Positions 1 through 64,000 of a DNA stretch of 64,000 nt are shown piece by piece (positions within the stretch are counted from its first letter, which is position 1; each line of letters starts with the position of its first letter). The notes beneath the pieces were generated by a model that worked only from the letters and a program-made list of their open reading frames with translations, had not been told where the DNA came from and ran no database searches. Both the position numbers and the translations under genes were made by a program. This DNA comes from Fimbriimonadaceae bacterium (GTDB taxonomy: Bacteria > Armatimonadota > Fimbriimonadia > Fimbriimonadales > Fimbriimonadaceae): positions 62,001 to 126,000 of the forward strand of contig JAMLGR010000005.1 in assembly GCA_023957775.1 (NCBI GenBank), given 5' to 3'.

Positions 1-2
1 CG

Positions 3-863
3 GACCTGAAGGTCGCCACCAACCAAGCCTCCATCGTTCGCCGCAAGGGCACGTCCGACATCGCCGCCGCGCAGGCCAAGGTGGACCAGGCGTCCGCGGG
101 CCTCGACGTCGCCAGCGCCAACAAGGCGCAGGACCCGGCGTACCGCCAGAACCTCGCCGCCCTGAAGGCCAGCGTCGAGGCGGCGGAGGCCCAGCTTCGG
201 CAAGTGCGCGCCCAGTTGGCGCAAACCGTGCTCGCCTCCCCGATCGACGGCTCGGTGACCCAGCGCAACGGCGACCCCGGTTCGCTGGCCACGCCCTCCC
301 AGCCCGTGCTCGTCGTCGAGAGCATCGACACGCTCTTCGTCGTCGCGTCGCTGCCGCTCGAGCAGAGCGGGAACGTGCGCGTGGGGCAAGGGGTCGAGAT
401 CACGTTCGACGCCATGCCGGGGCGCAAGGTCGAGGGCACCCTGTCCAACATCAATCCCTCGGCGGACCTGCAGAGCCGCCAGTTCGGCATCCGCATCCGT
501 GTGCCGAACCCGGACCATGCGATCAGGCCCGGCATGTACGGGCGCGCGACGATCGTGAGCAAACGCGTCGAAGCCGCCGTCGCCGTGCCTCGCGAAGCCG
601 TGCGGAAGACGCCCGCCGGCGAGCGGATGGTCACGGTGGTGGACGCGGAAAGCGTCGCCCACGACCGCAAGGTGACGGTCGGGGCGGAGGACGCCAGCCA
701 TGTGGAGATCACGAGCGGACTGAAACCGGGAGAGAAAGTGGTGACCCTCGCCTACCGCCCGGCGCGCGACGGCCAAAAGGTGAGCACGGGCGAAGAGAAG
801 CCTCGCGGCGGACCGGGAGCCCCAGGGGGCCAGGGCGGACGTCCCCAGGGGCAACGGCCTTGA
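3..863 (+). CDS. RND efflux periplasmic adaptor (HlyD/MFP family), 5' end cut by window
   Basis: The reading frame is open to the window edge, so the N-terminus (signal peptide, first barrel strand) lies outside; 286 residues are visible. They show the end of a coiled-coil hairpin, the lipoyl half-motif (LASPIDGSVTQRNGDPGSLA), then the beta-barrel and membrane-proximal domains (FVVASLPLEQSG, AIRPGMYGRATIV, AVPREAV). The tail is Gly/Pro-rich (from about 820) and probably disordered. Proteins of this family bridge an inner-membrane RND pump and an outer-membrane channel. Its stop overlaps the TTG start of the next gene (TTGA), so the two are very likely translationally coupled. Confidence 0.93.
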   Translation, partial: DLKVATNQASIVRRKGTSDIAAAQAKVDQASAGLDVASANKAQDPAYRQNLAALKASVEAAEAQLRQVRAQLAQTVLASPIDGSVTQRNGDPGSLATPSQPVLVVESIDTLFVVASLPLEQSGNVRVGQGVEITFDAMPGRKVEGTLSNINPSADLQSRQFGIRIRVPNPDHAIRPGMYGRATIVSKRVEAAVAVPREAVRKTPAGERMVTVVDAESVAHDRKVTVGAEDASHVEITSGLKPGEKVVTLAYRPARDGQKVSTGEEKPRGGPGAPGGQGGRPQGQRP

Positions 864-3800
864 ACATCGCGAAGTTCTCCGTTTCGCGTCCCGTCGCGGT
901 CACGATGCGGATCGCTGCGTTGGTGCTTTTGGGCCTCGTCTGCTTCACCAGACTTCCGATCGATCTGCTGCCGCGCGTCCAGATTCCTACCGTGGCCGTC
1001 TCGGTGGGCTGGCCCAACACTTCGCCCGAGGAGATGGAGACCCAGGTCGCCCGCCCCATCGAACAGGCCGTTTCCACCGTGCCCGGCCTCGACATGGTCA
1101 GCTCGAACTCCTCGCTCGGAAGCGCCTTCGTGCGCGTTCAGTTCGATTACGGAGTGGACATCGACGCGGCGGCGATCGACGTGATGCAGGCCGTGCAGCG
1201 CGCCAAACGCGCGTTCCCCAACGATCCCACGCTCAGCGAACCCACGGTCTTCAAATTCGACCCGTCGACGCTCCCGATCCTCATGTACGGGGTTTCGGGC
1301 GAACCCGACCTCGTGAAGCTGCGCGACATGATGAACACCGAGGTCAGCCCGATCTTGGAGTCCGCAGGCGGCGTCGCCCAGGTCAACGTCGGTGGGGGTC
1401 AAGATCGGGCGATTCTGGTGGACGTCGATCCCGCGAAGCTACAGGCGTTCCGCCTCTCGATCGCCGACGTGTCGCGCCGCCTGAGGGAGGAGAACATCAG
1501 CCTTCCGGCGGGCATCACCCGCGAAGGGAACACCGAGTACGGCATCCGCGCGATCGGCTACTTCCAGTCGATCGACGACCTGAAGAACGTCCCGCTGGGG
1601 AACCGCGACGGCCGGCTCATCACGTTGAGCCAGGTGGCCGACGTGCGCGATGCGAGCCAGGAGGCGCGTTCGTTCACCAGCATGGACGGCGAGCCCGCGC
1701 TGGTCGTCACGATCACCAAGCAGAGCGACGCGAACACGGTCAGCACCGCCGAGAACGTCAAGGAGAAGGTCGCCGAGCTTCAACAGCGCTATCCGAATCT
1801 GAAGTTCAAGGCCGCGTACGACCAGTCGCGCTTCATCGAGAGCTCCATCTCGGATCTGGAGGAGACCGCGATCATCGGCGCGGTGCTGGCGATCCTCATC
1901 ATCACGTTCTTCTTGCGCAATTTGCGCAGCACGTTCGTGGTGGCCCTTTCGATCCCGACCTCCATCATCTCGACCTTCGCGCTGCTCTACTTCTGCGGCT
2001 TCACGATCAACACGATCTCCCTCAGCGGCCTGGCGCTTGCCACCGGCCTGATCGTCGACGACGCCATCGTCGTGCTCGAGAACATCTACCGGCACATCGA
2101 ACGCGACGGCAAGCGGCGTGCGGAGGCCGCGGTGAGCGGCGCGCAGGAGATCATGTCCGCCGTGTTCGCCTCGACGTTCACGGTGATGATCGTGTTCATG
2201 CCGCTGCTGCTCATCAAGGGGCAGGCGGGGCAGACCTTCACCCAGTTCGCCCTCGTCGTCGTGTTTTCGCTGGCGATCTCGCTGCTCGACGCGACGACGG
2301 TCGTGCCGATGCTCGCCTCCCGCCTCGTGCACGAGGAGGAGGTCATCGAGGAGGCGCACCCCGAGCTGCGCGAGGCGCACGGCCATAAGCCCAACGCGCT
2401 CACCCGCGTCTTCGACCGCATCGGCGTCTGGCTTCAGAGGCTGGATCACAGCTACCGCAACGGGCTGCAGTGGGCGATCCGGAAGCGGGTGGCCGTCGTC
2501 GGGATCGCCGTGGGGTCGGTGGCCCTCGCGCTGATGCTCTGGCCGATGGTGGGACGCGAGCAGCTTCCGCAGACGGACAGCGGCGACCTTTCGGTGCGCG
2601 TTCGACTCCCGATCGGGACGGCTTTGAGTGTGACAAAGCGCACGATGAAGGAGATCGAGGGGATCCTCATCGCGGACCGGGATGTGGAGACGGTCATCGT
2701 CGGCGCCGGCACGGGCGTGAGCGTGCGCGGCGCGGGAGGAGGCGGCTCGTCGAACGAGGGTTCGGCCACGGTGAAGCTCAAAGCAGCCCGCAGCGCCAAG
2801 ACCGAGGACGTGGTGAAGCGGCTGCAGGCCAAGCTCGGCAAGGTCCCGGGAGTGCGCGCGCAGGTGAGCCCCTACGACGTGGTCGCGAACATCCTCGGCG
2901 GCAACAACACGGGGATGTCGGTCGAGATCTACGGTCCGGACTTGCAGGTGCTGCCCAAGGTCGCCGAACAGGTGCGGGCCGCGATGGACGGGATTCCCGG
3001 GCTCGAAAATGTGGACGTTTCGGTCCAGGAGGCGAGCCCGGAGCTGCACTGGAGCGTGGACCGCGACAAGGCGCAGACCCTGGGGGTCTCCTTCTCGGAC
3101 ATCGCCGCCACGCTGTCCGCGAGCACCAGCGGCCAACTCTCCTCCTACTATCAGGAGAACGGCTACCAATACCCCATCTACGTGGAGGTCCCGGAGGCGC
3201 TTCGGCGGACCACGGAGCAACTGATGCGGCTGCCCGTCGTGAATTCGGAAAAGCGCGGCGAGCCGGTGCTGCTGGGCCAGGTCGCGAAGCCCGAGGTGGG
3301 CGTCGGGCCGAACCAGATCAGCCGCAACAACCGACAGCGCTACATCTCGGTCGGCGGGCGGATCGCCGAGCGCGCCGAAAGCGAAGTGCAGGCGGACGTG
3401 GAGTCGGCGCTGTCGACGGTGACGATGCCCGAAGGGTACCGCTGGTCGTTCGGGCAGAGGGAGTTGAAGCGCAAGGAGGAGTTCTCGGGCCTCGGGCTCG
3501 CGGTGCTGCTCGCCATCGCGCTGATCTACATGCTGCTCGCGTCGCAGTTCGAGTCGTTCATCTATCCGCTCGTCGTGCTCACGTCGGTGCCGCTCTGCTC
3601 GATCGGGCTGGTGCTGGCGCTGTTCCTCACGGATCGGGCGTTCGGCCTGACCGCCTTCATCGGGCTGCTGATGCTGGTGGGGATCGTCGTGAAGAACGGC
3701 ATCTTGTTGGTGGATTACACGAACCAGTTGCGCGCGCGCGGCATGCCGCGCGACGAGGCGATCCTCACGGCGGGACCCACGCGTTTGCGCCCGATTCTGA

Positions 3801-4081
3801 TGACCACGCTCGCGGCGTCGCTCGGCATGCTGCCGCTGGCCATCGGGCTGGGCAGCGGGTCCGAGATGTACACCCCGCTGGCCACGGCGGTGGTGGGTGG
3901 CTTGATCACTTCCACGATGCTCACGCTGTTCGTCGTGCCGAGCGTCTACACGTTCTTCGACGACCTCGCGCGCCGGTTCACGAAGATCGATCGCGACGTG
4001 GCGCGGCCGACGCTTGTCGAACCGAGCGTCTCGGCCGCCGAGCGGCTCGCGGGTTCCGGCGTAGGCCCCGAGGAGCCCTAG
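860..4081 (+). CDS. RND family efflux transporter permease (HAE1/AcrB-like)
   Basis: 1073 residues, the usual length for RND pumps. The N-terminus (NIAKFSVSRPVAVTM) is the classic cytoplasmic leader before TM1. The two homologous halves each have a large periplasmic domain; TM4 carries the proton-relay motif GLIVDDAIVVLENI and the second half has GLLMLVGIVVKNGILLVDY. The start is TTG at 860, overlapping the adaptor stop; no other start preserves the conserved N-terminus. It exports hydrophobic compounds by proton antiport together with the flanking adaptor and TolC-like protein; the substrate cannot be told from sequence. The operon is adaptor-pump-channel with 17 nt to the next gene. Confidence 0.96.
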   Translation: MNIAKFSVSRPVAVTMRIAALVLLGLVCFTRLPIDLLPRVQIPTVAVSVGWPNTSPEEMETQVARPIEQAVSTVPGLDMVSSNSSLGSAFVRVQFDYGVDIDAAAIDVMQAVQRAKRAFPNDPTLSEPTVFKFDPSTLPILMYGVSGEPDLVKLRDMMNTEVSPILESAGGVAQVNVGGGQDRAILVDVDPAKLQAFRLSIADVSRRLREENISLPAGITREGNTEYGIRAIGYFQSIDDLKNVPLGNRDGRLITLSQVADVRDASQEARSFTSMDGEPALVVTITKQSDANTVSTAENVKEKVAELQQRYPNLKFKAAYDQSRFIESSISDLEETAIIGAVLAILIITFFLRNLRSTFVVALSIPTSIISTFALLYFCGFTINTISLSGLALATGLIVDDAIVVLENIYRHIERDGKRRAEAAVSGAQEIMSAVFASTFTVMIVFMPLLLIKGQAGQTFTQFALVVVFSLAISLLDATTVVPMLASRLVHEEEVIEEAHPELREAHGHKPNALTRVFDRIGVWLQRLDHSYRNGLQWAIRKRVAVVGIAVGSVALALMLWPMVGREQLPQTDSGDLSVRVRLPIGTALSVTKRTMKEIEGILIADRDVETVIVGAGTGVSVRGAGGGGSSNEGSATVKLKAARSAKTEDVVKRLQAKLGKVPGVRAQVSPYDVVANILGGNNTGMSVEIYGPDLQVLPKVAEQVRAAMDGIPGLENVDVSVQEASPELHWSVDRDKAQTLGVSFSDIAATLSASTSGQLSSYYQENGYQYPIYVEVPEALRRTTEQLMRLPVVNSEKRGEPVLLGQVAKPEVGVGPNQISRNNRQRYISVGGRIAERAESEVQADVESALSTVTMPEGYRWSFGQRELKRKEEFSGLGLAVLLAIALIYMLLASQFESFIYPLVVLTSVPLCSIGLVLALFLTDRAFGLTAFIGLLMLVGIVVKNGILLVDYTNQLRARGMPRDEAILTAGPTRLRPILMTTLAASLGMLPLAIGLGSGSEMYTPLATAVVGGLITSTMLTLFVVPSVYTFFDDLARRFTKIDRDVARPTLVEPSVSAAERLAGSGVGPEEP

Positions 4082-4098
4082 CGTTCCCCAATGAACCC

Positions 4099-5430
4099 AT
4101 GAAGAACCTCCGATCCCTGCTCGCCGCCGCCTTCGTCGCCGCATCCGCGGAAGGCTTCGCCCAAACCCCTCCGATCAAGCCGCAGACCCCCGACGTCGTC
4201 GTGCCGCCCGCGTTGGTGCTTCCCATGCAGCCCGGCGGAGTCGCCAAGACGCTCGGGGTGGACGAGGCCGTGGCGTTGGCGTTGCGGCAGCTCCCCGCCC
4301 TGATCAGCGCGCGAGCGGGCGTCGAAGGGGCCAGCGGGCGCGCCGCGCAAGCGGGGTCGGGGTTGAACCCCTCGTTCTCGGTGTCGGGTTCGGCGAACCG
4401 CACGGACCAGTTGCGGGGAGCGGGCGGTGACCAGGGGAACCTCGCCGCCTCCGTGACGCTTCAGCAACTCCTGTACGATTTCGAGCGTACCCGCAGCCTG
4501 GCCGCGCAGGGCCGCTCCGACCTCGAGGCATCGAAGAAGGGCCTCGCCGCGCTGGAGCAGGGGGTGACCCTGCTGGTGCGCACCGCCTACTACGGTTGGA
4601 CGCAGAACCTCGCGCTGGTCGGCGTGAGCGAACGCAACGTCGCGAACCGCAAGCGGCAGCTCGACCTCGCCGAGGCGCGTTTGGACTCGGGGCTCGGGGC
4701 GCCGGGCGACTTCCTTCGCGCGAAGACCAACTATGCGGATTCGGTGCTCGCCCTCGAGAACGCGCGCCAGACGGCGCTCACGAGTCAGATCGACTTGGCC
4801 GATCTCTTGGGCGAGGACCCGAGGACCGCGCTGACGCCCGACGAATCGGCCCTCGCGTTGCCTGCGCCCGAGGTGGATCTGAACGCGCTGGTCGCGCGGG
4901 CCCTGCAGAACCGCCCAGAGGTTTTGCAGGCCGAGGCGCGTTTACGGTCGGCGCAGTACGGGGTGACGGCCGCGAAGAGCGTGAACGCGCCGCGCCTGTC
5001 GGCCGTGGGCACGGTGAGCGGGCGAGGCGAGACGGACCTTGGCCAGTCGCAGACTGGGACTTGGGGCTTGGCGCTGACGTGGAACCCGTTCGACGGCGGC
5101 TTCGCCCGCGGCCGCGAGCGCGAGGCGCGGGCGCAGCTCGACGCGGTCGCTGCCGATCTGGTGCAGGTGCGGCACGACGTCGTCGGCGACGTGAGCGCGG
5201 CGTTTGTGGTGCTGGACACGGCGCTTCGGCGGTTGACCACGGCCCAGGCGCAGGTGCAGATGGCGCGGGAACTGCTGCGCGTGAGCGAGGGGCGCTACCA
5301 GGGCGGCATCGGCCAGTTCTTGGAGGTCACCGACGCGCAGAACCTGCTGTTCTCCGCCGAACGGACCCTGGCCCAAACCGAGAGCGACGTGCGCATCGCC
5401 CAAGCACGCCTCGACCGCGCCGTAGGCTAG
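4099..5430 (+). CDS. TolC-family outer membrane efflux protein
   Basis: 443 residues starting at ATG 4099. A signal peptide (MKNLRSLLAAAFVAASAEGFA) is followed by a Pro-rich segment and two outer-membrane-efflux repeats; the internal duplication is seen as paired long helices (LGVDEAVALALRQLPAL and LNALVARALQNRPEVL). The C-terminal half contains the usual LTWNPFDGG strand turn and a GQFLEVTDAQNLL segment typical of TolC homologues. It should form the trimeric outer-membrane channel for the RND pump encoded immediately upstream. The gene is last in the operon and is followed by a REP palindrome that may stabilise the mRNA 3' end. Confidence 0.94.
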   Translation: MKNLRSLLAAAFVAASAEGFAQTPPIKPQTPDVVVPPALVLPMQPGGVAKTLGVDEAVALALRQLPALISARAGVEGASGRAAQAGSGLNPSFSVSGSANRTDQLRGAGGDQGNLAASVTLQQLLYDFERTRSLAAQGRSDLEASKKGLAALEQGVTLLVRTAYYGWTQNLALVGVSERNVANRKRQLDLAEARLDSGLGAPGDFLRAKTNYADSVLALENARQTALTSQIDLADLLGEDPRTALTPDESALALPAPEVDLNALVARALQNRPEVLQAEARLRSAQYGVTAAKSVNAPRLSAVGTVSGRGETDLGQSQTGTWGLALTWNPFDGGFARGREREARAQLDAVAADLVQVRHDVVGDVSAAFVVLDTALRRLTTAQAQVQMARELLRVSEGRYQGGIGQFLEVTDAQNLLFSAERTLAQTESDVRIAQARLDRAVG

Positions 5431-5435
5431 CGTGC

Positions 5436-5544
5436 GGGAGTGCGCGCGCTTGCGCGTCGCCTTGTTCCCTGCCGGACTTGTCCGGCTCCGAGAATCGCGG
5501 CAAGCCGCTCGGGGGCAGGGCGACGAGCAAGCTCGCGCACTCCC
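5436..5544. repeat. REP/BIME-like palindromic pair
   Basis: A GGGAGTGCGCG element with hairpin core CGCGCTTGCGCG opens the segment, and an inverted copy with core GAGCAAGCTC closes it. It is the same family as the clusters around the RAYT gene at 13.1 kb. It lies between the convergent TolC and MalG-like genes, a common place for REPs. Confidence 0.85.
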
Positions 5545-5548
5545 ACAT

Positions 5549-6373
5549 CTATTTGATGCCGCCGAGCATGATGCCCCTCACGAAGTAGCGCTGGGCGAAG
5601 AGAAACGCGACCAGCAAGGGCGCCATCACGATCACCGCGGCGGTCATCTGGAGTGGCCAGTTCGAGCCTCCGTAGGAGTTCTTGAACACGGAAAGGCCCA
5701 CCTCGAGCGTGCGCATCTCCGTCGAGTTCGTGAAGATCAAGGGGCCGAAGAAGTCGGTCCACACCGCGAAGAACGTGAAGGCCCCGGCCGTGGCCAGCGC
5801 GGCCTTCGAGAGCGGGAGGATCACCTTCCAGTAGATGCGGAACTCGCCCGCACCGTCCAGCTTGGCGGCCTCGTCCAGTTCCGCCGGCACCTGCAGGAAG
5901 AACTGGCGCAGCAGGAACACGGAGAACGCGCTGCTGATGCCCGGCACGATCAGCGCGTAGTACGTGTCCAGCCATCCCAGCGAGCGGAGCAGCAGGTACA
6001 CCGGAATCTGCGTGACGGGGCCCGAGAACATCAGGGATCCCAGGAAGAGCGCGAACACGACCTCCCGTCCCCAAAATCGCAGCCGCGCGAACCCGTAGGC
6101 AGCCATGGACGTGAGCAGGAGCTGGGCGGCCACCACCGTGAACGTCACGAACACCGAGTTGAAGAAGAATCGGTCCACCGGCAGGTTCAGCTTGAACAGC
6201 ACCAGCGGGTAGTTCTCCCAGTGCGGCGTTGCGGGCACGATCTCGTTGAGGGGCGGAATCGGCTGGCGGCTTTCATGCAGCGAGACCAGCACCATCCACA
6301 CAAACGGCGCCATGAGGAAGGCCGCCAGCGCGAGAAGCAGCAGATACGAGGCGGTGATGCGAAGGGCTTTCAT
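5549..6373 (-). CDS. Carbohydrate ABC transporter permease, MalG/UgpE type
   Basis: 274 residues, six predicted TM helices, with the permease EAA loop DEAAKLDGAGEFRIYWKVIL around residues 165-185 that contacts the ATPase. Start chosen at ATG 6373 (MKALRITASYLLLLAL), because any longer frame runs into the heptamer repeat and encodes low-complexity NPKPQTP repeats. It is the second permease of a CUT1-type sugar importer whose partner is at 7017-7907 and whose binding protein is probably at 11526-12818. No ATPase gene is visible; CUT1 systems often share a MsmK/UgpC-type ATPase encoded elsewhere. The gene is separated from its partner permease by the four-helix-bundle insert. Confidence 0.93.
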   Translation of the reverse strand: MKALRITASYLLLLALAAFLMAPFVWMVLVSLHESRQPIPPLNEIVPATPHWENYPLVLFKLNLPVDRFFFNSVFVTFTVVAAQLLLTSMAAYGFARLRFWGREVVFALFLGSLMFSGPVTQIPVYLLLRSLGWLDTYYALIVPGISSAFSVFLLRQFFLQVPAELDEAAKLDGAGEFRIYWKVILPLSKAALATAGAFTFFAVWTDFFGPLIFTNSTEMRTLEVGLSVFKNSYGGSNWPLQMTAAVIVMAPLLVAFLFAQRYFVRGIMLGGIK

Positions 6374-6376
6374 GGC

Positions 6377-6495
6377 GGTTTGCGGTGAGCGGTTTGCGGT
6401 TTGCGGTGTGGGGTTTGGGGTTTGCGGTTTGGGGTTTGGGGTTTGCGGTTTGGGGTTTGCGGTGAGCGGTTTGGGGTTTGAGGCTTGCGGTTGGT
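6377..6495. repeat. Heptamer tandem array, GGTTTGC/G type (about 17 units)
   Basis: Strict 7-bp periodicity with consensus GGTTTG(C/G) and occasional GGTGAGC. It starts 4 nt before the MalG-like start codon and ends at the four-helix-bundle gene stop codon. A matching array in the opposite orientation lies on the other side of that gene. The G-runs could form G-quadruplexes. Confidence 0.95.
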
Positions 6496-6872
6496 CAGGA
6501 GGGGACAATTCTTGGAGAGATGATGGATGCGCGCAGTCGAGTCAGCATCCGAGCGGTCTTGTCGAGAGATTCATCGAGGCGTGGTGACTGCTGAACGAAC
6601 CCAAGCTCTTGGCAGAGAATCCACAGGGTCTCCAATTCGCGGAGGCTTCCGATTGCAACGTTGAGAAACTGGGCGTACTCCTTTGCGTGGGCCCGTCCGT
6701 TCCCTTCGGCGATGTTGGCTGGGATCGAGACGGCGGCGCGTCGGATCTGCGAGGAGAGCCCGAACCTCTCGCTCTCCGGCAGATCCCATGTGGCCGCGTA
6801 GATCTCTTGAACAAGGTCCATCGCAGACCGCCAGACGGTGAGCTGCTTGTAGCCAGTACTAAAACTACTCAT
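6495..6872 (-). CDS. Four helix bundle protein (23S rRNA intervening-sequence / S23-like family)
   Basis: 125 residues from ATG 6872. The pattern KQLTVWRSAMDLVQEIY, then SSQIRRAAVSIPANIAEG and HAKEYAQFLNVAIGSLRELE, is the hallmark of the TIGR02436/S23 family of small basic four-helix bundles. These are often found inside rRNA intervening sequences or as stand-alone genes; their function is not established, and the DGR accessory protein Avd is a structural relative. The start has no SD but a TAGAAT hexamer 5 nt upstream. The gene sits alone between two inverted heptamer arrays, within what looks like a former permease-permease operon, so it is probably an insertion. Confidence 0.92.
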   Translation of the reverse strand: MSSFSTGYKQLTVWRSAMDLVQEIYAATWDLPESERFGLSSQIRRAAVSIPANIAEGNGRAHAKEYAQFLNVAIGSLRELETLWILCQELGFVQQSPRLDESLDKTARMLTRLRASIISPRIVPS

Positions 6873-6886
6873 ACTATATTCTACAC

Positions 6887-7014
6887 AACCGCAAACCGCC
6901 CACCGCCCACCGCAAACCGCAAACCGCAAACCGCAAACCGCCCACCCCAAACCGCCCACCCCAAACCGCCAACCCCAAACCGCAAACCGCCCACCCCAAT
7001 CCGCCCACCGCACC
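6887..7014. repeat. Heptamer tandem array, CCGCAAA/CCGCCCA type (inverted relative to 6377-6495)
   Basis: 7-bp units such as ACCGCAA and ACCGCCC, the reverse complement of the GGTTTGC family. It begins about 15 nt upstream of the four-helix-bundle start and ends 3 nt from the stop codon of the MalF-like permease. Confidence 0.95.
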
Positions 7015-7016
7015 CC

Positions 7017-7907
7017 TCACGTCGCGCTATACCCCCTCATCGACCCGCGCATCATGCGGAACTGGATCACCGAGATGGCGATCACGACGGCCAGCAGCAC
7101 GAACGACTTCGCGGAGGCCAGGCCGACGTTGAAGTTCACCCACGCCTCGGTGTAGATGTGGTAGCCGACGACGTCGGTCGTGTCCTCGGGCTGCCCCTTC
7201 GTCATCATGTACACCGGCGTGAAGATCTGCAGCGCGCCGATCGTGGACGTGACCAGTACGAACAGGGTGGTGGGGACGAGCATCGGGAGGGTCACCGACC
7301 AGAGCGTGCGGAGTTTGGAGGCGCCGTCGAGCTCGGCGGCCTCGTAGAGGGTTTGCGGGATGCTGAGCAGCCCCGCCAGGAACAGCACCATGCGGGGGCC
7401 GAGGCCGGTCCAGACCGACATGAACACGAGCGCCCACATCGCCCACTCCGCGCGGTTGAGGAAGTCGATGCTCTTCACTCCGAAAGCCGCGAGGATCGTG
7501 TTGATCATGCCGGTCTCCGGAAGATACACATAGATCCAGAGCATCGCGATCGCGACTCCGGAGGCGATGGAAGGGATGTAGAAGAGCGTGCGGAACACCG
7601 TGACCCCACGCAGCTTCTGGTTCACGAGGATCGCGACCGCAAGCGCGACGATCATGCCGAGAGGAACCGCGGCGAGGGTGAACCGCGCCGAGTTCCACAT
7701 CGCGTTCCAGAACGGCGACTCCGCGAACGCCATGGCGTAGTTCTGCAGCCCCACGAACAGCTGGTTTTCGCGCAGCAGCTGCCACTTGAAGAGGCTGATG
7801 TAGAGCGCGTAGAGCATCGGGAACAGCGCGAACACCAGGAGGTGCACGAACGCCGGCGCCACGAACACCCACCCGAGCCGAGCCTCGCGCCGACGGCTAA
7901 CGCTCAC
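7017..7907 (-). CDS. Carbohydrate ABC transporter permease, MalF/UgpA type
   Basis: 296 residues, six TM helices, permease loop YEAAELDGASKLRTLWSVTL near residues 193-212. Start assigned to GTG 7907 because an AGAGGAG Shine-Dalgarno sequence lies 6 nt upstream and the protein then begins with the usual short basic segment before TM1 (ARLGWVFVAPAFVHLLVFAL). Upstream in-frame codons add a non-conserved arginine-rich extension. It pairs with the MalG-like subunit (5549-6373) to form the membrane channel of a CUT1 sugar importer. Confidence 0.93.
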   Translation of the reverse strand: MSVSRRREARLGWVFVAPAFVHLLVFALFPMLYALYISLFKWQLLRENQLFVGLQNYAMAFAESPFWNAMWNSARFTLAAVPLGMIVALAVAILVNQKLRGVTVFRTLFYIPSIASGVAIAMLWIYVYLPETGMINTILAAFGVKSIDFLNRAEWAMWALVFMSVWTGLGPRMVLFLAGLLSIPQTLYEAAELDGASKLRTLWSVTLPMLVPTTLFVLVTSTIGALQIFTPVYMMTKGQPEDTTDVVGYHIYTEAWVNFNVGLASAKSFVLLAVVIAISVIQFRMMRGSMRGYSAT

Positions 7908-8266
7908 GGAAGGCTCCTCTTGGGGTGCGCAGGCGGCGGTCCGCACCTTCGGCCCTGCAGTCGCTCGCTGGGCGCGAACGGAGTGCCCGCGTTCGAATCG
8001 GCCCCATATCCGGCGTTGTACCATCCGCAGACGGGGGCTGCGACATTTGGGTGCTCATCCTGAGAAATCGCCTCGCCGGATTTGCACAGGCCGGTGGGGA
8101 AACCACCCGTTCCGGATGGGAGCTGAAGCAGGTAAACATCTCGCCATGGTCGATTTGGCGTCGATGTCGGAGGCGATGGCGAAGGAGGGTAAGGGCGATG
8201 GCGTTCACCGAGCGCGGGTCAGCGGCTCGCATTCGTGGCGTCGGGGTAGTTGAGGAGGAGAACGGG
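7908..8266. other. Divergent intergenic region, no clear gene
   Basis: About 360 nt between the divergent MalF-like gene and the plus-strand gene at 8267. On the minus strand a TACAAC hexamer (8015-8020) precedes an ATG (8007) that opens a 36-codon Arg-rich frame ending at 7897 and overlapping the permease start. On the plus strand I see no recognisable riboswitch or gene. Confidence 0.4.
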
Positions 8267-8578
8267 ATGAAGCGAACAAGAATCACGCCCGAGACCCAGG
8301 TTCCCGTGCCGATGACCGAGCGGGATCGCACGCTCCTGCTCGACCACACGTTGGCGGAACCCGAGTACGCCATGCGCCTGCTGCCGGAAGCGGATGGCAA
8401 CGGATTGGTGGGGAAGTTCACGCTCGACGATCTGGAGGACCTGATCGGGTACATCGCCGCCGAGGCGAACCACACGAAGAACAAGAAGATCGTGCGCGAG
8501 CTGGACGACTTGTGCGAACGTCTCTACGAGATCCAGCGGTCGTACGACGACGGCAACTTCGCCGACAGCGAACCTTAG
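8267..8578 (+). CDS. Small conserved-looking hypothetical protein, 103 aa
   Basis: Starts at ATG 8267 behind a very strong GAGGAGGAG site. The protein is charged and soluble with no TM or signal: an N-terminal basic strand, a TERDRTLLLDH helix, then FTLDDLEDLIGYIAAEANHT and a helical KIVRELDDLCERLYEI segment. I recall similar small proteins next to SEC-C or pRiA4b-ORF3-like genes but cannot verify this. It is followed by hairpin repeats and then, 208 nt later, by the 439-aa gene on the same strand. Function unknown. Confidence 0.8.
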   Translation: MKRTRITPETQVPVPMTERDRTLLLDHTLAEPEYAMRLLPEADGNGLVGKFTLDDLEDLIGYIAAEANHTKNKKIVRELDDLCERLYEIQRSYDDGNFADSEP

Positions 8579-8595
8579 CAGGGGCTGAAGAACGA

Positions 8596-8655
8596 CCTCA
8601 AAGAGGTCGCAGCCGGTTGCGCAGGGTTGAGCGCAGCGAGACCCTGGGTTCAAAG
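8596..8655. repeat. Tandem hairpin repeat (palindromic element)
   Basis: Contains the perfect hairpin CGACCTCAAAGAGGTCG, followed by CGCAGGGT...ACCCTG, another imperfect inverted repeat. It lies just after the stop codon at 8578 without a T-run, so it looks like an intergenic palindromic repeat and not a standard terminator. Confidence 0.6.
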
Positions 8656-8786
8656 GGGTGACCCGGAGCACCCTGTTAGAGTTTCGCCCCCGTGGGTACC
8701 AGGTCATTGGCGCGTGGCCATATCGTGCCCGCCGTTGCAGTTGGGCACCTCTTCCATTGCCGGTCGAAATCGGCGACCATAGAAGC

Positions 8787-10106
8787 ATGTCCAACGACGA
8801 TCCGATCCGCGCGGGAATCGATGCCTTTCTGGACTGGGCCACGGAGCGGGGACATCTCCAGGCCTTCCAAGAGATCACCCAGGAGTTCATGGAGGTGTGC
8901 GAGGAAGTGACGGGCATGGACTTTGAGGACGTCGCCACCGTCATGGGCGAGGGGGCCTTGGCCCCCGTGTTTGGAATGATCTTGGAGTCGTATGTGTCCA
9001 TTGAGTACGAGAGCGGTTTCCTGATCGACGGGTTCCTCGAGGAGACGCAAGCCCTTCTTCCCCTCGAGAAGGAGTACCTCCGGGCGCTGGGCCGATCGGT
9101 GCCAAGCCTTTACGAAGTGGTGGACGTCGTTCCGAAGAGCCACCTCGTGCTGCGCGACCAATTTGGCAGCGGAGAGTTGGAGTCGATCCGCGAGGAGGAA
9201 CTCTCCCAGACACTGGTGCAGTGGGATTGGATCTTCGCCCGAATCGTGCGCATGGGGGAGGAGGGGCACTTGTCGGGTTGCACGATCTTGATGGAGTCCG
9301 TCGACCGCGAAGAGTTCGAGGAGCTGGTCCGCGACATGGCGACGAGGCACGTCAAGAAGATGCCCAAGGCGCTGCGCAAATCTCCGGGTGTGGGCGCCCG
9401 CGCGCTTCGCGTGGCCCTGCGTTCGGCGCCGGCTCTTGCGGCGGCCTTTTGGATCGGTGCGCGCCTTGAGCGATCGGCGCCCCCTCGATTGACGGTGACG
9501 GGTGGGGATCCAATGTGCCCCACCGCGCTCGAGTACTCGACCGTAGAGGGGCCTTCGGCGGTGGCGGCTGTGTTGGACGCCGCACCCGACTTCGTGAAGA
9601 CGTTCCCCGGATCGTGGTTGTGGACGCTCGAGGAGGAGGAGAGCCCTGCGGTCATCAGGGCCTTCGTCAAACTCGACGGTGACCGCCTCTTCGTGGCGAG
9701 CATGTCGGCGGAGCGCGCCGACGAATGCACGGCCCATTTTCGCGACCTGTTCGGGTTGATGTTGCAGCTGGAGCGCCGGTGGGAGGGTCCGATCGCGGAG
9801 ATCATGGCCGTCGCGGCGCCGTCCGACCTGGAGTCGGACGAGCTACTGGAGCCGGAGGTCCTCGAGGCGGCGACTGCCGAGCTGATGGAGCGCCATTATC
9901 GAGGGACACTGGACGAGCCTGTTCCGATGTTGGGCCACCGGTCGCCCCGCGAGTTGGTCAAGACCGCGGTGGGTCGCGAGCGGGTGGCCGCGTGGCTCAA
10001 GTACCTTGAACACGAGCAGGGCATCCACGCGATCCCAGCGGGCAACCCGCCGTTCGATTTCCTGCCGCTGTGGGAGGAACTTGGGATCGCGGATCTGCGC
10101 AGATGA
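8787..10106 (+). CDS. Hypothetical protein, 439 aa, with C-terminal 'DEPVPMLGHRSPRELV' domain
   Basis: Start taken as ATG 8787 (MSNDDPIRAGIDAFLDWATE); no SD is visible. The protein is acidic and soluble: helical N-terminal domain (residues 1-90), middle region, a short hydrophobic/basic stretch near 200-230 (VGARALRVALRSAPALAAAF) that may be a buried helix, and a C-terminal domain with MERHYRGTLDEPVPMLGHRS and PRELVKTAVGRERV. That last segment resembles a module I associate with SEC-C/pRiA4b-ORF3-like and antitoxin-like proteins (proline-led LGGxTPREA pattern). The family is not named with confidence. Neighbour of the 103-aa gene; role unknown. Confidence 0.75.
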   Translation: MSNDDPIRAGIDAFLDWATERGHLQAFQEITQEFMEVCEEVTGMDFEDVATVMGEGALAPVFGMILESYVSIEYESGFLIDGFLEETQALLPLEKEYLRALGRSVPSLYEVVDVVPKSHLVLRDQFGSGELESIREEELSQTLVQWDWIFARIVRMGEEGHLSGCTILMESVDREEFEELVRDMATRHVKKMPKALRKSPGVGARALRVALRSAPALAAAFWIGARLERSAPPRLTVTGGDPMCPTALEYSTVEGPSAVAAVLDAAPDFVKTFPGSWLWTLEEEESPAVIRAFVKLDGDRLFVASMSAERADECTAHFRDLFGLMLQLERRWEGPIAEIMAVAAPSDLESDELLEPEVLEAATAELMERHYRGTLDEPVPMLGHRSPRELVKTAVGRERVAAWLKYLEHEQGIHAIPAGNPPFDFLPLWEELGIADLRR

Positions 10107-10133
10107 GGCGGGTGGGTCCGGGGTTGGCTTTCG

Positions 10134-10419
10134 TCAAGCCGATCCGCGAGCGGTACCGCGCACGTACTCTCCCAGCACATCGGCGATGCAGACAACATCA
10201 TCGGCGGAGAGCTTCTCTCGCTCTCGCTCGACAAGATTCAGAAATCCTTTGTCGTTCTCGACCCAGACCTTCTTTCCAAGCGAAGTTTCCTTCGACGTAC
10301 CAGTTGGGGTAGATCAGCACGGGTTGGACCCGGACCTTGCGGTGCGCCCTCCTGCCGATGAACTCCCGAAGCCACTTCGCCCCCGCCTCGGCTTCCATCT
10401 GCGAAAAGGTGGGCACCAT
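10134..10419 (-). pseudogene. Frameshifted NERD-like gene remnant
   Basis: Two consecutive pieces of one protein lie in different minus-strand frames. From 10419 the frame reads EAGAKWLREFIGRRAHRK and RVQPVLIYPNWYVE; near 10300 the sense shifts to another frame reading GKKVWVENDKGFLNLVE and DDVVCIADVLGEYVRG, ending at a TGA at 10134-10136. The order (Q-P-V-L-I-Y-P-x-W-Y-V, then a G-K-K-V-W-V strand) matches nuclease-related (NERD) proteins. A single-base indel would explain it. The true 5' part upstream of 10419 is not recognisable, so the gene is both truncated and frameshifted. Confidence 0.6.
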
Positions 10420-10512
10420 GCCTGTGACGGGTCGTGCGTTGGGAGAACCAGCATTGCCAATGCAGTTTCAGCATCTGCATACTGATCCCGTACCAGTTTT
10501 GCGGAGGCATAA

Positions 10513-10848
10513 ATGGACGAGGAGCTACGAAACGTATTGGGTGAGATCGCCGCGGAACTGCGAACCCGCAACGACATGATGCGGGAGCAAGTGGCTCAGA
10601 GGGAGGAGATGCGCTCCAAGTTTCTTGGTTCGCTGCCATTTGGCTCAGGAAACGCAGAGGGTGAAGGCAAGAAATCGTTTGGCCTGGAGGCGATCGACCG
10701 GGCGCACAAAGAGTCGCTCCAACGCATCTACGATGATGCCGACCGCGACAGATCCGAGCGACGCGAGTTCCAAGATGCGCTGCTGGCCGAGATAAGGCGG
10801 CTCAACGACCTTTTGCAAGCATTGGTATCACGCTCACAAGGAGGATAG
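10513..10848 (+). CDS. Small coiled-coil hypothetical protein, 111 aa
   Basis: ATG 10513 follows GGAGG with 5-nt spacing. The product is highly charged and almost wholly helical: a heptad-rich N-terminus (DEELRNVLGEIAAELRTRND), a Gly/Ser loop near residues 38-50, and a second helix (FQDALLAEIRRLNDLLQALV). No TM or catalytic motif. It could be an oligomerising adaptor or regulator, but nothing links it to a pathway. It follows the NERD-like relic, which is encoded on the opposite strand. Confidence 0.7.
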   Translation: MDEELRNVLGEIAAELRTRNDMMREQVAQREEMRSKFLGSLPFGSGNAEGEGKKSFGLEAIDRAHKESLQRIYDDADRDRSERREFQDALLAEIRRLNDLLQALVSRSQGG

Positions 10849-10995
10849 CAAGTTCCTCCCAGGCACGCTCGATCCCCAGCGGTGGCCGGGCAAGCCGAAC
10901 GCTGCAATCTGCGATACGCCGTGGCCACCTAACGCCCCAGTATCTCATCGCGATGGGCTACCTGCTCGATGACAAACCGTCGGATTCGCACCCAC

Positions 10996-11023
10996 TTGAA
11001 ACAGCGAGGAGCCGTATCATAGT
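10996..11023 (+). promoter_or_regulatory. Promoter with leaderless spacing for the gene at 11030
   Basis: TTGAAA (10996-11001), 16-nt spacer, CATAGT (11018-11023), then exactly 6 nt to ATG 11030. There is no usable SD, so transcription would begin at or next to the start codon. Confidence 0.6.
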
Positions 11024-11029
11024 GATGCC

Positions 11030-11464
11030 ATGGTCAAGACAGATCAATCGGGGCCACCCAAAGGAGGAGTGATTCTCCTGGCCGTGCTTGGGCTGGTGCT
11101 GGTGGTGACTGTGTTTGTGCTCGTCGGGCGGACACGATCCACCCCCTATGCGTTCCTTCGCGGGTATGTGTCAAAGGGAAACTACGGAACGCCGCCGCAA
11201 ACCGATCCGCAGCACAAGCCCTACGCCACCGAAATCTACTACCTGAAGAGGGACTACGCAACGGTCCATCAGGAGGCGCAAGAAGAACTCAAGGGGGAAG
11301 GCGGCTGGATGGACGACAAGGGCTTCGGCTTCTGCCAGTGGAACTTGCCGCACACCGTGGTGATTCTCGCGGACGGGATGATTGTGCTCTCGGATAAAGA
11401 TGGGTGGGAGGTTCGGGAGGTGCCTGGAACGATCTCGGTCGCGGTGTGCGACCTGGGTGATTGA
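11030..11464 (+). CDS. Single-pass membrane hypothetical protein, 144 aa
   Basis: A short charged N-terminus (MVKTDQSGPPKGG), one TM helix (VILLAVLGLVLVVTVFVLV, residues about 14-32), and an extracytoplasmic domain of about 110 residues containing STPYAFLRGY, EIYYLKRDYATVHQEAQEEL and VILADGMIVLSDKDGWEV. No known domain recognised. ATG 11030 is supported by a good promoter placed for leaderless transcription. It is convergent with the binding-protein gene, whose stop lies 61 nt away. Confidence 0.75.
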   Translation: MVKTDQSGPPKGGVILLAVLGLVLVVTVFVLVGRTRSTPYAFLRGYVSKGNYGTPPQTDPQHKPYATEIYYLKRDYATVHQEAQEELKGEGGWMDDKGFGFCQWNLPHTVVILADGMIVLSDKDGWEVREVPGTISVAVCDLGD

Positions 11465-11525
11465 GGCCGACCAGCAGGATCTTGAAAGAGCCTCCCTCAC
11501 TGACCTACCAACCACTTCAAGGAGC

Positions 11526-12818
11526 TTATCGCTTCGCGAACTCTTGGTCGATCCGGATCGCGGCTTTGGCGAGGGCCTCGCGTACGGGGGTGTTGTTGTT
11601 CAGCACCGAGTCTAGGGCGTTTTTGCCGACCTTCTCGACGATCTCGTAGCCTTCGACCTTCGCACCCCACGGGGGACGGGCGGTGGGAATGATGGGCAGG
11701 AACTGCGCCTCGAGGGGGTCCTTCGCGCGCTCCGCGGCCACGTCCTTGCAAGCGCACACGGCGATGCCGCTCTTGTTGTACTCGCTCTGCACGCGGTAGC
11801 TGGTGAAGTACTTGAGGAACTTCCACGCCAGCTCCTTGTGCTTCGAGTTCCTGCCGATGGCGTAGCCGGATTCGTACATCACCGTGTGGCCCTCGGTGAA
11901 CGACCCCCACCGGTACTCGGCTTTCGAGGTCAAGGGCATCGGGGCCACGCCAAGGTCGTCCCAAACCAGCTTCGGCTTGCCGTCCGGCCCTTTCGGGGCG
12001 TTCGCGTAGCCGATAAGGGCCCAGTGGCCGCTCACGGTCATGGCCGCCTGGCCGTTGGCGAACAGGTCCACCCCGAGCGCCGCCGCCTCGCTGAGCGACG
12101 GTGCCGAGCGGTCCACCGTGATCAAATCGCGAAGGAACGAGATCGTCTCCACGTTGGCGGGCGAGTCGAGAAAGCCCGCGGCGCGCTTTCCATCGGGCGA
12201 GAGCACGTCGCCGCCGTTGTTCCACAGCCACATGATCCAACCCGGCATCCAGTTGGCGAACGCGAAGCCGTACTGGTCCTTCTTGGTCAGGGCTCTGGCT
12301 GTTTGGCGGAAGTCGGCAAACGTCCAACCTGGCTGGGGATACGGCACGCCGGCTTCGTCGAACAGCCGTTTGTTGTAGTACATCACCATCGGGGTGAAGT
12401 CGTTGGGGACCGCGTACACGGCGTCGCCTCGTCGGGCGATGTCCACGACGTTCGGGAAGAAGGCGTCGAGGTCGAACTCGGGGTCTTGGGCCATGAAAGG
12501 CGAGAGGTCGGTGAGCACTCCGTTGTCGACGAACACGGCCGCGCTGGACGCATCGAGCAGCATGATGTCGGGCTCGGTGCCCGCCACGAACGAGAGGATC
12601 ACTTTCGAGACGTAGCCGTCGGGGATGCCTTCGACCCGGATCTCGACGCCTGGGTTCTCCTCTTCGAACCGCTTGTAGATGCGCTGGATCGTCTGCTCGA
12701 ACTCGCTGTCGTCCCCCGCGCCGCTCCAGTTCGCGATGCGCAGCACGACCTTGTCGTCATCGCGCGCCCCGCACCCGGCGAGGGCGATGAGCGCGAGAAG
12801 CACCAGCAGGGCCCGCAT
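11526..12818 (-). CDS. Extracellular sugar-binding lipoprotein of an ABC importer
   Basis: 430 residues. The lipobox LALIALAGC sits at residues 8-16, so the protein is lipid-anchored after signal peptidase II cleavage. The mature part has the type-1 solute-binding fold markers of the MalE/UgpB group (VVLRIANWSG, EFEQTIQRIYKRFEEENPGV, EPDIMLLDASSAAVFVDNGVL, AAALGVDLFANGQAAMTVSG). Start ATG 12818 was chosen because the longer frame reads through REP DNA. It very likely serves the two CUT1 permeases at 5.5-7.9 kb on the same strand, from which it is now separated by about 3.6 kb of unrelated genes. The substrate is unknown; the adjacent alpha-mannosidase suggests oligosaccharides. Confidence 0.93.
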   Translation of the reverse strand: MRALLVLLALIALAGCGARDDDKVVLRIANWSGAGDDSEFEQTIQRIYKRFEEENPGVEIRVEGIPDGYVSKVILSFVAGTEPDIMLLDASSAAVFVDNGVLTDLSPFMAQDPEFDLDAFFPNVVDIARRGDAVYAVPNDFTPMVMYYNKRLFDEAGVPYPQPGWTFADFRQTARALTKKDQYGFAFANWMPGWIMWLWNNGGDVLSPDGKRAAGFLDSPANVETISFLRDLITVDRSAPSLSEAAALGVDLFANGQAAMTVSGHWALIGYANAPKGPDGKPKLVWDDLGVAPMPLTSKAEYRWGSFTEGHTVMYESGYAIGRNSKHKELAWKFLKYFTSYRVQSEYNKSGIAVCACKDVAAERAKDPLEAQFLPIIPTARPPWGAKVEGYEIVEKVGKNALDSVLNNNTPVREALAKAAIRIDQEFAKR

Positions 12819-12824
12819 GGAGAC

Positions 12825-12830
12825 GTTGTA
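12825..12830 (-). promoter_or_regulatory. -10 hexamer TACAAC with leaderless spacing
   Basis: Minus-strand TACAAC followed by exactly 6 nt and the ATG of the sugar-binding lipoprotein (12818). No SD is present in between. Confidence 0.5.
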
Positions 12831-12880
12831 CCACCGCCCGCGCGCCGCACCCCCACGCAAGGTGCTCGTCGCCCCGGTCT

Positions 12881-13050
12881 GGGAGTGCGCGAGCTTGCTC
12901 ATCGCCCTGGCATGGGAGTGCGCGAGCTTGCTCGTCGCCCTGGCATGGGAGTGCGCGAGCTTGCTCGTCGCCCTGTTCCCGAGCGGCTTGCCGCGAGTCC
13001 GCCGAACGAGTTCGGCGCGTTCAGGGCGTCGCGCAAGCGCGCGCACTCCC
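12881..13050. repeat. REP cluster upstream of the RAYT gene
   Basis: Three direct copies of a unit of about 33 bp beginning GGGAGTGCGCGAGCTTGCTC (at 12881, 12914 and 12947) followed by an inverted copy ending CGCGCACTCCC at 13050. The hairpin stem differs between forward (GAGC/GCTC) and inverted (GCGC/GCGC) copies in a compensatory way, so structure is conserved. The remainder of 12819-13098 holds only the promoters of the two divergent genes. Confidence 0.9.
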
Positions 13051-13086
13051 AGACGATAGCACTAGGTATCGGTGTCGAAAATACTA

Positions 13087-13092
13087 TATCCT
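13087..13092 (+). promoter_or_regulatory. -10 hexamer TATCCT with leaderless spacing (RAYT gene)
   Basis: TATCCT, then exactly 6 nt, then ATG 13099. No Shine-Dalgarno sequence. Confidence 0.5.
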
Positions 13093-13098
13093 TATCGA

Positions 13099-13617
13099 AT
13101 GAAGACTTGGCCCCACGCTCCCAGCAAGGCGGTCGGCGAACCGGGAACTTACATCATCACGGCCGCAACCTATGGCAAACGGCCTTTGTTTCGCGCCGCA
13201 CGGGAGTTGGATCTTCTGCTCGAAACGCTTCTCACGACTGCGGACGAACTGGGTTGGAGATTGCAGGCGTGGGCGGCCTTTGCCAACCACTACCACCTGA
13301 TCGGCCACTCTCCTTCCCACGAAAGAGCGGTCCCCGAACTGACGAAGCGGATTCACGGGCGCACGGCGATTGCCCTAAACAAGATGCACATGGAGACTGG
13401 CCGAAGAGTGTGGTTTCGCGCATGGGACACGCGCATCACCTACCAAACCTCCTATCTCGCGCGACTCGCCTACGTCCACAACAACCCCGTGAAGCATGGA
13501 CTTGTGAGGGACCCGGTCGACTATCGTTGGTGCTCAGCGCGCTGGTTCTGGCTGAACGGCGACCGCTCCTTCTTCGACACCGTGATGAATATGGGTTGGG
13601 AACGAGTGAATATCTAA
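13099..13617 (+). CDS. REP-associated tyrosine transposase (RAYT, Y1/HUH family)
   Basis: 172 residues, apparently intact. The HUH motif is the H-Y-H of AFANHYHLIGH (residues about 55-65). The catalytic tyrosine region is RLAYVHNNPVKHGLV, the signature of the IS200/TnpA-REP branch. RAYTs are single-stranded DNA nucleases that bind REP hairpins preceded by a GGAG/GTAG tetranucleotide and are usually domesticated, without insertion-sequence ends. Here REP clusters bearing GGGAG lie on both sides (12881-13050 and 13676-13925), and related copies occur at 5.4 and 60 kb, as expected for an active or recently active RAYT. ATG 13099 is preferred to an upstream in-frame GTG because of the -10 placement. 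Confidence 0.92.
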   Translation: MKTWPHAPSKAVGEPGTYIITAATYGKRPLFRAARELDLLLETLLTTADELGWRLQAWAAFANHYHLIGHSPSHERAVPELTKRIHGRTAIALNKMHMETGRRVWFRAWDTRITYQTSYLARLAYVHNNPVKHGLVRDPVDYRWCSARWFWLNGDRSFFDTVMNMGWERVNI

Positions 13618-13675
13618 GACGGTTTCTAGTGGGTGAACATCGGGGGCCCAAAGAGCCGCGCGTCCGCCCACGTAT

Positions 13676-13925
13676 GGGAGTGCGCGAGCTTGCTCGTCGC
13701 CCTGCTGCCGAGCGGCTCGCTGCGAGTCCGCCGAACGAGTTCGGCGCGTTCAGGGCGTCGCGCAAGCGCGCGCACTCCCACGCGTCGGCTTGCCGCGAGT
13801 CCGCCGAACAAGTTCGGCTCGTTCAGGGCGTCGCGCAAGCGCGCGCACTCCCACGCGTCGGCTTGCCGCGAGTCCGCCGAACGAGTTCGGCGCGTTCAGG
13901 GCGTCGCGCAAGCGCGCGCACTCCC
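13676..13925. repeat. REP cluster downstream of the RAYT gene
   Basis: One forward unit starting GGGAGTGCGCGAGC at 13676, then three inverted units of about 72 bp, each ending CGCGCACTCCC and separated by ACGCGTCGG. Each inverted unit also contains a second palindrome, GCCGAACGAGTTCGGC (one copy is GCCGAACAAGTTCGGC). The array stops 12 nt before the GH38 stop codon. Confidence 0.92.
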
Positions 13926-13937
13926 ACGCTCTCACAG

Positions 13938-16418
13938 TTACCGGCGGTGGACGGTGGCCCAGACCTCTCGTTTGGCGTCGAGGTCGCGGGTTTGCTTCCG
14001 GGCCTCCACGAGGTCGACGTAGACCGTGGCGATCTCGTGGGCGCGCATCGGCACGCGCACGGTGGCCCCTCCACCGCGGAGCGGCTCGGCGTCGCCGCCG
14101 AGGAGGTGGGTCTTGAACGCGGCGGCGACCTCGCCGCCCCACGTCAACTCGGCCTCCGTGGCGGAGCCGTTCCACTCGACCAGCCTTGCCACGAGCGGGT
14201 AGCCGATGCTGGCGCCAGCGTAGCCCTCCACGTGGTGGCCGGAATCCTCGGCCTCGCGGTACACGGCTTCGACCGTGATGCCGGCCCCCACGCTCCGCAC
14301 CAGGGAGAACTCGGGCGGCGCATCGCCGCCGGGCGAAGTCGCCGCGGCCTCCACCGGCCGCAGAAATTCCTGCGCAAGGCGTCGCCGCTCCACGGGCGAC
14401 AGGCCCGCGTGAGGCACGAGCCGGAACGCGGCTTCGAACGTGCCCACGAAGTGCGCCTCGTCCCACGGGTCGTACGCGCACAGCAGGACGCGCACGCCGT
14501 CGCCGTCCCGGAACCACTGTTGGCTGCCGTCGTGCACCACCAACACGCCGCGCGGGCCGTCGCGCTCGAGCAGATCCACAAACGAGGAGCAGTGAAAAGC
14601 GTCTTCGATCGTCTCGAACCACTGCGGCGACGTCATCCAATCGCCCTTGGGGTATTTCTTGACCCCGTGCGAGGAGCCCTCGATCTCCGAGGAACCGTAG
14701 GGGTGGTCCACCACGAGCCTCGGCTTGCCGAACGCGGGCGCGAGCCGCATCGACAGCCCAGCGCTCATCCCCGGATCGGGCCTGGGCAGGTCGAACGCCT
14801 TGATCGTCACATCGACGCAGGCCGTGTCGGAGGGCAGCGCCACCCACGCTTCGACCCGCCCTCCCAAGGGGTGGTGCAGGTGCACGACGGCGTCCCCCAC
14901 GAACGGATCGATCACCGCGTTGGCGGAGTCGAGGCGCGTCCGCACGCCGTCCCAAGAGCCTTCAAGCTCCAGCGCGGGGCTTGCAAGGACCCCTTCGGGC
15001 CACTGCTCCGAACGCACGTCCGAGAGGCGTCCGAGTCGGTCGATCGAGGCGCGAAGATCTCCGACTTGGCAGCGCATGCCTCCTGGCTCGCCTGGTTGCA
15101 CGCCCGTCCATCCCCGCGCCTTGCTCTCCAACTCGCCTGGGACCGCGCATTTCCAGCCCATCGGCGGTACGCCGCGAACCACCAGCGGCTCGCCGGTTAC
15201 CGGGTGGCGCAAAGCCGCGTCGCGCGCCCACCCCAGCGGGTTGAACACGAGCAAGCCGTAATCGGGGCCCGGCACCCGCCGCGCGAGCAGGGCGAGCGTC
15301 CGGTCGCGCACGTGCCCGGCCAGCGCGGCCGACCGCTCGTACGAGAACACCCCGACGTGCCCGCAAAGGCCCTCGCACTCGTCGTTGTCGTGGTGCTGCG
15401 CGCTTAGCAGTTCGCGCCACGCCTCCTCCAACTCCCACGTGGGATACACGTCCCACTGTGCGTAAGGCCGGCCCAACCGCCCCGCCACCGTCGCCATCGC
15501 CTCGGCGGTCAACAGCAGGGCCTCGCCCGACCGGCTTCGCCGCCGCATCACGTCGCCGTTCTTGCCGAGCGTCATCCCGTGCCACATCTGGTCGGGCCCG
15601 TAGCGGCGCGTCTCCAGCCCGGCCGGATCGAGACGGGAGAGAAAATCCGTTAGGGTCCCGAATGAAATATCCAAACGTGGGTCTTCGAGCAACCTGCGCA
15701 TCGCGGGCAGCAGGACCTCCGAGCGGCACATCCAGTCCGGCGAGGGCATGAGTTCGACCCACTGCTGAATAAGCGGGGGAAGACCGAGTCCCGAGTCCCG
15801 ACCCCCGACTCCCGATTGTTCGGCGATCGCGTCGAGGGCGGCGTCCATGTCCTCGGGCCACTGGTGGAGATTCAGGGCGTTGCGGGTGGCGGTGACCAGG
15901 GTCGAGCCGTCGGGCGCTTCCCACAACACGGCCGGCGCCTCTTCGCGCGGAACCTCCGGCGTGTGCCACGTCCACTGGAAGAACAAGGACGCGAACTCCA
16001 TCCCGACGCCGCGCAGCATCTGCGGGAGTTGCGGGAACCAGTCGAACTCCTCCTCCCAGAACGCCCGCGGCCACACGCCCAGGAGGCGCCGTACGGTGCG
16101 GGTGCCGTAAATGCGCTGGCGCACGTTCGACTCGCCGCCGTGGAACAGCCCGTACGGCTGCCCGTAGGAGCACCCCACGGGTTCCACGGTTCCCGAAGCC
16201 ACGGCGCGGCGCAAGTCCGCCAAAGCCTCGGGCGCCTCGGCCGCCAGCTTTTCGTAGCCGATGCCGTCGAAGTTCACGCACCCCTTCGCACCCGTGGCCT
16301 CGCACCAGGCCAGCATGTCGCGCACCGAGCCCGGCAGCACGTGGGCCCCCCAGAGCCACTCCATGTCCACCCAGTGCATGTGGTTGGCGAACGTGTAGGC
16401 GATCGATTTGCGCTCCAC
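13938..16418 (-). CDS. GH38-like alpha-mannosidase (divergent)
   Basis: 826 residues from GTG 16418. The N-terminal GH38 zinc motif appears as NHMHWVDMEW (H-x-H-x-x-D). Further on, FWEEEFDWFPQLPQML aligns with the usual WQPDxFGxxxxLPQIL segment, but the nucleophile context is altered, so activity is inferred and not certain. The middle has the Trp/His-rich AWRELLSAQHHDNDECEG seen in GH38 enzymes, and the C-terminal half is beta-sandwich. No signal peptide, so it is probably cytoplasmic and may hydrolyse mannose-containing oligosaccharides brought in by the neighbouring ABC system. A heptamer repeat is embedded in the coding sequence at 15785-15818. The start is uncertain by some tens of codons; GTG 16418 has a CATACT hexamer 7 nt upstream. 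Confidence 0.85.
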   Translation of the reverse strand: MERKSIAYTFANHMHWVDMEWLWGAHVLPGSVRDMLAWCEATGAKGCVNFDGIGYEKLAAEAPEALADLRRAVASGTVEPVGCSYGQPYGLFHGGESNVRQRIYGTRTVRRLLGVWPRAFWEEEFDWFPQLPQMLRGVGMEFASLFFQWTWHTPEVPREEAPAVLWEAPDGSTLVTATRNALNLHQWPEDMDAALDAIAEQSGVGGRDSGLGLPPLIQQWVELMPSPDWMCRSEVLLPAMRRLLEDPRLDISFGTLTDFLSRLDPAGLETRRYGPDQMWHGMTLGKNGDVMRRRSRSGEALLLTAEAMATVAGRLGRPYAQWDVYPTWELEEAWRELLSAQHHDNDECEGLCGHVGVFSYERSAALAGHVRDRTLALLARRVPGPDYGLLVFNPLGWARDAALRHPVTGEPLVVRGVPPMGWKCAVPGELESKARGWTGVQPGEPGGMRCQVGDLRASIDRLGRLSDVRSEQWPEGVLASPALELEGSWDGVRTRLDSANAVIDPFVGDAVVHLHHPLGGRVEAWVALPSDTACVDVTIKAFDLPRPDPGMSAGLSMRLAPAFGKPRLVVDHPYGSSEIEGSSHGVKKYPKGDWMTSPQWFETIEDAFHCSSFVDLLERDGPRGVLVVHDGSQQWFRDGDGVRVLLCAYDPWDEAHFVGTFEAAFRLVPHAGLSPVERRRLAQEFLRPVEAAATSPGGDAPPEFSLVRSVGAGITVEAVYREAEDSGHHVEGYAGASIGYPLVARLVEWNGSATEAELTWGGEVAAAFKTHLLGGDAEPLRGGGATVRVPMRAHEIATVYVDLVEARKQTRDLDAKREVWATVHRR
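15785..15818. repeat. Heptamer repeat inside the GH38-like coding sequence
   Basis: On the minus strand about four to five units of the TCGGGAC/TCGGGAG heptamer, read in frame as SGVGGRDSGLG. It belongs to the same GGGARTC-type family as the intergenic arrays at 37.2, 51.3 and 57.2 kb. Confidence 0.85.
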
Positions 16419-16425
16419 GAGTGGG

Positions 16426-16431
16426 AGTATG
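16426..16431 (-). promoter_or_regulatory. -10-like CATACT upstream of the GH38-like gene
   Basis: Minus-strand CATACT, 7 nt before GTG 16418, with no SD between; supports this start and a near-leaderless mRNA. Confidence 0.4.
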
Positions 16432-16539
16432 ACGGCCCCAATGGGACGGGGAAACTCCGACTTGACAAAGCCACCCCGTTCGGCCGAAACTGCAAGCAGA
16501 CCGACCTGGTGAAGTTGCCAGGTGGCAAAGGAGCGAGCC

Positions 16540-19500
16540 ATGGCTAAGCGGGGTACGCCGCTTCGAATCGAATCCGCGTTCGTCAAAGGTTTTCACCCAT
16601 CGGGGCTTCTTGAGGCCCGTTTCGATCGACGAGCGTTTCTCGCCGGCGCCGCCGGCGCCGCGATGGGGGCCTCGGCCGTCGCTCAAGCCGCGAAGGGTGG
16701 CGGAAAGATCAGCGTCGCGCGCACGCTCGCGCCGGACGACACGCTGCGCAAAGCGGTCGTCCGGTGCGGCGACCTCCGCTGGACCATCGACACGGCCCTG
16801 TTCGAAGGCAAGCCTCGCCTGACCGTCGACGAAAAAGACGGCCGGACCCGCGTGACTCTCACCGGAGCGAAGCTTCCCGGCACGGCCTTCCAGCTCGCGT
16901 TCGAGGCCGAGATCCGGCCGAGCCTCTCGGGCCCCGTCCTGTCCGTCGGCTTCCAAGACACGGGCGTCGCCGGCGCGACCTGGGCCGCGGAGGCGCCGTT
17001 TGCCGCCTGGCTCCGCGGCGAGGCGCCCCTGGAGGCCTCGCTCACGCGACGCGAGATCCAACTCCTCACGGGCGGCAGCGCGAAGCCGCTGGCCCCGCAG
17101 GCGATCATCGTCGTGGCGGGCGGAGGGACCCTCCGTTTCGAACCCCAGAACGGCTTCGTCGTCGACGCTCCGACTCGCGTCCTCGCGGACGGACGGACGC
17201 TGCCCCTCGCCGCACTGGCCCTGAGCCCGATGCCCAAGGGCGCCCCGACGATGGTCTCGCGCGCGGACGCTCCCTTCACGGTGCTCTCGGGGCCGGGAGG
17301 CGCGGATTGCCTCGTGCCCGTGTCTCTGGGGGACCAAGCCGTCTGGTCGATCGATGGAACGATCGGCGACCTCCAGGACCTCCGCCTCGAGCTGCACGGC
17401 AAGCGCGCAGGGCTCCTGGTCTCCGGCAACGGCGGTTGCACGCTCACCGCCTCGGGCTTGGCCCTCGGCTTGGTGCGGACGCGGTTCGCAAAACTCCTGG
17501 GCGCCGAGGCCGACCACCACGTGCTGGCCGCGGACCTGGCGAAGGAAGGCGCGTGGCTCGACCTCGGCGGATGCGGTCTCGAGCTGGGACCGGGCGCCGA
17601 CGGGCTCCTCGCCCAGATCGGACCCGACGGACAGCCCCAACTGGAGTTCGACGGTTCCATGCGACGGTTCGCCGCAGGCTTCGACGACGCGATCGTCGGC
17701 GTGCGCGGAGGCGAGCTGGTCCCGCTCGAGTTCGAGGTGGGGGCCCAGCAGCGCCAGACTCCCCCGCCCACGCGGCAAGTGCCGCCCACGCGACAGGTGC
17801 CCACCCGCACGCAGACGCCCAGCCGCGTGCAGATGCGGCCCGGGCTCCTGCAGGCCCTGTTGCGCCTGCCGTTCCGCATCGACGTCGTGCGGCGCGAGGA
17901 CATGCTCGCGCTCTCGTTCGAGTTCATCAACCTCTCGCTGCAGGTCGGCTCGGGGGCTCCGCGCCTCGTGCGGGCCAATGCGAGCAAGCCCGCCTACCTC
18001 GTCGTCCACTTCCCCTCGCAGTCGCTCGCGGAGCGGACCTTCGAGGAGAACGACCAAGGCGGCCCGGTGCTGGGCGACATCCGCCCTGTTCCCTCGCGGC
18101 TATCGGGTCCGACGCGCCTCGTGTTCTTCGTGCCGACCACGGTGCCGTACATCGTGTTCAACCTGAGCGGCGAGGACGGCAAGGGCAAGAACGGGCTGCT
18201 CGACTGGTCGAAGCTGAGGCCGAACATCATCCCCACGGCCGTGTCGCCGCTGGGCTCGAACCCGCGGCTGAGGATCGACCCGGGATTCATCAACCCGCTG
18301 GAACGGGTGAAAATCGGCGGCCTGTCCGCCACGCCCCCTCCCGGCAACCTCCGCGCCGTGCCGCCCCCCGACGAGACCTCCGGCATCGTCGCGTCGATCG
18401 GCGGGCTGCTGGCCCGACGCGGACAGGACCGCCGCCTCGCCACGCCGCCGCCGCAGGACCGCCGGCTCATCCTTCCGAACCAGCGGACCATCCAGAAGAT
18501 CGAGGACCAACTGGGGCAGATCGCGCCCAACCTCGACCCCACCCTCATTCTCAAGCTCATCCCCGTCTCGCGGATGCCGATCGACGGCTCGCCGTACTAC
18601 ACCGCCATCGAAATGCCCGCGCGGCTCTACCTTTCGCCCAACGAGCTGTCCGGCTGGGCGCACCGCGCCGACGTGTTCGCTCCCGGTGGCCGCGCGGAGC
18701 TGTGGCACACGCGCCTCGGCGTCCAGCAGGCCAACGGGGTGAAGGAAGGCCCCACGACCGTGCGCGCCGTGGATGCCGTGGACTACGACGCGGACATGGG
18801 CGAGATCATCATGCCCGGCGAGATGAACCAGGCGATGCTGCGCGAGGACCGGGTCGGACTCGTCGACAACATGACCCACCGCGAACTCGCCAAGGACTCC
18901 AGGCCGTTCCCCGTCGAGCGCCTGATGCTGACCCCGCTCGGCGGCTACCTGAAGGGCGAGGGCACGTGGGACGAGGTCTGGCAGCGCGAGCAGCGCAAGT
19001 ACGTGGACTCGTTCATCATGGCGTGGGCGCACAAGGCGACCCTCGGCAGAGACCACTACGTCAAGGTCGTCAAGCGCGGCTACCTCTATCCCACGGGCCA
19101 CCCCGCCGCGTTGGTCTTCGTCAGCGAACGCAAAGTCCAGCAGACGCCCCAAGGGCCCGTGATCGCCTTCACCCGCAAGAAGGTGTACGCGATCGTTAGG
19201 GTGCCTAAGCTTTCGTACAACGCGAACCAGCAACGCGAACTCGGATTCCGGACGCTCGAATGCCTCACGCTCGAAACGCCCCCGCTCACGATCAGCGCGG
19301 GCGCGATTCCGGGCACCACGGCTTTCTGGATGCGCACGTCGGGCGGGCCGTTCCTGTTCCACATGCGCGGCGAGGACGTCGAGGGGCGCCCCGTCGAGTG
19401 GACGATGCCGATGATCTTCGTGCGCAGCGTGGATCCCAACCTCCCGAACGCCGCGCAGACGTACCAGAACAACTACAACGCCGCGCACCTGCACTACGTC

Positions 19501-21264
19501 AACGGCCCGGACGCCCAGCCGACGCGCCGCCACAAGACCAACGGCCAGAAGGCGGCGTTCGCACCGGACGACACCGGCAAGGAGTCCACCGCGTTCCCGC
19601 TCGAGGAGCTGTTCTTCGAGGGCAAGTGGATCGGAGAGACCGGACAGAAGGACTTCGCAAAGTTCCAGTGCATCCTGCACACCGCGAAGGTGAAGGTCCA
19701 GGCGATGCAGTACATGGCGGGGGCGGACAACGGCCCCGTCGAAGTGGCGATCCCCACGGTGTACAAGCAGGCGGGTTTCGGCGGGGCCAACGCCGCCAAG
19801 GCGTTCTTCGAAGTGCCGTCCGCAAAGGAGATCACCGCCGGCAGCGACACGACGAAGACGGGCGGACTGGTCAACCTCGACCAGAAGATCAGCGCGTTCA
19901 CCAAGGGCAAGGGGCCGGTCGGCGGGGCGTTGCAGCAGGTGCTCGGGGGCAACACGCGCCCCGAGGACTTCATGCCCGACACGCTCAAGATTCTGGGCGC
20001 GGTGAGTCTGTGGAAGCTTCTTCCCGACACGATTCCGATCACCCCGGGCGACCCCAACGACCCCAACACCCTGAAGAGCCCCCGGCTCGAAGTGAAGTTC
20101 GACAAGGACGGCAACGGCGTGCCGATCCGGGCGAAGGTCGAGTTCCGCTGGTATCCGGTGGTCAACAGTTGGCCGGCGGACAAGCCGCTGCTGATCATCC
20201 CGCCGTGGAGCGCTTCGAACCCGGCGCTGAGTCTCGTGGGAGACGTAAGCGTCGAACTCAAGAGCGGGAACAGCAACTACTCGTTCGTCGGCAGCTTCAA
20301 GAAGTTCCGCGTGGACTGCATCGCCCCGGTGATGTCGTTCATCTACCTCGACTTCGACGAGCTGAAGTTCGAGGCGAAAGCGGGCAGCAGCCCCGCGATC
20401 ACCCTCAAGCCGGACTTCCCGAAGACCACCTTCACGGGGCCGCTCACGTTCGTGCAGAAGCTGCAGGACTTGATCAGCGACGTGATCGGCATTGAGCCCG
20501 ACCCCTACCTGCTCGCGAGCATGGACCCGATGCCGCGGCGGCTCGACGGCTTCGAGTTCAAGCCGTTCTTCGACCTCCAGGCGGGGGTCATCCGCGTCGG
20601 GTTCAAGTTGGGTGTGCCGACCATCGGCGTCGGCGTGCTCACGATCATGAACATCTCGCTGCTGGCCGAGGTGCGGTTGCCGCTCATCGGCTCGGCCCTG
20701 CGCGTCCGGTTCGCGTTCTGCGAGCGGGAGAGCCCGTTCCGCCTGACGGTCATGGGCATCGGCGGCGGCGGGTTCATGGGCATCGAGCTTGGGCCGGAGG
20801 ACGTGGAGCTGCTCGAAGCGTCCTTCGAGTTCGGCGCGGCGATCGCCCTCGACATCGGCGTGGCCAGCGGCAGCATCTCGCTGATGGCCGGCATCTACTA
20901 CAAGCTCGAGCAGAAGAAGTCCACGCTCACCGGCTACGTGCGGCTCGTGGGCAAACTCAGCGTGCTGGGGTTGGTGCGGATCAGCATCGAGTTCTATCTC
21001 GAGCTCACGTACGAGTTCGACACGGATCGGTGCTTCGGCACGGCGACGGTCACCGTGGAGATCGAGGTGCTGTTCTTCAGCTTCGACGTCTCGATGACCG
21101 TGCAGAAGCAGTTCGCGGGCGGCAAGTCCGGAAGCGCGCCGGAACCGCTCTACGCATCGATGGATCCCGAGGCCTTGCCGCAGGCCAGCGCATCGCAAAT
21201 GACTTTCACTCAGGCCGTCAGCAAGTCTGAGTGGGAAACGATCTACACCGGAGCATTCGCATGA
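16540..21264 (+). CDS. Giant Tat-exported protein of unknown function, 1574 aa
   Basis: ATG 16540 follows AAAGGAG with 6-nt spacing. A long n-region leads to a twin-arginine motif (FDRRAFLAG, arginines near 30-31) and a hydrophobic core (AGAAGAAMGASAVAQAA), so Tat export is likely. Residues 60-400 look beta-rich; a Pro-rich linker with repeated PTRQVP follows near 405-430. A central domain carries VERLMLTPLGGYL, WAHKATLGRDHYVKVVKRGY and YPTGHPAALVFVSERKVQ. The last 330 residues are strikingly hydrophobic and beta-prone (GIGGGGFMGIELGPEDVE, LMAGIYYKLEQKKSTLTGYV, VEIEVLFFSFDVSMTVQKQF). I recall uncharacterised large proteins with similar segments in other bacteria but can name no family. It overlaps the next giant gene by 4 nt (ATGA). 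Confidence 0.85.
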   Translation: MAKRGTPLRIESAFVKGFHPSGLLEARFDRRAFLAGAAGAAMGASAVAQAAKGGGKISVARTLAPDDTLRKAVVRCGDLRWTIDTALFEGKPRLTVDEKDGRTRVTLTGAKLPGTAFQLAFEAEIRPSLSGPVLSVGFQDTGVAGATWAAEAPFAAWLRGEAPLEASLTRREIQLLTGGSAKPLAPQAIIVVAGGGTLRFEPQNGFVVDAPTRVLADGRTLPLAALALSPMPKGAPTMVSRADAPFTVLSGPGGADCLVPVSLGDQAVWSIDGTIGDLQDLRLELHGKRAGLLVSGNGGCTLTASGLALGLVRTRFAKLLGAEADHHVLAADLAKEGAWLDLGGCGLELGPGADGLLAQIGPDGQPQLEFDGSMRRFAAGFDDAIVGVRGGELVPLEFEVGAQQRQTPPPTRQVPPTRQVPTRTQTPSRVQMRPGLLQALLRLPFRIDVVRREDMLALSFEFINLSLQVGSGAPRLVRANASKPAYLVVHFPSQSLAERTFEENDQGGPVLGDIRPVPSRLSGPTRLVFFVPTTVPYIVFNLSGEDGKGKNGLLDWSKLRPNIIPTAVSPLGSNPRLRIDPGFINPLERVKIGGLSATPPPGNLRAVPPPDETSGIVASIGGLLARRGQDRRLATPPPQDRRLILPNQRTIQKIEDQLGQIAPNLDPTLILKLIPVSRMPIDGSPYYTAIEMPARLYLSPNELSGWAHRADVFAPGGRAELWHTRLGVQQANGVKEGPTTVRAVDAVDYDADMGEIIMPGEMNQAMLREDRVGLVDNMTHRELAKDSRPFPVERLMLTPLGGYLKGEGTWDEVWQREQRKYVDSFIMAWAHKATLGRDHYVKVVKRGYLYPTGHPAALVFVSERKVQQTPQGPVIAFTRKKVYAIVRVPKLSYNANQQRELGFRTLECLTLETPPLTISAGAIPGTTAFWMRTSGGPFLFHMRGEDVEGRPVEWTMPMIFVRSVDPNLPNAAQTYQNNYNAAHLHYVNGPDAQPTRRHKTNGQKAAFAPDDTGKESTAFPLEELFFEGKWIGETGQKDFAKFQCILHTAKVKVQAMQYMAGADNGPVEVAIPTVYKQAGFGGANAAKAFFEVPSAKEITAGSDTTKTGGLVNLDQKISAFTKGKGPVGGALQQVLGGNTRPEDFMPDTLKILGAVSLWKLLPDTIPITPGDPNDPNTLKSPRLEVKFDKDGNGVPIRAKVEFRWYPVVNSWPADKPLLIIPPWSASNPALSLVGDVSVELKSGNSNYSFVGSFKKFRVDCIAPVMSFIYLDFDELKFEAKAGSSPAITLKPDFPKTTFTGPLTFVQKLQDLISDVIGIEPDPYLLASMDPMPRRLDGFEFKPFFDLQAGVIRVGFKLGVPTIGVGVLTIMNISLLAEVRLPLIGSALRVRFAFCERESPFRLTVMGIGGGGFMGIELGPEDVELLEASFEFGAAIALDIGVASGSISLMAGIYYKLEQKKSTLTGYVRLVGKLSVLGLVRISIEFYLELTYEFDTDRCFGTATVTVEIEVLFFSFDVSMTVQKQFAGGKSGSAPEPLYASMDPEALPQASASQMTFTQAVSKSEWETIYTGAFA

Positions 21265-24200
21265 GGCTCGAAGCCATCTGGACCGCCCTTCCCGTCGCCG
21301 TCAGCGGCAACACGCTGAAGCTGTCGGTCTTCGTCTCGCACCGTTTGTACGGTCCTCCCGCAACGACTCTGGGCGCGGGCGGGTTCACCGACGTCCTCGG
21401 ATGGGCGGGCAAGAACGTCAAGTTCAACGTCCGCTTCGGCGGAGGCCCTCCCGTGCCCGCGACCGTGGTTTCGGCGATCAACGCGCAACTGCACGCCGCC
21501 GCGTTTCCGGGCACGACACCCGTGCGCGGGAATGCGCCCACCGATCCGCCCCAGCGCTTCCAGCGGATGGCTCAGCGCGAGATGCAGTCGTACTCGGCCG
21601 CGGCCCTGGGCATCTTGCTGCGCGGCACGTACCAGGGGGCCGCGACCCTCAGCCCCACCGATCGCATCGATGCCGACCAGATCGTCAACACGACGCTCGC
21701 GTGGGCCGATCCGCTGCGCCCAAGGCGGCCCTACACCGAGGCGCAGCTCCTGCCCACGCAGTACGTGAACCTCGGCTCGGCGAGGATCAAGAAGGGCGAC
21801 CGGCGCTCGTTCGCCGCCGTGTGGGCCGAGGCCGAGAAGCGCGAGGCCGACTCCATGCGCAAGGAGATGGACTCCGCGCTGAAGGCGTATCGCAACTCGG
21901 GCGGCGCCGCGCCTCCCAACACCCCGGCGGGTTGGCGTTTGCTGGCCTACGAGTGCAAGCGGTTCTTCGAGTCGATGGCCCCGACCAAGAACCACCCGAA
22001 GTACGGCGTGGTCCACGCGGCGGTCAACGTGCCCGAACCCAGTTTCGACTACCACGACGCGCAGTCGCTCGTGGCCAACCACCCGTCGCTCATGCGCGCG
22101 CTGGGATTCGTGTTCGATCTCGAGGTGCCGCTGCCCGCGGGGTTGCCCGCCAGTGGCGAAGTGCGCGTGGAGCCCGTCTACACCAAGGCCCCGGACACGG
22201 TGGACCGCACGCCGAAGACGGCCTACCAGTTCGTGCCGGGCCAACTGTTCCTGCCCAAGCCCAAGGCCGGCTCCGAGCTGGGCGTCGGGTATCTGAAGAT
22301 CGGCGGGGCGCCTTACTTCACCGCGCAGTACGACATCGATTCCGGCGCGCTGAAGCTGATGGACTTCGTGCAGAACATGCGCAACGCGCTGCAGGTGCGA
22401 AAGCAGGTGGAGCCCACGAATCCGCCCCGCAAGCAGCAGCTCCTGCCCGGAACCGAGACGCTCGATCTCGACAACTCGGAGATCGGGCGCAGCAAGGTCA
22501 CGCTTCCCGCCCTCCGCACGACCGGCATCTCGCTGTACCGGAACGAGCGGGCGCAGAAGATCAAAGCCGTGTTCCAAAAGGCGATGGCGATGCAGGCCGA
22601 CCTGGCGCCCGCGACCAAGGCGTTCGATTACGACGACGTCGTCCGTGGATACCGGGTGGACGTGTTCGACCGAGGGGCTTGGCGGCCCCTGATGGGGAGG
22701 GTTGGCGGCTACAACCTCAAGGGCATCCAAGTGCCCGCGGCCGGGCAGAACGGCGCGCCGTTCGACGAGGCGTGGATGTCCTCGGCGATGACCTCTTCGC
22801 CGAGCAAGCCGGGCGATCCTCCCGCGACGGGGCCGGTGAAGGTCCACGAAGCGGTTTGGAGCTGGCACGGTTGGAGCTTGGCGGTCGAACGCCCCGGCCA
22901 GGCGATGGACGATCTCGGAAAGCCCACCCAGGGCTCGAACAAGCTCGATCCCAACTTCCCGGTCGCGATGAACTTCCAGGTGCCCCCGGGGTCGTTGCCG
23001 ACCTTGCGGTTCGGGCACACGTACAAGATGCGCGCGCGCGCCGTCGATCTGGCGGGCAACAGCCTGCCACCCAACGCGCCGACGCTGGGCGGACCCGGGT
23101 TCGAAACGCCCGAGGCTCCCTACCTCCGGTTCGATCCGGTGCTTTCCCCGCAACTGGTCAACTACAAGGTCCCGGGGAACGCCGATCCGGTCAAGGACAC
23201 CACGGCGGGCGCGGCGGAGAACCAGATCGTCATCCGCAAGTTCAAGGGCGATCCCACGATTCGGCCCAGCCGCCGCGAGGTGTTCCCGCCTTACGGCTCG
23301 GTCTCGCTTTCGGAAACGCACGGCATGTTCGACCTGCCCAACGGCAAGATGGACCCCGCCGCCTATCCCAACGTCATCGTGCCGCGCGAAGGCAAATCCG
23401 CGCCGCCCGAGGTGACGGGCTCGATGAGCGACGTGCCGTATCTGCCGGACCCGCTCTCGTTCGGCTACTGCGTCCAGTTCACGCCGCTGCCGTTCCCCAA
23501 CGCGCCGACGGGCGTGAAGTTCGCACTCGGGAAGTTCCCCAGCGCGGGTTGGCCGAAGATCGGGACGGGCACGCTGCAGATCGTCTCGAACCCGGGTCCC
23601 GCCTCGCCCGCCCCGGTGGTCTCTGGAGGGAACGTCACGCTTGGGTTGCGGCCCGGCGAAGTGGTCAAGGCGCTCGTCAGTTCCTCGCTGGGGAACCAGA
23701 GCGCGCTGAATCTGATGGGGCTTTGGAACTGGCTGCCGCCGGCCACCCAGGCCTCCCACCAGGACGCCGCCCTGCAGGGCCGCATGTGGCTGATGACGCC
23801 CTACCGGGAGGTGACGCTGGTTCACGCGGTCCAGATCCCGGAGGCGCCCGCCCAGATCCTGTTCTTCAAGGCTTACCGTTCGCCGGGCGACACGTCCGTG
23901 CGCATCGGCGACAACGAGCAGACCGCGATGGTGACCCACGCGTGGAGCACGGTCGAGGTCGAGGCGATGGCCCAGTGGGAGGACGAGCTCGACCTCATCG
24001 AGGAGCCCATCCGCACGACGCTGAAGCGCAAGGTGGACATGACGGCGTTCAAAGTGGGCATCAACCGCGATGAATTCCTGCACCGGTTCGTGGAGCGGCA
24101 CGAGATCGGCGACACGAAGTACCACAACGTCACCTACACGTTGCGCGCGGCCAGCCGCTTCCGCGACTACTTTCCCTCGCAGATCACGGAGTTCACGCTG

Positions 24201-25400
24201 GACACGGTGGGCGACATTCCCAAGACGGTGCTGGGGCGCAACCTGCCGGCGCCGGTGAAGGGGACGCTGAACTTCGACGCGGTCAGCACGGCGCGGCCGG
24301 ACGTGCCTTTGATCGAGTACATCGTGCCGACGTTCGGCTGGTCGCGGCCTTCGGTGCCGACGGGCCAGCGCTCGATTCGCGACGGCGGGGGGCTGCGCAT
24401 CTACCTGCGCCGGCCGTGGTTCTCGTCGGGCAACGGCGAGCGGCTGGCGATCGTGCTGCCGTCCGGGGCGTACGAGGGTGCGAAGGCGCCCGCGGGCATG
24501 CCGAACGCGGCGGAGTACCCCTACGTGACGCTGTTCGGCGCCGATCCGACGAACAAGAGCGGCAACGTGCACGCGCGGCCGCTGTCGAACCACTTCCCGG
24601 GGGCGGCGCCCGCCGGGAAGTACCTGAAGCTCGAGGAGAACCCCGCGTTGAACGTGGGAGCGGTCTCGGTGCCGGTGCAGTTCGACGCGGAGCGCCAGCT
24701 TTGGTTTGCGGACGTGCAGATCGACGCGGGGAACGCGGCGTACATGCCGTTCGTGCGGCTCGCGCTCGCGCGCTACCAGGAGTTCTCGGTGCCGGGTCTG
24801 GAGTTGAGCCGCGTGGCGGTCGCCGACTTCATGCAGCTCGCGCCGGATCGGTCCGCGACCGTGACGTACCTGTCCGACACGCGGTTCAAGGTCGTGGTGA
24901 GCGGCGTCGGCACGGCGGACGGGAGCCCTCCCGGCCGGGTCATCGTGGGGACGGTGGAAGTGTCCCCGGGAACGTACGACGGCAAGGCCGTGACGGACGA
25001 GGAGACGGGCTGGCGTCCGGTGGTGGTGGGCGGGAAGGACCTGGAGAAGACGATTCCGCTGACCCCGGCGCTCAACCGCGTGATCATCGGCCGTCCGCCT
25101 CCCGAGGAGGAAGGGGTCGAGGAGCAGCCGCTCGAGGCCGGGCAGGGTCGTGTGGCGGTTCCGCCTCCCAATCAAGGACGGGTGATCAACCCCCAGATCC
25201 GGCCGACGGTGCAGGAGGGTCCCGGCGAGTTCACGTTGCCCGGTCAGAGAGGTGCGGCGAAGTACCGACTGGTGCTGCGCGAGTACGAGGTGTATCTCAG
25301 CGACTTCCCGGAGCCGGTCATCGAGATGCCCCCGACGACCGCCGCCCCGCCCCCCACGCGCGGCCGCTTGGTGTACATGGACGTGATCCCCTTGGCCTAG
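21261..25400 (+). CDS. Giant protein of unknown function, 1379 aa, partner of the preceding gene
   Basis: ATG 21261 overlaps the preceding stop (ATGA), indicating translational coupling. There is no signal peptide or TM helix. Segments that look conserved include FDYHDAQSLVANHPSLMRAL with GFVFDLEVPLP (residues 255-290), GHTYKMRARAVDLAGNSLPP (about 590), a run SETHGMFDLPNGKMDP, and a C-terminal YRLVLREYEVYLSDFPE. It appears to be a multidomain, mostly beta, structural-type protein with fibronectin/immunoglobulin-like pieces, but no catalytic motif is evident. The first partner has a Tat signal and this one does not, so this subunit may stay cytoplasmic, use another route or be carried with its partner. 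Function unknown. The gene ends 28 nt before tRNA-Leu. Confidence 0.85.
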   Translation: MRLEAIWTALPVAVSGNTLKLSVFVSHRLYGPPATTLGAGGFTDVLGWAGKNVKFNVRFGGGPPVPATVVSAINAQLHAAAFPGTTPVRGNAPTDPPQRFQRMAQREMQSYSAAALGILLRGTYQGAATLSPTDRIDADQIVNTTLAWADPLRPRRPYTEAQLLPTQYVNLGSARIKKGDRRSFAAVWAEAEKREADSMRKEMDSALKAYRNSGGAAPPNTPAGWRLLAYECKRFFESMAPTKNHPKYGVVHAAVNVPEPSFDYHDAQSLVANHPSLMRALGFVFDLEVPLPAGLPASGEVRVEPVYTKAPDTVDRTPKTAYQFVPGQLFLPKPKAGSELGVGYLKIGGAPYFTAQYDIDSGALKLMDFVQNMRNALQVRKQVEPTNPPRKQQLLPGTETLDLDNSEIGRSKVTLPALRTTGISLYRNERAQKIKAVFQKAMAMQADLAPATKAFDYDDVVRGYRVDVFDRGAWRPLMGRVGGYNLKGIQVPAAGQNGAPFDEAWMSSAMTSSPSKPGDPPATGPVKVHEAVWSWHGWSLAVERPGQAMDDLGKPTQGSNKLDPNFPVAMNFQVPPGSLPTLRFGHTYKMRARAVDLAGNSLPPNAPTLGGPGFETPEAPYLRFDPVLSPQLVNYKVPGNADPVKDTTAGAAENQIVIRKFKGDPTIRPSRREVFPPYGSVSLSETHGMFDLPNGKMDPAAYPNVIVPREGKSAPPEVTGSMSDVPYLPDPLSFGYCVQFTPLPFPNAPTGVKFALGKFPSAGWPKIGTGTLQIVSNPGPASPAPVVSGGNVTLGLRPGEVVKALVSSSLGNQSALNLMGLWNWLPPATQASHQDAALQGRMWLMTPYREVTLVHAVQIPEAPAQILFFKAYRSPGDTSVRIGDNEQTAMVTHAWSTVEVEAMAQWEDELDLIEEPIRTTLKRKVDMTAFKVGINRDEFLHRFVERHEIGDTKYHNVTYTLRAASRFRDYFPSQITEFTLDTVGDIPKTVLGRNLPAPVKGTLNFDAVSTARPDVPLIEYIVPTFGWSRPSVPTGQRSIRDGGGLRIYLRRPWFSSGNGERLAIVLPSGAYEGAKAPAGMPNAAEYPYVTLFGADPTNKSGNVHARPLSNHFPGAAPAGKYLKLEENPALNVGAVSVPVQFDAERQLWFADVQIDAGNAAYMPFVRLALARYQEFSVPGLELSRVAVADFMQLAPDRSATVTYLSDTRFKVVVSGVGTADGSPPGRVIVGTVEVSPGTYDGKAVTDEETGWRPVVVGGKDLEKTIPLTPALNRVIIGRPPPEEEGVEEQPLEAGQGRVAVPPPNQGRVINPQIRPTVQEGPGEFTLPGQRGAAKYRLVLREYEVYLSDFPEPVIEMPPTTAAPPPTRGRLVYMDVIPLA

Positions 25401-25419
25401 GTCGACCGAGAGGTATAAT
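25392..25419 (+). promoter_or_regulatory. Promoter of tRNA-Leu
   Basis: TTGGCC (25392-25397), 16-nt spacer, perfect TATAAT (25414-25419), 9 nt before the mature tRNA 5' end. It overlaps the last codons of the giant gene. Confidence 0.75.
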
Positions 25420-25428
25420 GTCCCTCGC

Positions 25429-25514
25429 GCGCGGGTGGTGAAATTGGTAGACACGCTACCTTGAGGTGGTAGTGCCCACAAAGCGTGAAGGTTCGAGTCC
25501 TTTCCCGCGCACCA
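25429..25514 (+). tRNA. tRNA-Leu(GAG)
   Basis: 86 nt with acceptor stem GCGCGGG/CCCGCGC, class II variable arm, T-loop GTTCGAGTC and an encoded CCA end. The anticodon loop CTTGAGG gives GAG, reading CUC/CUU leucine codons. Its 3' end (25502-25514) is duplicated at 32049-32061, so it is the attachment site of the island that follows. Confidence 0.97.
25502..25514 (+). other. attL-like site (tRNA 3' end, TTCCCGCGCACCA)
   Basis: Thirteen bases of the tRNA-Leu 3' end that recur exactly and in the same orientation at 32049-32061, bounding 6.5 kb of more AT-rich DNA. Confidence 0.75.
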
Positions 25515-25683
25515 TTTTTTTCGCTAGGTTCAATGGAACCTGCAATTGTGGGGGATGTGGTCCACTCTTCTGGGCTACAACGCGTAGACATCTTAACCCG
25601 GGGAGCGCTCCTCCACCGGAGCTGCTGTTCTGCTTCCAGAACGGTCGTCTTGTCCTTGACCGTCCATTGGCTAGGGTAGAGCG
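25515..25683. other. Left end of island, no gene
   Basis: Contains a T-run right after the tRNA, a small hairpin AGGTTCAATGGAACCT, and a candidate promoter (TTGTCC, 16 nt, TAGGGT at 25672-25677, then 6 nt) for the next gene. Confidence 0.4.
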
Positions 25684-25953
25684 ATGAGCGAGTTGCAGTG
25701 GACCTTTCTCTTCCTAGGGCTGTTGGCCATTCTCGCTCAACGATCAGGGGCTGAGGGGGCCGGTTGGCGAGCTTGGCTCGGACTGCCATCGTTCCTTTCC
25801 GCCGCCGGGCTCGTCACGCTGCTACTCGACGTGACCGGCTGGTCTCCGAATTCTCTTTGGATCGCCGGGCCCCCAATTGCGCTGGCAGCTCTTGCCGACG
25901 CGGGTGCACGTCACGGCAAGTACGGGCATCGAGAGTCGCCCGGTCAGCCCTAG
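25684..25953 (+). CDS. Small membrane protein, 89 aa (island)
   Basis: ATG 25684 with TAGGGT exactly 6 nt upstream, the leaderless spacing seen elsewhere in the window. Up to three hydrophobic segments are visible: LQWTFLFLGLLAILA near the N-terminus, SFLSAAGLVTLLLDV in the middle and SLWIAGPPIALAALA after a short loop, followed by a charged tail. No family recognised. It is the first gene of the island and convergent with the minus-strand membrane genes. Confidence 0.55.
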   Translation: MSELQWTFLFLGLLAILAQRSGAEGAGWRAWLGLPSFLSAAGLVTLLLDVTGWSPNSLWIAGPPIALAALADAGARHGKYGHRESPGQP

Positions 25954-25993
25954 CCGGCAGGAGTCGATTGGGCTGAACCTGCTTGCTAGCCCT

Positions 25994-26527
25994 TCAGCCG
26001 GATCCAGAGCGCTTCTTGGCGACCCGGAATGCCAAAGGCATATAGGTCCAAGAGATCAGTAGCGCAACCAACAGAGAGACCGGGAAGCCCAGCAAGCAAG
26101 AGATCACCCATCTTGGTGCTAGGAGGATTGTCGCGCCAGTGGCAAGGTAGAGCACGGCCCAGATAACGCGGAGAAGGCCCCAGAACCATCTGAAGTACCT
26201 CGTGAAGAACGCTCCCGAAGGATCTTCCTCCCCAGCCGATCGCATTGAAAACGTCAGCTTGGCTGCTTTGAGAGATCTCAGGAACATGTATGCGGAGAGA
26301 GCGGATAATGAGAGCCGTAGGACAGCCCAAACCCAGTATGAAGTGCCACGAACCTCAGCACCAAGTGCCCCGATGAAGAGAAAGTCGTGAGGCGATTGCA
26401 TGGTGATGAGGAGAGCCCCGACTATCACAAGAAGACCCACGTTAGCGGTGCACCCTAGGATGACCTTCAGTATCCACCGTAACTTCGGACTCCTCGGGGC
26501 CGAGCCGACATTACGATGGATCCTCAA
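25994..26527 (-). CDS. Membrane protein, 177 aa (island)
   Basis: Predicted multi-pass protein: hydrophobic segments at LGCTANVGLLVIVGALLIT, YWVWAVLRLSLSALSAYMFL, LLRVIWAVLYLATGATILLA and LGFPVSLLVALLISWTYM, with a basic cytoplasmic tail (AFRVAKKRSGSG). Start proposed as TTG 26527, which overlaps the stop of the upstream gene as TTGA, the same arrangement as the RND adaptor/pump pair; the frame extends further 5' without a better signal. No homologue recognised. Confidence 0.6.
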   Translation of the reverse strand: MRIHRNVGSAPRSPKLRWILKVILGCTANVGLLVIVGALLITMQSPHDFLFIGALGAEVRGTSYWVWAVLRLSLSALSAYMFLRSLKAAKLTFSMRSAGEEDPSGAFFTRYFRWFWGLLRVIWAVLYLATGATILLAPRWVISCLLGFPVSLLVALLISWTYMPLAFRVAKKRSGSG

Positions 26528-26967
26528 CAGAATCGCCCTGCCTTGGAGCCCCCCAGCGCAAACCAGATCAACCAGGTGTGTAGGATCGCAAGGGGCACCG
26601 CCAAGAAACTCCCAAAGAGATACGCCCAAATCAAACCAGTGTAGAGAGTGCTCAGAACATCATAGTAGTAATCTGGGTACCAACGGTGAACAAGAGAGTC
26701 GAAGAGTGCGTAGCCCAGTGTGCCAACCATCGGAAGCACAAAGGCAAAAAAGAGACTTGGGACCTTCGCTCTCCACCATGCAATCAAGACGTATACAGAG
26801 CCGACGAAGGCTGAGCCAACCAAATAGCTTGCAAGTGTCTCAAGGGTGCCATGAAGACCTATCCAATACGGAGGCGTTATCAGCATCCACAATGGCGACA
26901 TGACAACGCTCACGCCCAATACCGCAACCACTCTCAATATTGGTATCGCTGGACGAGATGGAGCCAT
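26524..26967 (-). CDS. Membrane protein, 147 aa (island)
   Basis: Begins MAPSRPAIPILRVVAVLG and has about four TM segments (VVAVLGVSVVMSPLWMLI, LASYLVGSAFVGSVYVLIAW, LFFAFVLPMVGTLGYALF, LIWAYLFGSFLAVPLAIL). A Tyr/Asp-rich loop (HRWYPDYYYDVLSTLYTG) lies between TM3 and TM4. Its 3' end overlaps the next minus-strand gene by 4 nt. Function unknown; co-directional with the anchored protein upstream. Confidence 0.65.
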   Translation of the reverse strand: MAPSRPAIPILRVVAVLGVSVVMSPLWMLITPPYWIGLHGTLETLASYLVGSAFVGSVYVLIAWWRAKVPSLFFAFVLPMVGTLGYALFDSLVHRWYPDYYYDVLSTLYTGLIWAYLFGSFLAVPLAILHTWLIWFALGGSKAGRFC

Positions 26968-26982
26968 GACATGTACCGGTGC

Positions 26983-27840
26983 TCACCTTTGGGACTTCTG
27001 GGCAAACGCAGCTGCAATTGCTTCTAAGCCCCTTCCAAACGGAATCGTCATGTCGTCTCCTCCCCTTGACTTCATGACCAGATTCCTCGAGCCATCGATC
27101 GCCACTTCAAGATCGCCGTAGGCATTCTCCATCCTAATCACGCCTGACAAGTTCGCGTAGGCCAACTTCCATGCGGAACCCATGGAGGCAAACACCAGGA
27201 CAAAATCACTTTCTCGTTCACTAGACCGCAACACGCGCACAACGCCTAGCTGAGTGCCTTTCCATCGGGTAAGCGCTGGAAGGCTACTTCCAAGAGACCT
27301 GGTCCAGGCCTGCAAGTGAGAAAGGGAATCGAAAGACGACGGCAGGACGACACTACTGGATGGGCCTTCCATTCTGCTTGGAAGCGAAGGGTAGCAGTAG
27401 GTTCCGGTGGTTAAGGCCCCTGGGACTCCTCCCATTTGGTCCAATCGCTCAAAGCGGAGGTCTCCATAACTGATGACATCACCATTCTCGTGAATGAAGA
27501 GGCTTGAGGAGCTGTCATCGGAGAGTCGTGGGAAGACCCTTATCTTTGTGAACGCGCCGGACTTGAACTTACACTCAATGTCATCGGAGCCCATGAACCC
27601 GCGGTAGAGGAAGTCGCTACTCTTACCTACGGCCACGCCGTCAATAGTGAACTCTGCTGAATCCGGCTTTGCGTAGATGCCATAGGTGTGCATTGTTAGG
27701 GCCAACCCAAAGTAAGGCGTCGGAATTAAGATGGCGAAGGCAAGTAGGGTGACAACAGCTTTGACCCAGAAGCGTTTCCAGAGTGCAGAGGTAACTGTGA
27801 GAATCGCTGCCCTTCTGGGAAATCTACGAGCGCGAGCCAT
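26983..27840 (-). CDS. Membrane-anchored hypothetical protein, 285 aa (island)
   Basis: ATG 27840 follows AAGGAG with about 10-nt spacing. A basic N-terminus (MARARRFPRRAA) precedes one TM helix (VKAVVTLLAFAILIPTPYFGLAL, residues about 26-48). A beta-rich extracytoplasmic domain of about 235 residues follows, with EFTIDGVAVGKSSDFLYRGF and YGDLEVAIDGSRNLVMKS. No catalytic motif. It is first of three co-directional genes with 15-nt and -4-nt junctions, so probably a small operon of envelope proteins within the island. Confidence 0.65.
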   Translation of the reverse strand: MARARRFPRRAAILTVTSALWKRFWVKAVVTLLAFAILIPTPYFGLALTMHTYGIYAKPDSAEFTIDGVAVGKSSDFLYRGFMGSDDIECKFKSGAFTKIRVFPRLSDDSSSSLFIHENGDVISYGDLRFERLDQMGGVPGALTTGTYCYPSLPSRMEGPSSSVVLPSSFDSLSHLQAWTRSLGSSLPALTRWKGTQLGVVRVLRSSERESDFVLVFASMGSAWKLAYANLSGVIRMENAYGDLEVAIDGSRNLVMKSRGGDDMTIPFGRGLEAIAAAFAQKSQR

Positions 27841-28115
27841 TAAGTCATCACTCCTTCGGTGAAGTCGCGAGCGGCAGTGTCAAGGGCATTGGCGTTGCCG
27901 CAATCCTTGGGGAGACAGCTTGAACTCGCGCCACACATGCCTTGCGAAGAATTCCATCGTTGTTCCGGGTAGACCCTCCAGCCGGTTCAAGGCGAAACGA
28001 TCGGCGAAGGCCCTCCGACGCATTGTACGACGTAACTCCGCTGAATGAGTGGTGCGTCCCTATGGCCGTATGCTGGAGATATGGGGCCGTTTGAATTCCA
28101 GGACCGAGGACGCTT
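27841..28115. other. Divergent intergenic region in island
   Basis: 275 nt between the minus-strand membrane operon and the 1236-aa gene. No gene or clear hairpin seen; it should hold both promoters. Confidence 0.4.
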
Positions 28116-31100
28116 TTGGAGGAGTCCTTACGTGTCGTCCGCGGGACACCGTATCCTAACGTTGTGGAAGGTGCGCATCAAATCTCAGCAGATCGGCTCA
28201 AAACTTGGGCCAACGAGCAAGCAGCTGCCGGAGAGTTGCCTTGGCTCCTCAGAAGCCTCATCCGTTTGACGGTCGGACCACAAGCGAAAATCGAGTTCAA
28301 CACGGGAACTGGGGTGTATTCAGACGGCTTTGACGGGGTTGTTCAAGCCTCTGGCAGCAGCTATGTGCCGGATGGCGACTCAGTGTGGGAAGTCTCCGTT
28401 CGAAAGGACGTTCAAGCCAAAGCTAACGATGATTTCAAGCGGCGAAGTTTCGAAGAATCCCGTCTTGACCGCTCGTTGGTCACTTACGTTGGCGTTAGCC
28501 TCCGAAGGTTCAGTGAGAGCTCGGACACGGCCAAGGCATCCTGGGCAGAGGACAGACGTTCGGAGGGGATCTGGCGTGATGTTGTCTTTTATGACCTTGA
28601 GGATATCTCGGAGTGGCTTGACCAACATGCTGTCCTTGGATTTCAGGTGGCCATCAAGCTCAAACAGTCTTCATTGATTCGCTCTTTGGGAGACTGGTGG
28701 GAGAACTGGGTTGCGCCCTGTCAGTTGAGGATCGGCAATGACTGGTTGGTGTCTGGTCGTGATCAGGAAGCCAAGCAGTTCGGGGAACTGATTCAGCTCG
28801 AGCGCAAATTCCTGACCATAAGCGGTTGTAGCCAGACAGATGCGCTGGCATTCGCCTACAGCGCCGTTCAGTCTCTGCCGCCGGAGGTCGCTGATTGGCT
28901 CATGTGCCGTTCTCTCTATATCCCATCTCTGGCAGCGTTCGAGCAGGTCACGCCCTTTGTCCGAAATGCGATTCTCATCCCGATGGAGGGATTAGATGAT
29001 CATCACATTGGCCTAGTCAGTCCATCGAACAAGGTTCTCTATTGTGGACATCCCACGAAGTACGAGGGAGGGATACACCTCCCTAGGGTAAGAGTGAGCA
29101 TTCTCCATGAACGTATGTGCCGGGATGGCTTGGACTCTGACGTAGCGTCGCGTGCGGCAAGAGCTGCTCGCTCCGGTGTCGAACTGATGAGGAAGGAGCT
29201 GGGAGCTCCCCCCTCCCCTTTCGACCTGTCCGACCTTGACAAGTCGGATCACGCAATCATCTCGGCAGCCCTGTTAGTCAATAGATGGAGCGAAGAGAAC
29301 GTCCACGACGTCTCGCTTGTCGCCGAACTCGCTGGTACGGGACCGGACGAAGTTGAACGAACGCTTGCGAGAGTTTCTAGGCGGCAGCCGCCTCTGATTC
29401 GCAAATCTGGTCATGTGTGGTTCCTCACCGATGACGGGCTCGCATGGGATCAGTTGGGCCATCTAGTCACTAGCTCTGTGCTCAGCCCGTTCTTGCTTCG
29501 GGCACCCGGGATTCTCGGCGAAAGTGATCCGTCCTTCGACCTCGATCCTTCTGAGCGGTGGAAGGCGAGGCTTCTTGGAAAGAGTCCGGTCTACAGTTCA
29601 CATGTAAAGGTTGGCCTTGCGCGGACATTCGCAGTTCTGTCCGAACACGATTCTCCCGTCGGGTCTTACGCCTCAGGTCATGAGATATCTGATCGCCTCG
29701 TTGATCAATGTGTGAGTGGGGCGGGCGAAAAAGAGTGGTTCGCCTTGGCTCCGTCATTGTCACTTTTGGCGGAAGCCTCGCCGGATCACTTTCTCGCTGC
29801 GCTCGAGGGGGATCTCAACCGGAGTGATCCTGCGGTGCTCGGCCTGTTCGCAACGGAAACGCAGCCGCTCATGGGTGGAAGCCGCCATTCCGAGTTATTG
29901 TGGTCCCTAGAACGGTTGTGTTGGAGCAAGCGGTTTCTCAAGCGGGCTAGTAAGTGTCTGTGCGCATTACACGAGAGAGGATTCGGCAATGGAACTGGAA
30001 ACAACCCCTTAGCCAGCCTTCGCCAAGTGTATGTGCCGTGGCACCCCTGTACCGAAGCCGACGCAGAAGAACGCATGGCCGTTCTTGACTCGCTGAGACA
30101 ATCACATCCGGTTGCATCGTGGGATCTGCTCGGTCAGCTCATGCCACGAGACCACGATGTAGCCCACCCCACGAGTCGCCCGGAGTTTCGCGAATGGGGT
30201 GGTGAACGATCTGAGCAGTTTCAGACTCAAGTAAAGCGCTGTTACGATACGGTGCTTGGCTGGATGGTCGGAGACGCGGGTGTGAATGCAGGGCGGCTGG
30301 CAAGCCTAGCAAGCGCATTCGCGGGCTACCCCGACGAGTGGCTGAACTTGATTCTCGAACGCCTGGGAGATGTGGTCGAAGACATTCGAGAAGAGCAGGA
30401 GCGGTTCGTAATTTGGGATGGGATGAGCCGTGTGCTACGAAGGCACCGGAGCCATCCTGAAGCCGAATGGGCTATGACCGCCGAGCAATGCGATAGATAT
30501 GAGGATGTGATGACTAGCTTCGAACCGCTAGATGTCGCATTGCGGAGCCTTTGGCTCTTTCAACCGTGGGTCGACCTAGGCGTGAAGGAGGACGACTACG
30601 ACCAGCGTCATGCGTTGATTGACGAGGCGCGAAATGAGGCTCTCAAGGCAATTCTGAGGGAATCAGGAACTTTAGGCATCTTTGATCTAGCCCAGCGAGC
30701 AGAGCTCCCGGGTGTAGTGGGGGAGATCGCTGCAAAGTTGGGTATTTGGACCGGAGAGGATGAAACGCAGTTCCTGCTGAGCCACCTAGGAAGCGAGGAA
30801 CGCTGGGGCCGGCAGCTAGCCATGGGCTACGCTGCACAACACTTCGCCGACGACGGTCCAGCCTGGATACTGGATCTGCTTGGCGGACCTGAGCCTTGGA
30901 GCGCAGAGCAGAGGGCAGAACTCCTCTTTGTCCTACCCAACGATCGGAATACGTGGAAACACCTAGACACCGAGCCAGAACAGGTTTCGAAGTTGTACTG
31001 GAGTCGAATCAACGTGTGGACGACTCGTGCCTACTCCGAGGACGATTACATGCTGTTCGCTCGGCGGATGATTGATGCCGGGCGCGAAGCTGATCTCTTG

Positions 31101-31826
31101 CACCTCTTGTCCTCGCTTTCATATTCTGGCAGTTCCGCTGAGCGCGAACTCCTTATGGTCGACGCTTTGAATGCGTTGTCGACGCGAGAGTCCTTTGAGC
31201 CTGGCGAACTCTCAACGTTAGGGAGCGAAGTTCGGCAAGCCCTCGAAGTGCTTTCTGGGTCCGGCCGAATCCAGGACACTGAACTTGCCCGACTGGAGTT
31301 CTACTTCATGCCCCTGGTTTGGTTTGAGTACCGTCCGAGAGGCCTTGGGAGGGCACTGGCGAGCGATCCGAAGTTCTTCGTAGAGCTCTTGAGCAAGATC
31401 TACCCAACTGATGGTGAATCTGATGGAAACGAAACGGAAGCTCGTCGGTCATTGGCAGAGACAGCCTACAAAGTCCTTCACGCCTGGGACGTCTTGCCTG
31501 GTAGCGATGAGGGGCGGATCAACCTCCGCATGCTGCTTGATTGGCTGTCGGCCGCCCGGTCGATTGCGGCTGAGAAGGGACTCCTGCCGAGAGCAGATGC
31601 ATTTATCGGTGATCTGCTCGCAAAATCTCAACCTGACGAGGACGGTATCTGGCCACCCAGCGAAGTATGCCAAGCAATCGAGATCACCGCTTCCGACGAT
31701 CTGGATCTGCATGTCAGAATCGGCCGTCACAATGCCCGAGGTGTTACATCTCGAGGAGTCGACGATGGCGGGAGGTTAGAGCGGACAGAAGAAGCTCGAT
31801 ACCGATCACTGCTTGGCGAGGTCTGA
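28116..31826 (+). CDS. 1236-aa putative defence protein: nuclease-like N-terminus, degenerate P-loop, long helical C-terminus
   Basis: Start at TTG 28116: GAGGA lies 5 nt upstream and an in-frame stop at 28092 excludes anything longer. Residues about 55-105 read GFDGVVQASGSSYVPDGDS, then VWEVSVRKDVQAKANDDFKR. This D...WE-x-S...K-A-x-x-D pattern resembles PD-(D/E)xK-type domains I associate with phage-defence proteins. At about residues 228-250, FLTISGCSQTDALAFAYSAV sits where an STAND NTPase would have a Walker A; here the GK-S/T is missing (GCSQTDAL), so it is degenerate. Residues 400-1236 are mostly helical, Trp-rich and probably repeat-like (sensor region). No TM. It is alone on its strand in the tRNA-Leu island. 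A defence role is inference only. Confidence 0.75.
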   Translation: MEESLRVVRGTPYPNVVEGAHQISADRLKTWANEQAAAGELPWLLRSLIRLTVGPQAKIEFNTGTGVYSDGFDGVVQASGSSYVPDGDSVWEVSVRKDVQAKANDDFKRRSFEESRLDRSLVTYVGVSLRRFSESSDTAKASWAEDRRSEGIWRDVVFYDLEDISEWLDQHAVLGFQVAIKLKQSSLIRSLGDWWENWVAPCQLRIGNDWLVSGRDQEAKQFGELIQLERKFLTISGCSQTDALAFAYSAVQSLPPEVADWLMCRSLYIPSLAAFEQVTPFVRNAILIPMEGLDDHHIGLVSPSNKVLYCGHPTKYEGGIHLPRVRVSILHERMCRDGLDSDVASRAARAARSGVELMRKELGAPPSPFDLSDLDKSDHAIISAALLVNRWSEENVHDVSLVAELAGTGPDEVERTLARVSRRQPPLIRKSGHVWFLTDDGLAWDQLGHLVTSSVLSPFLLRAPGILGESDPSFDLDPSERWKARLLGKSPVYSSHVKVGLARTFAVLSEHDSPVGSYASGHEISDRLVDQCVSGAGEKEWFALAPSLSLLAEASPDHFLAALEGDLNRSDPAVLGLFATETQPLMGGSRHSELLWSLERLCWSKRFLKRASKCLCALHERGFGNGTGNNPLASLRQVYVPWHPCTEADAEERMAVLDSLRQSHPVASWDLLGQLMPRDHDVAHPTSRPEFREWGGERSEQFQTQVKRCYDTVLGWMVGDAGVNAGRLASLASAFAGYPDEWLNLILERLGDVVEDIREEQERFVIWDGMSRVLRRHRSHPEAEWAMTAEQCDRYEDVMTSFEPLDVALRSLWLFQPWVDLGVKEDDYDQRHALIDEARNEALKAILRESGTLGIFDLAQRAELPGVVGEIAAKLGIWTGEDETQFLLSHLGSEERWGRQLAMGYAAQHFADDGPAWILDLLGGPEPWSAEQRAELLFVLPNDRNTWKHLDTEPEQVSKLYWSRINVWTTRAYSEDDYMLFARRMIDAGREADLLHLLSSLSYSGSSAERELLMVDALNALSTRESFEPGELSTLGSEVRQALEVLSGSGRIQDTELARLEFYFMPLVWFEYRPRGLGRALASDPKFFVELLSKIYPTDGESDGNETEARRSLAETAYKVLHAWDVLPGSDEGRINLRMLLDWLSAARSIAAEKGLLPRADAFIGDLLAKSQPDEDGIWPPSEVCQAIEITASDDLDLHVRIGRHNARGVTSRGVDDGGRLERTEEARYRSLLGEV

Positions 31827-32048
31827 TTTCACCAGAACGGCACGCATGTTAGTGGCACTAGCTGAGGAGTTCAGCTCGGAAGCCAGCGCCACCGATCAGA
31901 GCGCTGACATGGAGCAAGATCTGTGATCCAAGACCATCTGGACCAGCCGCGCCACTTTGTGGGCCAAATCACCCCACTGAACCCAAGGCCCCCCGGTCCA
32001 GGACCGAGTCTCTACCTGTATGGAGACTCAAACAGGTAGAAGCCTTGA
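31827..32048. other. Right end of island, no gene
   Basis: 222 nt downstream of the 1236-aa gene. No coding signal. The last 55 nt are rich in inverted repeats (see 32006-32039). Confidence 0.4.
32006..32039. repeat. Two overlapping, mutually exclusive inverted repeats next to attR
   Basis: GAGTCTC (32006-32012) pairs with GAGACTC (32023-32029), and CTACCTGT (32012-32019) pairs with ACAGGTAG (32032-32039). The two hairpins cannot form together. GGTCCAGGACC (31995-32005) lies immediately to the left. Confidence 0.7.
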
Positions 32049-32061
32049 TTCCCGCGCACCA
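32049..32061 (+). other. attR-like site (TTCCCGCGCACCA)
   Basis: Exact 13-bp direct repeat of the tRNA-Leu 3' end at 25502-25514, followed at once by chromosomal-type sequence and a terminator. Confidence 0.75.
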
Positions 32062-32072
32062 AGTTTCAAAGC

Positions 32073-32106
32073 AAAGAGGCCCCGTCGTTTTCGACGGGGC
32101 CTCTTT
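32073..32106. terminator. Bidirectional intrinsic terminator
   Basis: Perfect 15-bp stem AAAGAGGCCCCGTCG/CGACGGGGCCTCTTT with a TTTT loop, A-rich on the left and T-rich on the right. It serves the PEP-CTERM gene on the minus strand (stop at 32128) and was probably the original tRNA-Leu terminator. Confidence 0.85.
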
Positions 32107-32127
32107 GGATTCCGGGGCAGGCGGTGC

Positions 32128-32796
32128 CTACCGGTTCTTACGGCGGCGCAGGCCCACGGCCAGGGCGGCGACGCCCAGACCCACCGTGAACGGCTCCGGC
32201 ACCGGGCTGAGCGAGAGCTCCGTGCGGAACGCCGTGGGATCCCGATCGTACGTCTCGCCCGGGACCCCGTTGCGAATGGTGAAGGCGACGGTTTGGACTC
32301 CCGTGAAGACCGTGTTCAACGAGAAAGCCGTGCCCGTTTGGAACCAGCCGACGCTGCCGTCGCCGTAGACGGTGGCGAGCGGGGCGGTTCCGTAGGAGTT
32401 GGCGCCGACCGAGACGTCCAGCACCGCGTTGTCCGACCAGAGGTAGCCGCTGAGCAACCCGCCCCCGCCGAAGTTCACGCTCGTCGTGTAGGTGTAGTTT
32501 CCGGTCGTCAAAGCCGGGGAGAGGCTGTCGCCGCCGTCAGCCGTGAAGCTGATCCACTGGGACGCCGCGTCGTTGGCCACGTACACGTTGTAGGGAAAGT
32601 CTGCCGCGGTGTGGTTGAGCATCACCGCCGAGGCGGTGCCGCCGCCCAGGGTCGCCGGCACCGTGACCGACCAGTTCGGGTCGACCGTACCACCCGTCAT
32701 GGCGAGCCCCGGGCCGGTGCTGAACGCCTGCGCCATCGCGGCGTCCGCGGCGACCGTGAGGCCGACAAGGGTGAACAGAGCCTTGGTTTGCTTCAT
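32128..32796 (-). CDS. PEP-CTERM sorting-domain protein
   Basis: 222 residues from ATG 32796 with AGGAAGG 7 nt upstream. An N-terminal signal peptide (MKQTKALFTLVGLTVAADAAMAQ) leads to a Gly/Thr/Asn-rich beta domain. The C-terminus is a textbook PEP-CTERM tripartite signal: VPEP, a hydrophobic stretch (FTVGLGVAALAVGL) and a basic end (RRRKNR). Such proteins are processed by an exosortase and placed at the cell surface or in extracellular polymer; no exosortase gene is in this window. The body has no recognised domain. Confidence 0.92.
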   Translation of the reverse strand: MKQTKALFTLVGLTVAADAAMAQAFSTGPGLAMTGGTVDPNWSVTVPATLGGGTASAVMLNHTAADFPYNVYVANDAASQWISFTADGGDSLSPALTTGNYTYTTSVNFGGGGLLSGYLWSDNAVLDVSVGANSYGTAPLATVYGDGSVGWFQTGTAFSLNTVFTGVQTVAFTIRNGVPGETYDRDPTAFRTELSLSPVPEPFTVGLGVAALAVGLRRRKNR

Positions 32797-32907
32797 CAAA
32801 ATGCCTTCCTTTCTAAACAGTCCACCCGTACTCTAGCATCGGCGTGCGCCGTTTGGAATGGCGCCGTGAACAATTTTCGAAGACCCGGCAAGTTTGCTGG
32901 TTTGGGG

Positions 32908-32962
32908 GCTGGCCGATCCGCGGTTCACCAGAACCGCCAACTTGCCGGCGAACGGCTCGACC
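32908..32962 (-). pseudogene. Relic fragment of an S41 peptidase gene
   Basis: 55 bp match 52 positions of the S41 peptidase gene at 36182-36236. In the minus-strand reading they encode VEPFAGKLAVLVNRGSAS against VEPFAGKVAVLVNRGSAS in the intact gene. No flanking S41 sequence remains. The piece lies in the 340-nt gap (32797-33135) between the PEP-CTERM and sigma-factor genes. That gap otherwise holds a short tail-like frame (LAGYSFFYPNLLGGHSI then stop, ending near 33100), possibly another relic. Confidence 0.75.
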
Positions 32963-33135
32963 CCCTTGCCGGGAATGGGGGACGACTGGCCGACGGATCG
33001 CTGATCCGAAGGACGTGTCCCCCTGACAGCACGGCGCCCAGGACCTGGCCGGCTACTCGTTCTTCTATCCCAACCTTCTGGGCGGACACAGCATCTAATC
33101 CAGCGTTCCATCCTTCGAGGGACACTGGATACGCG

Positions 33136-33684
33136 ATGACTGATCTGGAGTTGGCGAAGCGAGTAGCGGCGGGTGACGAACAAGCGGCGGAAGTGTTCGT
33201 TCGCGCGCACTACCCCGCGCTCTTTCGGCTCCTTCGCCACCTCACCCGGCACCGAGAGGACGCGGAAGACCTTGCCCAACAAGCGTTTCTGACTGCTCGC
33301 AGGAACATCGATCGTTTCCGGGGCGGCGCGTGCTTGAGCACGTGGCTCCACCGGATCGCGTACAACGAGTTCGCCCAGTGGAAGCGCAAGCGTCGGCATA
33401 CGAGTCCCCTGTCCCGCGATCTGCCGATGTGGGAACCGGGTTACGCATCGTGTATCGATGGCGAGGGGCTGCTCGCCGCATTGGCGACCCTCCCTGACAA
33501 ACTGCGCGAGACGTTCGTGATGCACGAGGTCGAGGAGCTGAAGCTCCGTGCGATCGCTTCGATCCTGCGCGTCCCAATCGGCACGGTCAAGGCGAGGCTG
33601 TTCTATGCCCGTCGACGTCTTCGAACCCTTCTGGAGCAGGAACCAGAGGTAACAGAACATGCACCCCAACAAGCCCTTCCTTGA
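33136..33684 (+). CDS. ECF-type RNA polymerase sigma factor
   Basis: 182 residues from ATG 33136. Region 2 (ELAKRVAAGDEQAAEVFVRA, then HREDAEDLAQQAFLTARRNI) binds core polymerase and the -10 element. Region 4 is at the C-terminus (LPDKLRETFVMHEVEELKL, then IGTVKARLFYARRRL), a helix-turn-helix for -35 recognition. The last 26 nt overlap the next gene, a putative membrane-bound anti-sigma partner, the standard ECF arrangement. Region 1.1/1.2 is absent, as in the ECF group. Confidence 0.94.
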   Translation: MTDLELAKRVAAGDEQAAEVFVRAHYPALFRLLRHLTRHREDAEDLAQQAFLTARRNIDRFRGGACLSTWLHRIAYNEFAQWKRKRRHTSPLSRDLPMWEPGYASCIDGEGLLAALATLPDKLRETFVMHEVEELKLRAIASILRVPIGTVKARLFYARRRLRTLLEQEPEVTEHAPQQALP

Positions 33685-34927
33685 GCCACAGATCCAAGCG
33701 CTCCGCGCGGAAGAACCGAGTGCGGATGCCGTCGCGCGCGCAGTACGCATGATGCAGATCGCGTCACCCGTCAGGAAGTCACGGACTCGAATTTGGCTTC
33801 GGGCGGCCGCCATCGCCATGCCCGCGGCAATACTTGGTTTGGCGTTCCTCTTCAAACCACAAACTGCGAGCGCGGCGGCCCTAGTACAGATCGCCGATGC
33901 CATGCGTGCCCGAACTACACGCCATGCCATGACCTTCAAGCCGGATGGTTCTGGCAGTTTCAACCTCACTTACGAAACCTGGATCGAGAACGGCAAGTTT
34001 CTCTCAGCGATGCCCGACGGTTACGGCGGCTTGCGCCTGAAGGGGTACGACGGACACCGCATGTTCATGGTGTCGAGCGCAGGCGAGGGGTTTATCGACG
34101 ACACGGAGCCGTCAGGTATGCCCATCGAGGACCTGGGCTCCTACCTCGCCTACCCCAAGGCGCTCATCCTCGATCACCGATCAGGTCTCCGCGAGGGCGG
34201 GCAAATCGTAGACCGCTACTCCGTCGCGATCAGTGGGACGCGGTTCGATCTCTTTGTCGATCCCTCAACCCGTCTTCCCCTGCGGCGGGAAGTTCTCGAC
34301 CTGCAGGGGAGGCGGCTGATCGAGCGCAACATCTACGACTACCCCACAGACATTCCAGATGCGAGGTTCTTGCCTCCCGCTGGGACGCTGTGTGACTACC
34401 CTGCCCTCCGGGTGGAGCTTGCCAAACGACTTGCTCAGCCCGGCCAGAAGCAGGTGGTTGGAGGCGTCGCTATTTCTCTCAAGGCCGTCATCGTCGGCAG
34501 GTACAGCGTATTGGCGCTTTGGACGGGCGGCGCACGCGGGAACTATCTGAAGGAAGGAAGCATGTGGGTTGAGGGTCTGCGCCATGGGGGCGGAGCGCCA
34601 CCCGATCCCTTCCGCGTGCCTTCGTTGGACCAGCTCACACCTTCGCGCTCTCCCGTGTTTGCCAACGGCCAACTCATCCTTGGCGACGAATTGGGTGCAG
34701 GTGAGCCCATCACGCTGCATCCTCCGTTCAAGATCAGCGTCGCGGTTTGGGCAGAGGACCCGTCTCAGCCCTTGATCTCGACCGATGGGCGGAAACTTGG
34801 GAACAGGAGCAAAACAGTAGGACGCGCGACGTTTGTGGTCGATGACCCCCTCTACGCTGAGAGCCCCTACCGATTGCTATGGAAGCCGTCCGGCGAAGAC
34901 CAGGTCGCCATCGCGACCGGTGGTTGA
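33659..34927 (+). CDS. Putative membrane anti-sigma factor / outer sensor protein, 422 aa
   Basis: The start ATG 33659 lies within the end of the sigma gene. The cytoplasmic N-terminus of about 45 residues includes EEPSADAVARAVRMMQIA. One TM helix follows (WLRAAAIAMPAAILGLAFLF, residues about 46-65), then a large extracytoplasmic domain. That domain has beta features typical of MucB/RseB-like or LolA-like sensors (ALVQIADAMRARTTRHAMTF, TYETWIENGKFLSAMPDG, RYSVAISGTRFDLFVDPSTR, LPLRREVLDLQGRR). I infer it controls the overlapping ECF sigma factor. No zinc-binding HxxxCxxC motif is visible, so it would not be a ZAS-type anti-sigma. Confidence 0.75.
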   Translation: MHPNKPFLEPQIQALRAEEPSADAVARAVRMMQIASPVRKSRTRIWLRAAAIAMPAAILGLAFLFKPQTASAAALVQIADAMRARTTRHAMTFKPDGSGSFNLTYETWIENGKFLSAMPDGYGGLRLKGYDGHRMFMVSSAGEGFIDDTEPSGMPIEDLGSYLAYPKALILDHRSGLREGGQIVDRYSVAISGTRFDLFVDPSTRLPLRREVLDLQGRRLIERNIYDYPTDIPDARFLPPAGTLCDYPALRVELAKRLAQPGQKQVVGGVAISLKAVIVGRYSVLALWTGGARGNYLKEGSMWVEGLRHGGGAPPDPFRVPSLDQLTPSRSPVFANGQLILGDELGAGEPITLHPPFKISVAVWAEDPSQPLISTDGRKLGNRSKTVGRATFVVDDPLYAESPYRLLWKPSGEDQVAIATGG

Positions 34928-35092
34928 TGTGTGCAGTGGGGGGCAAAGGAGGCGCATCCCTGGCACTGGCGCGCCTTGCAGACATAAGGCAGTTGGAGAC
35001 GAGCGCCGCCCAACGAATCTCTAAGGGACACCGTCGCCCCCCGTCGTAGGCAGTCCTTGTGTCTCGCTGGCTTGTCTCGTTGTCGCTCGGGC

Positions 35093-35827
35093 CTAATCCT
35101 GAGTCTTCACGTAGACGAGGTCCCATTTGCCGTCGCGGAATTCGGGGTACGGATCGCTTGGGTGGAAGACCAGTTTGCGTCCTTCTTCCTCGACTCGAAA
35201 TACAAACGAGGGGTACATGTACGCGGTGTCGTGCCTTCCAATGAGGACGACATAGTCGCCGGCCGCGATCCAGTCGCCGGAGACATTGCCTGCAGTGACT
35301 TTCTGCTCCGTGAACGTCATCGACTGCGGCAGTTCCTTAGCCGCTGAACCAGCCTCCGCGACAACGTAGCGGCCAAGGAGTCTCTGCTTGCGATCTGGAT
35401 TGTCACGAAGGAGGCGGAGGTGGTTGTCCTCCATCCCCCAGTGGATTCCCCGTTTGGCGACCAGGACGTCGCCGCCGTCTTGGGCCTGAAAGGTCATCGG
35501 GGGCTCGTGGTCCCGGGTCAGAACCACCAGCCCGCCGGGCTCCAGCGTCCAGGTTCCATTCCCGAAGTCCTCGCTCCGAAACGCTCCATCGGCAAGGAAC
35601 TGGCAAGGGAAGATACCAAAGAGCATGAAGTTCCCCATCGACGGATCTCGGCTGGGACCCGAGAAGTAGGAACTCCAGTATTTGCCCTGGACGACCACGC
35701 GCCGGACCTGGGGAGGGGATGTGGCATCTCCGCCTGTGGCTTGCCTCTGACAGCCCGTCGTGACAAGGGCTGTGGCGTGGATCGCCACCAGGAGCAAAAG
35801 CGCCACTGGGAGTCGAAGCTTGGCCAT
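35093..35827 (-). CDS. Hypothetical lipoprotein, 244 aa
   Basis: Start taken at ATG 35827 (AGGA upstream); ATG 35836 is also possible. A signal of hydrophobic residues (LRLPVALLLLVAIHATALV) ends in a lipobox-like LVTTGC, so it is probably lipid-anchored. The mature protein is beta-rich (GKYWSSYFSGPSRDPSMGNF, GTWTLEPGGLVVLTRD, GDYVVLIGRHDTAYMYPSFV, DGKWDLVYVKTQD) and reads like a lipocalin/META-type barrel. No family assigned. It stands between the anti-sigma gene (convergent) and the S41 gene (same strand, 81 nt apart). Confidence 0.75.
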   Translation of the reverse strand: MAKLRLPVALLLLVAIHATALVTTGCQRQATGGDATSPPQVRRVVVQGKYWSSYFSGPSRDPSMGNFMLFGIFPCQFLADGAFRSEDFGNGTWTLEPGGLVVLTRDHEPPMTFQAQDGGDVLVAKRGIHWGMEDNHLRLLRDNPDRKQRLLGRYVVAEAGSAAKELPQSMTFTEQKVTAGNVSGDWIAAGDYVVLIGRHDTAYMYPSFVFRVEEEGRKLVFHPSDPYPEFRDGKWDLVYVKTQD

Positions 35828-35908
35828 TGAACGCATCCTGACCCATCGCAGTCTCTTGTGAGACCCCAAAGTGCTTGACGGGGGCTTGCTCGTTGGGTCC
35901 TGTGCCCG

Positions 35909-37144
35909 TTACCCGCCCGCCTTCAGCATCTCCAACGCCTTCTCGATGCCGGGGTCCTTCCCATCCTCGGTCTTGCCCCCCGCGGCCTCGGCGTCGGGGT
36001 CGAGAGGGTTGGCCTCGAGACGCCGGCCCTGCGCCGTCACGTAATCGCTGATCGGGTACTGGATCTCGAACCCCTGCGGCAGCTTCCCGTACACCGAAGC
36101 CAGCACCGCGCCCGCGGTGCGCGCGCCGACCAAAGGCGCGTGCAGGTTCTCGCGCAGCGCCGCGGCGCAGATCTCCGAGGCGCTGGCCGATCCGCGGTTC
36201 ACCAGAACCGCCACCTTGCCCGCGAACGGCTCAACCGCCTTCTTCGACGTCTTGTACTTGCGCGAGGACCACTCGGCGATCGCTTCGACCGTGGGGCTGG
36301 GACCGGGCTTCTCCTTCACGTACGCGTCGAACGTCGAGCGGCTGATGAACGCCCCGATCTGCGTGTCCGGCGGCATCAGGAGGCTGAGCAGGTGCTGCAG
36401 GTTGTTCACCAGCCCTCCCCCGTTCGAGCGCAGGTCCAGCACGAGGTACTTCGCCTTCGCGGCCTCCGCCATCAGCTCCTCGATCGCCTTCTGGTTGTAG
36501 CCGCGCGAGAAGCTCTGGATGCGCAGCACCGCCGACTCCTCGTCCGCCCACGTGAGCGTGTCGGGACGGAACACCGAGAACCGCTGGCGCTTCAAGGTGA
36601 TCTCGCGCACCTCGCCCGCTTCGTCCTTGATCTTCAGCGCCACGTCGGTGCCCTCGTCTCCGGTGAGCACCGCGGGGTTCTCCGGCACCTTGCCGTCCAC
36701 CTCGACGATCTTCCAACCCGGCTTCACGCCCAGCTCCTCCGCGGGGCTCTTCGGCGTCACCGCCAAGACGACCAGGCCGTCCGCCTCGGGGCGGGCGGTC
36801 AACCCCACGCCGATGACCGAGGTGCGCTGCCGCGCCTCCGCGGCGGTGGGCGTGCGCAAACGAATGTGGCTGAATCCGAACTCGCGCAGCGCCCGATTGA
36901 CCTCGCGCACGAAGTCGCCCTGCTGCTCGGCCTTGTCGATCGCCTCGCGGTGCTTGGCCAAGTGCTCGGGCCACAGCTTGAGATCGATGTTCGGCACGAA
37001 CGCGCGCTCCATCACGATCTTGTCGATGCCGTCCAGCACCTCGGTCTTCTGTTCGACCGTCAGCGTTTGGGCGGTGGCGGACAGGATCGAGGCCAACAGC
37101 AGCAGCGTGCCGGCGAGAGCGCGAAACGGGCGGAGTTTCAGCAT
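35909..37144 (-). CDS. S41 family (C-terminal processing-type) peptidase
   Basis: 411 residues with a signal peptide (LAGTLLLLASILSATA). A PDZ domain occupies residues about 110-190 (VLAVTPKSPAEELGVKPGWK). The S41 core includes YLVLDLRSNGGGLVNNL and the serine motif NRGSASASEICAAAL. The usual T-F-G-K that supplies the catalytic lysine in CtpA/Tsp reads RTAGAVLAS, so the dyad is either altered or of the tricorn-like Ser/His/Glu type. It probably acts in the periplasm on unfolded or misassembled proteins. An AAGGA site lies about 9 nt before ATG 37144. A fragment of a paralogue survives at 32908-32962. Confidence 0.9.
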   Translation of the reverse strand: MLKLRPFRALAGTLLLLASILSATAQTLTVEQKTEVLDGIDKIVMERAFVPNIDLKLWPEHLAKHREAIDKAEQQGDFVREVNRALREFGFSHIRLRTPTAAEARQRTSVIGVGLTARPEADGLVVLAVTPKSPAEELGVKPGWKIVEVDGKVPENPAVLTGDEGTDVALKIKDEAGEVREITLKRQRFSVFRPDTLTWADEESAVLRIQSFSRGYNQKAIEELMAEAAKAKYLVLDLRSNGGGLVNNLQHLLSLLMPPDTQIGAFISRSTFDAYVKEKPGPSPTVEAIAEWSSRKYKTSKKAVEPFAGKVAVLVNRGSASASEICAAALRENLHAPLVGARTAGAVLASVYGKLPQGFEIQYPISDYVTAQGRRLEANPLDPDAEAAGGKTEDGKDPGIEKALEMLKAGG

Positions 37145-37193
37145 GGCTGAGTGTCCTTACGGGATTACCGCGTTTCGGGGTTTCCGAAGTGAC

Positions 37194-37276
37194 GGGAAAC
37201 GGGAGACGGGAATCGGGAGACGGGAAACGGGAATCGGGAATCGGGAAACGGGAATCGGGAATCGGGAATCGGGGCG
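37194..37276. repeat. Heptamer tandem array, GGGAATC/GGGAGAC/GGGAAAC (about 12 units)
   Basis: Perfect 7-bp periodicity, GGGARWC consensus, filling the gap between divergent S41 and lipA genes and ending 5 nt before the lipA -10 hexamer. GGG every 7 nt makes a G-quadruplex possible on the plus strand. Confidence 0.95.
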
Positions 37277-37281
37277 GTCGG

Positions 37282-37287
37282 TATACT
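37282..37287 (+). promoter_or_regulatory. -10 hexamer TATACT with leaderless spacing (lipA)
   Basis: TATACT, exactly 6 nt, then ATG 37294; no SD. The expected -35 position lies inside the heptamer array. Confidence 0.55.
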
Positions 37288-37293
37288 TTGCCC

Positions 37294-38208
37294 ATGACCC
37301 AGCGACTTCCGGAGTGGCTGACGATCCGTCTTCCGCGCCCCGAAACCATCAAACAGGTGGAGTCGATGATGCGGGACAAAAACCTCCACACCGTGTGCGA
37401 GAGCGCCCGCTGCCCCAACCTCCCGGAGTGCTGGAGCAAGAAGACCGCGACCTTTATGATCCTTGGCGACACGTGCACCCGCTCGTGCGGCTTCTGCGCG
37501 ATCAAGGTCGGGCGCGGCACCGAGGTCGACGCCGAGGAGCCCGCCAGCGTCGCCAAGGTCGCCAACGACCTCGGCCTCAAGCACGTCGTGGTCACCAGCG
37601 TGGCGCGCGACGATCTCGCCGACGAAGGGGCCGGCCAGTTCGCCGACACGATTCGCGCCCTGCACGCCGAAAACCCCCTGGTCATCGTCGAAGTGCTCAC
37701 CCCCGACTTCAAAGGCAAAGAGTGGTGCCTCAAGCTCGTCACCGACGCGCACCCCGAAATCTACAACCACAACGTCGAAACCGTGCCGCGCCTGCACACG
37801 GTCGTGCGCCCGCAAGCCAAGTACGAGCGCTCGTTGGGATTGCTCGAAAAGGTCAAGGAGCTGGATTCGAGCATCTATACAAAAAGCGGCATCATGCTCG
37901 GTTTGGGCGAAACGCGCGAAGAGGTCGTCGCCACCCTCCAGGACCTGCGCGACCGCGCAGTGGACGCCGTGACCATCGGGCAGTACCTGCGCCCCACGAT
38001 GCGCCACCTGCCGGTCAACGAGTTCATTTCCCCCAGCGAGTTCAAGGAGTACGAGGCCATCGGCCAAGATCTGGGCTTCGCGTTCGTGGCGTCGGGACCG
38101 TTCATCCGCAGCTCGTACAACGCCATCGAGTTCAGCAAGAAGGTGATGGCCGAGCGTGTGAAGAAGCTCGAGGCACAGGATCCCGCTTCCGGACGTCTGA
38201 ACTCGTAA
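37294..38208 (+). CDS. lipA: Lipoyl synthase
   Basis: 304 residues. This radical-SAM enzyme inserts two sulfurs into octanoyl side chains of lipoyl domains. The auxiliary cluster cysteines are in CESARCPNLPEC and the radical-SAM cluster in CTRSCGFC. The rest shows DEPASVA-type and HNVETVPRLH segments and the conserved C-terminal R-S-S-Y (GPFIRSSYNA), which ligates the auxiliary cluster. Start ATG 37294 gives the family's usual length; the frame extends upstream only through repeat DNA. lipB, encoding the preceding pathway step, lies 20 kb away at 57352. tamB follows after 9 nt. Confidence 0.98.
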   Translation: MTQRLPEWLTIRLPRPETIKQVESMMRDKNLHTVCESARCPNLPECWSKKTATFMILGDTCTRSCGFCAIKVGRGTEVDAEEPASVAKVANDLGLKHVVVTSVARDDLADEGAGQFADTIRALHAENPLVIVEVLTPDFKGKEWCLKLVTDAHPEIYNHNVETVPRLHTVVRPQAKYERSLGLLEKVKELDSSIYTKSGIMLGLGETREEVVATLQDLRDRAVDAVTIGQYLRPTMRHLPVNEFISPSEFKEYEAIGQDLGFAFVASGPFIRSSYNAIEFSKKVMAERVKKLEAQDPASGRLNS

Positions 38209-38217
38209 GCGGCGCAC

Positions 38218-41200
38218 ATGCGCGCGGGGAGGAACTGTATCCGCGTACTCCTTGGACTGCTGAGACTCGGGATCTTCTGGCTTCCCGCCGCCGTGCTGGC
38301 ACTGTGGGGCGGCGCCTATGCCTACGGTTGCCTGCAGGCCCTGGCCGGGCCCGCCGGCCCGGTGGACGTCGAGCTGGCGACGCCCGGCGGCCCCCTCCGC
38401 ATTCAAGTGGCGTCCTACGCGTGGAACCTCCGCGCCGACTTCCTCTCCGCCGACGGCGTGTGCGTCACCAGCCCGGAAGGACGCCCCCTGCTGGTGGCCG
38501 ATACGCTTTCCGTGCGCGATGTGCGCGCCCTCCTCTCGGGTGGCGGATCTGCCAAGGTCCGGGCTCGCGGGGTGGACGCGCTGTTGGAGCTCGGACCGAC
38601 GGGGCGCCCCGTGCTCCTCGATTACCTCCCCCCGAGCACCGACGAGCCCAGCAAGCAGAACTACACCGTCGAGGTCGAGGACGTGCGCCTCACGTGTCTT
38701 GGAACCGGGACGCCTCGGCCCTGGCGCGCCTTTGCCACGATCCCCCACCTCGTCGTCGACGGCGCCGGAGACCGGTGGGTGGCGACGGGTCGGCTCGACT
38801 TCGGTGCCGATGGCGCGCTGGAAGCCACGGTGCGCGCTCCTTCGCGCAACGCCGTGGTCGTCGACGTGGAGACCGAGCGCCTCGAACTGGCCGAGTTCCT
38901 CGCCTATTACAAGGACACCGACGATGGGCGCTCGGTATCCGGCCTCGACCAGGTGGGCGCCCGGACGCTGCGGATCTCGGGGCCCGGTTGGCTGGACCTG
39001 CCCGCGGACGGACCCCTTCGGGCGGACGCGCAACTGGCCGTCCAAGCCACGGGCCTCGCTTACGATCGGTACCAGGCGCAGGAGGCGACGTTTGTCGGCC
39101 ATGTCACGCACTTGGGCGCCGAAGGCACGGCCACGGCACGCGAAAACGGCGTGGACGCCGAGTGGAAGGGCGCGGCGACCTGGGAGAACGGCGTCGAGGC
39201 GGCCGGAACGCTGGTCGCATCGGCCCCGGATTCGGGGCGGCTCCCCAAATGGGCATCGGACCTGCTTCCCCCCGAGCTGCGTTTTCAGAGGGGCCGCTAC
39301 GAGGGGTGGTTCGGTTGGGATGCCGACGGAGTCACCGTTCGAGGCACCGTCGACGCGGGACAGGTGCAGTGGGCCGACGAGACGATCCAGGACGTCGTTG
39401 CGGATCTCAAGGCGGACACCAATCGCTTGAGCGGGCGCGTTCGCGAAGCCAACTACATGGGTGCCCGGGTGGGTGGCGCGCTGGATCTCGACCTCCAAAC
39501 CCGAGCGGTGAAGGGCACCTTCGAGGTGGAGGACCTGTCGATCGCGCGCGCGGCCCGGCGGCTGGACCGCAAGGATTGGAGCGGCACCGTATCGGCCAGC
39601 GCGCTGGTGGGCGGCTCCCTCGATGCGCCCACCGCGGACCTTCGCGTGCGCGGGAAGGTGCGGTACGACCGCCCGAACGCAGACCCGCTGTCTCTGGGCA
39701 ACCTGCTCGCCTCGGCCCGCTGGGAGGAGGGACGTCTCTCGGTCACGCAGGCTTCGCTGGTCGGTGCGGTCGGCGTGCTGTCCGCCGAAGGCGAGTGGAC
39801 CGAGAAGGAAGGGGAACTCCGTTTCGAGGTGTTTGGGAGCGGGTTCGATCTCTCGGCATTGAGCCCGGGTCTCGACGGGACCGGTGCGATGTCGGCCACG
39901 ATCGTCGGCACGACCGCCGACCCCAGGGCGTCTGGACGGCTCGAGCTGTACGGGGTGGGGCTCGATGGTCAGGTGGTGCCCCTCGTGGCGGCGGACTATA
40001 CGGCCGACTCGAAACAGATCGTCGCGTCGCGTCTGGAAGCCGCAAAGGGTTCGGCGCGCGCGTCGGGACGCCTGGGGTTCCGCTTTGAAGACCAGGCGAT
40101 CTTCGGCGAACTTTCGGCGACCGGTGTCCAGCTCGCAGAGCTCTTGGGCGACGACGTGACGGGGACCGTGGACGTTCCCTCGCTGACGGTGCGGGGCACG
40201 CTGGATCGACCGTTGGCCGACGGAACGGTGTCCGGCTCCAACCTGCTCGTCTACGGCACAAAGATCGACTCGGCGCACCTGACCGCCAGCGCGGACCGCG
40301 ACGCGATCCAGCTCGCCGAAGCGAACTGGACGGTGGGAGCAGGACGCGGCTCGGCCACCGGGCGGTATGACTTGGCGACGCGCGAAGCGTCGTTCGAGGG
40401 AACGCTCGCGTCCATTCCCATCGCGTCCCTGTTGTCGACGCACTTCGACGCCGTGGACTCCAGCGGGACCCTCGACGGCACGCTCGCCGGCCACATCACT
40501 CCCGACGGGCTCGCCGACCTGCACATGCAAGGCCGCGTCGCGGACCTCAAGCTGAACGACGTGCCCTTCGGCGGAGGGCCGTGGTCCCTCGAGTCGGAAC
40601 TGGGGGTGTGGAGCGGAAACGCGATGATCGGCTCGCTCGAGCGCTTTATCGAGATTCCCGAATTCCACTACAGCCAGCCGGATCGGTCGGTCTACGCCGA
40701 AGCCTCGGCGTTCCAACTGGAGATTCCGGACCTGGTCGATGTCGTTCGGCGCTACGTGCCTTCGATGGACCCTGCGCTCGCTTCGCGCCTCGACACGCTG
40801 GAGGGCAACCTCGACGCGCATGCCGTCGTGCAAGGGCCGATCGAGAGCGCGGCGCTGGACGTCGACGTGCTAACCGCCTCGAACCTTGCGATCGGCGAGA
40901 CGGACCTGGGAACGATCGACGCGAAGGCCCAACGGTCCGAGGGGCTCTGGCAGATCGAGCGGGTGGCCTGGACCGGCGGTCCGGGCGAGTTGAACGTATC
41001 CGGGTCGCTGTTGGAGGGCGGAGAGGTCCACCTGGATGGTGAACTGTCTAACTTTGACCTTAACACCTTGTCGCTTATCGATTCCGGCCTGTTGAACCTC
41101 CAGGGCTCGATCGAGAACTTCTCCTTCCTGGCGACCGGCCCGGTCGCCCGTCCGGAACTGCAGGCTTCGTTGCGGGCGCAAGCGGGATGGGGGACGGCGA

Positions 41201-42789
41201 AAAACCCCGACGATCCGACCCTCCTCGATCTCACGCTCGACAACATCTCGATCGCCGACGGGGCGGCGAGTGCGACGGGGAACGCGACCTACGCGGGCCT
41301 CGGGGCGCAGATCGACGCCCACTTTCCGTTCGCCTACCCGTTCACCGTGCCGAGGGATCAGCCGTTCCAGGTCAACCTCCTCCTTCGCGAACACGAAATG
41401 ACGACTTCGGAGATGGAGGAGTTCCCCCTGCCCCTCGACACGTCGCGCACGTCGATCCGCGGGCGGGGAGCGTTCTTGGCGGGAGGCACGCTGGACGAGG
41501 TGCACGTGACCGGCGGAGTGGACATCGAGGCGCCGACGTTGGCCTTGCAGGACGGGCAGACCTCGCTCCAGGGATTCGTCGGCCGTGTGGCGCTGAGCGA
41601 CGACGCCCTCACGGCAAGCGCGTCCGCGGCGAGTTCGGTCGGCGGCTCCGCAACCGTGAACGTGTCCACCGACGGAGGCGATGTGCAGTCCGTCCTCCGC
41701 GCCTTCATCGAAGCGGTTGGCAACGACCCCGAGGGCGCATTCCGTCGGGTGCTCGAAACGCCTCTGAAGGGCACCGTCGCGCTCGAAGGGTTGCGCGTGC
41801 GCCACGATGCGGGCAGCAAGGGCCGCGTCGACGCCGTCGCCGACGGGTCGATCAGCGTAGGCGGTGTCGCCAGCAGCCCAACCCTGACGGGCACGGTGAA
41901 CCTCTCCAAGAGTTCGGTGACCCTGCCTTCCGAGCCTCTGGAGCCCGCTCCAGGCGGGATTCCCACCATCGACCCCCGCTTTGCGCTCAAGGCGGTGCTC
42001 GTCGATCCGGTGGAGCTGCAGGCGACGGCGTCGGTCATGCGGATCTTGGGTTCGGGGAACCTGGGGGGACGCCTCTCGGAGCCGGACGTCTCGGCGGATC
42101 TCAACGTTGTGTCCGGAACGGTCAAGCTGCCGACGGCACGCGTGGCGCTCGAGCCCGGGGGCACGTTGCGTCTGCGCTACCAGGGGACGTCCTCGGGCGA
42201 GACCATCGCGCGACTGGACGTGGACCTCGAAGGAACGACCCACGTCACGGCGCTCCGGTTTGGGGAGCAGGTGGAACGGTACACCGTGAGCCTCGCCATC
42301 CGCGGGGACCTGCTGGACGAGAAGGGCGTGACGATGACGGCCTCCAGCGATCCTCCGGACCTCGATTCCGACCGGATCCTCCGGCTTCTCGGCCAAGCCG
42401 ACCTCCTGGAAGGCTTGGCGTCGGCCTTGAAGCCGGGCGAGGGGCAGGGGCAGTTTCAGAGTGCCCTGACCAGCATCGCCTTGCCCGCTCTGTTCGACCC
42501 GATCACCGAGAAGCTGGCGGCAGGTCTGGGTCTGGACTATCTGAGCTTGGAGTACAACTCGCTCGACCAGACCACGATCTCCGCGGCGAAGTCCCTCGGC
42601 AAGGGCCTCTTGCTTTCGGCGCGTCGCCAACTCGCGGAGCCCGCCCCGGGCTTCCCCCAGCGCTTCGAGTTCCGCCTCTCGTACCGGTTGCCCACGCGCA
42701 ACCGCATCCTGGGTCGAACGACCCTCTCGATCGGCGTGGACCAGGACCGTCCCTGGAAGATCTCCGTGGAGTACGGGACGCGATTCTAG
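38218..42789 (+). CDS. tamB: TamB-like translocation/assembly module protein (DUF490)
   Basis: 1523 residues: an N-terminal signal anchor (IFWLPAAVLALWGGAYAYG), then a long repetitive beta-rich body of the AsmA/TamB lipid-transfer type with strands ending in GxxDL or GxxxL (GSLDAPTADLRVRGKVRYD, GTVSGSNLLVYGTKIDSAHL). The C-terminal DUF490 domain is recognised by LDLEGTTHVTALRFGEQVE-like and GLDYLSLEYNSLDQTTISA segments. Proteins of this family span the periplasm as a groove that moves phospholipids and/or assists outer-membrane protein insertion. Position between lipA and bamA, on the same strand, supports an envelope role. The gene starts 9 nt after lipA, so co-transcription is likely. Confidence 0.88.
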   Translation: MRAGRNCIRVLLGLLRLGIFWLPAAVLALWGGAYAYGCLQALAGPAGPVDVELATPGGPLRIQVASYAWNLRADFLSADGVCVTSPEGRPLLVADTLSVRDVRALLSGGGSAKVRARGVDALLELGPTGRPVLLDYLPPSTDEPSKQNYTVEVEDVRLTCLGTGTPRPWRAFATIPHLVVDGAGDRWVATGRLDFGADGALEATVRAPSRNAVVVDVETERLELAEFLAYYKDTDDGRSVSGLDQVGARTLRISGPGWLDLPADGPLRADAQLAVQATGLAYDRYQAQEATFVGHVTHLGAEGTATARENGVDAEWKGAATWENGVEAAGTLVASAPDSGRLPKWASDLLPPELRFQRGRYEGWFGWDADGVTVRGTVDAGQVQWADETIQDVVADLKADTNRLSGRVREANYMGARVGGALDLDLQTRAVKGTFEVEDLSIARAARRLDRKDWSGTVSASALVGGSLDAPTADLRVRGKVRYDRPNADPLSLGNLLASARWEEGRLSVTQASLVGAVGVLSAEGEWTEKEGELRFEVFGSGFDLSALSPGLDGTGAMSATIVGTTADPRASGRLELYGVGLDGQVVPLVAADYTADSKQIVASRLEAAKGSARASGRLGFRFEDQAIFGELSATGVQLAELLGDDVTGTVDVPSLTVRGTLDRPLADGTVSGSNLLVYGTKIDSAHLTASADRDAIQLAEANWTVGAGRGSATGRYDLATREASFEGTLASIPIASLLSTHFDAVDSSGTLDGTLAGHITPDGLADLHMQGRVADLKLNDVPFGGGPWSLESELGVWSGNAMIGSLERFIEIPEFHYSQPDRSVYAEASAFQLEIPDLVDVVRRYVPSMDPALASRLDTLEGNLDAHAVVQGPIESAALDVDVLTASNLAIGETDLGTIDAKAQRSEGLWQIERVAWTGGPGELNVSGSLLEGGEVHLDGELSNFDLNTLSLIDSGLLNLQGSIENFSFLATGPVARPELQASLRAQAGWGTAKNPDDPTLLDLTLDNISIADGAASATGNATYAGLGAQIDAHFPFAYPFTVPRDQPFQVNLLLREHEMTTSEMEEFPLPLDTSRTSIRGRGAFLAGGTLDEVHVTGGVDIEAPTLALQDGQTSLQGFVGRVALSDDALTASASAASSVGGSATVNVSTDGGDVQSVLRAFIEAVGNDPEGAFRRVLETPLKGTVALEGLRVRHDAGSKGRVDAVADGSISVGGVASSPTLTGTVNLSKSSVTLPSEPLEPAPGGIPTIDPRFALKAVLVDPVELQATASVMRILGSGNLGGRLSEPDVSADLNVVSGTVKLPTARVALEPGGTLRLRYQGTSSGETIARLDVDLEGTTHVTALRFGEQVERYTVSLAIRGDLLDEKGVTMTASSDPPDLDSDRILRLLGQADLLEGLASALKPGEGQGQFQSALTSIALPALFDPITEKLAAGLGLDYLSLEYNSLDQTTISAAKSLGKGLLLSARRQLAEPAPGFPQRFEFRLSYRLPTRNRILGRTTLSIGVDQDRPWKISVEYGTRF

Positions 42790-42947
42790 GAAACGCGAAA
42801 CGGGCTCGCGCATCTAACTCAACAACGAGGTCGGGCCTTTTGGCCACGACAGCGGATGCAGGGAATTCCACCGGGCCGAAAGCGGATAGGAAGTATAGTT
42901 TTGAGGCACGGGTGACCCCACCGCAGGTGGGGGTTGGAGGCGTAGGT

Positions 42948-44735
42948 TTGATCAAACGGATTTGGTGCGTGGTTCTTCTCCTTGCGGTTGCGTCGATGGC
43001 GATCGCCCAGGACACGGGAGTCGTCAAGGAGATCGTCATCAACGGGAACCAGAACATCCAGCGGGATGCGATCTTGGCCACCATGCGCACGAAGGTCGGG
43101 TTGGCCTACCTCCAGGCGACGCTCGATCAGGATCGGAAGTCCATCGAAGACATGGGGTTCTTCCAGGCCGTGGACGCCCAAGCCCGCCCGCTGGAGGTCG
43201 GCAACTGGCAGATCGTGATCAACGTGGTCGAGTTCCCGGTGATCAAGGAGATCCGCATCGTGGGCAACGCGGCGGTGCCGACCGAAGAGATCGCCGCGGC
43301 GCTGACGTTCAAGCCCGGCCAGGTGTACAACGTGAAGGGGGTTCAGCCCAGCGTCGCCGCCATTCGCAAGGTGTACAGCGACCGCGGGTTCTTCGTCCAG
43401 ATCGAGGAGTTTGGCCCCATGCAGGACTCTCCCACGACCATCAACGTCGTGCTCCTCGAGCTGACCGTCAATTCGGTCGCGGTCCAGGGCAACACGCGCA
43501 CGAAGAAGTCGGTTTTCGACCACCTGATCAAGACGCGGGCCGGGGACCCGTACAACGTGCGCAAGTGGGAGGCCGACCTGCGCCGCATCTACGGCACCCA
43601 GTGGTTCGAGGATGTGAAGAGCGTTGAGCGCGAATCGGAGACGATCGGCAAGGTCGATCTCATCGCCAACGTGAAGGAAGCGCGCACCGGGATGTTCAAC
43701 GTGGGCATCCAGGTGGATCCCCGAAGCAACTTCGCTGGCCTGCTCAAGCTCTCGGATTCGAACTTCCGAGGGACGGGGCAGAACGTGGGCATCAACTACC
43801 TCCAGTCCACGCAGGGGGACGGCGCGAGCATCGACCTGGATTACGGCAACCCGTGGATCGACAACCACGACACCGCGATGCAGTTTTCGATCTACAGTCG
43901 CCTGGTCTTCCGCTTTGCGGGGACCAGCTTCGGCGGGAGCAGCGTGCCGACGAACGACGATCGGTACACCGAGCGCCGAACCGGCGCAACCCTCGGCTTC
44001 GCCCGTCCGGTGCGGGGGGACGAGCTGAAGGCCTCGGCCAGCATCCGGATGGAGCGCATCGACACGTCGCACCTCAACACCACCTCGACCAACTCGTTTA
44101 TTCGCCAGGACGGCGATGTGGGCGTGTTGTCCCTGGGCCTGACGCAAAACAAGCGCGACGTCGACATCGAGCCGTCCCGGGGCACGTGGGCGAGGATTCT
44201 CGTCGAACCGGGATACAGCAACATCACCGCCGTGGGCGGCGCGGAGGCGGCGAACACGGGACTGGGCAGCAGCACGTTCCTGCGAACCAACCTCGAATAT
44301 CGGGCCTACTTCTCGAGCGGCCCCCCGCGGGGACGCGAACTCGACGCGCCGCGCAAGGTGCTGGCGGTGCGGGCGCGGTACGGCGTGATCAGCGGCCGCG
44401 TTCCTTTCTTCGAGCAGTTCTTCGCGGGAGGCTCCGACACGATTCGCGGCTACGCCGAGGACCGCTTCTGGGGCCGCCAGACCCTGCTCACCACGGTGGA
44501 GTACCGCTACCCGATTCAAAAGGCGTTCAACGCCATCCTCTTCGTGGATTACGGCGGCGCGTGGGGCGGCTACGGCGGGGTCAACAAGTTCTCGCAGTCG
44601 TCCTCGCCGGACCTCCACATCGGGTACGGCCTGGGATTCAGCTTCCGCACTCCGTTGGGCCCGATTCGGCTCGACTTCGGCTTCAACGACGAGGGTGGGA
44701 GCCGCACCCACTTCCTCATTGGAACGTCTTTCTAA
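42948..44735 (+). CDS. bamA: Outer membrane protein assembly factor BamA (three POTRA domains)
   Basis: 595 residues from TTG 42948, chosen for the GGAGG 7 nt upstream and the signal peptide it opens (CVVLLLAVASMAIAQ). Three POTRA domains are visible (VVKEIVINGNQNIQRDAIL; VIKEIRIVGNAAVPTEEI; VNSVAVQGNTRTKKSVF), fewer than the five of E. coli. The 16-strand barrel follows from about residue 250, with the lid motif DTIRGYAEDRFWG (VRGF-type) and a terminal aromatic (THFLIGTSF). It folds beta-barrel proteins into the outer membrane. A TATAGT hexamer at 42894-42899 may start a separate transcript for bamA-ompH-lpxDC. Confidence 0.94.
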   Translation: MIKRIWCVVLLLAVASMAIAQDTGVVKEIVINGNQNIQRDAILATMRTKVGLAYLQATLDQDRKSIEDMGFFQAVDAQARPLEVGNWQIVINVVEFPVIKEIRIVGNAAVPTEEIAAALTFKPGQVYNVKGVQPSVAAIRKVYSDRGFFVQIEEFGPMQDSPTTINVVLLELTVNSVAVQGNTRTKKSVFDHLIKTRAGDPYNVRKWEADLRRIYGTQWFEDVKSVERESETIGKVDLIANVKEARTGMFNVGIQVDPRSNFAGLLKLSDSNFRGTGQNVGINYLQSTQGDGASIDLDYGNPWIDNHDTAMQFSIYSRLVFRFAGTSFGGSSVPTNDDRYTERRTGATLGFARPVRGDELKASASIRMERIDTSHLNTTSTNSFIRQDGDVGVLSLGLTQNKRDVDIEPSRGTWARILVEPGYSNITAVGGAEAANTGLGSSTFLRTNLEYRAYFSSGPPRGRELDAPRKVLAVRARYGVISGRVPFFEQFFAGGSDTIRGYAEDRFWGRQTLLTTVEYRYPIQKAFNAILFVDYGGAWGGYGGVNKFSQSSSPDLHIGYGLGFSFRTPLGPIRLDFGFNDEGGSRTHFLIGTSF

Positions 44736-44750
44736 ACTAGGAATCAATTG

Positions 44751-45389
44751 ATGCAGAAACTAACAGTGAATCAGTCGGGCTGGCTCGCCGCCGCCCTCAT
44801 CGCCGGCGCCGCGATCGGTGTCGGCTTCCAAGGGTCCGCGGAGAAATCGGCGGTCGTGGATGTCCAGAAGGTCGTCGAGCAGAGCGACTACGGCAAGCAG
44901 AACCAGGTGACCTTCAACGAGATGAAGGCCGGACGGGAAGGCCTGCTCGAGTTTATCGACACGTACCGCGTGCTGACGACCGAGCAGGCTCAGAAGATCC
45001 GCGATCTCAGCCTGAAGGTGGGAGCGACGGCTCCGGAGAAGGCGGAGCTCGAACGCGTCAAGGCCGATGTGATCGCGGCGGACAAGAAGTCGAAGGAGCT
45101 GAGCCAGAAGCCGAACCTGACGCCGGAGGAGCGGACCCTGATCGAGGAGTACGCTCGCCGCAGCCAGGCGATGGAGGCGACGGCCCAGCGCTGGTTCCGC
45201 GAGTTTACGAACGAGCTGCAGACCTGGGCGGACCAGCAGAAGCTCACGAGCGTGGAGAAGGCCCGCGCGGCGATCCAGGAGGTGGGCAAGGCCGGCGGCT
45301 ATTCGATCGTCTTCGAGGCCGGCGTCGCACCCTACGGCGCGAACGACCTCACCGATGCGGCCTTGAAGGCCATGAATGCGAAGAAATAG
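44751..45389 (+). CDS. OmpH/Skp family periplasmic chaperone
   Basis: 212 residues from ATG 44751 (AGGAA upstream). N-terminal signal (SGWLAAALIAGAAIGVGF), then VVDVQKVVEQSDYGKQNQ, the family's first strand and helix, long charged helices forming the tentacle (ERVKADVIAADKKSKELSQK), and a C-terminal strand (YSIVFEAGVAPYGANDLTD). Skp holds unfolded outer-membrane proteins on their way to BamA, and the gene lies 15 nt downstream of bamA as in many genomes. Its last 14 nt overlap the next gene. Confidence 0.88.
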   Translation: MQKLTVNQSGWLAAALIAGAAIGVGFQGSAEKSAVVDVQKVVEQSDYGKQNQVTFNEMKAGREGLLEFIDTYRVLTTEQAQKIRDLSLKVGATAPEKAELERVKADVIAADKKSKELSQKPNLTPEERTLIEEYARRSQAMEATAQRWFREFTNELQTWADQQKLTSVEKARAAIQEVGKAGGYSIVFEAGVAPYGANDLTDAALKAMNAKK

Positions 45390-46353
45390 GGCGCTGGTCG
45401 TTCTGGGGGGCGTCGCCTTGATGATGGGTTGCGCCCCCCGCGCGGAACGCGTGACCGTCGATCTCAGCCGCGTTCCCACTCCCGCGCGCGCCCCGGATGC
45501 CCCGTCCGTGGCACCCCGTCCTCCCGATCCGCTCCCCCCGGCAAGCGGCGTTCTGGAGTCGCTTCCCGCACAGGTCGTCGTCCTCCAGGATGGCAAGGAG
45601 CGGATCGCCGCGGCCCAGCGGATCGTCGAGCAGAGCCGCAAGCAAGCGTACGAGCAGGTGCTCCGGATCTTGCGCGACACGTACCGGGCCGAAGTCCAGC
45701 GTTGGGCGGACGACCGCGTGGCGGAGCTTGACCCCGCTCGCGCCTCGGAGTTCGACGGGGCGTTTCGGGAGCTGAGGACGAAGTTCGAGGCCTACGCGGA
45801 CGCGCGCGGGCCGAAGATCGCCCGCCTTGCACTCCTCGCCGGCTTCCCCGAGTGGCGGTCGACCACCGGAGCGCTGGAGCCCCGCTGGACCGACGAAGCG
45901 AAGCGGTTGCGCGCCGAGGTGCGCGCGCTCGACTCGGAGTTCGCCCAAACCGCGGCGACGTTGCTGGCGGACGCCGAGCACACGATCCAAGAGGAGGCTC
46001 AGAAGATCCAGCGCGAGATCCAGGCGGCGTTCGCCGATGCCGACGCGCGCGCCGAACAGACCGCCGCCCAGCAGATGACGGAGGCCAGACGGGATCTCGA
46101 TGCGCTGTTGGCGGGTCGAACCGAACTGGAACTGAACGCGGAACCGCGCAAGACGTTGGAGCTTCCCGCCTCGACCCCGGTAAAATCGGTGCCGCAGCTG
46201 CCCGAACCGAACGAGCCCGAGCCGGATGTGCGGCAGGAGCTGGCGCTTTGGCTGCGGTCGCAGGGGTATGTCCTTGCGCCTCCGGGGACGCGTGGGCGCG
46301 ACGTCACCAAGGAGTTTGTCGCATGGAGAGCGGCGCATCAGGTTGGACGCTAA
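45376..46353 (+). CDS. Putative coiled-coil lipoprotein, 325 aa
   Basis: Begins inside the end of the ompH-like gene. The lipobox LMMGC (residues about 15-19) makes it a probable lipoprotein. A Pro/Ala-rich linker (residues 35-58) precedes long charged helices (ERIAAAQRIVEQSRKQAYEQ, AEHTIQEEAQKIQREIQAAF). No recognised domain. It overlaps both ompH and lpxD, so is translationally embedded in the envelope operon. It could be a second Skp-like chaperone, since the helix pattern is similar, but this is only a guess. Confidence 0.75.
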   Translation: MRRNRALVVLGGVALMMGCAPRAERVTVDLSRVPTPARAPDAPSVAPRPPDPLPPASGVLESLPAQVVVLQDGKERIAAAQRIVEQSRKQAYEQVLRILRDTYRAEVQRWADDRVAELDPARASEFDGAFRELRTKFEAYADARGPKIARLALLAGFPEWRSTTGALEPRWTDEAKRLRAEVRALDSEFAQTAATLLADAEHTIQEEAQKIQREIQAAFADADARAEQTAAQQMTEARRDLDALLAGRTELELNAEPRKTLELPASTPVKSVPQLPEPNEPEPDVRQELALWLRSQGYVLAPPGTRGRDVTKEFVAWRAAHQVGR

Positions 46354-47360
46354 GCGAACTTGCAGAGCTGGTGGGAGGGCACGTGGACGGGCCGCCGGAC
46401 CAGCGCGTCCTGAGGCCGGTTCCCAGCGGCTCGGACGACCCCGAAGGGATCGCGTTCGCCGAATCGGAGTCCCACTTGGCCCGCGTGGAGCGCTCGGGGG
46501 TGGGCGCCGTGTTCGCCGTGCCGGACATCGCGTGTTCCAAGCCGTGCATCCGCGTCGCCAATCCCCGCGCCGCCTTTGGGCGGCTCCTCCACCTGGCGGA
46601 TAGCCCGCTTCCCATCGGCGATGGCGTGCATCCGACGGCAGTGATCGATCCGGGCGCCGAGGTGCACCCGCTCGCGCGCATCGGGGCCTATGCGGTGATC
46701 GAGGGCGGGGCGAAGGTCGCTTCCGGCGCGCGCGTCTACCCCTTCGCCTACGTCGGCGAGGGTTGCTCCATCGGCGTGGATGCCGTGGTGCTTCCCCACG
46801 CGGTGCTGGTGCGGTCGGTCTCCGTCGGCGCGCGCGCGGTCATTCACTCGGGGGTGGTGCTGGGTGCCGAAGGCTTTGGATTCGTGTGGGACGGGGAGAA
46901 GCGCGTGAAGGTGCCCCAGGTGGGCGGCGTGGTCTTGGGAGACGACGTCGAGATCGGCGCCAACACGACGATCGATCGAGCCACCGCGGGCCACACCCGG
47001 GTGAACACGGGCACGAAGATCGACAACCTGGTGCAGATCGCCCACAACGTCGAGATCGGCGAGCACGGGGTGATCGCGGCGCAGGCGGGCATCAGTGGGA
47101 GCGTGGCGATCGGCGACCGAGTGACGATGGCGGGCCAGTGCGCGGTGTCGGACCATGTGACGATCGCCTCGGACACGACGTTCGGGGGCCGGTCGGGCAT
47201 CACCAACGACGTCAAGGAGAAGGGGGTCTATTTCGGCCTGCCCGCGCGCCCGATCAAGGAGGCGATGCGCATCATGGCCGCCGTGGCGCGCCTGCCCGAT
47301 CTGGTGCACCGCATCCGCAAGCTCGAGAGTGCGCGAGAATCCGTCGAGGACGATTCGTGA
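46323..47360 (+). CDS. lpxD: UDP-3-O-acylglucosamine N-acyltransferase
   Basis: 345 residues. LpxD transfers a 3-hydroxyacyl chain from ACP to the amino group of UDP-3-O-acylglucosamine, the third lipid A step. A short N-terminal uridine-binding domain (TLSELAELVGGHVDG, FAESESHLARVERSG) precedes a left-handed beta-helix of hexapeptide repeats (IDPGAEVHPLARIGAYAVIE onward). The active-site histidine region is VQIAHNVEIGEHGVIAAQAG. The gene overlaps the lipoprotein gene upstream by 31 nt and lpxC by 4 nt (GTGA). Confidence 0.96.
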   Translation: MESGASGWTLSELAELVGGHVDGPPDQRVLRPVPSGSDDPEGIAFAESESHLARVERSGVGAVFAVPDIACSKPCIRVANPRAAFGRLLHLADSPLPIGDGVHPTAVIDPGAEVHPLARIGAYAVIEGGAKVASGARVYPFAYVGEGCSIGVDAVVLPHAVLVRSVSVGARAVIHSGVVLGAEGFGFVWDGEKRVKVPQVGGVVLGDDVEIGANTTIDRATAGHTRVNTGTKIDNLVQIAHNVEIGEHGVIAAQAGISGSVAIGDRVTMAGQCAVSDHVTIASDTTFGGRSGITNDVKEKGVYFGLPARPIKEAMRIMAAVARLPDLVHRIRKLESARESVEDDS

Positions 47361-48169
47361 CGTTCGAGCGGCTTACGGTGGGCGGCGACGTCGTCTTCGA
47401 GGGGTTGGGCCTCCACAGCGGAGTGCCTGTCCGCGTGGTGGTTCGCTCCAGCCGAGCCGGGGTGGTGTTTCGCTGGGGCCAACAGCAGGTGGCGGCCGAC
47501 CCCGCGGGGGTGACGGACACGTCGCGGTGCACGCGGCTGGGCGAGATCTCGACGGTCGAGCACCTGATGGCAGCGTTCGCCGGGCTCGAGATCACCGATG
47601 CCGAGGTGGAGGTCTCCGCACCGGAACTGCCCGCCCTGGACGGTGCGGCCCGCGAGTATGTGGACGGGCTCTTGGCGGCGGGTGTGGAGCGGGTGGGCTC
47701 CCTGCAGGTCGAAGGCCCGTTTGCCCGCGTGTTCCTTCACGAGGAGCCCTTGAAGATCGCCATCTCGAGCGGCGTGGGCCACTGGCGGTACGAGTTCGAG
47801 ACGGGCGACCGGTGGCCGGGTCGCCAATCGTTCGAGGCCCTCGACGCCGCGGCGGCCTTTCCCGACCAGATCGCGCCCGCGCGCACGTTCGGGTTTGCCG
47901 AAGAGATCCCGGCGCTTCTCGAGCGCGGTTTGGCCCGCGGATTGGGCCCGAAGACGGCCCTCGTGCTGGGGCCCTCGGGTTACGAAGGGGCGGCCCGTTT
48001 TGCCGACGAACCGGCGCGGCACAAGCTGCTGGATTGTATCGGCGATCTGTATCTCACCGGCATCCCCATTCGCGCCTTAAACGTCGTGGCCGAGCGAACG
48101 GGCCATCGCGCGCATGTGGAGGCCGCGAAGCTGCTGGCGGAGGCCGTGACGGTGGTGCGGGAGGCGTAA
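47357..48169 (+). CDS. lpxC: UDP-3-O-acyl-N-acetylglucosamine deacetylase
   Basis: 270 residues from GTG 47357, overlapping the lpxD stop (GTGA). Zinc ligands are in TVEHLMAAFAG (the EHLxAA histidine) and in HKLLDCIGDLYL (H-x-x-x-D). The catalytic His near the end is in ERTGHRAHVE. LpxC catalyses the committed step of lipid A synthesis, directly before LpxD. The protein is slightly shorter than the E. coli enzyme (305 aa). It is the last gene of the plus-strand envelope run. Confidence 0.95.
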   Translation: MTFERLTVGGDVVFEGLGLHSGVPVRVVVRSSRAGVVFRWGQQQVAADPAGVTDTSRCTRLGEISTVEHLMAAFAGLEITDAEVEVSAPELPALDGAAREYVDGLLAAGVERVGSLQVEGPFARVFLHEEPLKIAISSGVGHWRYEFETGDRWPGRQSFEALDAAAAFPDQIAPARTFGFAEEIPALLERGLARGLGPKTALVLGPSGYEGAARFADEPARHKLLDCIGDLYLTGIPIRALNVVAERTGHRAHVEAAKLLAEAVTVVREA

Positions 48170-48182
48170 GTTGTGGTTTGTG

Positions 48183-48258
48183 GTTGGAGGAACCCCCTCG
48201 CCCTCCCCCTTCCGAGGGGGAGGCAGTGAGCGTAGCGAACTGGGTGGGGAGGGCCTCA
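48183..48258. repeat. Dispersed intergenic repeat (gagggggagg ... gtgagcgtagcgaactgggt type)
   Basis: CCCTCCCCCTTCC/GAGGGGGAGG palindrome followed by GCAGTGAGCGTAGCGAACTG, a pattern I have met as a dispersed element in many high-GC genomes. It fills the gap between lpxC and the convergent HD-domain gene. Confidence 0.6.
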
Positions 48259-48831
48259 GCTTGAGCTTGCCGGCGTTCCCTGCAACCCCAAGACCTCCGC
48301 GTTTTCCCGCAGCGCGGCGATGACGTTGGCGATGTGCGCCTCCAAGGGCAGGCCGATCTCCTCCGCGCCCGCATGCACCTCGTCCCGATGGACGCCCGCG
48401 GCGAAGGACTTCTCCTTCAGCTTCTTAAGGACGCTCTTCACCTCGACGTCGTGCACGCTCTTCGACGGTCGCACGAAGGTGACGGCGGCCACGAACCCGC
48501 TCAGCTCGTCGCACGCGTAAAGGTGTTTCTCCAGCGCCGTGAGGCGCGGGATGCCGAGCGCGTCGTTGTGCGAGCCGATGGCGCGGATGATCACCGGGTC
48601 CCAGCCCAGCGACTCGAGCAGCCGCATGCCCCAACCGGGGTGGTCGTCCGGGTGTTTCTCGTAGTCGAAGTCGTGGAGCAGGCCGACCGTGGCCCACAGC
48701 GCCTCGTCCTCGCCGAGCTTGCGGGCGTACCAGGCCACGGCGGCTTCGACGCCGAGGCAGTGCCGGCGAAGCGACTCGCTCTCGGTATGTTCGCAAAGAA
48801 GATCCCAAGCCTCGGCGCGGGTGTTCGGCAT
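48256..48831 (-). CDS. HD-domain hydrolase family protein, 191 aa
   Basis: The start ATG 48831 ([18 protein letters not shown]) is supported by a TATCCT hexamer 6 nt upstream. The HD signature is split as [13 protein letters not shown] and [13 protein letters not shown], with a further ligand in [13 protein letters not shown]. This matches the group of small HD proteins annotated as predicted metal-dependent hydrolases of nucleotides; substrate unknown. C-terminal helices end in Ser-rich residues. Confidence 0.88.
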
Positions 48832-48837
48832 AGCGGG

Positions 48838-48843
48838 AGGATA
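48838..48843 (-). promoter_or_regulatory. -10 hexamer TATCCT with leaderless spacing
   Basis: Minus-strand TATCCT, exactly 6 nt before ATG 48831 of the HD-domain gene; no SD. Confidence 0.5.
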
Positions 48844-48853
48844 CCGAGACCCG

Positions 48854-48977
48854 GGGGGAGTTTCACGCAAGGGACGCAAAGGGCACGATGGGGGACTCGT
48901 TCTTTCTGCGGTGGCTTGCGGAGGTTCCTCGGGGGAGTTTCACGCAAGGGACGCAAAGGGCGCGATGGGGGACTCGT
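48854..48977. repeat. Two 47-bp direct repeats, period 77
   Basis: Copies at 48854-48900 and 48931-48977, beginning GGGGGAGTTTCACGCAAGGG and differing at one base. Between divergent HD and MgtC-like genes. Confidence 0.9.
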
Positions 48978-49002
48978 CGCGACCTTGTGTTTCGTCCTTA
49001 CG

Positions 49003-49686
49003 ATGGTGGATGCCTTCCAAGGGATGTTCGACGGGGACTCTTGGTCCGTGATGCTGGGCGCGCTGCTCAAGTTGGGCATCGCGGCGATCCTGGGCGGGTT
49101 GATCGGGTGGGAGCGCGAGTCCCACGGCCGACCCGCGGGCATGCGGACGCACATGATGACGGTGATCGGCGTGGTGCTGTTCTCCGAGGTGAGCAAGCAC
49201 TTCGCTGCGGGAGACCCCACAAGGATCGCCGCGCAGATCGTGACCGGAATCGGCTTCTTGGGCGCCGGCACGATCCTTCGGCACGGGCCCGAGATCCGCG
49301 GGTTGACCACCGCGGCGAGTCTCTGGGCCGCCGCCGGGATCGGGATGGCCGTCAGCACGGGGGGCGTCTACATCGTGATCGCGGTGGCCGCGACGCTTCT
49401 GTCGCTGTTCACCTTGGAGGTCGTCGAACGGTTCGAAAAGCGCGTGAATCCCGGCGAGCACGGGGTGATCTTGGTGGTGGCGCTGAGCGGCGGTCAGGGT
49501 GGAGCGGCGCTCTTCGAAGCGCTTTCGAAAGCCGGAGCGATGATCCGGGAAACCCGCGTCGAAGGCACCGATCCCCAGACGCTGCACATCCGCCTGAGCG
49601 GCGACCAAGCGAAGGTAATGGCGGCCGTCCACAGGGTTTCTGGAGTGAGCGAAGCCCGATGGGAATCGATCAACGACCACCGATAG
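49003..49686 (+). CDS. MgtC/SapB family membrane protein
   Basis: 227 residues starting at ATG 49003, just after the direct repeats. Four to five TM helices carry the family motifs LGGLIGWERESHGRPAGMRT (a near-invariant R/G-rich loop) and GIGFLGAGTILRHGPEIRGL followed by TAASLWAAAGIGMAVSTGG. A C-terminal ACT-like cytoplasmic domain (VILVVALSGGQGGAALFEAL) follows. MgtC-like proteins are linked to magnesium starvation and ATP-synthase control in pathogens; in free-living bacteria the role is not settled. Confidence 0.93.
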   Translation: MVDAFQGMFDGDSWSVMLGALLKLGIAAILGGLIGWERESHGRPAGMRTHMMTVIGVVLFSEVSKHFAAGDPTRIAAQIVTGIGFLGAGTILRHGPEIRGLTTAASLWAAAGIGMAVSTGGVYIVIAVAATLLSLFTLEVVERFEKRVNPGEHGVILVVALSGGQGGAALFEALSKAGAMIRETRVEGTDPQTLHIRLSGDQAKVMAAVHRVSGVSEARWESINDHR

Positions 49687-49722
49687 ACGACCGACGATCC
49701 CATTCTGCCAATCTAGAGAGCG

Positions 49723-51261
49723 ATGGCGTATCGCGACTTCCAGCACTTCCTCGAGACCCTCGAGTCCCAAGGCGAGCTCAAGCGTATCTCGGAGCCAGTC
49801 AGCCCGTACCTCGAGATCACGGAGGTTGCGGACCGCGTGATGAAGGCGGGCGGCCCGGCGCTGTTGTTCGAGAATCCCGTGGGTCCGCCGCACCGCTTGG
49901 GCACGCCCAATCCACGCAGCGCGGTGATGAACGAGCCCTCGATCCACAAGATCCCCGAGGGCGAGGTGAGGTACGCGCACCCCGTGGCGATCAACACGAT
50001 GGGTTCGCGCAAGCGCATGTCGCTGGCGCTCTCGTGCGGGGACTTCGAGGAGCACGCGGAGCGGCTGGCCGCGCTCCTGCAACCCGAGATTCCGAAAGGC
50101 CCGATTGCGGCGCTCAAAGCGCTGCCCGCCCTGTTCCAAGAGGTCAAGACCGTTCCGCCGAAGACCGTGGACCGTGGGGTGTGCCAAGAGGTCGTGATGG
50201 AGGGCGACGAGGTGGACCTCACCCAACTGCCCGTGCTCACGTGTTGGCCGGAAGACGCGGGACCGTTCGTGACGCTCCCCCTGGTGTTCACCTACGACCC
50301 GAACACCGGCAAGCGCAACGTGGGGATGTACCGGATCCAGGTGTTCGACAAGAACACCACGGGGATGCACTGGCAGATGCACAAGACCGGCATGCGCCAC
50401 ATGGAAGAGGCGGGCAAGCAGGGCAAGCGCATCGAGGCGTGCGTGGTGCTTGGCGGCGATCCGGCATACACGTTCAGCGCGATCTCGCCTCTGCCGCCCG
50501 GGATCGACGAGATGCTGTTCGCCGGCTTTCTGAGGCGCGAGAACGCGCGTCTTGTGAAAGCGAAGACCGTGGACATCCTGGTGCCCGCGGACGCCGAGAT
50601 CGTGCTCGAGGGCTACGTCGACCCCGCGGAGCGGCGTCTCGAGGGACCGTTCGGAGACCATACGGGTTACTACTCGCTGGCCGACGAGTTTCCCGTGTTC
50701 CACGTCACGTGCGTCACACGGCGCGAGAAGGCGGTGTACCCCGCGACGATCGTCGGCCAGCCTCCGATGGAGGACGGGTGGATGGGCAAGGCGGTCGAGC
50801 GCATCTTCCTGCCCATGATCCGGCTGACGGTGCCGGAGATCGTGGACATGAACCTCCCGGTGGAGGCGTGCTTCCACAACGTGGCGTTCGTGTCGATCAA
50901 GAAGAAGTATCCCGGCCACGCGTACAAGGTGATGAATGCGATCTGGGGGTTGGGTGGGCTGGCGTTCACGAAGTTCGTGTTCGTGGTGGACGAGGACGCC
51001 GACGTGCAGGATGTGGGCGAGATGCTGTTCCGCATCGGTGCGAACTGCGACCCCGGCCGCGACACCCTGCACTCGCGCGGGCCGGTGGACCAGCTCGACC
51101 ACGCCTCGATGGCGATGGGCTTTGGCGGCAAGATCGGTTTCGACTGCACGCACAAATGGCCGGGCGAGAACGGGTTTTCGCGCGATTACCCCAAGCTCAT
51201 CGCCATGAGCCCGGACGTGAAGGCGAAGGTCGATGCGATGTGGGGTCGTTTGGGTTTGTGA
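49723..51261 (+). CDS. UbiD family decarboxylase
   Basis: 512 residues. UbiD enzymes use prenylated FMN to decarboxylate (or carboxylate) aromatic and unsaturated acids, classically in ubiquinone or menaquinone synthesis. Characteristic segments include MAYRDFQHFLETLESQGELK, the substrate loop NVGMYRIQVFDKNTTGMHW, EGPFGDHTGYYS and the C-terminal GFGGKIGFDCTHKW. Substrate cannot be fixed from sequence, and no UbiX flavin prenyltransferase is nearby. The gene follows the MgtC-like gene by 36 nt and precedes a long heptamer array. Confidence 0.93.
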   Translation: MAYRDFQHFLETLESQGELKRISEPVSPYLEITEVADRVMKAGGPALLFENPVGPPHRLGTPNPRSAVMNEPSIHKIPEGEVRYAHPVAINTMGSRKRMSLALSCGDFEEHAERLAALLQPEIPKGPIAALKALPALFQEVKTVPPKTVDRGVCQEVVMEGDEVDLTQLPVLTCWPEDAGPFVTLPLVFTYDPNTGKRNVGMYRIQVFDKNTTGMHWQMHKTGMRHMEEAGKQGKRIEACVVLGGDPAYTFSAISPLPPGIDEMLFAGFLRRENARLVKAKTVDILVPADAEIVLEGYVDPAERRLEGPFGDHTGYYSLADEFPVFHVTCVTRREKAVYPATIVGQPPMEDGWMGKAVERIFLPMIRLTVPEIVDMNLPVEACFHNVAFVSIKKKYPGHAYKVMNAIWGLGGLAFTKFVFVVDEDADVQDVGEMLFRIGANCDPGRDTLHSRGPVDQLDHASMAMGFGGKIGFDCTHKWPGENGFSRDYPKLIAMSPDVKAKVDAMWGRLGL

Positions 51262-51263
51262 TT

Positions 51264-51500
51264 GGGAGACGGGAAACGGGAGACGGGAGACGGGAATCGG
51301 GAAACGGGAGACGGGAATCGGGAGACGGGAATCGGGAGACGGGAGGCGGGGTCTGGGGGTGGGGTTTGGGGGTCATGTCTTTGGGGCCCTCTTAATCAGG
51401 AGACGGGAATCAGGAATCAGGAGACGGGAATCGGGAATCGGGGAGGCGGGAAACGGGAATCGGGAGGCGGGAAACGGGAATCGGGAATCGTGAGGCGGGG
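51264..51500. repeat. Heptamer tandem array, GGGARWC type, in two blocks
   Basis: About 30 units of GGGAGAC/GGGAATC/GGGAAAC. Two blocks are each followed by a similar GGCGGGGT...TTTGGGG...GGGGCCC segment, so a larger module of about 150 bp has been duplicated. Starts 3 nt after the UbiD-like stop. Confidence 0.95.
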
Positions 51501-51583
51501 TTTGGGGTCGCGTTTTTGGGGCCCCCTTCGCCATGTCAGCCCGGGGTCTGCGACCCCCGTTGGGTGGTGATTTCCGCTTCACG

Positions 51584-51647
51584 CCTCCCGCCTCCCGCCT
51601 CCCGCCTCCCGCCTCCCGCTTCCCGACTCCCGAGTCCCGATTCCCGT
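51584..51647. repeat. Heptamer tandem array, CCTCCCG type (inverted)
   Basis: Nine units of CTCCCGC/CTCCCGA, the reverse complement of the preceding array, ending 3 nt before the metalloprotease stop. Together the two arrays form a large imperfect inverted repeat. Confidence 0.95.
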
Positions 51648-51649
51648 TA

Positions 51650-54004
51650 CTACCAGCCGCCGCAATCGCCGATGGGGGAGCCGGGGGGTGGCGCCGGGGG
51701 TGGCGACAACGGGGCGGGTTCCCAGGGGCGTTCGAGGTAACGGCGGATCGCGCTGCGCAGCTCCTCGCCTTGGTCGGTGGAGGGCAGCAGGGTCACCAAC
51801 CTCCGCAACTGGCCGTTGGCGGCGGCGCGCACCGCGGGCATCGCGGAGGCGTCTTGGCCGAGGAGGAACAGGCGCGCGACGAGCACGTTCTGCACCGCGT
51901 AGCGAAGGGGGCGGTCTCCCGCGTCGGCGGGGAACGCGTCTGCCACCAGCGTTGCGAGGACGTCGTGTTCGGAGGGGCCCTCCCCTTCCGCCGCTTGGAT
52001 GTGGCAGCGGCCGAGGCGGGCCGGGTGCAGCAGGGCCGCGTACACGAGGTCCGCAGCCGTGGCGGCGGCCGAGAGGGGATCGAAGGTGGGGCCGGTTCGC
52101 CCGTCGAGCCTCTCCGCGCCCGCGCCCGCCCCGAAGGTTGGTGGCGCCAGGAGGCGCGTGATGCGATTCGGAATCTCGAGGAAGGAGGGCTGCAAGCACT
52201 CCAGCAGCGCTTCGATCGCGGCGTACTGTTTCTCCGCAGGCACCCGCTTCGTCGGAATCCGGCCGTCGCCGCGGAGCGCAAACTGGTATTCGAGCCCGCC
52301 CACCTCTTTTGCCGCGGCCTCGACCTCGTAACGGTGCCACAGGTAAAGGGGCGCGAACACCTCTTGCAGCTCGGCCAGGGGGCGGTTCATGGCCACGCGA
52401 TCCTGACCGAACCGGTCGACGCCGATTTGCCGGACCGAGATGGCATTGCGAAGACCCTCGATGGGGTCAGCGAAGTTGTCCCAGAGGTTGGCCCGGGGAT
52501 CGGAGCCGCCGAGGTCGCGCGCGTCGCCATCCGAGAGGAAGAGGGGAGCGCTCGCGGCCATCGTGTCCAGCTCCGACTGGGAGAGGTTCGCCCCGTACAT
52601 CCAACGAATCGCGTAGAGATCGTACGTTCCCATCCCGACGGCATAGCCGTCGGAGAGGTCGAGCCGGCCGTCGCGCACGAGCACCAGCGGCGCCGGATAG
52701 TCCATCACCGAGGCGCGGCCGTACGTGCTTCCGGCGAAGTTGTGGGCGAGCCCCAAGGTGTGGCCGACCTCGTGCGCCGCGAGTTGGCGCACCCGCGCGA
52801 GGGAGAGCTGCACCGGATCCTCGGGCCCGCCCTTGCCGGTTTGCTCCGTGCCGACCAAACCCTCGAACAGGAGTCGGTCCTGCCGCACGCGAAGGGATCC
52901 CAGCGTGACGTGCCCCTTGAGAATCTCCCCCGTGCGGGGGTCGGTGATCGACGAGCCGTACGACCAGCCCCGCGTCGAGCGGTGGACCCACTGGATCGTG
53001 TTGTAGCGCGCGTCCAGCGGATCGGCATCCTTGGGGAGGACTTTGACGACGAATCCGCCGGGGAAGCCCGCCTTCTCGAAGGCCTCGGACCACCACGAAG
53101 CCCCTTCCACCAGCGCGGAACGGATCGGCTCGGGCGCGCCGTTGTCCACGTAGTAGATGATGGGGTGCTTCACCTTGCCCGACGCGTCCAGTTCGAGGCG
53201 GTGGCGCGCGATCCAGCGCTGCTCCAGCGGCTCCGAGAGGGGGGCCGCGTAATCGAGGAACGCGATGCCGAACGCGCCGATCCGCGGGTCGAACTTCCGC
53301 GGCTGGTACCCCGGCTCCGGAAGGGCGACGAACGACTGGTGCTCGATCATCGCGACGGCGTCTGGAACAGCGGCCGTCTGGCGAACCAGAGGTCCCGGCT
53401 GCGCCGAGGCGAAAGTGAGTGTGGCCTCGAACTCGAGGTTCTTGGGGAACGCCTTGCACTCCGAGAACTCGATGACGCTTCGCTCCTTGTCGAGGGCGAA
53501 GGAGCCTTGGTTCGCGCTGCGCAACGTGTCGGTGGTTTTGTGCGCGTCTCGAAGCAAGAACGTGCCCAGATCGATCAGGAAACTCCCGTTAGTGTCCTCG
53601 GCGACCACCGGGGTGGCCCACAAGACGCCGGCCGCGAACGATTCCTCGACGGCCCGCTTCTCCGCGGGGTCGTCCGAGAGCGCCCGGTACCGGTAGTTCG
53701 GAACGACGAACAGCACGCGGTTGCCCACCCTCCGGATGCGCACCACGTAGGTCGGGCCGAGTTGCCCCCGGTCGAGTCCCACGTCGTTGTTTCCCAAACC
53801 GCTGCGGATCGCCGAGTGGTAGAGCACCTCGGCGGCCCAGGCGTCGCCGTCTGATTGGCGGGGCAACTCCATGTAGAGGGTGCCTTCGGACGGAGCTGGG
53901 TACGTCGCAAAGAGTCCGGCTCTCTTTTCCAGACCCTTGGTCTTCTCCGCGATGGTCGGCAGGTGCGGAGGAGCGACGACGAGGGCGGCGAGGAGCACCA
54001 ACAT
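51650..54004 (-). CDS. Zinc-dependent metalloprotease, DUF5117/DUF4953-type, 784 aa
   Basis: A short signal-like N-terminus (MLVLLAALVVAPPHLP) from ATG 54004. N-terminal beta domains (ERSVIEFSECKAFPKNLEFE) precede a metzincin-like zinc site, AAHEVGHTLGLAHNFAGS (H-E-x-x-H-x-x-G-x-x-H), and a downstream Met-turn-like ASVMDYPAP. A helical C-terminal domain and a Pro-rich tail follow. The layout matches the large secreted zinc proteases found in Bacteroidota and related phyla; substrate unknown. A CATAAT hexamer sits 6 nt before the start. The gene is divergent from the PilB-like ATPase. Confidence 0.9.
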   Translation of the reverse strand: MLVLLAALVVAPPHLPTIAEKTKGLEKRAGLFATYPAPSEGTLYMELPRQSDGDAWAAEVLYHSAIRSGLGNNDVGLDRGQLGPTYVVRIRRVGNRVLFVVPNYRYRALSDDPAEKRAVEESFAAGVLWATPVVAEDTNGSFLIDLGTFLLRDAHKTTDTLRSANQGSFALDKERSVIEFSECKAFPKNLEFEATLTFASAQPGPLVRQTAAVPDAVAMIEHQSFVALPEPGYQPRKFDPRIGAFGIAFLDYAAPLSEPLEQRWIARHRLELDASGKVKHPIIYYVDNGAPEPIRSALVEGASWWSEAFEKAGFPGGFVVKVLPKDADPLDARYNTIQWVHRSTRGWSYGSSITDPRTGEILKGHVTLGSLRVRQDRLLFEGLVGTEQTGKGGPEDPVQLSLARVRQLAAHEVGHTLGLAHNFAGSTYGRASVMDYPAPLVLVRDGRLDLSDGYAVGMGTYDLYAIRWMYGANLSQSELDTMAASAPLFLSDGDARDLGGSDPRANLWDNFADPIEGLRNAISVRQIGVDRFGQDRVAMNRPLAELQEVFAPLYLWHRYEVEAAAKEVGGLEYQFALRGDGRIPTKRVPAEKQYAAIEALLECLQPSFLEIPNRITRLLAPPTFGAGAGAERLDGRTGPTFDPLSAAATAADLVYAALLHPARLGRCHIQAAEGEGPSEHDVLATLVADAFPADAGDRPLRYAVQNVLVARLFLLGQDASAMPAVRAAANGQLRRLVTLLPSTDQGEELRSAIRRYLERPWEPAPLSPPPAPPPGSPIGDCGGW

Positions 54005-54010
54005 GGCCCG

Positions 54011-54016
54011 TATTAT
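54011..54016 (-). promoter_or_regulatory. -10 hexamer CATAAT with leaderless spacing
   Basis: Minus-strand CATAAT, exactly 6 nt before ATG 54004 of the metalloprotease; no SD. Confidence 0.5.
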
Positions 54017-54138
54017 GCCTTCGACCCGGTAACTCCCCCAGCCCGTAGGTCGTGGCGACGTGGAACAACGCCCACGGGTTCGAGCGCTCGCCATTCCTGG
54101 CGGCGGGTGCCATCCATCGCTGAGGGTCGGAGGAGAAC

Positions 54139-55881
54139 ATGGCATTGAAGAGAAGGCTTGGCGAGCTGCTGATCGCGCAGCGGCTCATCACGAACGAGCA
54201 GTTGGACCACGCGCTGGAGGTCCAGCGCGAGACGCACGAAACGCTGGGGGCCGTGCTGGTCACCCTCGGGTATCTCGACGAGCCGCTGCTTCTCAAGGCG
54301 ATGGCCGCCCAGAAGGGCGTTCGACCGTGGGATCTGACCACCCAGCCGCCCAAGCCGTATGCGCTCGGACGGGTGCCGGAGAACATCTGCCGCACGTACC
54401 AGTTGCTCCCCGTCGAAGCGCAGGCGGACCTCCTGATCGTGGCGATGAGGAATCCCGACGACCTCGAGGCGTTGGAGCTGGTTCGAAACATCACGGGCAT
54501 GCGCATCGAGCCGGTCCTTGCGGACGAGGACAAGCTGCTGGTCGTGATCGACCAGGTCCAGAACCGCTCCGTTGGCACGGCCGTCGGCGGGTTTGTGGCC
54601 CAGGCGATGGGGGAGCTGGATTCGGACGCTCCCATCGAGCTGGAGAACCTGGAGGTGGACGAGGACGATCGCCCGGTCGTGGCGCTCGTCAACACGGTCC
54701 TCACCGAGGCGATTCGGCTCGGGGCGAGCGACGTTCACATCGAGCCGCGAGGCGGTCGGGTGGACATTCGGTTCCGCGTGGACGGGGAGATGCGCAAGAT
54801 TCAGGAGATCCCCTCGCGCCTCCTTCCGATGCTGATCGCGCGCATGAAGATCATGGCGGAGCTGGACATCGTCGAGTTTCGGCTTCCCCAGGACGGCCGC
54901 ATTTCGGTGAAGATCGACGGCCGCGTCGTGGACATCCGCGTGGCGGTGCTTCCCAACTATCACGGGCAGCGACTCGTCATGCGGATTCTCGACAAGTCCG
55001 TGTCGCTCAAGCGGCTTCCCGAGCTGGGCTTCTCGACCCGGAACCTCGCCATGTTCCGCAAGATGATCGAGATGCCCCACGGCATGGTGCTCGTCACCGG
55101 GCCGACGGGTTCCGGGAAGACCACGACGCTCTACGCCGCGATCGCGGAGCTTCGGTCGCCCACGCGGAACATCATGACGTGCGAAGACCCTGTCGAGTAC
55201 GACCTCGACGGCATCAGCCAATCGCAGGTGAACGAGAAGGTGGGCCTGACGTTCGCCAAGCAGTTACGCGCCACGTTGCGTCAAGACCCGGACATGATCC
55301 TGGTCGGCGAGATCCGCGACCAGGAGACCGTGCAGACGGCCATCCGCGCGGCGCTGACGGGACACATGTTGCTCAGCACCCTCCACTGCAACGACGCCCC
55401 GAGCGCGATTCCGCGGCTCCTGGACATGGGCGTCGACCCGTTCATGCTCAGCACGTCGCTGACGGGTGTGATTTCGCAACGGCTCACGCGCGTGCTGTGC
55501 TCGTCGTGCTCCGAAGAGCGCCACACCTCCGACGAGGAGCGTTCGCTGTTCACGAACTTCCTCGGCTATCCAGTGGAGACCGTGCGCGATCCTCGCGGGT
55601 GCCCCTATTGCGCCCACACGGGCTATCGCGGGCGTCAAGCGCTGCAGGAGATCCTGCCGGTGACGCGCGACGTGGCCCATGCGATCGCGAGCCGGGTCCC
55701 GATGGACACCGTGCGCGAATTGGCCGTCGCCAACGGGTACGAGCCGATGCAGCGCATGGCCTTGGAGATGGTCGCGTCGGGAGTCACGTCGCTCGAGGAG
55801 ATCCGCCGCAAGGTGTCGTTCGATCTCGACTCGGAGATCCTCTCGATCGCCAACGCCGCCCCCATGCTGCGCGCCGCATAG
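54139..55881 (+). CDS. Type IV pilus / type II secretion assembly ATPase (PilB/GspE)
   Basis: 580 residues from ATG 54139 (GAGGAG upstream). An N-terminal MshEN-like domain (LGELLIAQRLITNEQLDHAL), which binds c-di-GMP in some homologues, leads to the hexameric ATPase core: Walker A GPTGSGKTTTLYA (about residue 320), Asp box and Walker B DPDMILVGEIRD, His box TGHMLLSTLHCNDAP. A tetracysteine zinc site (CSSCSEE and CPYC) separates GspE/PilB from PilT retraction ATPases. It powers pilin or pseudopilin polymerisation. No other pilus genes lie in the window, so the rest of the machine is encoded elsewhere. Confidence 0.94.
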   Translation: MALKRRLGELLIAQRLITNEQLDHALEVQRETHETLGAVLVTLGYLDEPLLLKAMAAQKGVRPWDLTTQPPKPYALGRVPENICRTYQLLPVEAQADLLIVAMRNPDDLEALELVRNITGMRIEPVLADEDKLLVVIDQVQNRSVGTAVGGFVAQAMGELDSDAPIELENLEVDEDDRPVVALVNTVLTEAIRLGASDVHIEPRGGRVDIRFRVDGEMRKIQEIPSRLLPMLIARMKIMAELDIVEFRLPQDGRISVKIDGRVVDIRVAVLPNYHGQRLVMRILDKSVSLKRLPELGFSTRNLAMFRKMIEMPHGMVLVTGPTGSGKTTTLYAAIAELRSPTRNIMTCEDPVEYDLDGISQSQVNEKVGLTFAKQLRATLRQDPDMILVGEIRDQETVQTAIRAALTGHMLLSTLHCNDAPSAIPRLLDMGVDPFMLSTSLTGVISQRLTRVLCSSCSEERHTSDEERSLFTNFLGYPVETVRDPRGCPYCAHTGYRGRQALQEILPVTRDVAHAIASRVPMDTVRELAVANGYEPMQRMALEMVASGVTSLEEIRRKVSFDLDSEILSIANAAPMLRAA

Positions 55882-55908
55882 CGGGTGGGGGTGCGAGGCA
55901 TCCCCGTG

Positions 55909-56039
55909 GGATTTGGTGGGCGTGCTGAGACAGCAAGACTCACGCCCGTCCGGCGGGCGTGGCACCCGTTGACACGGCAAGACCCTGAGGTGCCACGCCC
56001 GCTTGACGGGCGTGCTGAGTGGAACCACCGATGGCATCC
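55909..56039. repeat. Palindromic repeat cluster (GGGCGTGCTGAG family)
   Basis: Two hairpins ACGCCCG/CGGGCGT and a longer inverted repeat GGCGTGGCACC/GGTGCCACGCC, flanked by GGCATCCCCG copies. A different family from the RAYT-linked REPs. Fills the 257-nt gap between the ATPase and the next gene. Confidence 0.8.
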
Positions 56040-56138
56040 CCGCAGACGCTCCCCATTTGTGCCGGGTTCCCGTCACACCTGATACACGTGCGGGTGGGTC
56101 GCGCCACCCCCTTCGGAATATCTCCCGCGGAGGCTCTT

Positions 56139-56876
56139 ATGCGAAGGGGAATCGGGTGTCTGTTGGTCTTGGCGATCGGGGCGTTGTTGCCCGCGTACGC
56201 GCCCACGACGCAGCCCGCGCTGACCGAGCAGTCCAAGCAGAGCTACCGCCTTGTCGTCGACGCGTTCGAGAAGCAGAAGTACACCATGGCCATGGCGCGT
56301 CTCGACGGGCTGCTGATGCCCCAGCCCGTTTCGGTGGGGATCGACATGGACACGATTCCCAAAGATGCCAAGGAGTTTGTCGAGGGGGTTCGACAAGGGA
56401 TCGCCATCTGGACGCAGGCGTTGCCTGACAGTCCCTTCCGGTACTCGGCCTTCGGAGAAAACCCGATGCTGAGAATCCAGTTCGTCGACCGGGTCGAGGG
56501 CTCGGGAGACGTGCAGGGGATGATCAACGCACGCCGCGAATTCGCCTGGAACAGCCGCGAGTACAGCTCGAAGATCTCGGGGACGATCCTGATCGTTAGG
56601 CATACGAACGGTCGCTACCTCACCCGGGATGAGATCGCGGAAGTGACGGGGCACGAGCTGGGCCACCTGCTGGGCCTCGACGACGTCGAGGGGACGAGGG
56701 GGTTGATGGGGCCCTTCGTCGCGGGCCAGCCACGACCGTTCGTCGAGCAGGACGAGCTCGATGTGGTCACCGCCTTTCGCAGGACGATGCGCGAAAGAAG
56801 TGCGCAGATCCTCCAGCAGCAAAGCACGATGGTCCGGCGCCAAGACGCAAGGTCTCTGGGGACGACCGAGGAGTAA
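56139..56876 (+). CDS. Matrixin-like zinc metalloprotease, secreted, 245 aa
   Basis: ATG 56139 follows GGAGG with 5-nt spacing. Signal peptide (CLLVLAIGALLPAYA). A helical TPR-like stretch (SYRLVVDAFEKQKYTMAMAR) precedes a small zincin domain with VTGHELGHLLGLDDVEGTRG, i.e. H-E-x-x-H-x-x-G-x-x-D, then LMGPF as the Met-turn. The third ligand being Asp instead of His is known in some metzincin-like (snapalysin-type) enzymes. Substrate unknown; probably periplasmic or extracellular. Confidence 0.85.
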   Translation: MRRGIGCLLVLAIGALLPAYAPTTQPALTEQSKQSYRLVVDAFEKQKYTMAMARLDGLLMPQPVSVGIDMDTIPKDAKEFVEGVRQGIAIWTQALPDSPFRYSAFGENPMLRIQFVDRVEGSGDVQGMINARREFAWNSREYSSKISGTILIVRHTNGRYLTRDEIAEVTGHELGHLLGLDDVEGTRGLMGPFVAGQPRPFVEQDELDVVTAFRRTMRERSAQILQQQSTMVRRQDARSLGTTEE

Positions 56877-56885
56877 GAACCCACC

Positions 56886-56913
56886 GATTCCCGACTCCCG
56901 TCTCCCGTCTCCC
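56886..56913. repeat. Heptamer array at rnpB 3' side (GATTCCC/GTCTCCC type)
   Basis: Four units in C-rich orientation, directly abutting the RNase P RNA 3' end; mirrored at 57252-57282. Confidence 0.85.
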
Positions 56914-57236
56914 AAGCAGTTGGCCTGTAAGCCGGATTCTGTGTTTGTGCGGCGATCTATCTTCGCGGCCAACCCGGAGAGTCGGCGAGCAGCGTCATCC
57001 TCTCCCTATTTGGCCTTGCTTCCAGCGGGGTTTGCCCGGCCGCCCGGTTGCCCGGTACGCCGGTGAGCTCTTACCTCACCATTTCACCCTTGCTCCGACA
57101 AGTCGGGGCGGTATGTTTCTGTGGCACTTTCCGTCGGGTCGCCCCGCCCCGGCTTGCGCCGGGCGCCGTGCTCTGTGAAGTCCGGACTTTCCTCCCCCCG
57201 AGCGAGTCGGGGAGCCGCCACCCGGCCAACTGCCGT
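56914..57236 (-). ncRNA. rnpB: RNase P RNA (bacterial type)
   Basis: On the minus strand the conserved 5' core GAGGAAAGTCCGGACTTCAC followed by AGAGCACGG is present, and near the 3' end AGAATCCGGCTTACAGGCC. The terminal helix P1 is formed by GCAGTTGGCC at the 5' end (about 57233-57224) and GGCCAACTGC at the 3' end (56925-56916). Length is about 320 nt, on the short side for A-type RNA. The catalytic RNA matures tRNA 5' ends. It is flanked by heptamer arrays in inverted orientation. Confidence 0.95.
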
Positions 57237-57251
57237 TGCAGGATACCGGAA

Positions 57252-57282
57252 GGGACCGGGACTCGGGACTCGGGATTCGGGG
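57252..57282. repeat. Heptamer array at rnpB 5' side (GGGACTC/GGGATTC type)
   Basis: About four GGGACTC-like units in G-rich orientation, inverted relative to 56886-56913, lying where the rnpB promoter would be expected. Confidence 0.85.
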
Positions 57283-57339
57283 CGCGAGGGGCCCGGAGGG
57301 CCCAACCGGGGCCTCGCTGCCCTGAGATTATTGAGACGC

Positions 57340-57345
57340 TACACT
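57340..57345 (+). promoter_or_regulatory. -10 hexamer TACACT with leaderless spacing (lipB)
   Basis: TACACT, exactly 6 nt, then GTG 57352; no SD. Confidence 0.55.
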
Positions 57346-57351
57346 AGCGAC

Positions 57352-58041
57352 GTGGCGATCTCCGCGCGGGTGGCGAATCTCGGACGCATGGCGTATCGGC
57401 CCTGCGCGGAACTTCAGGCGCATCTGCTGGAGCGGGTCGCTTCCGAAGAGGTCCCGGACACGCTCCTGTTCGTCGAACACGCGCCGGTGCTGACGCTCGG
57501 GGCGAACTTCCACGAGGAGAACCTGCTCCTGCCCCCCGAAGCGTATCGCGAGCGCGGGATCGCCGTGGAGAGGACGGACCGCGGGGGCGACGTGACCTAC
57601 CACGGGCCCGACCAACTGGTGGCTTATCCCATCTTCAACCTCGCGCACTTCGGAAAGGATCTCCACCGATGGCTTCGCGAATTGGAGGAGGCGGTGATCG
57701 TTGCGCTCGCGTCTTTTGGATTGGAGGGAGAACGATTCCCTCCCCACACCGGCGTGTGGGTCGCGGGGAAGAAGGTCTGCGCGATCGGCATCAAGGTGCG
57801 CAAGTGGACGTCCATGCATGGCATCGCTCTGAACTGCAGCAACTCGCTCGAGCCGTTCGGCTTGATCGTGCCGTGCGGTATCGAGGGGCATGGGGTCACG
57901 AGCCTCACGGAGCTGCTGGGCCGAAAGGTGGGGATCGAGGAGGCTCTGCCCGTGGTCCAGGCCGCGTTCGGAAAGGTGTTCGGAGTGGAGTTTGAAGCGG
58001 TCGAAGGACCGCTCGCCCCTCCGGGGGAGAGGGGCGCCTGA
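57352..58041 (+). CDS. lipB: Octanoyl-[ACP]:protein octanoyltransferase
   Basis: 229 residues from GTG 57352. LipB moves octanoate from ACP to lipoyl domains, the step before LipA. Conserved segments: [17 protein letters not shown], the [18 protein letters not shown] substrate loop, VGGIGI-type [15 protein letters not shown] with the active lysine, MHGIALNC, and [12 protein letters not shown] (cysteine). The GTG start gives [18 protein letters not shown], the expected N-terminus. rnhB overlaps its stop (TGATG). Confidence 0.96.
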
Positions 58042-58685
58042 TGAGGCCCGCCCGGGTTCGCGGGTTGAAAGCCCACGCACCGAAGGGGCTGTTGGCGGCC
58101 ACCCCCGGGTGGGCGGGAGTCGACGAAGCGGGCCGCGGCCCGTTGGCTGGGCCCGTCTACGCGGCAGCGGTGATCCTCCCGCAGGGGTTCGACTGCACCG
58201 GCATCGATGACTCCAAGGTCCTCGACCGAACCCAGCGCGAAGACCTGGCGCTGCGCATCCGATCGGAGGCGATGTGGAGCATCGCGGCCGCCGAACCCGA
58301 CGAAGTCGACCGCCTCAACATCCTCCACGCCACCATGGCCGCGATGTTGCGGGCCGTGCAGGGGCTTGCGTCGCTTCCGAATGGGGTTTACGTGGACGGC
58401 AACCGCCTTCCGCCCGGGTTGCCGGTCCCTGGCGAGGCCGTGGTCGACGGCGACGCCACCCACGCGTGCATCGCGGCGGCGTCGATCCTCGCCAAGACCG
58501 CGCGCGACGATCGCATGCGCGAGTTGGCCCTGGACTACCCGGGATATGGGTTCGAGCGGCACTTCGGCTACTCGACGCCCGAGCACTTCGCGGCCCTCGA
58601 GGAGCTGGGGCCCTGCCCGATCCACCGACGCTCCTTCGCCCCCGTGCGCGCGAGCGAACAGTTGTGTCTGACCTTCGACGAGTAG
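58041..58685 (+). CDS. rnhB: Ribonuclease HII
   Basis: 214 residues. RNase HII cleaves RNA in RNA-DNA hybrids and starts ribonucleotide excision repair. The first motif [20 protein letters not shown] contains the D-E metal-binding pair; [20 protein letters not shown] includes the next Asp, and [20 protein letters not shown] the last region. ATG 58041 overlaps the lipB stop. An extra 25-residue N-terminus before the core is present. Confidence 0.96.
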
Positions 58686-59002
58686 GCGGGGAAGGAGAAG
58701 ATCGGGCGGCCGAGTACCTGCTCGCGAAGGGTTACACCATCGTGACCCGGAACTTCCACTCGAAGCGAGGCGAAATCGATCTCGTCGCCCTCGACGGAGA
58801 CCAGTTGGTCGTCGTCGAGGTGAAGCTCCGTCGCACAGGTGGCGAACCCGCCGAGCTGGCACTCGACCACACCAAGTCGCAGCGGCTCATGAACGCGGCG
58901 GAGGACTACCTTCGGTTCATCGAAGAGCCGACCCGAACCGTCCGCTACGATCTGATCGCGATCGACCGCAACGGCCTGCGCCACCACGAGAACGCGTTGT
59001 AG
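58664..59002 (+). CDS. YraN/UPF0102 family putative endonuclease
   Basis: 112 residues starting at GTG 58664 inside the end of rnhB (22-nt overlap), giving [20 protein letters not shown], the standard YraN opening. The nuclease-like core is [20 protein letters not shown] and VEVKLRR (E-x-D...E-x-K), followed by [13 protein letters not shown]. The family resembles Holliday-junction resolvases; its physiological role is uncertain, and it commonly neighbours rnhB. Confidence 0.92.
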
Positions 59003-59027
59003 GGGGGGGCGTGCCCTCCCAAGGGGC

Positions 59028-59978
59028 TTAGCGGGGGGCGTCCTGCTTTGGCAGTTCTGACTGGGAGTAGTTGCCCATCAGCGCTCGGAGCCGTCCGATG
59101 CGCTCGCGAATCGGAGGGTGCGTGCTGAACATCGCGGCCATGCGCTCGGCGCCCCGCAGGGGGTTCACGATGTACATGTGTTGGGTGGCCCGGTTGGCGG
59201 CTTCGAGAGGATCGGGGTCGGCGGAGATCTTCTCGAGCGCCCGCGCGAGGCCTTCGGGGTAGCGCGTGAGCTCCGCGGCCGAGCTGTCCGCCAAATACTC
59301 GCGTTGGCGGCTGACCGCCAGCTCGAGCAGCTTCGCGAAGATCGGCGCAAGGATCGCAAGCACGATCGCCAGCACGAGGAAGATCGCGTTGGAGTTGTCG
59401 TTGTCGCGGCTGGACCGTCGGCCGCCGCCGTACCACATCGAGCGGCCGAACATGTCGGCGATCAGGGGAATGAGCCCCGCGGTGATCGCGATGACCGTCA
59501 TGAACTTGATGTCGTAGTTGCGGATGTGCGACATCTCATGGGCCATGACCCCCTGCAACTCGTCTCGATCCAGCTTCTCGATCAAGCCCGTGGTGAAGCA
59601 GATGACGCCGTGCTGGGGGTCTTTACCGGTGGCAAACGCGTTGGGGGCGGAGTCTTCGATCACGTACAGCTTGGGTTTGGGGATGCCTGCCGCGATCGCC
59701 ATCTCCTCGCACACGTTGTCGAGAATCCGGTCCTCATCGCGATTCGCCGGGCGCGCGCCGGAGATGGAGAGCAGGATGTCGGGCCCGCTGGTCCAGGCGA
59801 CCAAGGTGGCGATGAGGCCCACGCCCGCCGCGATCGCGCCTCCCGCCCACCAGACGCGCGGGGCGTACACCCCCGCGATGGAAGCGCCCAACGCCGCCAG
59901 CAACACCACAAGCAAGAACCCCAAGAACAAGCTCGAGCGTTTGTTCGCGGCGATCTGTTCGTGCAGGGTGCGTTTCAT
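59028..59978 (-). CDS. htpX: HtpX-like M48 membrane metalloprotease
   Basis: 316 residues with a GGAAGAG site upstream of ATG 59978. TM helices at residues about 18-60, the zinc site VMAHEMSHIRNYD (H-E-x-x-H), a further hydrophobic pair, and REYLADSSAAELTRYPEGLA supplying the third ligand. A C-terminal FSTHPPIRERIGRLRAL is typical of the family. HtpX degrades damaged membrane proteins from the cytoplasmic side. It is convergent with YraN (25 nt apart). Confidence 0.94.
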   Translation of the reverse strand: MKRTLHEQIAANKRSSLFLGFLLVVLLAALGASIAGVYAPRVWWAGGAIAAGVGLIATLVAWTSGPDILLSISGARPANRDEDRILDNVCEEMAIAAGIPKPKLYVIEDSAPNAFATGKDPQHGVICFTTGLIEKLDRDELQGVMAHEMSHIRNYDIKFMTVIAITAGLIPLIADMFGRSMWYGGGRRSSRDNDNSNAIFLVLAIVLAILAPIFAKLLELAVSRQREYLADSSAAELTRYPEGLARALEKISADPDPLEAANRATQHMYIVNPLRGAERMAAMFSTHPPIRERIGRLRALMGNYSQSELPKQDAPR

Positions 59979-60028
59979 GCGACGCTCTTCCTACGCGCGC
60001 AGCGTCGCCGAGGATGCGGGTGTTGCCC

Positions 60029-60077
60029 GCGGTAAGCCGCTTGGGATGCAGGGCGGCGAGCAAGCTCGCGCACTCCC
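60029..60077. repeat. Single REP element (RAYT-linked family)
   Basis: An inverted-orientation copy ending GAGCAAGCTCGCGCACTCCC, preceded by the shared GCAGGGCGGC segment; between metG and htpX. Confidence 0.8.
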
Positions 60078-60111
60078 CAAAGGACGAAGGACCAACAACG
60101 AAGAACCAAAC

Positions 60112-62028
60112 CTACCGAACCTTTGCGCCTTCGGGGGTTTCCTTGTCGGGCTGCAGGAGAATCGCCCCTCCGTTTTCATCGACCGCCGCAAGCAGCATCC
60201 CTTGGCTCTCGGTCCCGCGCAACATCGCGGGCTTGAGGTTCGCCACCACCACGACTTGGCGGCCGATCAGGTCCAGCGGGTCGTAGTTCTTGCGGATGCC
60301 CGCGACGATCTGCCGGCGTTCGTCGCCGATCATCACCTGGAGCTTCAACAGCTTGTCGGCGCCCTCCAAAGGCTCGGCTTCGAGCACGCGGGCGATGCGG
60401 AACTGCACCTTTGCGAACTCCTCGATCGTGATCTGCTCGACGGGGGCTTCGGTCTTTTCCACCTTGGGAGTCTCCTGTTTGGGTTGGGCCGCGGGCTTGT
60501 CAGCCTCGAGGCGAGGGAAGATCGGCTCCGGTTGCCCCAGCGCCGTGCCGGGGGGAAGGGCTTCGTCGACGCCGATCACGTCCCACGCAAGGAGCGGCGC
60601 CACACCAAGCTGCGCCGCGATGGCGTCGGCGGTGGACGGGAGCATCGGACGGATGAGCCCCTCCGCGGCACGCAGGCACGCGAGCATCGAGCGCACCACG
60701 CCGGCCAGCGCCGGATCGTCGGCTTTGGCGAGGGCCCACGGGGCGCGGGTGTCGATGTATTTGTTCAGGAACCTAACGATTGAGAATGCGGCCTCCGATG
60801 CGCGGTCGATCCGATACGCGGCCATGGCCGACTCGAACCCGCTCTTGGCCGCGGCGATCGCTTCCGACGCCTCGGCTTCGAGCGGTGCGTCGGGCACCGC
60901 TCCTCCCACGAACTTGTGCGCCATGGCCAGCGAACGGTTGAGCGCGTTGCCCAGGTCGTTCGCCAGGTCCACGTTGTAGCGGCGGTCGAAGTCCTCGTAC
61001 GTGAACATCGAGTCGTTCTCGTACGGCATCGTCGTGGCCATGTAGTGGCGCACGGCGTCGATCGCCACGTCCTCGGTGCACCCTGCCCGCCCCGCCAACT
61101 CCTGCGCGAGCTCCAAGGGGGCGACGACGTTGCCCTTGGACTTGGAGATCTTCTCGCCTCCCACGGTCATCCAACCGTGGCCCATCAGCACTTCGGGAAG
61201 GGGAAGTTCCAGGCCCATCAGCATCGCGGGCCACAGGGTCGCGTGAAACCGGGTGAGGATGTCCTTGCCCATCCACTGGACCTCGGCCGGCCACATGGTC
61301 TGCCACCCATCGCCGGGCCATCCCGTCGCGCTGATGTAGTTGATCAACGCGTCGAACCACACGTAGATCACCTTGGAATCGTCGCCGGGGACCGTGATGC
61401 CCCAGCCCTGGTTCGAGCGGGTGATGCACGTGTCGCGCAGCCCCTCGCGCATGAAGCCCAGCACCTCGTTGCGGCGCACCTCGGGTTGGATGAACGACGG
61501 ATGCGCCTCAATGTGCGCGCGAAGCCGCTCCTCGAACGCGCTGAGCTTGAAGAAGTAGTTCTCCTCCTGCACCCAGCGCACCTCGTTCCCGTCCGGGCTC
61601 TTCCCGTCTACGAGGTCGGCCTCCTTGTAGAACGTCTCCGACGAAACGTCGTACCACCCCTCGTAGGTGCCCGGATAGATGTAACCCTTATCCCTCAGCC
61701 TCTTGAACACTTCGTGGACGGCGGCCACGTGACGAGGCTCGGTGGTGCGGATGAAGTCGTCGTACTCGATCTTCATGCCGGTCCAGATTCGGCGGAACTC
61801 CTGGCTGATCTCGTCCACGAAGCTCTGGGGGCTCTTTCCCACCTTCTGCGCGGCTTCCATCACCTTGAGTCCATTCTCGTCGGTGCCCGTCAGGAACGTC
61901 ACCTCGCACCCTCGCATCTTTGCGTAGCGCGCCGAGACGTCGCTGGCGAAGGTCGTGAGCGCCGTACCGATGTGGGGAACGGAGTTCACGTAGTAGATCG
62001 GCGTGGTGATGAAGATCCGCTTGGGCAT
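60112..62028 (-). CDS. metG: Methionyl-tRNA synthetase
   Basis: 638 residues. Class I signature VPHIGTAL (HIGH) near residue 15 and KISKSKGN (KMSKS) near 295. The connective peptide lacks the CxxC zinc knuckles, so this is the zinc-less MetG type. The anticodon-binding helical domain spans about 360-500. The C-terminal 100 residues form an EMAPII/Trbp111-like tRNA-binding OB fold (FAKVQFRIARVLEAEPLEGA, LKPAMLRGTESQGMLLAA) that promotes dimerisation and tRNA affinity. A TAAACT hexamer lies 9 nt before the start, so the leader would be only a few nucleotides. Confidence 0.97.
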   Translation of the reverse strand: MPKRIFITTPIYYVNSVPHIGTALTTFASDVSARYAKMRGCEVTFLTGTDENGLKVMEAAQKVGKSPQSFVDEISQEFRRIWTGMKIEYDDFIRTTEPRHVAAVHEVFKRLRDKGYIYPGTYEGWYDVSSETFYKEADLVDGKSPDGNEVRWVQEENYFFKLSAFEERLRAHIEAHPSFIQPEVRRNEVLGFMREGLRDTCITRSNQGWGITVPGDDSKVIYVWFDALINYISATGWPGDGWQTMWPAEVQWMGKDILTRFHATLWPAMLMGLELPLPEVLMGHGWMTVGGEKISKSKGNVVAPLELAQELAGRAGCTEDVAIDAVRHYMATTMPYENDSMFTYEDFDRRYNVDLANDLGNALNRSLAMAHKFVGGAVPDAPLEAEASEAIAAAKSGFESAMAAYRIDRASEAAFSIVRFLNKYIDTRAPWALAKADDPALAGVVRSMLACLRAAEGLIRPMLPSTADAIAAQLGVAPLLAWDVIGVDEALPPGTALGQPEPIFPRLEADKPAAQPKQETPKVEKTEAPVEQITIEEFAKVQFRIARVLEAEPLEGADKLLKLQVMIGDERRQIVAGIRKNYDPLDLIGRQVVVVANLKPAMLRGTESQGMLLAAVDENGGAILLQPDKETPEGAKVR

Positions 62029-62137
62029 CGGAAGGGGAGTTTACCGGTTGCCCTGGGTTGGCCCGGCATTGGCACGGGATTTGCGCCGGGAAGGCCAAGC
62101 AATCGTGCGCAACGTGAAATCAACCAAAGGAATTTCG

Positions 62138-62917
62138 ATGAAACCCTGGAGCAACAGAACAGGATGTTGGATGCTCGCCCTGGGACTCGCGGCCTCCGCG
62201 ATGGCCCACCGGCCCGAACCGAACGCCTACCTCAACAGACCTGCGCATTCGACGGCGGAACTGGTTCAGCAGGCCAAGTCCGACCCCGCCGTGATGGATC
62301 GCTACATGCGCCATTACGGCATGTCGCGCCAGGAAGTGATCGAGTTGCTTTCCGGACTCCATCTGGCGGCGATGGCGCAGGACACACCGATGGCCGTGTA
62401 CAACTGCAGCGAGCAGGACGGCGTCATCCGCTCCCGCCTGTTCGTGATCAAGAAGGGTTCTTGGGTTTTCGCGGATGCCTCGGGCCGTCCCGTCGTGAAG
62501 AAGACGTGCGGCAATCCGTTCTGGACGACCCCGCCGCCCGCGCCGGACGAAGTGCAAACGGCGACCCTGCCCGCGACCATTCGCCAGGATGAGCTGATGG
62601 CGTCGGTCGAGACCATGCCCGTCGCAGAACTGGTCGAGCCCGCCTTCGAGGTTCCCGAACCGCTCCCGTACGCGGTTGCCCCTCCAGTCGTGCCAGAAAC
62701 CGAAGCGATTTTTGCGACCCACTCGCGCCGCACGCCGCTATGGCCCTTCATCGTCGGCGGCGTGGTTCTGGACCACCCCGGCGGTGGCGGTGGAAGGAGG
62801 CGTCGGAAGGTCATCACCGAGCCTCCCGTCCCCGGACCTGCGGGAGCCCTTGCGTTCGGCATACCCGCCCTGGCCGGAGCCCTTCGGCGCCGTCGGAGCA
62901 AGACCCCACGATTCTAA
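62138..62917 (+). CDS. Secreted protein with PEP-CTERM-like tail, 259 aa
   Basis: ATG 62138 behind AAAGGA. Signal peptide (GCWMLALGLAASAMA). A helical region (STAELVQQAKSDPAVMDRYM, YGMSRQEVIELLSGLH) precedes a small domain with a Cys pair (YNCSEQ and KKTCGN), a Pro-rich linker, a poly-Gly/Arg stretch and the C-terminus. The tail PVPGPAGALAFGIPALAGAL followed by RRRR has the PEP-CTERM layout (motif, hydrophobic helix, basic end) but with PGP in place of PEP. It is probably sorted by an exosortase-like system; function of the body unknown. Confidence 0.8.
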   Translation: MKPWSNRTGCWMLALGLAASAMAHRPEPNAYLNRPAHSTAELVQQAKSDPAVMDRYMRHYGMSRQEVIELLSGLHLAAMAQDTPMAVYNCSEQDGVIRSRLFVIKKGSWVFADASGRPVVKKTCGNPFWTTPPPAPDEVQTATLPATIRQDELMASVETMPVAELVEPAFEVPEPLPYAVAPPVVPETEAIFATHSRRTPLWPFIVGGVVLDHPGGGGGRRRRKVITEPPVPGPAGALAFGIPALAGALRRRRSKTPRF

Positions 62918-62938
62918 TTGGGGAAGGGAATACCCCGG

Positions 62939-62975
62939 GGCCCTCGACTCTTTGGGTCGGGGCCTCTTTCTTTTT
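62939..62975 (+). terminator. Intrinsic terminator of the PEP-CTERM-like gene
   Basis: GGCCC-T-CGAC pairs with GTCGGGGCC (nine pairs with one bulged T), followed by TCTTTCTTTTT. Ends 7 nt before the S9 peptidase stop, so also lies at a convergent junction. Confidence 0.8.
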
Positions 62976-62981
62976 GCGACG

Positions 62982-64000
62982 CTACTTGAGGTGTTTGCCC
63001 CACCACCGGGTGATCTCCCCAAGGCGGTGAAGCCTCAGATCGGGCGGGCCTGAGCGGCTCATTCCGTGCGAGGTGGTGCTCGGATAGCGGACGAAGCGCG
63101 ATTCGATACCCTCTTGCTGGAGAGCGGTGAACACCTGCTCGCTCTGTTCGATGTTGCACCGCAGATCGCCTTCGCTGTGGATGATGAGGGTCGGCGTCGT
63201 CACCCCTTCGAAGTAGGCGATCGGCGACTGCCTCCACAGCGGCGCGATCTTGTCCAACGAACTCCACGCCACGCCCCCGAAGTAACCGTCCTTGTTGAAC
63301 GGGAAGTCGCTGCTTCCCGCCATGGAGACCATGTTCGAGACGCAACGGTCGGTGATGGCCGCGCGGAACTCCTTCGTGTGGCCGATCACCCAGTTGGTCA
63401 TGTAACCGCCATAGCTGCCGCCCATGACGCCTATGCGGCCGGGGTGGATGTAGGGTTGGTGCTGCATCCATCGGGTGACGGTCTGGATGTCCTCCCAATC
63501 CTTGTTGCCCCAGTCGCCGCGAATCGCGGCGCAGTGGGCTTCGCCGTACCCCTTGGACCCGCGCGGATTGGAGAACACCACCACGTACCCCTCTGCGGCC
63601 AGCACCTGGAACTCGTGGAAGAAGGCCCATCCATACTGCGTGTGGGGTCCGCCGTGGATTTCGAGGACGGCGGGGTAGCGCTTGGGCGGCAGATAGCCGA
63701 TCGGCTTCATGACCCACGCCTGCACCTTCACGTCGTCGGTGGAGTCGAGCCAAACCTCTTCGGGGACGCTCAGCTCGATCTCTTCGTAGAACGCCTGGTT
63801 GAGATCGGTCATGCGCTTGGGCCACTCGGGGCGCTCTTTCAGGTCGTAGAGGGCGACCTCGTCGAGGCTGGCCGCGTCGCCGAACGTGCAGGCGAGCCAG
63901 CGGCCGTCCTTCGAAACGTTGCCGGCACCGATGACGTGCCAACCCTTCGTGAGGAGCGTGACGCCGCCCTTCTCGGCGTCGATGAGCCCCACCTGCATCT
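62982..64000 (-). CDS. S9 family (prolyl oligopeptidase-type) peptidase, N-terminus beyond window
   Basis: 339 residues visible, open to the window end. They cover the last blades of the beta-propeller and the whole alpha/beta-hydrolase domain: PAVLEIHGGPHTQYGWAF, the nucleophile elbow GVMGGSYGGYMTNW (Ser), the acid in LIIHSEGDLRCNIEQSEQVF (Asp) and the histidine in RYPSTTSHGMSRSG. It matches acylaminoacyl-peptidase-like S9C enzymes, which release acylated or small residues from oligopeptides. The 5' part, including any signal peptide, is missing. Confidence 0.95.
   Translation of the reverse strand, partial: MQVGLIDAEKGGVTLLTKGWHVIGAGNVSKDGRWLACTFGDAASLDEVALYDLKERPEWPKRMTDLNQAFYEEIELSVPEEVWLDSTDDVKVQAWVMKPIGYLPPKRYPAVLEIHGGPHTQYGWAFFHEFQVLAAEGYVVVFSNPRGSKGYGEAHCAAIRGDWGNKDWEDIQTVTRWMQHQPYIHPGRIGVMGGSYGGYMTNWVIGHTKEFRAAITDRCVSNMVSMAGSSDFPFNKDGYFGGVAWSSLDKIAPLWRQSPIAYFEGVTTPTLIIHSEGDLRCNIEQSEQVFTALQQEGIESRFVRYPSTTSHGMSRSGPPDLRLHRLGEITRWWGKHLK

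Follow-up and report, generated by a model that had tools for sequence, protein, structure and literature searches.

Two adjacent genes, here called P1 and P2, form a real unit that is inherited together and that is undescribed at the family level within the libraries searched. They lie side by side in the window, i.e., the whole stretch of 64,000 nucleotides of Fimbriimonadaceae DNA that was analysed, and fill 9 kb of it. We favor, with a probability of about 40%, a reading in which P1 and P2 constitute an obligate β-rich two-subunit complex encoded by a transferable operon, which would be exported by the Tat pathway with P2 as a hitchhiker and would have a binding or scaffold role. The features to which we refer are the following:

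16540..21264, + strand: P1, first gene of the pair, 1574 aa; relatives found in 21 of the 291 genomes searched in the phylum
16540..16689, + strand: Tat signal peptide of P1, RRAFLAGAAGA..., with an inferred AxA cleavage following residue 50; from sequence and from TatC in the genome
16690..17769, + strand: N-terminal region of P1, absent from some relatives, in which P1 starts at the core
17760..17812 (ends approximate), + strand: proline-rich PTRQVP linker of P1 with an 18-bp tandem repeat; from sequence
17890..20079, + strand: conserved core of P1 (RPDDLL..., ELWHTRL, GRDHYV, FGHRA and TERK motifs) with many near-invariant H, R, D and W
20554..21117, + strand: C-terminal amphipathic β-meander of P1, residues 1339-1526, strands mostly of 9-17 residues
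21261..21264, + strand: ATGA stop/start overlap of P1 and P2; from sequence
21261..25400, + strand: P2, second gene of the pair, 1379 aa, without signal peptide; from sequence
21279..21293, + strand: conserved N-terminal motif WTALP of P2, residues 7-11; from the alignment of relatives
23136..25397, + strand: predicted fibronectin-III/Ig-like modules of P2, residues about 626-1379; from the model and its structure matches

Gene Pair and Co-inheritance

P1 extends from an ATG at 16540 to a stop at 21264 (4725 bp, 170 kDa) and P2 from an ATG at 21261 to a stop at 25400 (4140 bp, 150 kDa), which bears out the original prediction of two genes of 4.7 and 4.1 kb that overlap by ATGA. The GC3 of both frames is 0.91 and thus as high as in the core genes of the window, so that P1 and P2 are real genes and, by composition, not recent arrivals; a recent acquisition of the pair in this genome accordingly finds no support in composition. 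Co-occurrence of the two genes elsewhere had been set as a test by HMM search, and we found no exception wherever the contig reaches far enough: Across 291 genomes of the phylum the search with P2 yielded 22 bearers and the search with P1's own profile yielded 21, every one of them among the 22, while the one remaining genome (G254) has its P2 starting at a contig end. Among 103 fetched loci, nine of which are duplicates from two collections, 95 contain both genes, which always share a strand and have P1 upstream; the remaining eight have P2 at the contig start. The gap between the genes has a median of 14 bp and is at most 30 bp in 55 of the 67 measurable cases (eight of them overlaps). Moreover, the distances in the P1 and P2 trees over 57 loci correlate with r = 0.84 (maximum of 1000 permutations: 0.28), and 31 of 54 splits are common to both trees. 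Mirror trees of this kind can also come from mere linkage without contact. The two proteins themselves show no relatedness detectable by hhalign (probability 0.2%).

The pair is sporadic within the phylum and at the same time widely spread beyond it: When one genome per species was scanned, 410 stretches that encode P2 relatives were retrieved, and the best 80 of these fall into at least 16 named phyla, including Actinomycetota and Chloroflexota among the phyla with relatives. Some branches of the P2 tree mix phyla, from which we conclude that the pair has moved between them. A Geobacter copy is nested among Chlorobiota with strong (starred) support, and starred support also unites Nitrospira, Synechococcus and a Syntrophaceae bacterium on the one hand and Methylobacter, an Acidobacteriota MAG and Rhodoblastus on the other. 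MAG binning errors may explain single mixed-phylum cases but hardly those with isolates. A plasmid collection additionally contained relatives on Cupriavidus, Rhizobium, Diaphorobacter and Streptomyces replicons. In the family of the window, the pair groups with those of three further genomes in a single branch (support 99 in both trees); its identity within this branch is 33-39%, compared with 50-55% between the adjoining GH38-like gene and the best full-length matches that this gene has in the family. That more than 400 relatives from a one-genome-per-species collection are co-inherited over large phylogenetic distances indicates that selection holds the 9 kb together.

A third conserved gene was not found beside the pair, either when the neighbors were clustered by single linkage or when 59 of them were scanned against Pfam, where each family occurs in at most two. 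Recurrent neighbor families were considered as partners and set aside as lineage-specific: an outer-membrane-like protein and a secreted protein accompany the pair in Kapabacteria, Balneolales and one Chlorobiota MAG, and in three actinomycetes the gene directly after P2 encodes a secreted protein (about 390-436 aa).

Twin-Arginine Signal and Export

The N-terminus of P1 reads ...RFDRRAFLAGAAGAAMGASAVAQA-A (also given as FDRRAFLAGAAGAAMGASAVAQA-A) and combines a twin-arginine motif with an uncharged h-region and an AxA site (RRAFLAGAAGAAMGASAVAQA); the genome encodes the corresponding translocase component TatC (PF00902, E 5.9e-55). Both the Tat signal and the PTRQVP linker that had been claimed for the first protein are therefore present, the latter as PPPTRQVPPTRQVPTRTQTP, with the tandem repeat at 17764-17801. 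The second protein, claimed to carry no signal, indeed carries none: The motif WT.LP (W-T-x-L-P) is located about 5-10 residues past the start of P2 in nearly all relatives, and because it begins at residue 7 here, there is no room for a signal.

How general export is can be judged from the relatives. A single Tat pattern matches 35 of 71 intact P1 ORFs versus 39 of 487 neighboring genes (8%); the count for P1 is 34 once one false match is excluded, and three further signals were recognized by eye. About half of the intact P1 relatives thus have neither a Tat nor another recognized export signal and either start directly at the RPDDLL core or possess an N-terminal region without a signal. Consequently, export is not essential to the pair and a surface location is not general, which makes the Tat signal a weaker argument for a surface assembly than the original prediction had supposed. 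The signal-less half, together with the at least four changes of Tat state that the P1 tree requires, would also suit a cytoplasmic structural or binding complex to which the Tat signal was added later in some lineages. We regard this as improbable: The signal is kept in the window's family and in nearly all copies from Armatimonadota, Aminicenantes and Kapabacteria, so that export matters in those lineages, and fibronectin-III modules, as predicted for P2, are typical of extracytoplasmic proteins.

For the favored exported complex, we propose the following course. As the two subunits of a single obligate complex, P1 and P2 would come from an operon of just two genes that is self-contained and can be transferred horizontally; folding and assembly would take place in the cytoplasm, aided by translational coupling. 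In this organism and in roughly half of the relatives, P1 with its Tat signal would then take P2, which has no signal of its own, along through the Tat pore; alternatively, P2 may remain in the cytoplasm. The combined mass of P1 and P2 is about 320 kDa. Tat cargoes measure 20-70 Å, and PaoABC with its 135 kDa has been called one of the largest (PMC4273604), which would make a cargo of the size of the pair exceptional.

Sequence Families and Predicted Folds

The original prediction had seen no recognizable enzymatic motif in the two proteins and had called their function unknown, and the library searches, which matched no characterized system, agree with it. Pfam and NCBIfam gave no usable match for P1 or P2 and chance matches only for relatives from other branches; PHROGs gave one match at chance level and nothing usable, the PADLOC models of anti-phage defence gave no match up to E = 1, and the PDB sequences, searched by phmmer and by profile (63 and 71 sequences), gave chance matches only. 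No curated library searched names P1 or P2, and searches via motif, DUF6603 or giant Tat proteins in the literature outside subscription found nothing on the pair. A phage or phage-tail-like injection structure was rejected, with no relative of the pair in phage records and the listed neighbor families free of tail genes; two-partner secretion (TpsA/TpsB) was likewise rejected, as neither a POTRA and Omp85-type barrel nor a TPS domain has a Pfam match in P1 or P2. A BFVD fold search of P1 returned weak tail-fibre and autotransporter-like rows, which we took as the common β-meander.

In the alignment of the P1 core, H723, R725, H831, R837, D838, H854, E863 and R864 are near-invariant, and these His, Arg, Asp and Glu residues leave an enzyme possible; conserved His and Asp are also present in P2. 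The pair might accordingly be a cofactor or metal enzyme complex of an undescribed family that uses the Tat pathway since its cofactor is loaded in the cytoplasm. In favor of this reading, the HybOC hydrogenase is a cofactor enzyme. The same applies to the natural Tat hitchhiker PaoABC (PMC4273604). On balance we consider an enzyme unlikely, albeit the strongest of the rivals to binding or scaffolding, which remains our preferred role: P1, P2 and their relatives are without match in Pfam, NCBIfam and the PDB sequences, no maturation or biosynthesis gene is conserved among the neighbors, and cysteines are few (nine in P1, two in P2).

AlphaFold models were obtained for residues 445-1574 of P1 with medium confidence (mean pLDDT 77.7) and for residues 185-1379 of P2 (mean pLDDT 79.9). 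The P2 model matches chains of fibronectin-III modules in VIA-align with a best Z of 9.3 over several modules and an rmsd of about 3 for a single module. In P1, GRAVY is highest in the last 370 residues (0.26-0.31); of the very hydrophobic, β-prone C-terminal third claimed earlier, it therefore stands that this is the most hydrophobic part, but it is amphipathic and not uniformly hydrophobic. Residues 1339-1526 are modeled as about ten meandering strands whose marked alternation places hydrophobic residues on one face and polar ones on the other, and this model matches OmpG with Z 13.7 over 173 residues at an rmsd of 3.7, whereby the matches to outer-membrane barrels span model residues 883-1093 only and barely bear on the rest of P1. 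Of the two faces, the hydrophobic one shows the stronger conservation (entropy 1.33 vs 1.81 for the polar one, p = 0.0007), and within the polar face E1426, E1430, Y1453, Y1466, R1468, S1482 and E1484 are highly conserved. From the model, we read the sheet as buried and as bearing a functional polar patch rather than as a lipid-facing barrel; the idea of the patch is conservation mapped on a medium-confidence model (mean pLDDT 78).

The alternation of polar and hydrophobic residues in strands of 9-17 residues and the match to OmpG would also fit a secreted or delivered membrane-active effector, in which the P1 sheet inserts as a β-barrel or lipid-binding surface while P2 solubilizes or aims it. 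A sporadic, transferred distribution and a Tle1-like phospholipase directly downstream of the pair at a single locus (L076) point the same way. The more conserved hydrophobic face, however, suits burial in protein better than lipid contact, and neither an immunity-like gene nor a secretion system was found conserved among the neighbors, so that we judge such an effector to be quite unlikely.

The β-rich modular build of both predicted folds fits the binding or scaffold assembly that we prefer. A surface assembly, as in the original prediction, is possible. Outside the cytoplasm, P2 would provide an arm of fibronectin-III/Ig-like modules, the conserved hydrophobic face of the C-terminal P1 sheet would be buried, whether by P2, by a different segment of P1 or by a hydrophobic ligand, and the conserved polar patch would form a site.

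Significance and Comparison with Known Systems

The folds of the pair and its presumed export route are of already known kinds. A bolder version, in which the pair is an undescribed transferable system of at least 16 phyla whose complex of more than 300 kDa is assembled inside and, in the Tat-bearing half, exported whole, with an activity of no known class, is a long shot. Export of the pair as a single folded body would test the size limit of Tat far above the 135-kDa cargo; as an enzyme or effector, the pair would be widespread and yet invisible to annotation. As a two-gene cassette without accessories, it is simple to delete or express.

Three known systems invite comparison. With outer-membrane barrels (OmpG, FhaC, AlgE), the C-terminus of P1 shares an antiparallel meander of long alternating strands. 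The window also contains genes for TamB, BamA/Omp85, OmpH and LpxC, from which it follows that the host is diderm, and P1 could thus be conceived as an outer-membrane β-barrel of diderm hosts that displays P2 at the cell surface. We think this highly unlikely. Instead of a Sec signal, P1 has a Tat signal or, in relatives, none; instead of a C-terminal aromatic β-signal, about 48 residues ending in ...YTGAFA follow the last strand, so that the sheet is not at the extreme C-terminus; and the hydrophobic face is unusually conserved. Moreover, actinomycetes and Chloroflexota, in which relatives occur, have few or no outer membranes, and the pair is hence not restricted to outer-membrane bacteria.

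The predicted chain of β-sandwich modules in P2 may resemble fibronectin-III/Ig multi-module proteins such as α-2-macroglobulin and complement chains, and Foldseek lists complement C4b and E. coli α-2-macroglobulin for P2 at low TM-score. In contrast to these proteins, P2 has no Pfam match and no CxEQ thioester (neither of its two cysteines lies in such a motif), and its model contains no helical thioester domain or toroid.

The exported complex that we favor finds its closest counterparts in HybOC and PaoABC, the established natural Tat hitchhikers (PMC4273604). The pair differs from both in that it has no sequence match to them, a mass of about 320 kDa compared with 135 kDa for PaoABC and no known cofactor, and in that the signal is wholly absent in about half of its relatives. 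What it has in common with them is the arrangement: an operon in which one partner bears the twin-arginine signal and one or more partners do not.

Low-GC stretch and tandem repeats in the window

Immediately downstream of the tRNA-Leu(GAG) gene, the base composition of the window falls to a GC content of ~55%, versus 65%, and the two open reading frames encoded there have a GC3 of 0.59, compared with the ~0.9 that is typical of the core genes.

25429-25514, tRNA-Leu(GAG)
25600-32000, low-GC stretch
26983-27840 (-), open reading frame
28116-31826 (+), open reading frame, 1236 aa

This stretch looks like a foreign island adjoining a tRNA gene. No stretch of at least 14 bases from the tRNA gene recurs elsewhere in the window, PADLOC gave no match to either reading frame, and Pfam gave none to the 1236-aa product. 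Two tandem repeats also occur in the window:

12863-12975, 33-bp unit, 3.4 copies, at the 5′ end of the solute-binding-protein gene
13713-13929, 73-bp unit, 3.0 copies, adjoining the GH38-like gene

Split copies of the first giant gene

In four of the fetched loci (L003, L020, L021 and L023; one Rhizobium plasmid and three Armatimonadota MAGs), P1, the first gene of the pair, is split across two reading frames. These copies may be genuinely split forms, decaying genes or products of faulty assembly.

Genes accompanying the pair in other genomes

In three actinomycetes, the second giant gene, P2, is directly followed by a gene for a related protein of ~390-436 aa, which is secreted at least in L118, whose copy gave no match in Pfam. 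A Comamonadaceae MAG (L076) carries a Tle1-like phospholipase gene that starts 41 bp after P2.

L079:13829-15016, L108:13985-15145 and L118:12823-14130, related proteins
L076:13228-15600, Tle1-like phospholipase (PF09994, 4.4e-65)

In Rhodoblastus acidophilus (L116), the pair is followed by a 3010-aa open reading frame on the opposite strand. Six loci from Kapabacteria, Balneolales and one Chlorobiota MAG (L065, L089, L090, L104, L107 and L109) harbor, near the pair, a β-rich outer-membrane-like protein of ~640-710 aa as well as a secreted protein, which in two cases contains RCC1-like repeats.

Follow-up and report, generated by a model that had tools for sequence, protein, structure and literature searches.

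The prevailing view of STAND receptors is that of switches driven by NTP. Among the described systems closest to the protein reported here are the Avs (AVAST) receptors, of which Avs3 (8dgc) and Avs4 (8dgf) have the same order of effector, STAND core and helical repeat sensor. A STAND-type core fold is also held in common with SAMD9, Apaf-1, CED-4 and the plant NLRs, which differ in being eukaryotic, mostly NTP-binding and equipped with other effectors. Inactive STANDs, that is, STAND folds with eroded Walker motifs, are already known in defence proteins, and sensor roles have been proposed for them. They include iSTAND and iSTAND2 of the MoxR-vWA ternary systems, for which Kaur et al. propose a function as nucleic-acid receptors (PMC8195603), and BrxB and BrxF of BREX, which are proposed sensors (PMC8195603, PMC12839542). 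Two other systems bear on parts of the protein or on its relatives, namely the restriction enzymes FokI, MspJI, EcoT38I and AspBHI, whose cleavage domains have the fold of its N-terminus, and GAPS6, composed of GapS6a (NF047935) and GapS6b (NF047936), the first of which adjoins some short-form relatives.

The protein considered here is encoded by a 1236-aa ORF (28116..31826, + strand) in a window of 64 kb, the term being used for the whole stretch of DNA analysed, and is predicted to combine in a single chain a nuclease fold, an inactive STAND, a winged-helix-like segment and an alpha-solenoid. Neither Pfam, NCBIfam, PADLOC (including its Avs models) nor the PDB sequences gave a match to it. 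Compared with Avs, it lacks both Walker A and Walker B and has a different nuclease and solenoid sequence, and its family carries an optional XRE domain. Unlike iSTAND, BrxB and BrxF, it is a single-gene effector-sensor and no MoxR, vWA or BREX genes were recognised in its island; the protein body has no Pfam match, though Pfam may not cover every iSTAND. In contrast to the short-form relatives that adjoin GapS6a, it is a fused nuclease form, and no GapS6a was recognised in its island. It has no match to NF047936. The gene is present in one copy in the genome and opens with a TTG codon preceded by GAGG 6-7 nt upstream; when the DNA ahead of it was scanned for promoters, no sigma-70-like site was seen. 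The exact start is uncertain by about 20 aa, since homology to other members begins at residue 15-23 and pLDDT is below 50 for residues 1-16. That other genera and phyla have full-length relatives, 24-39% identical to it, shows that the ORF is not a chance one.

The N-terminal part (residues ~20-184; 28173..28667, + strand), in which the earlier note had seen a nuclease-like domain of PD-(D/E)xK type, is predicted by AlphaFold to have a restriction-endonuclease fold. The model of residues 1-600, based on 72 sequences, has a pLDDT of 92.5 and a pTM of 0.87, and its elements follow in the order helix 37-53, strands 58-61, 74-78 and 87-94, helix 99-112 and strand 122-128. The alpha-beta-beta-beta-alpha-beta core of restriction endonucleases was found in residues 17-186, at a Z barely over the chance level. 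In VIA-align 2 this segment matched FokI (Z 8.7, 140 residues, 4.2 A), MspJI (Z 8.7, 136 residues, 3.6 A), EcoT38I (Z 8.4, 149 residues, 4.7 A) and AspBHI (Z 7.6), values to be read against the tool's own note that unrelated models reach 7-8, so that 8.7 lies barely above them; these four are the top among the matches listed, and a family not listed may also fit. The four matches are consistent with one another, and the succession of helices and strands agrees with them.

The motifs that had been picked out from the letters were located as described, GFDGVV at residues 71-76, VPDGDSVWEVS at 84-94, KANDDFKR at 102-109 and ISGCSQTDAL at 235-244, and the first three contain residues conserved throughout the family. 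In an alignment of 74 family sequences, D73, G74, E92 and R110 are present in all 73 ungapped rows, K102 and D106 in 69 of the 74 sequences and A103 in 72. R110 sits directly after the last of the three motifs. The acidic pair of the PD-(D/E)xK signature is therefore present as D73 and E92, which together with K102 and R110 are the putative catalytic residues. The canonical lysine, expected at position 94, is absent, being replaced by Ser in the window protein and by Gly in 59 of the 74 sequences, with Lys in one. Thus, the PD-(D/E)xK assignment holds for the fold and the acidic pair, whereas the (D/E)xK motif is non-canonical and the putative catalytic site may be altered. In the model, strand 87-94 carries E92 and the helix after it (99-112) carries K102, which may well be a displaced substitute for the missing lysine. 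A lysine moved from the strand to the next helix, with no sequence similarity found, distinguishes the domain from the cleavage domains of FokI, MspJI, EcoT38I and AspBHI. Near-invariance of D73, E92, R110, K102 and D106 is what would be expected if catalysis were kept, and nuclease activity is predicted with moderate confidence.

The segment that follows (residues ~185-370; 28668..29225, + strand) is assigned to the STAND/AAA+ fold by the structure model and by conservation. Residues 185-430 of the AlphaFold model match AAA+/STAND proteins in VIA-align 2, and the alpha-beta-alpha fold is followed in the model by a winged-helix-like segment. The best whole-model Foldseek matches were Avs3 (E 2.1e-6), SAMD9 (9.4e-6), Avs4 (4.8e-5) and Apaf-1 (3.4e-4), at probabilities of 0.99-1.00 and low TM-scores (0.2), so the likeness is one of domains rather than of the whole arrangement. 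No significant match was obtained in a Foldseek search of the model against viral structures. The fold model and the alignment together bear out the earlier observation that ISGCSQTDAL occupies the site where a STAND Walker A is expected and that GK(S/T) has been lost there. A GxxxxGK(S/T) Walker A is kept in none of the 74 aligned full-length members, most of which have (A/G)x(S/T)xxE(A/V)xAF at this position, and loss of the P-loop is thus a trait of the whole family, not a peculiarity of the window protein. The arginine of the GR motif (R215), which precedes the Walker A position, is kept in 73 of 73 members, and no Walker B acid is conserved after strand 3 at positions 288-292 (consensus P/L, T/R/L, F/E in the 74 members). 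Loss of NTP binding in a defence effector, called unusual at first reading, is indeed uncommon but has precedents in iSTAND/iSTAND2 and BrxB/BrxF (PMC8195603, PMC12839542). Some relatives are without any STAND part and yet keep the C-terminus. Independence of the window protein from NTP is predicted with moderate confidence.

Three helices and a beta hairpin, seen in the secondary structure, make up the next segment (residues ~371-450; 29226..29465, + strand), which is suggested to be winged-helix-like and with which the family-wide core begins. The remainder (residues ~451-1236; 29466..31823, + strand) had been noticed as a long helical C-terminus, and its AlphaFold model (residues 380-1236; pLDDT 91.4, pTM 0.77) is an alpha-solenoid of the HEAT/ARM type, for which generic HEAT/ARM proteins are the best structural matches. 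It carries the motif LLWSLERLCW at 594-603 (consensus LLWALExLAW) and is the predicted sensor.

Taken together with the genomic context of the relatives given below, the protein is probably a single-protein anti-phage effector-sensor, that is, an Avs/NLR-like receptor without an NTP switch. We infer that it would act as follows. The C-terminal solenoid would bind a signal of infection, likely a phage protein or a nucleic acid, and binding would alter the conformation or the oligomeric state of the protein. This change would be passed on by the winged helix and by the STAND scaffold, which would hold no nucleotide, with no requirement for NTP. The N-terminal restriction-type nuclease domains would thereby be brought together, as FokI-like domains need to be in order to cut, and the assembled domains would cleave DNA, the presumed substrate, with the result that the infection is aborted or restricted. 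The same folds can be read differently, in that the inactive STAND and the solenoid might bind nucleic acid in place of a phage protein. The protein would then not be an abortive receptor but a restriction enzyme that senses modification or structure and attacks invading DNA directly. The modification-dependent enzymes MspJI and AspBHI among the best matches of the nuclease fold, the winged-helix-like segment ahead of the solenoid and the receptor role proposed by Kaur et al. for inactive STANDs (PMC8195603) speak for such an enzyme; however, no known modified-base reader domain was recognised in the protein, and a protein-sensing receptor would be equally well suited by so long a solenoid and by the order of effector, STAND and solenoid, which is that of Avs. 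Direct restriction is accordingly regarded as unlikely, though it is the most credible of the alternatives to the effector-sensor reading.

What the family has in common is everything C-terminal of residue 375 or thereabouts, while the N-terminal modules vary. In addition to the nuclease fold with STAND seen in the window protein, there is a form of the same composition with an N-terminal extension, which is an XRE-type HTH where scanned (9 of 19 match HTH_3) and is carried by about half of the family proteins. An unrelated nuclease-like domain without STAND is present in seven relatives (L023, L131-L135 and L147), where a motif DDLIV...GQIKHS appears by eye to be PD-(D/E)xK-like. An HD-CE domain takes this place in L028 (Pfam E 2e-9), a tag plus STAND in L027, and a tag of 30-40 residues only in L013, L136 and L150. 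Swapping of this kind, with variable N-terminal modules joined to a constant C-terminus, is seen in effector-sensor receptors.

The three tag-only members come after a GapS6a gene, which for two of them matches NF047935 with E 7.6e-38 and 4.6e-40; HetE-N (PF20701) was matched with E 1.1e-38. The end of GapS6a, QNHSGTGDN, resembles the start of the tag-only members, QNHTGTGHN. Identity of the conserved C-terminal core with GapS6b was considered and rejected, as NF047936, a model of 1089 positions, describes another protein. True GapS6b follows GapS6a in two genomes (G324 and G341), NF047936 was not found in the plasmid record of L013, and neither the window protein nor the short form L150 has an NCBIfam match. 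Therefore, the core replaces GapS6b in that plasmid without being GapS6b itself.

A STAND-like ORF (L027:5216-7426) is found in L027 two genes upstream of the tagged member, in an apparent operon with it; this ORF has an intact Walker A, GRTGLGKT, and the two tags are alike (IGIQHIHN and IGIQHVHH). Such an arrangement, together with the paired active and eroded STANDs that have been described (PMC8195603), would fit a STAND that is inactive in appearance only and that forms a mixed ring with an active STAND, the nucleotide being bound in trans. No partner of this kind was recognised in the island of the window or among the annotated genes of the other loci inspected in this way, and members without any STAND part exist, which makes a ring of this kind very improbable.

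The surroundings of the relatives bear out the defence setting that had been supposed for the protein. Within 6 kb of 20 relatives, at a PADLOC cut-off of 1e-10, 146 neighbour proteins match 105 PADLOC families, against 7 families for 118 proteins of matched control stretches elsewhere in the same genomes; since several PADLOC models may describe one and the same protein, 105 against 7 is not a fold enrichment. AbiE is found near 7 of the 20 loci and near none of the 20 controls (Fisher p = 0.008, for loci that are not fully independent). Avs2, a CBASS cyclase accompanied by a phospholipase, type II RM and PD-T4-6 are also among the neighbours. On annotated plasmids, the relatives lie near type I RM, AbiE, SIR2, Abi and restriction genes. 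No defence gene was recognised beside the 1236-aa ORF within the 64-kb window itself. It is from this context that a defence function of the window protein is proposed, with fairly high confidence.

At 17 loci AbiEi is encoded divergently about 100 bp away, almost always with AbiEii on its far side, and all 17 of the relatives concerned have the N-terminal extension. This association, the XRE/HigA-like HTH at the N-terminus of 9 of 19 and the location of many relatives on plasmids raise the question of a toxin-antitoxin or a plasmid/island maintenance function, in which the XRE-bearing forms would be toxins that regulate their own expression and pair with AbiE, the window gene being an orphan of this sort. 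About half of the members, that of the window included, are nevertheless without the HTH extension and without AbiE, and a size of more than 1200 aa with a sensor-like solenoid is unlike that of toxins. AbiE is itself an anti-phage system, and Avs2, CBASS and RM are also among the neighbours; a maintenance function is hence considered improbable.

The gene had been described as the main cargo of a tRNA island, and an island is confirmed by a repeat and by a shift in composition. The likely integration target is a tRNA-Leu (gag) gene (25429..25514, + strand), the 3' end of which (25502-25514) constitutes one att-like repeat; the second, TTCCCGCGCACCA (32049..32061, + strand), is a copy of the last 13 nt of the tRNA, and about 0.0005 copies of this 13-mer are expected by chance in the stretch. 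The 6.5 kb between the repeats (25515..32048) have a GC content of 56% against 66% outside, and GC3 is 59% in the 1236-aa ORF compared with 91% and 93% in two neighbouring genes. A terminator-like GC hairpin with a T run at about 32073-32106, after the second repeat, may be the displaced terminator of the tRNA-Leu. The small ORFs of the island, one on the + strand (25684-25953) and three on the - strand (25994-26629, 26524-26967 and 26983-27840), have no Pfam match; no integrase was recognised in the island, and MoxR, vWA, BREX core and HetE-N (PF20701, the GapS6a domain) were not detected by Pfam among its ORFs. Confidence in the foreign origin of the island, as in the predicted folds, is high.

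A scan of GTDB genomes with the single window sequence returned nothing, and an alignment-based search, using one conserved peptide pattern, gave at least 543 family loci. By record title these belong to Armatimonadota, Pseudomonadota, Bacteroidota, Bacillota, Actinomycetota, Acidobacteriota, Planctomycetota and methanogenic archaea. Two genomes of the same family within the phylum encode full-length relatives with 39% and 37% identity, and two further genomes have proteins with 27-30% identity over most of the protein. Of 22 plasmids matching the window protein, 18 cover 80% or more of the query; relatives are also found in prophages. In E. coli a full-length form (L137-type) was matched in 204 of 5,426 genomes, with at least 80% covered in 125, the best 10 of these matches all being interrupted by IS3; another type of relative occurs in 8 of the genomes. 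Annotations seen for relatives are hypothetical proteins, HTH regulators and HigA-type antitoxin. PADLOC matches of relatives to RmrA, capH and the like were set aside, as they look like generic HTH cross-matches, and a phage-resistance protein of the Gifsy prophage was rejected as a relative, being ParA-like with an intact Walker A (PMC12724215).

This is thus a large uncharacterised family without a name in Pfam, NCBIfam or PADLOC 2.0.0, in spite of hundreds of members, some of them in E. coli, a species that lends itself readily to laboratory tests. A single-chain family of restriction-type nuclease, inactive STAND and solenoid with exchange of its N-terminus seems to be undescribed, judging from the curated libraries and from mostly non-subscription literature. 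On a broader and more tentative reading, considered less likely than not, the family would constitute a class of bacterial and archaeal immune receptors that have one alpha-solenoid sensor, no NTP switch and interchangeable effectors, these being a restriction-type nuclease, another nuclease-like domain, an HD domain or a tag-coupled GapS6a. If such a class exists, activation of the Avs/NLR kind would need no nucleotide exchange. An effector-STAND-sensor family in which every aligned full-length member is without a P-loop, and in which the STAND is sometimes missing, raises the question of the purpose of the NTP step and opens it to direct testing.

The island that follows tRNA-Leu(gag) carries, besides the main ORF, three small low-GC ORFs on the minus strand (window 25994-27840), which are partly membrane-like and gave no match in Pfam. 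Immediately upstream of the tRNA lie two very large overlapping ORFs of 1580 and 1389 aa (16522-21264 and 21231-25400), the latter likewise without a Pfam match. A 63-nt direct repeat (92%; 32905-32967 and 36179-36241) seems to represent a fragment of the S41-peptidase-like gene (35909-37144) duplicated just outside the island, and a tandem array of 11.7 copies of the 7-nt unit ACGGGAA (37192-37273) is placed between this peptidase-like gene and a lipA-like gene.

An island location is also observed for a full-length relative of the window protein in E. coli EC6622 (locus L149:10001-17649), which is broken by IS3 copies and lies beside an integrase adjoining ssrA. Matches were found in 204 of 5,426 E. 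coli genomes, and uninterrupted forms are present elsewhere, as at locus L137.

At three loci (L013:7597-10691, L136:7555-10688 and L150:9081-12199), GapS6a (HetE-N) is followed by a solenoid protein, the two partners bearing similar tags. The pair is a variant of GAPS6, in which the tag-bearing solenoid protein, and not GapS6b itself, occupies the GapS6b position. The L150 pair sits inside a P2-like prophage of E. coli.

Four ORFs of another locus (L027:4009-11852) form an apparent operon. The first is AlbA_2/Schlafen-like (recognised by eye) and the second is STAND-like and keeps its Walker A intact; after a small ORF comes the gene of an inactive-STAND solenoid protein that bears a tag, and both larger STAND proteins have a tag in common (IGIQHIHN/IGIQHVHH).

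A divergent AbiE pair was identified about 100 bp from the relative's gene at 17 loci (such as L016, L019, L036, L048, L051, L054, L056, L065 and L104), with the N-terminal extension present in 17/17. The arrangement is spread over several bacterial classes, and the AbiE pair and the extended form may constitute a joint unit.
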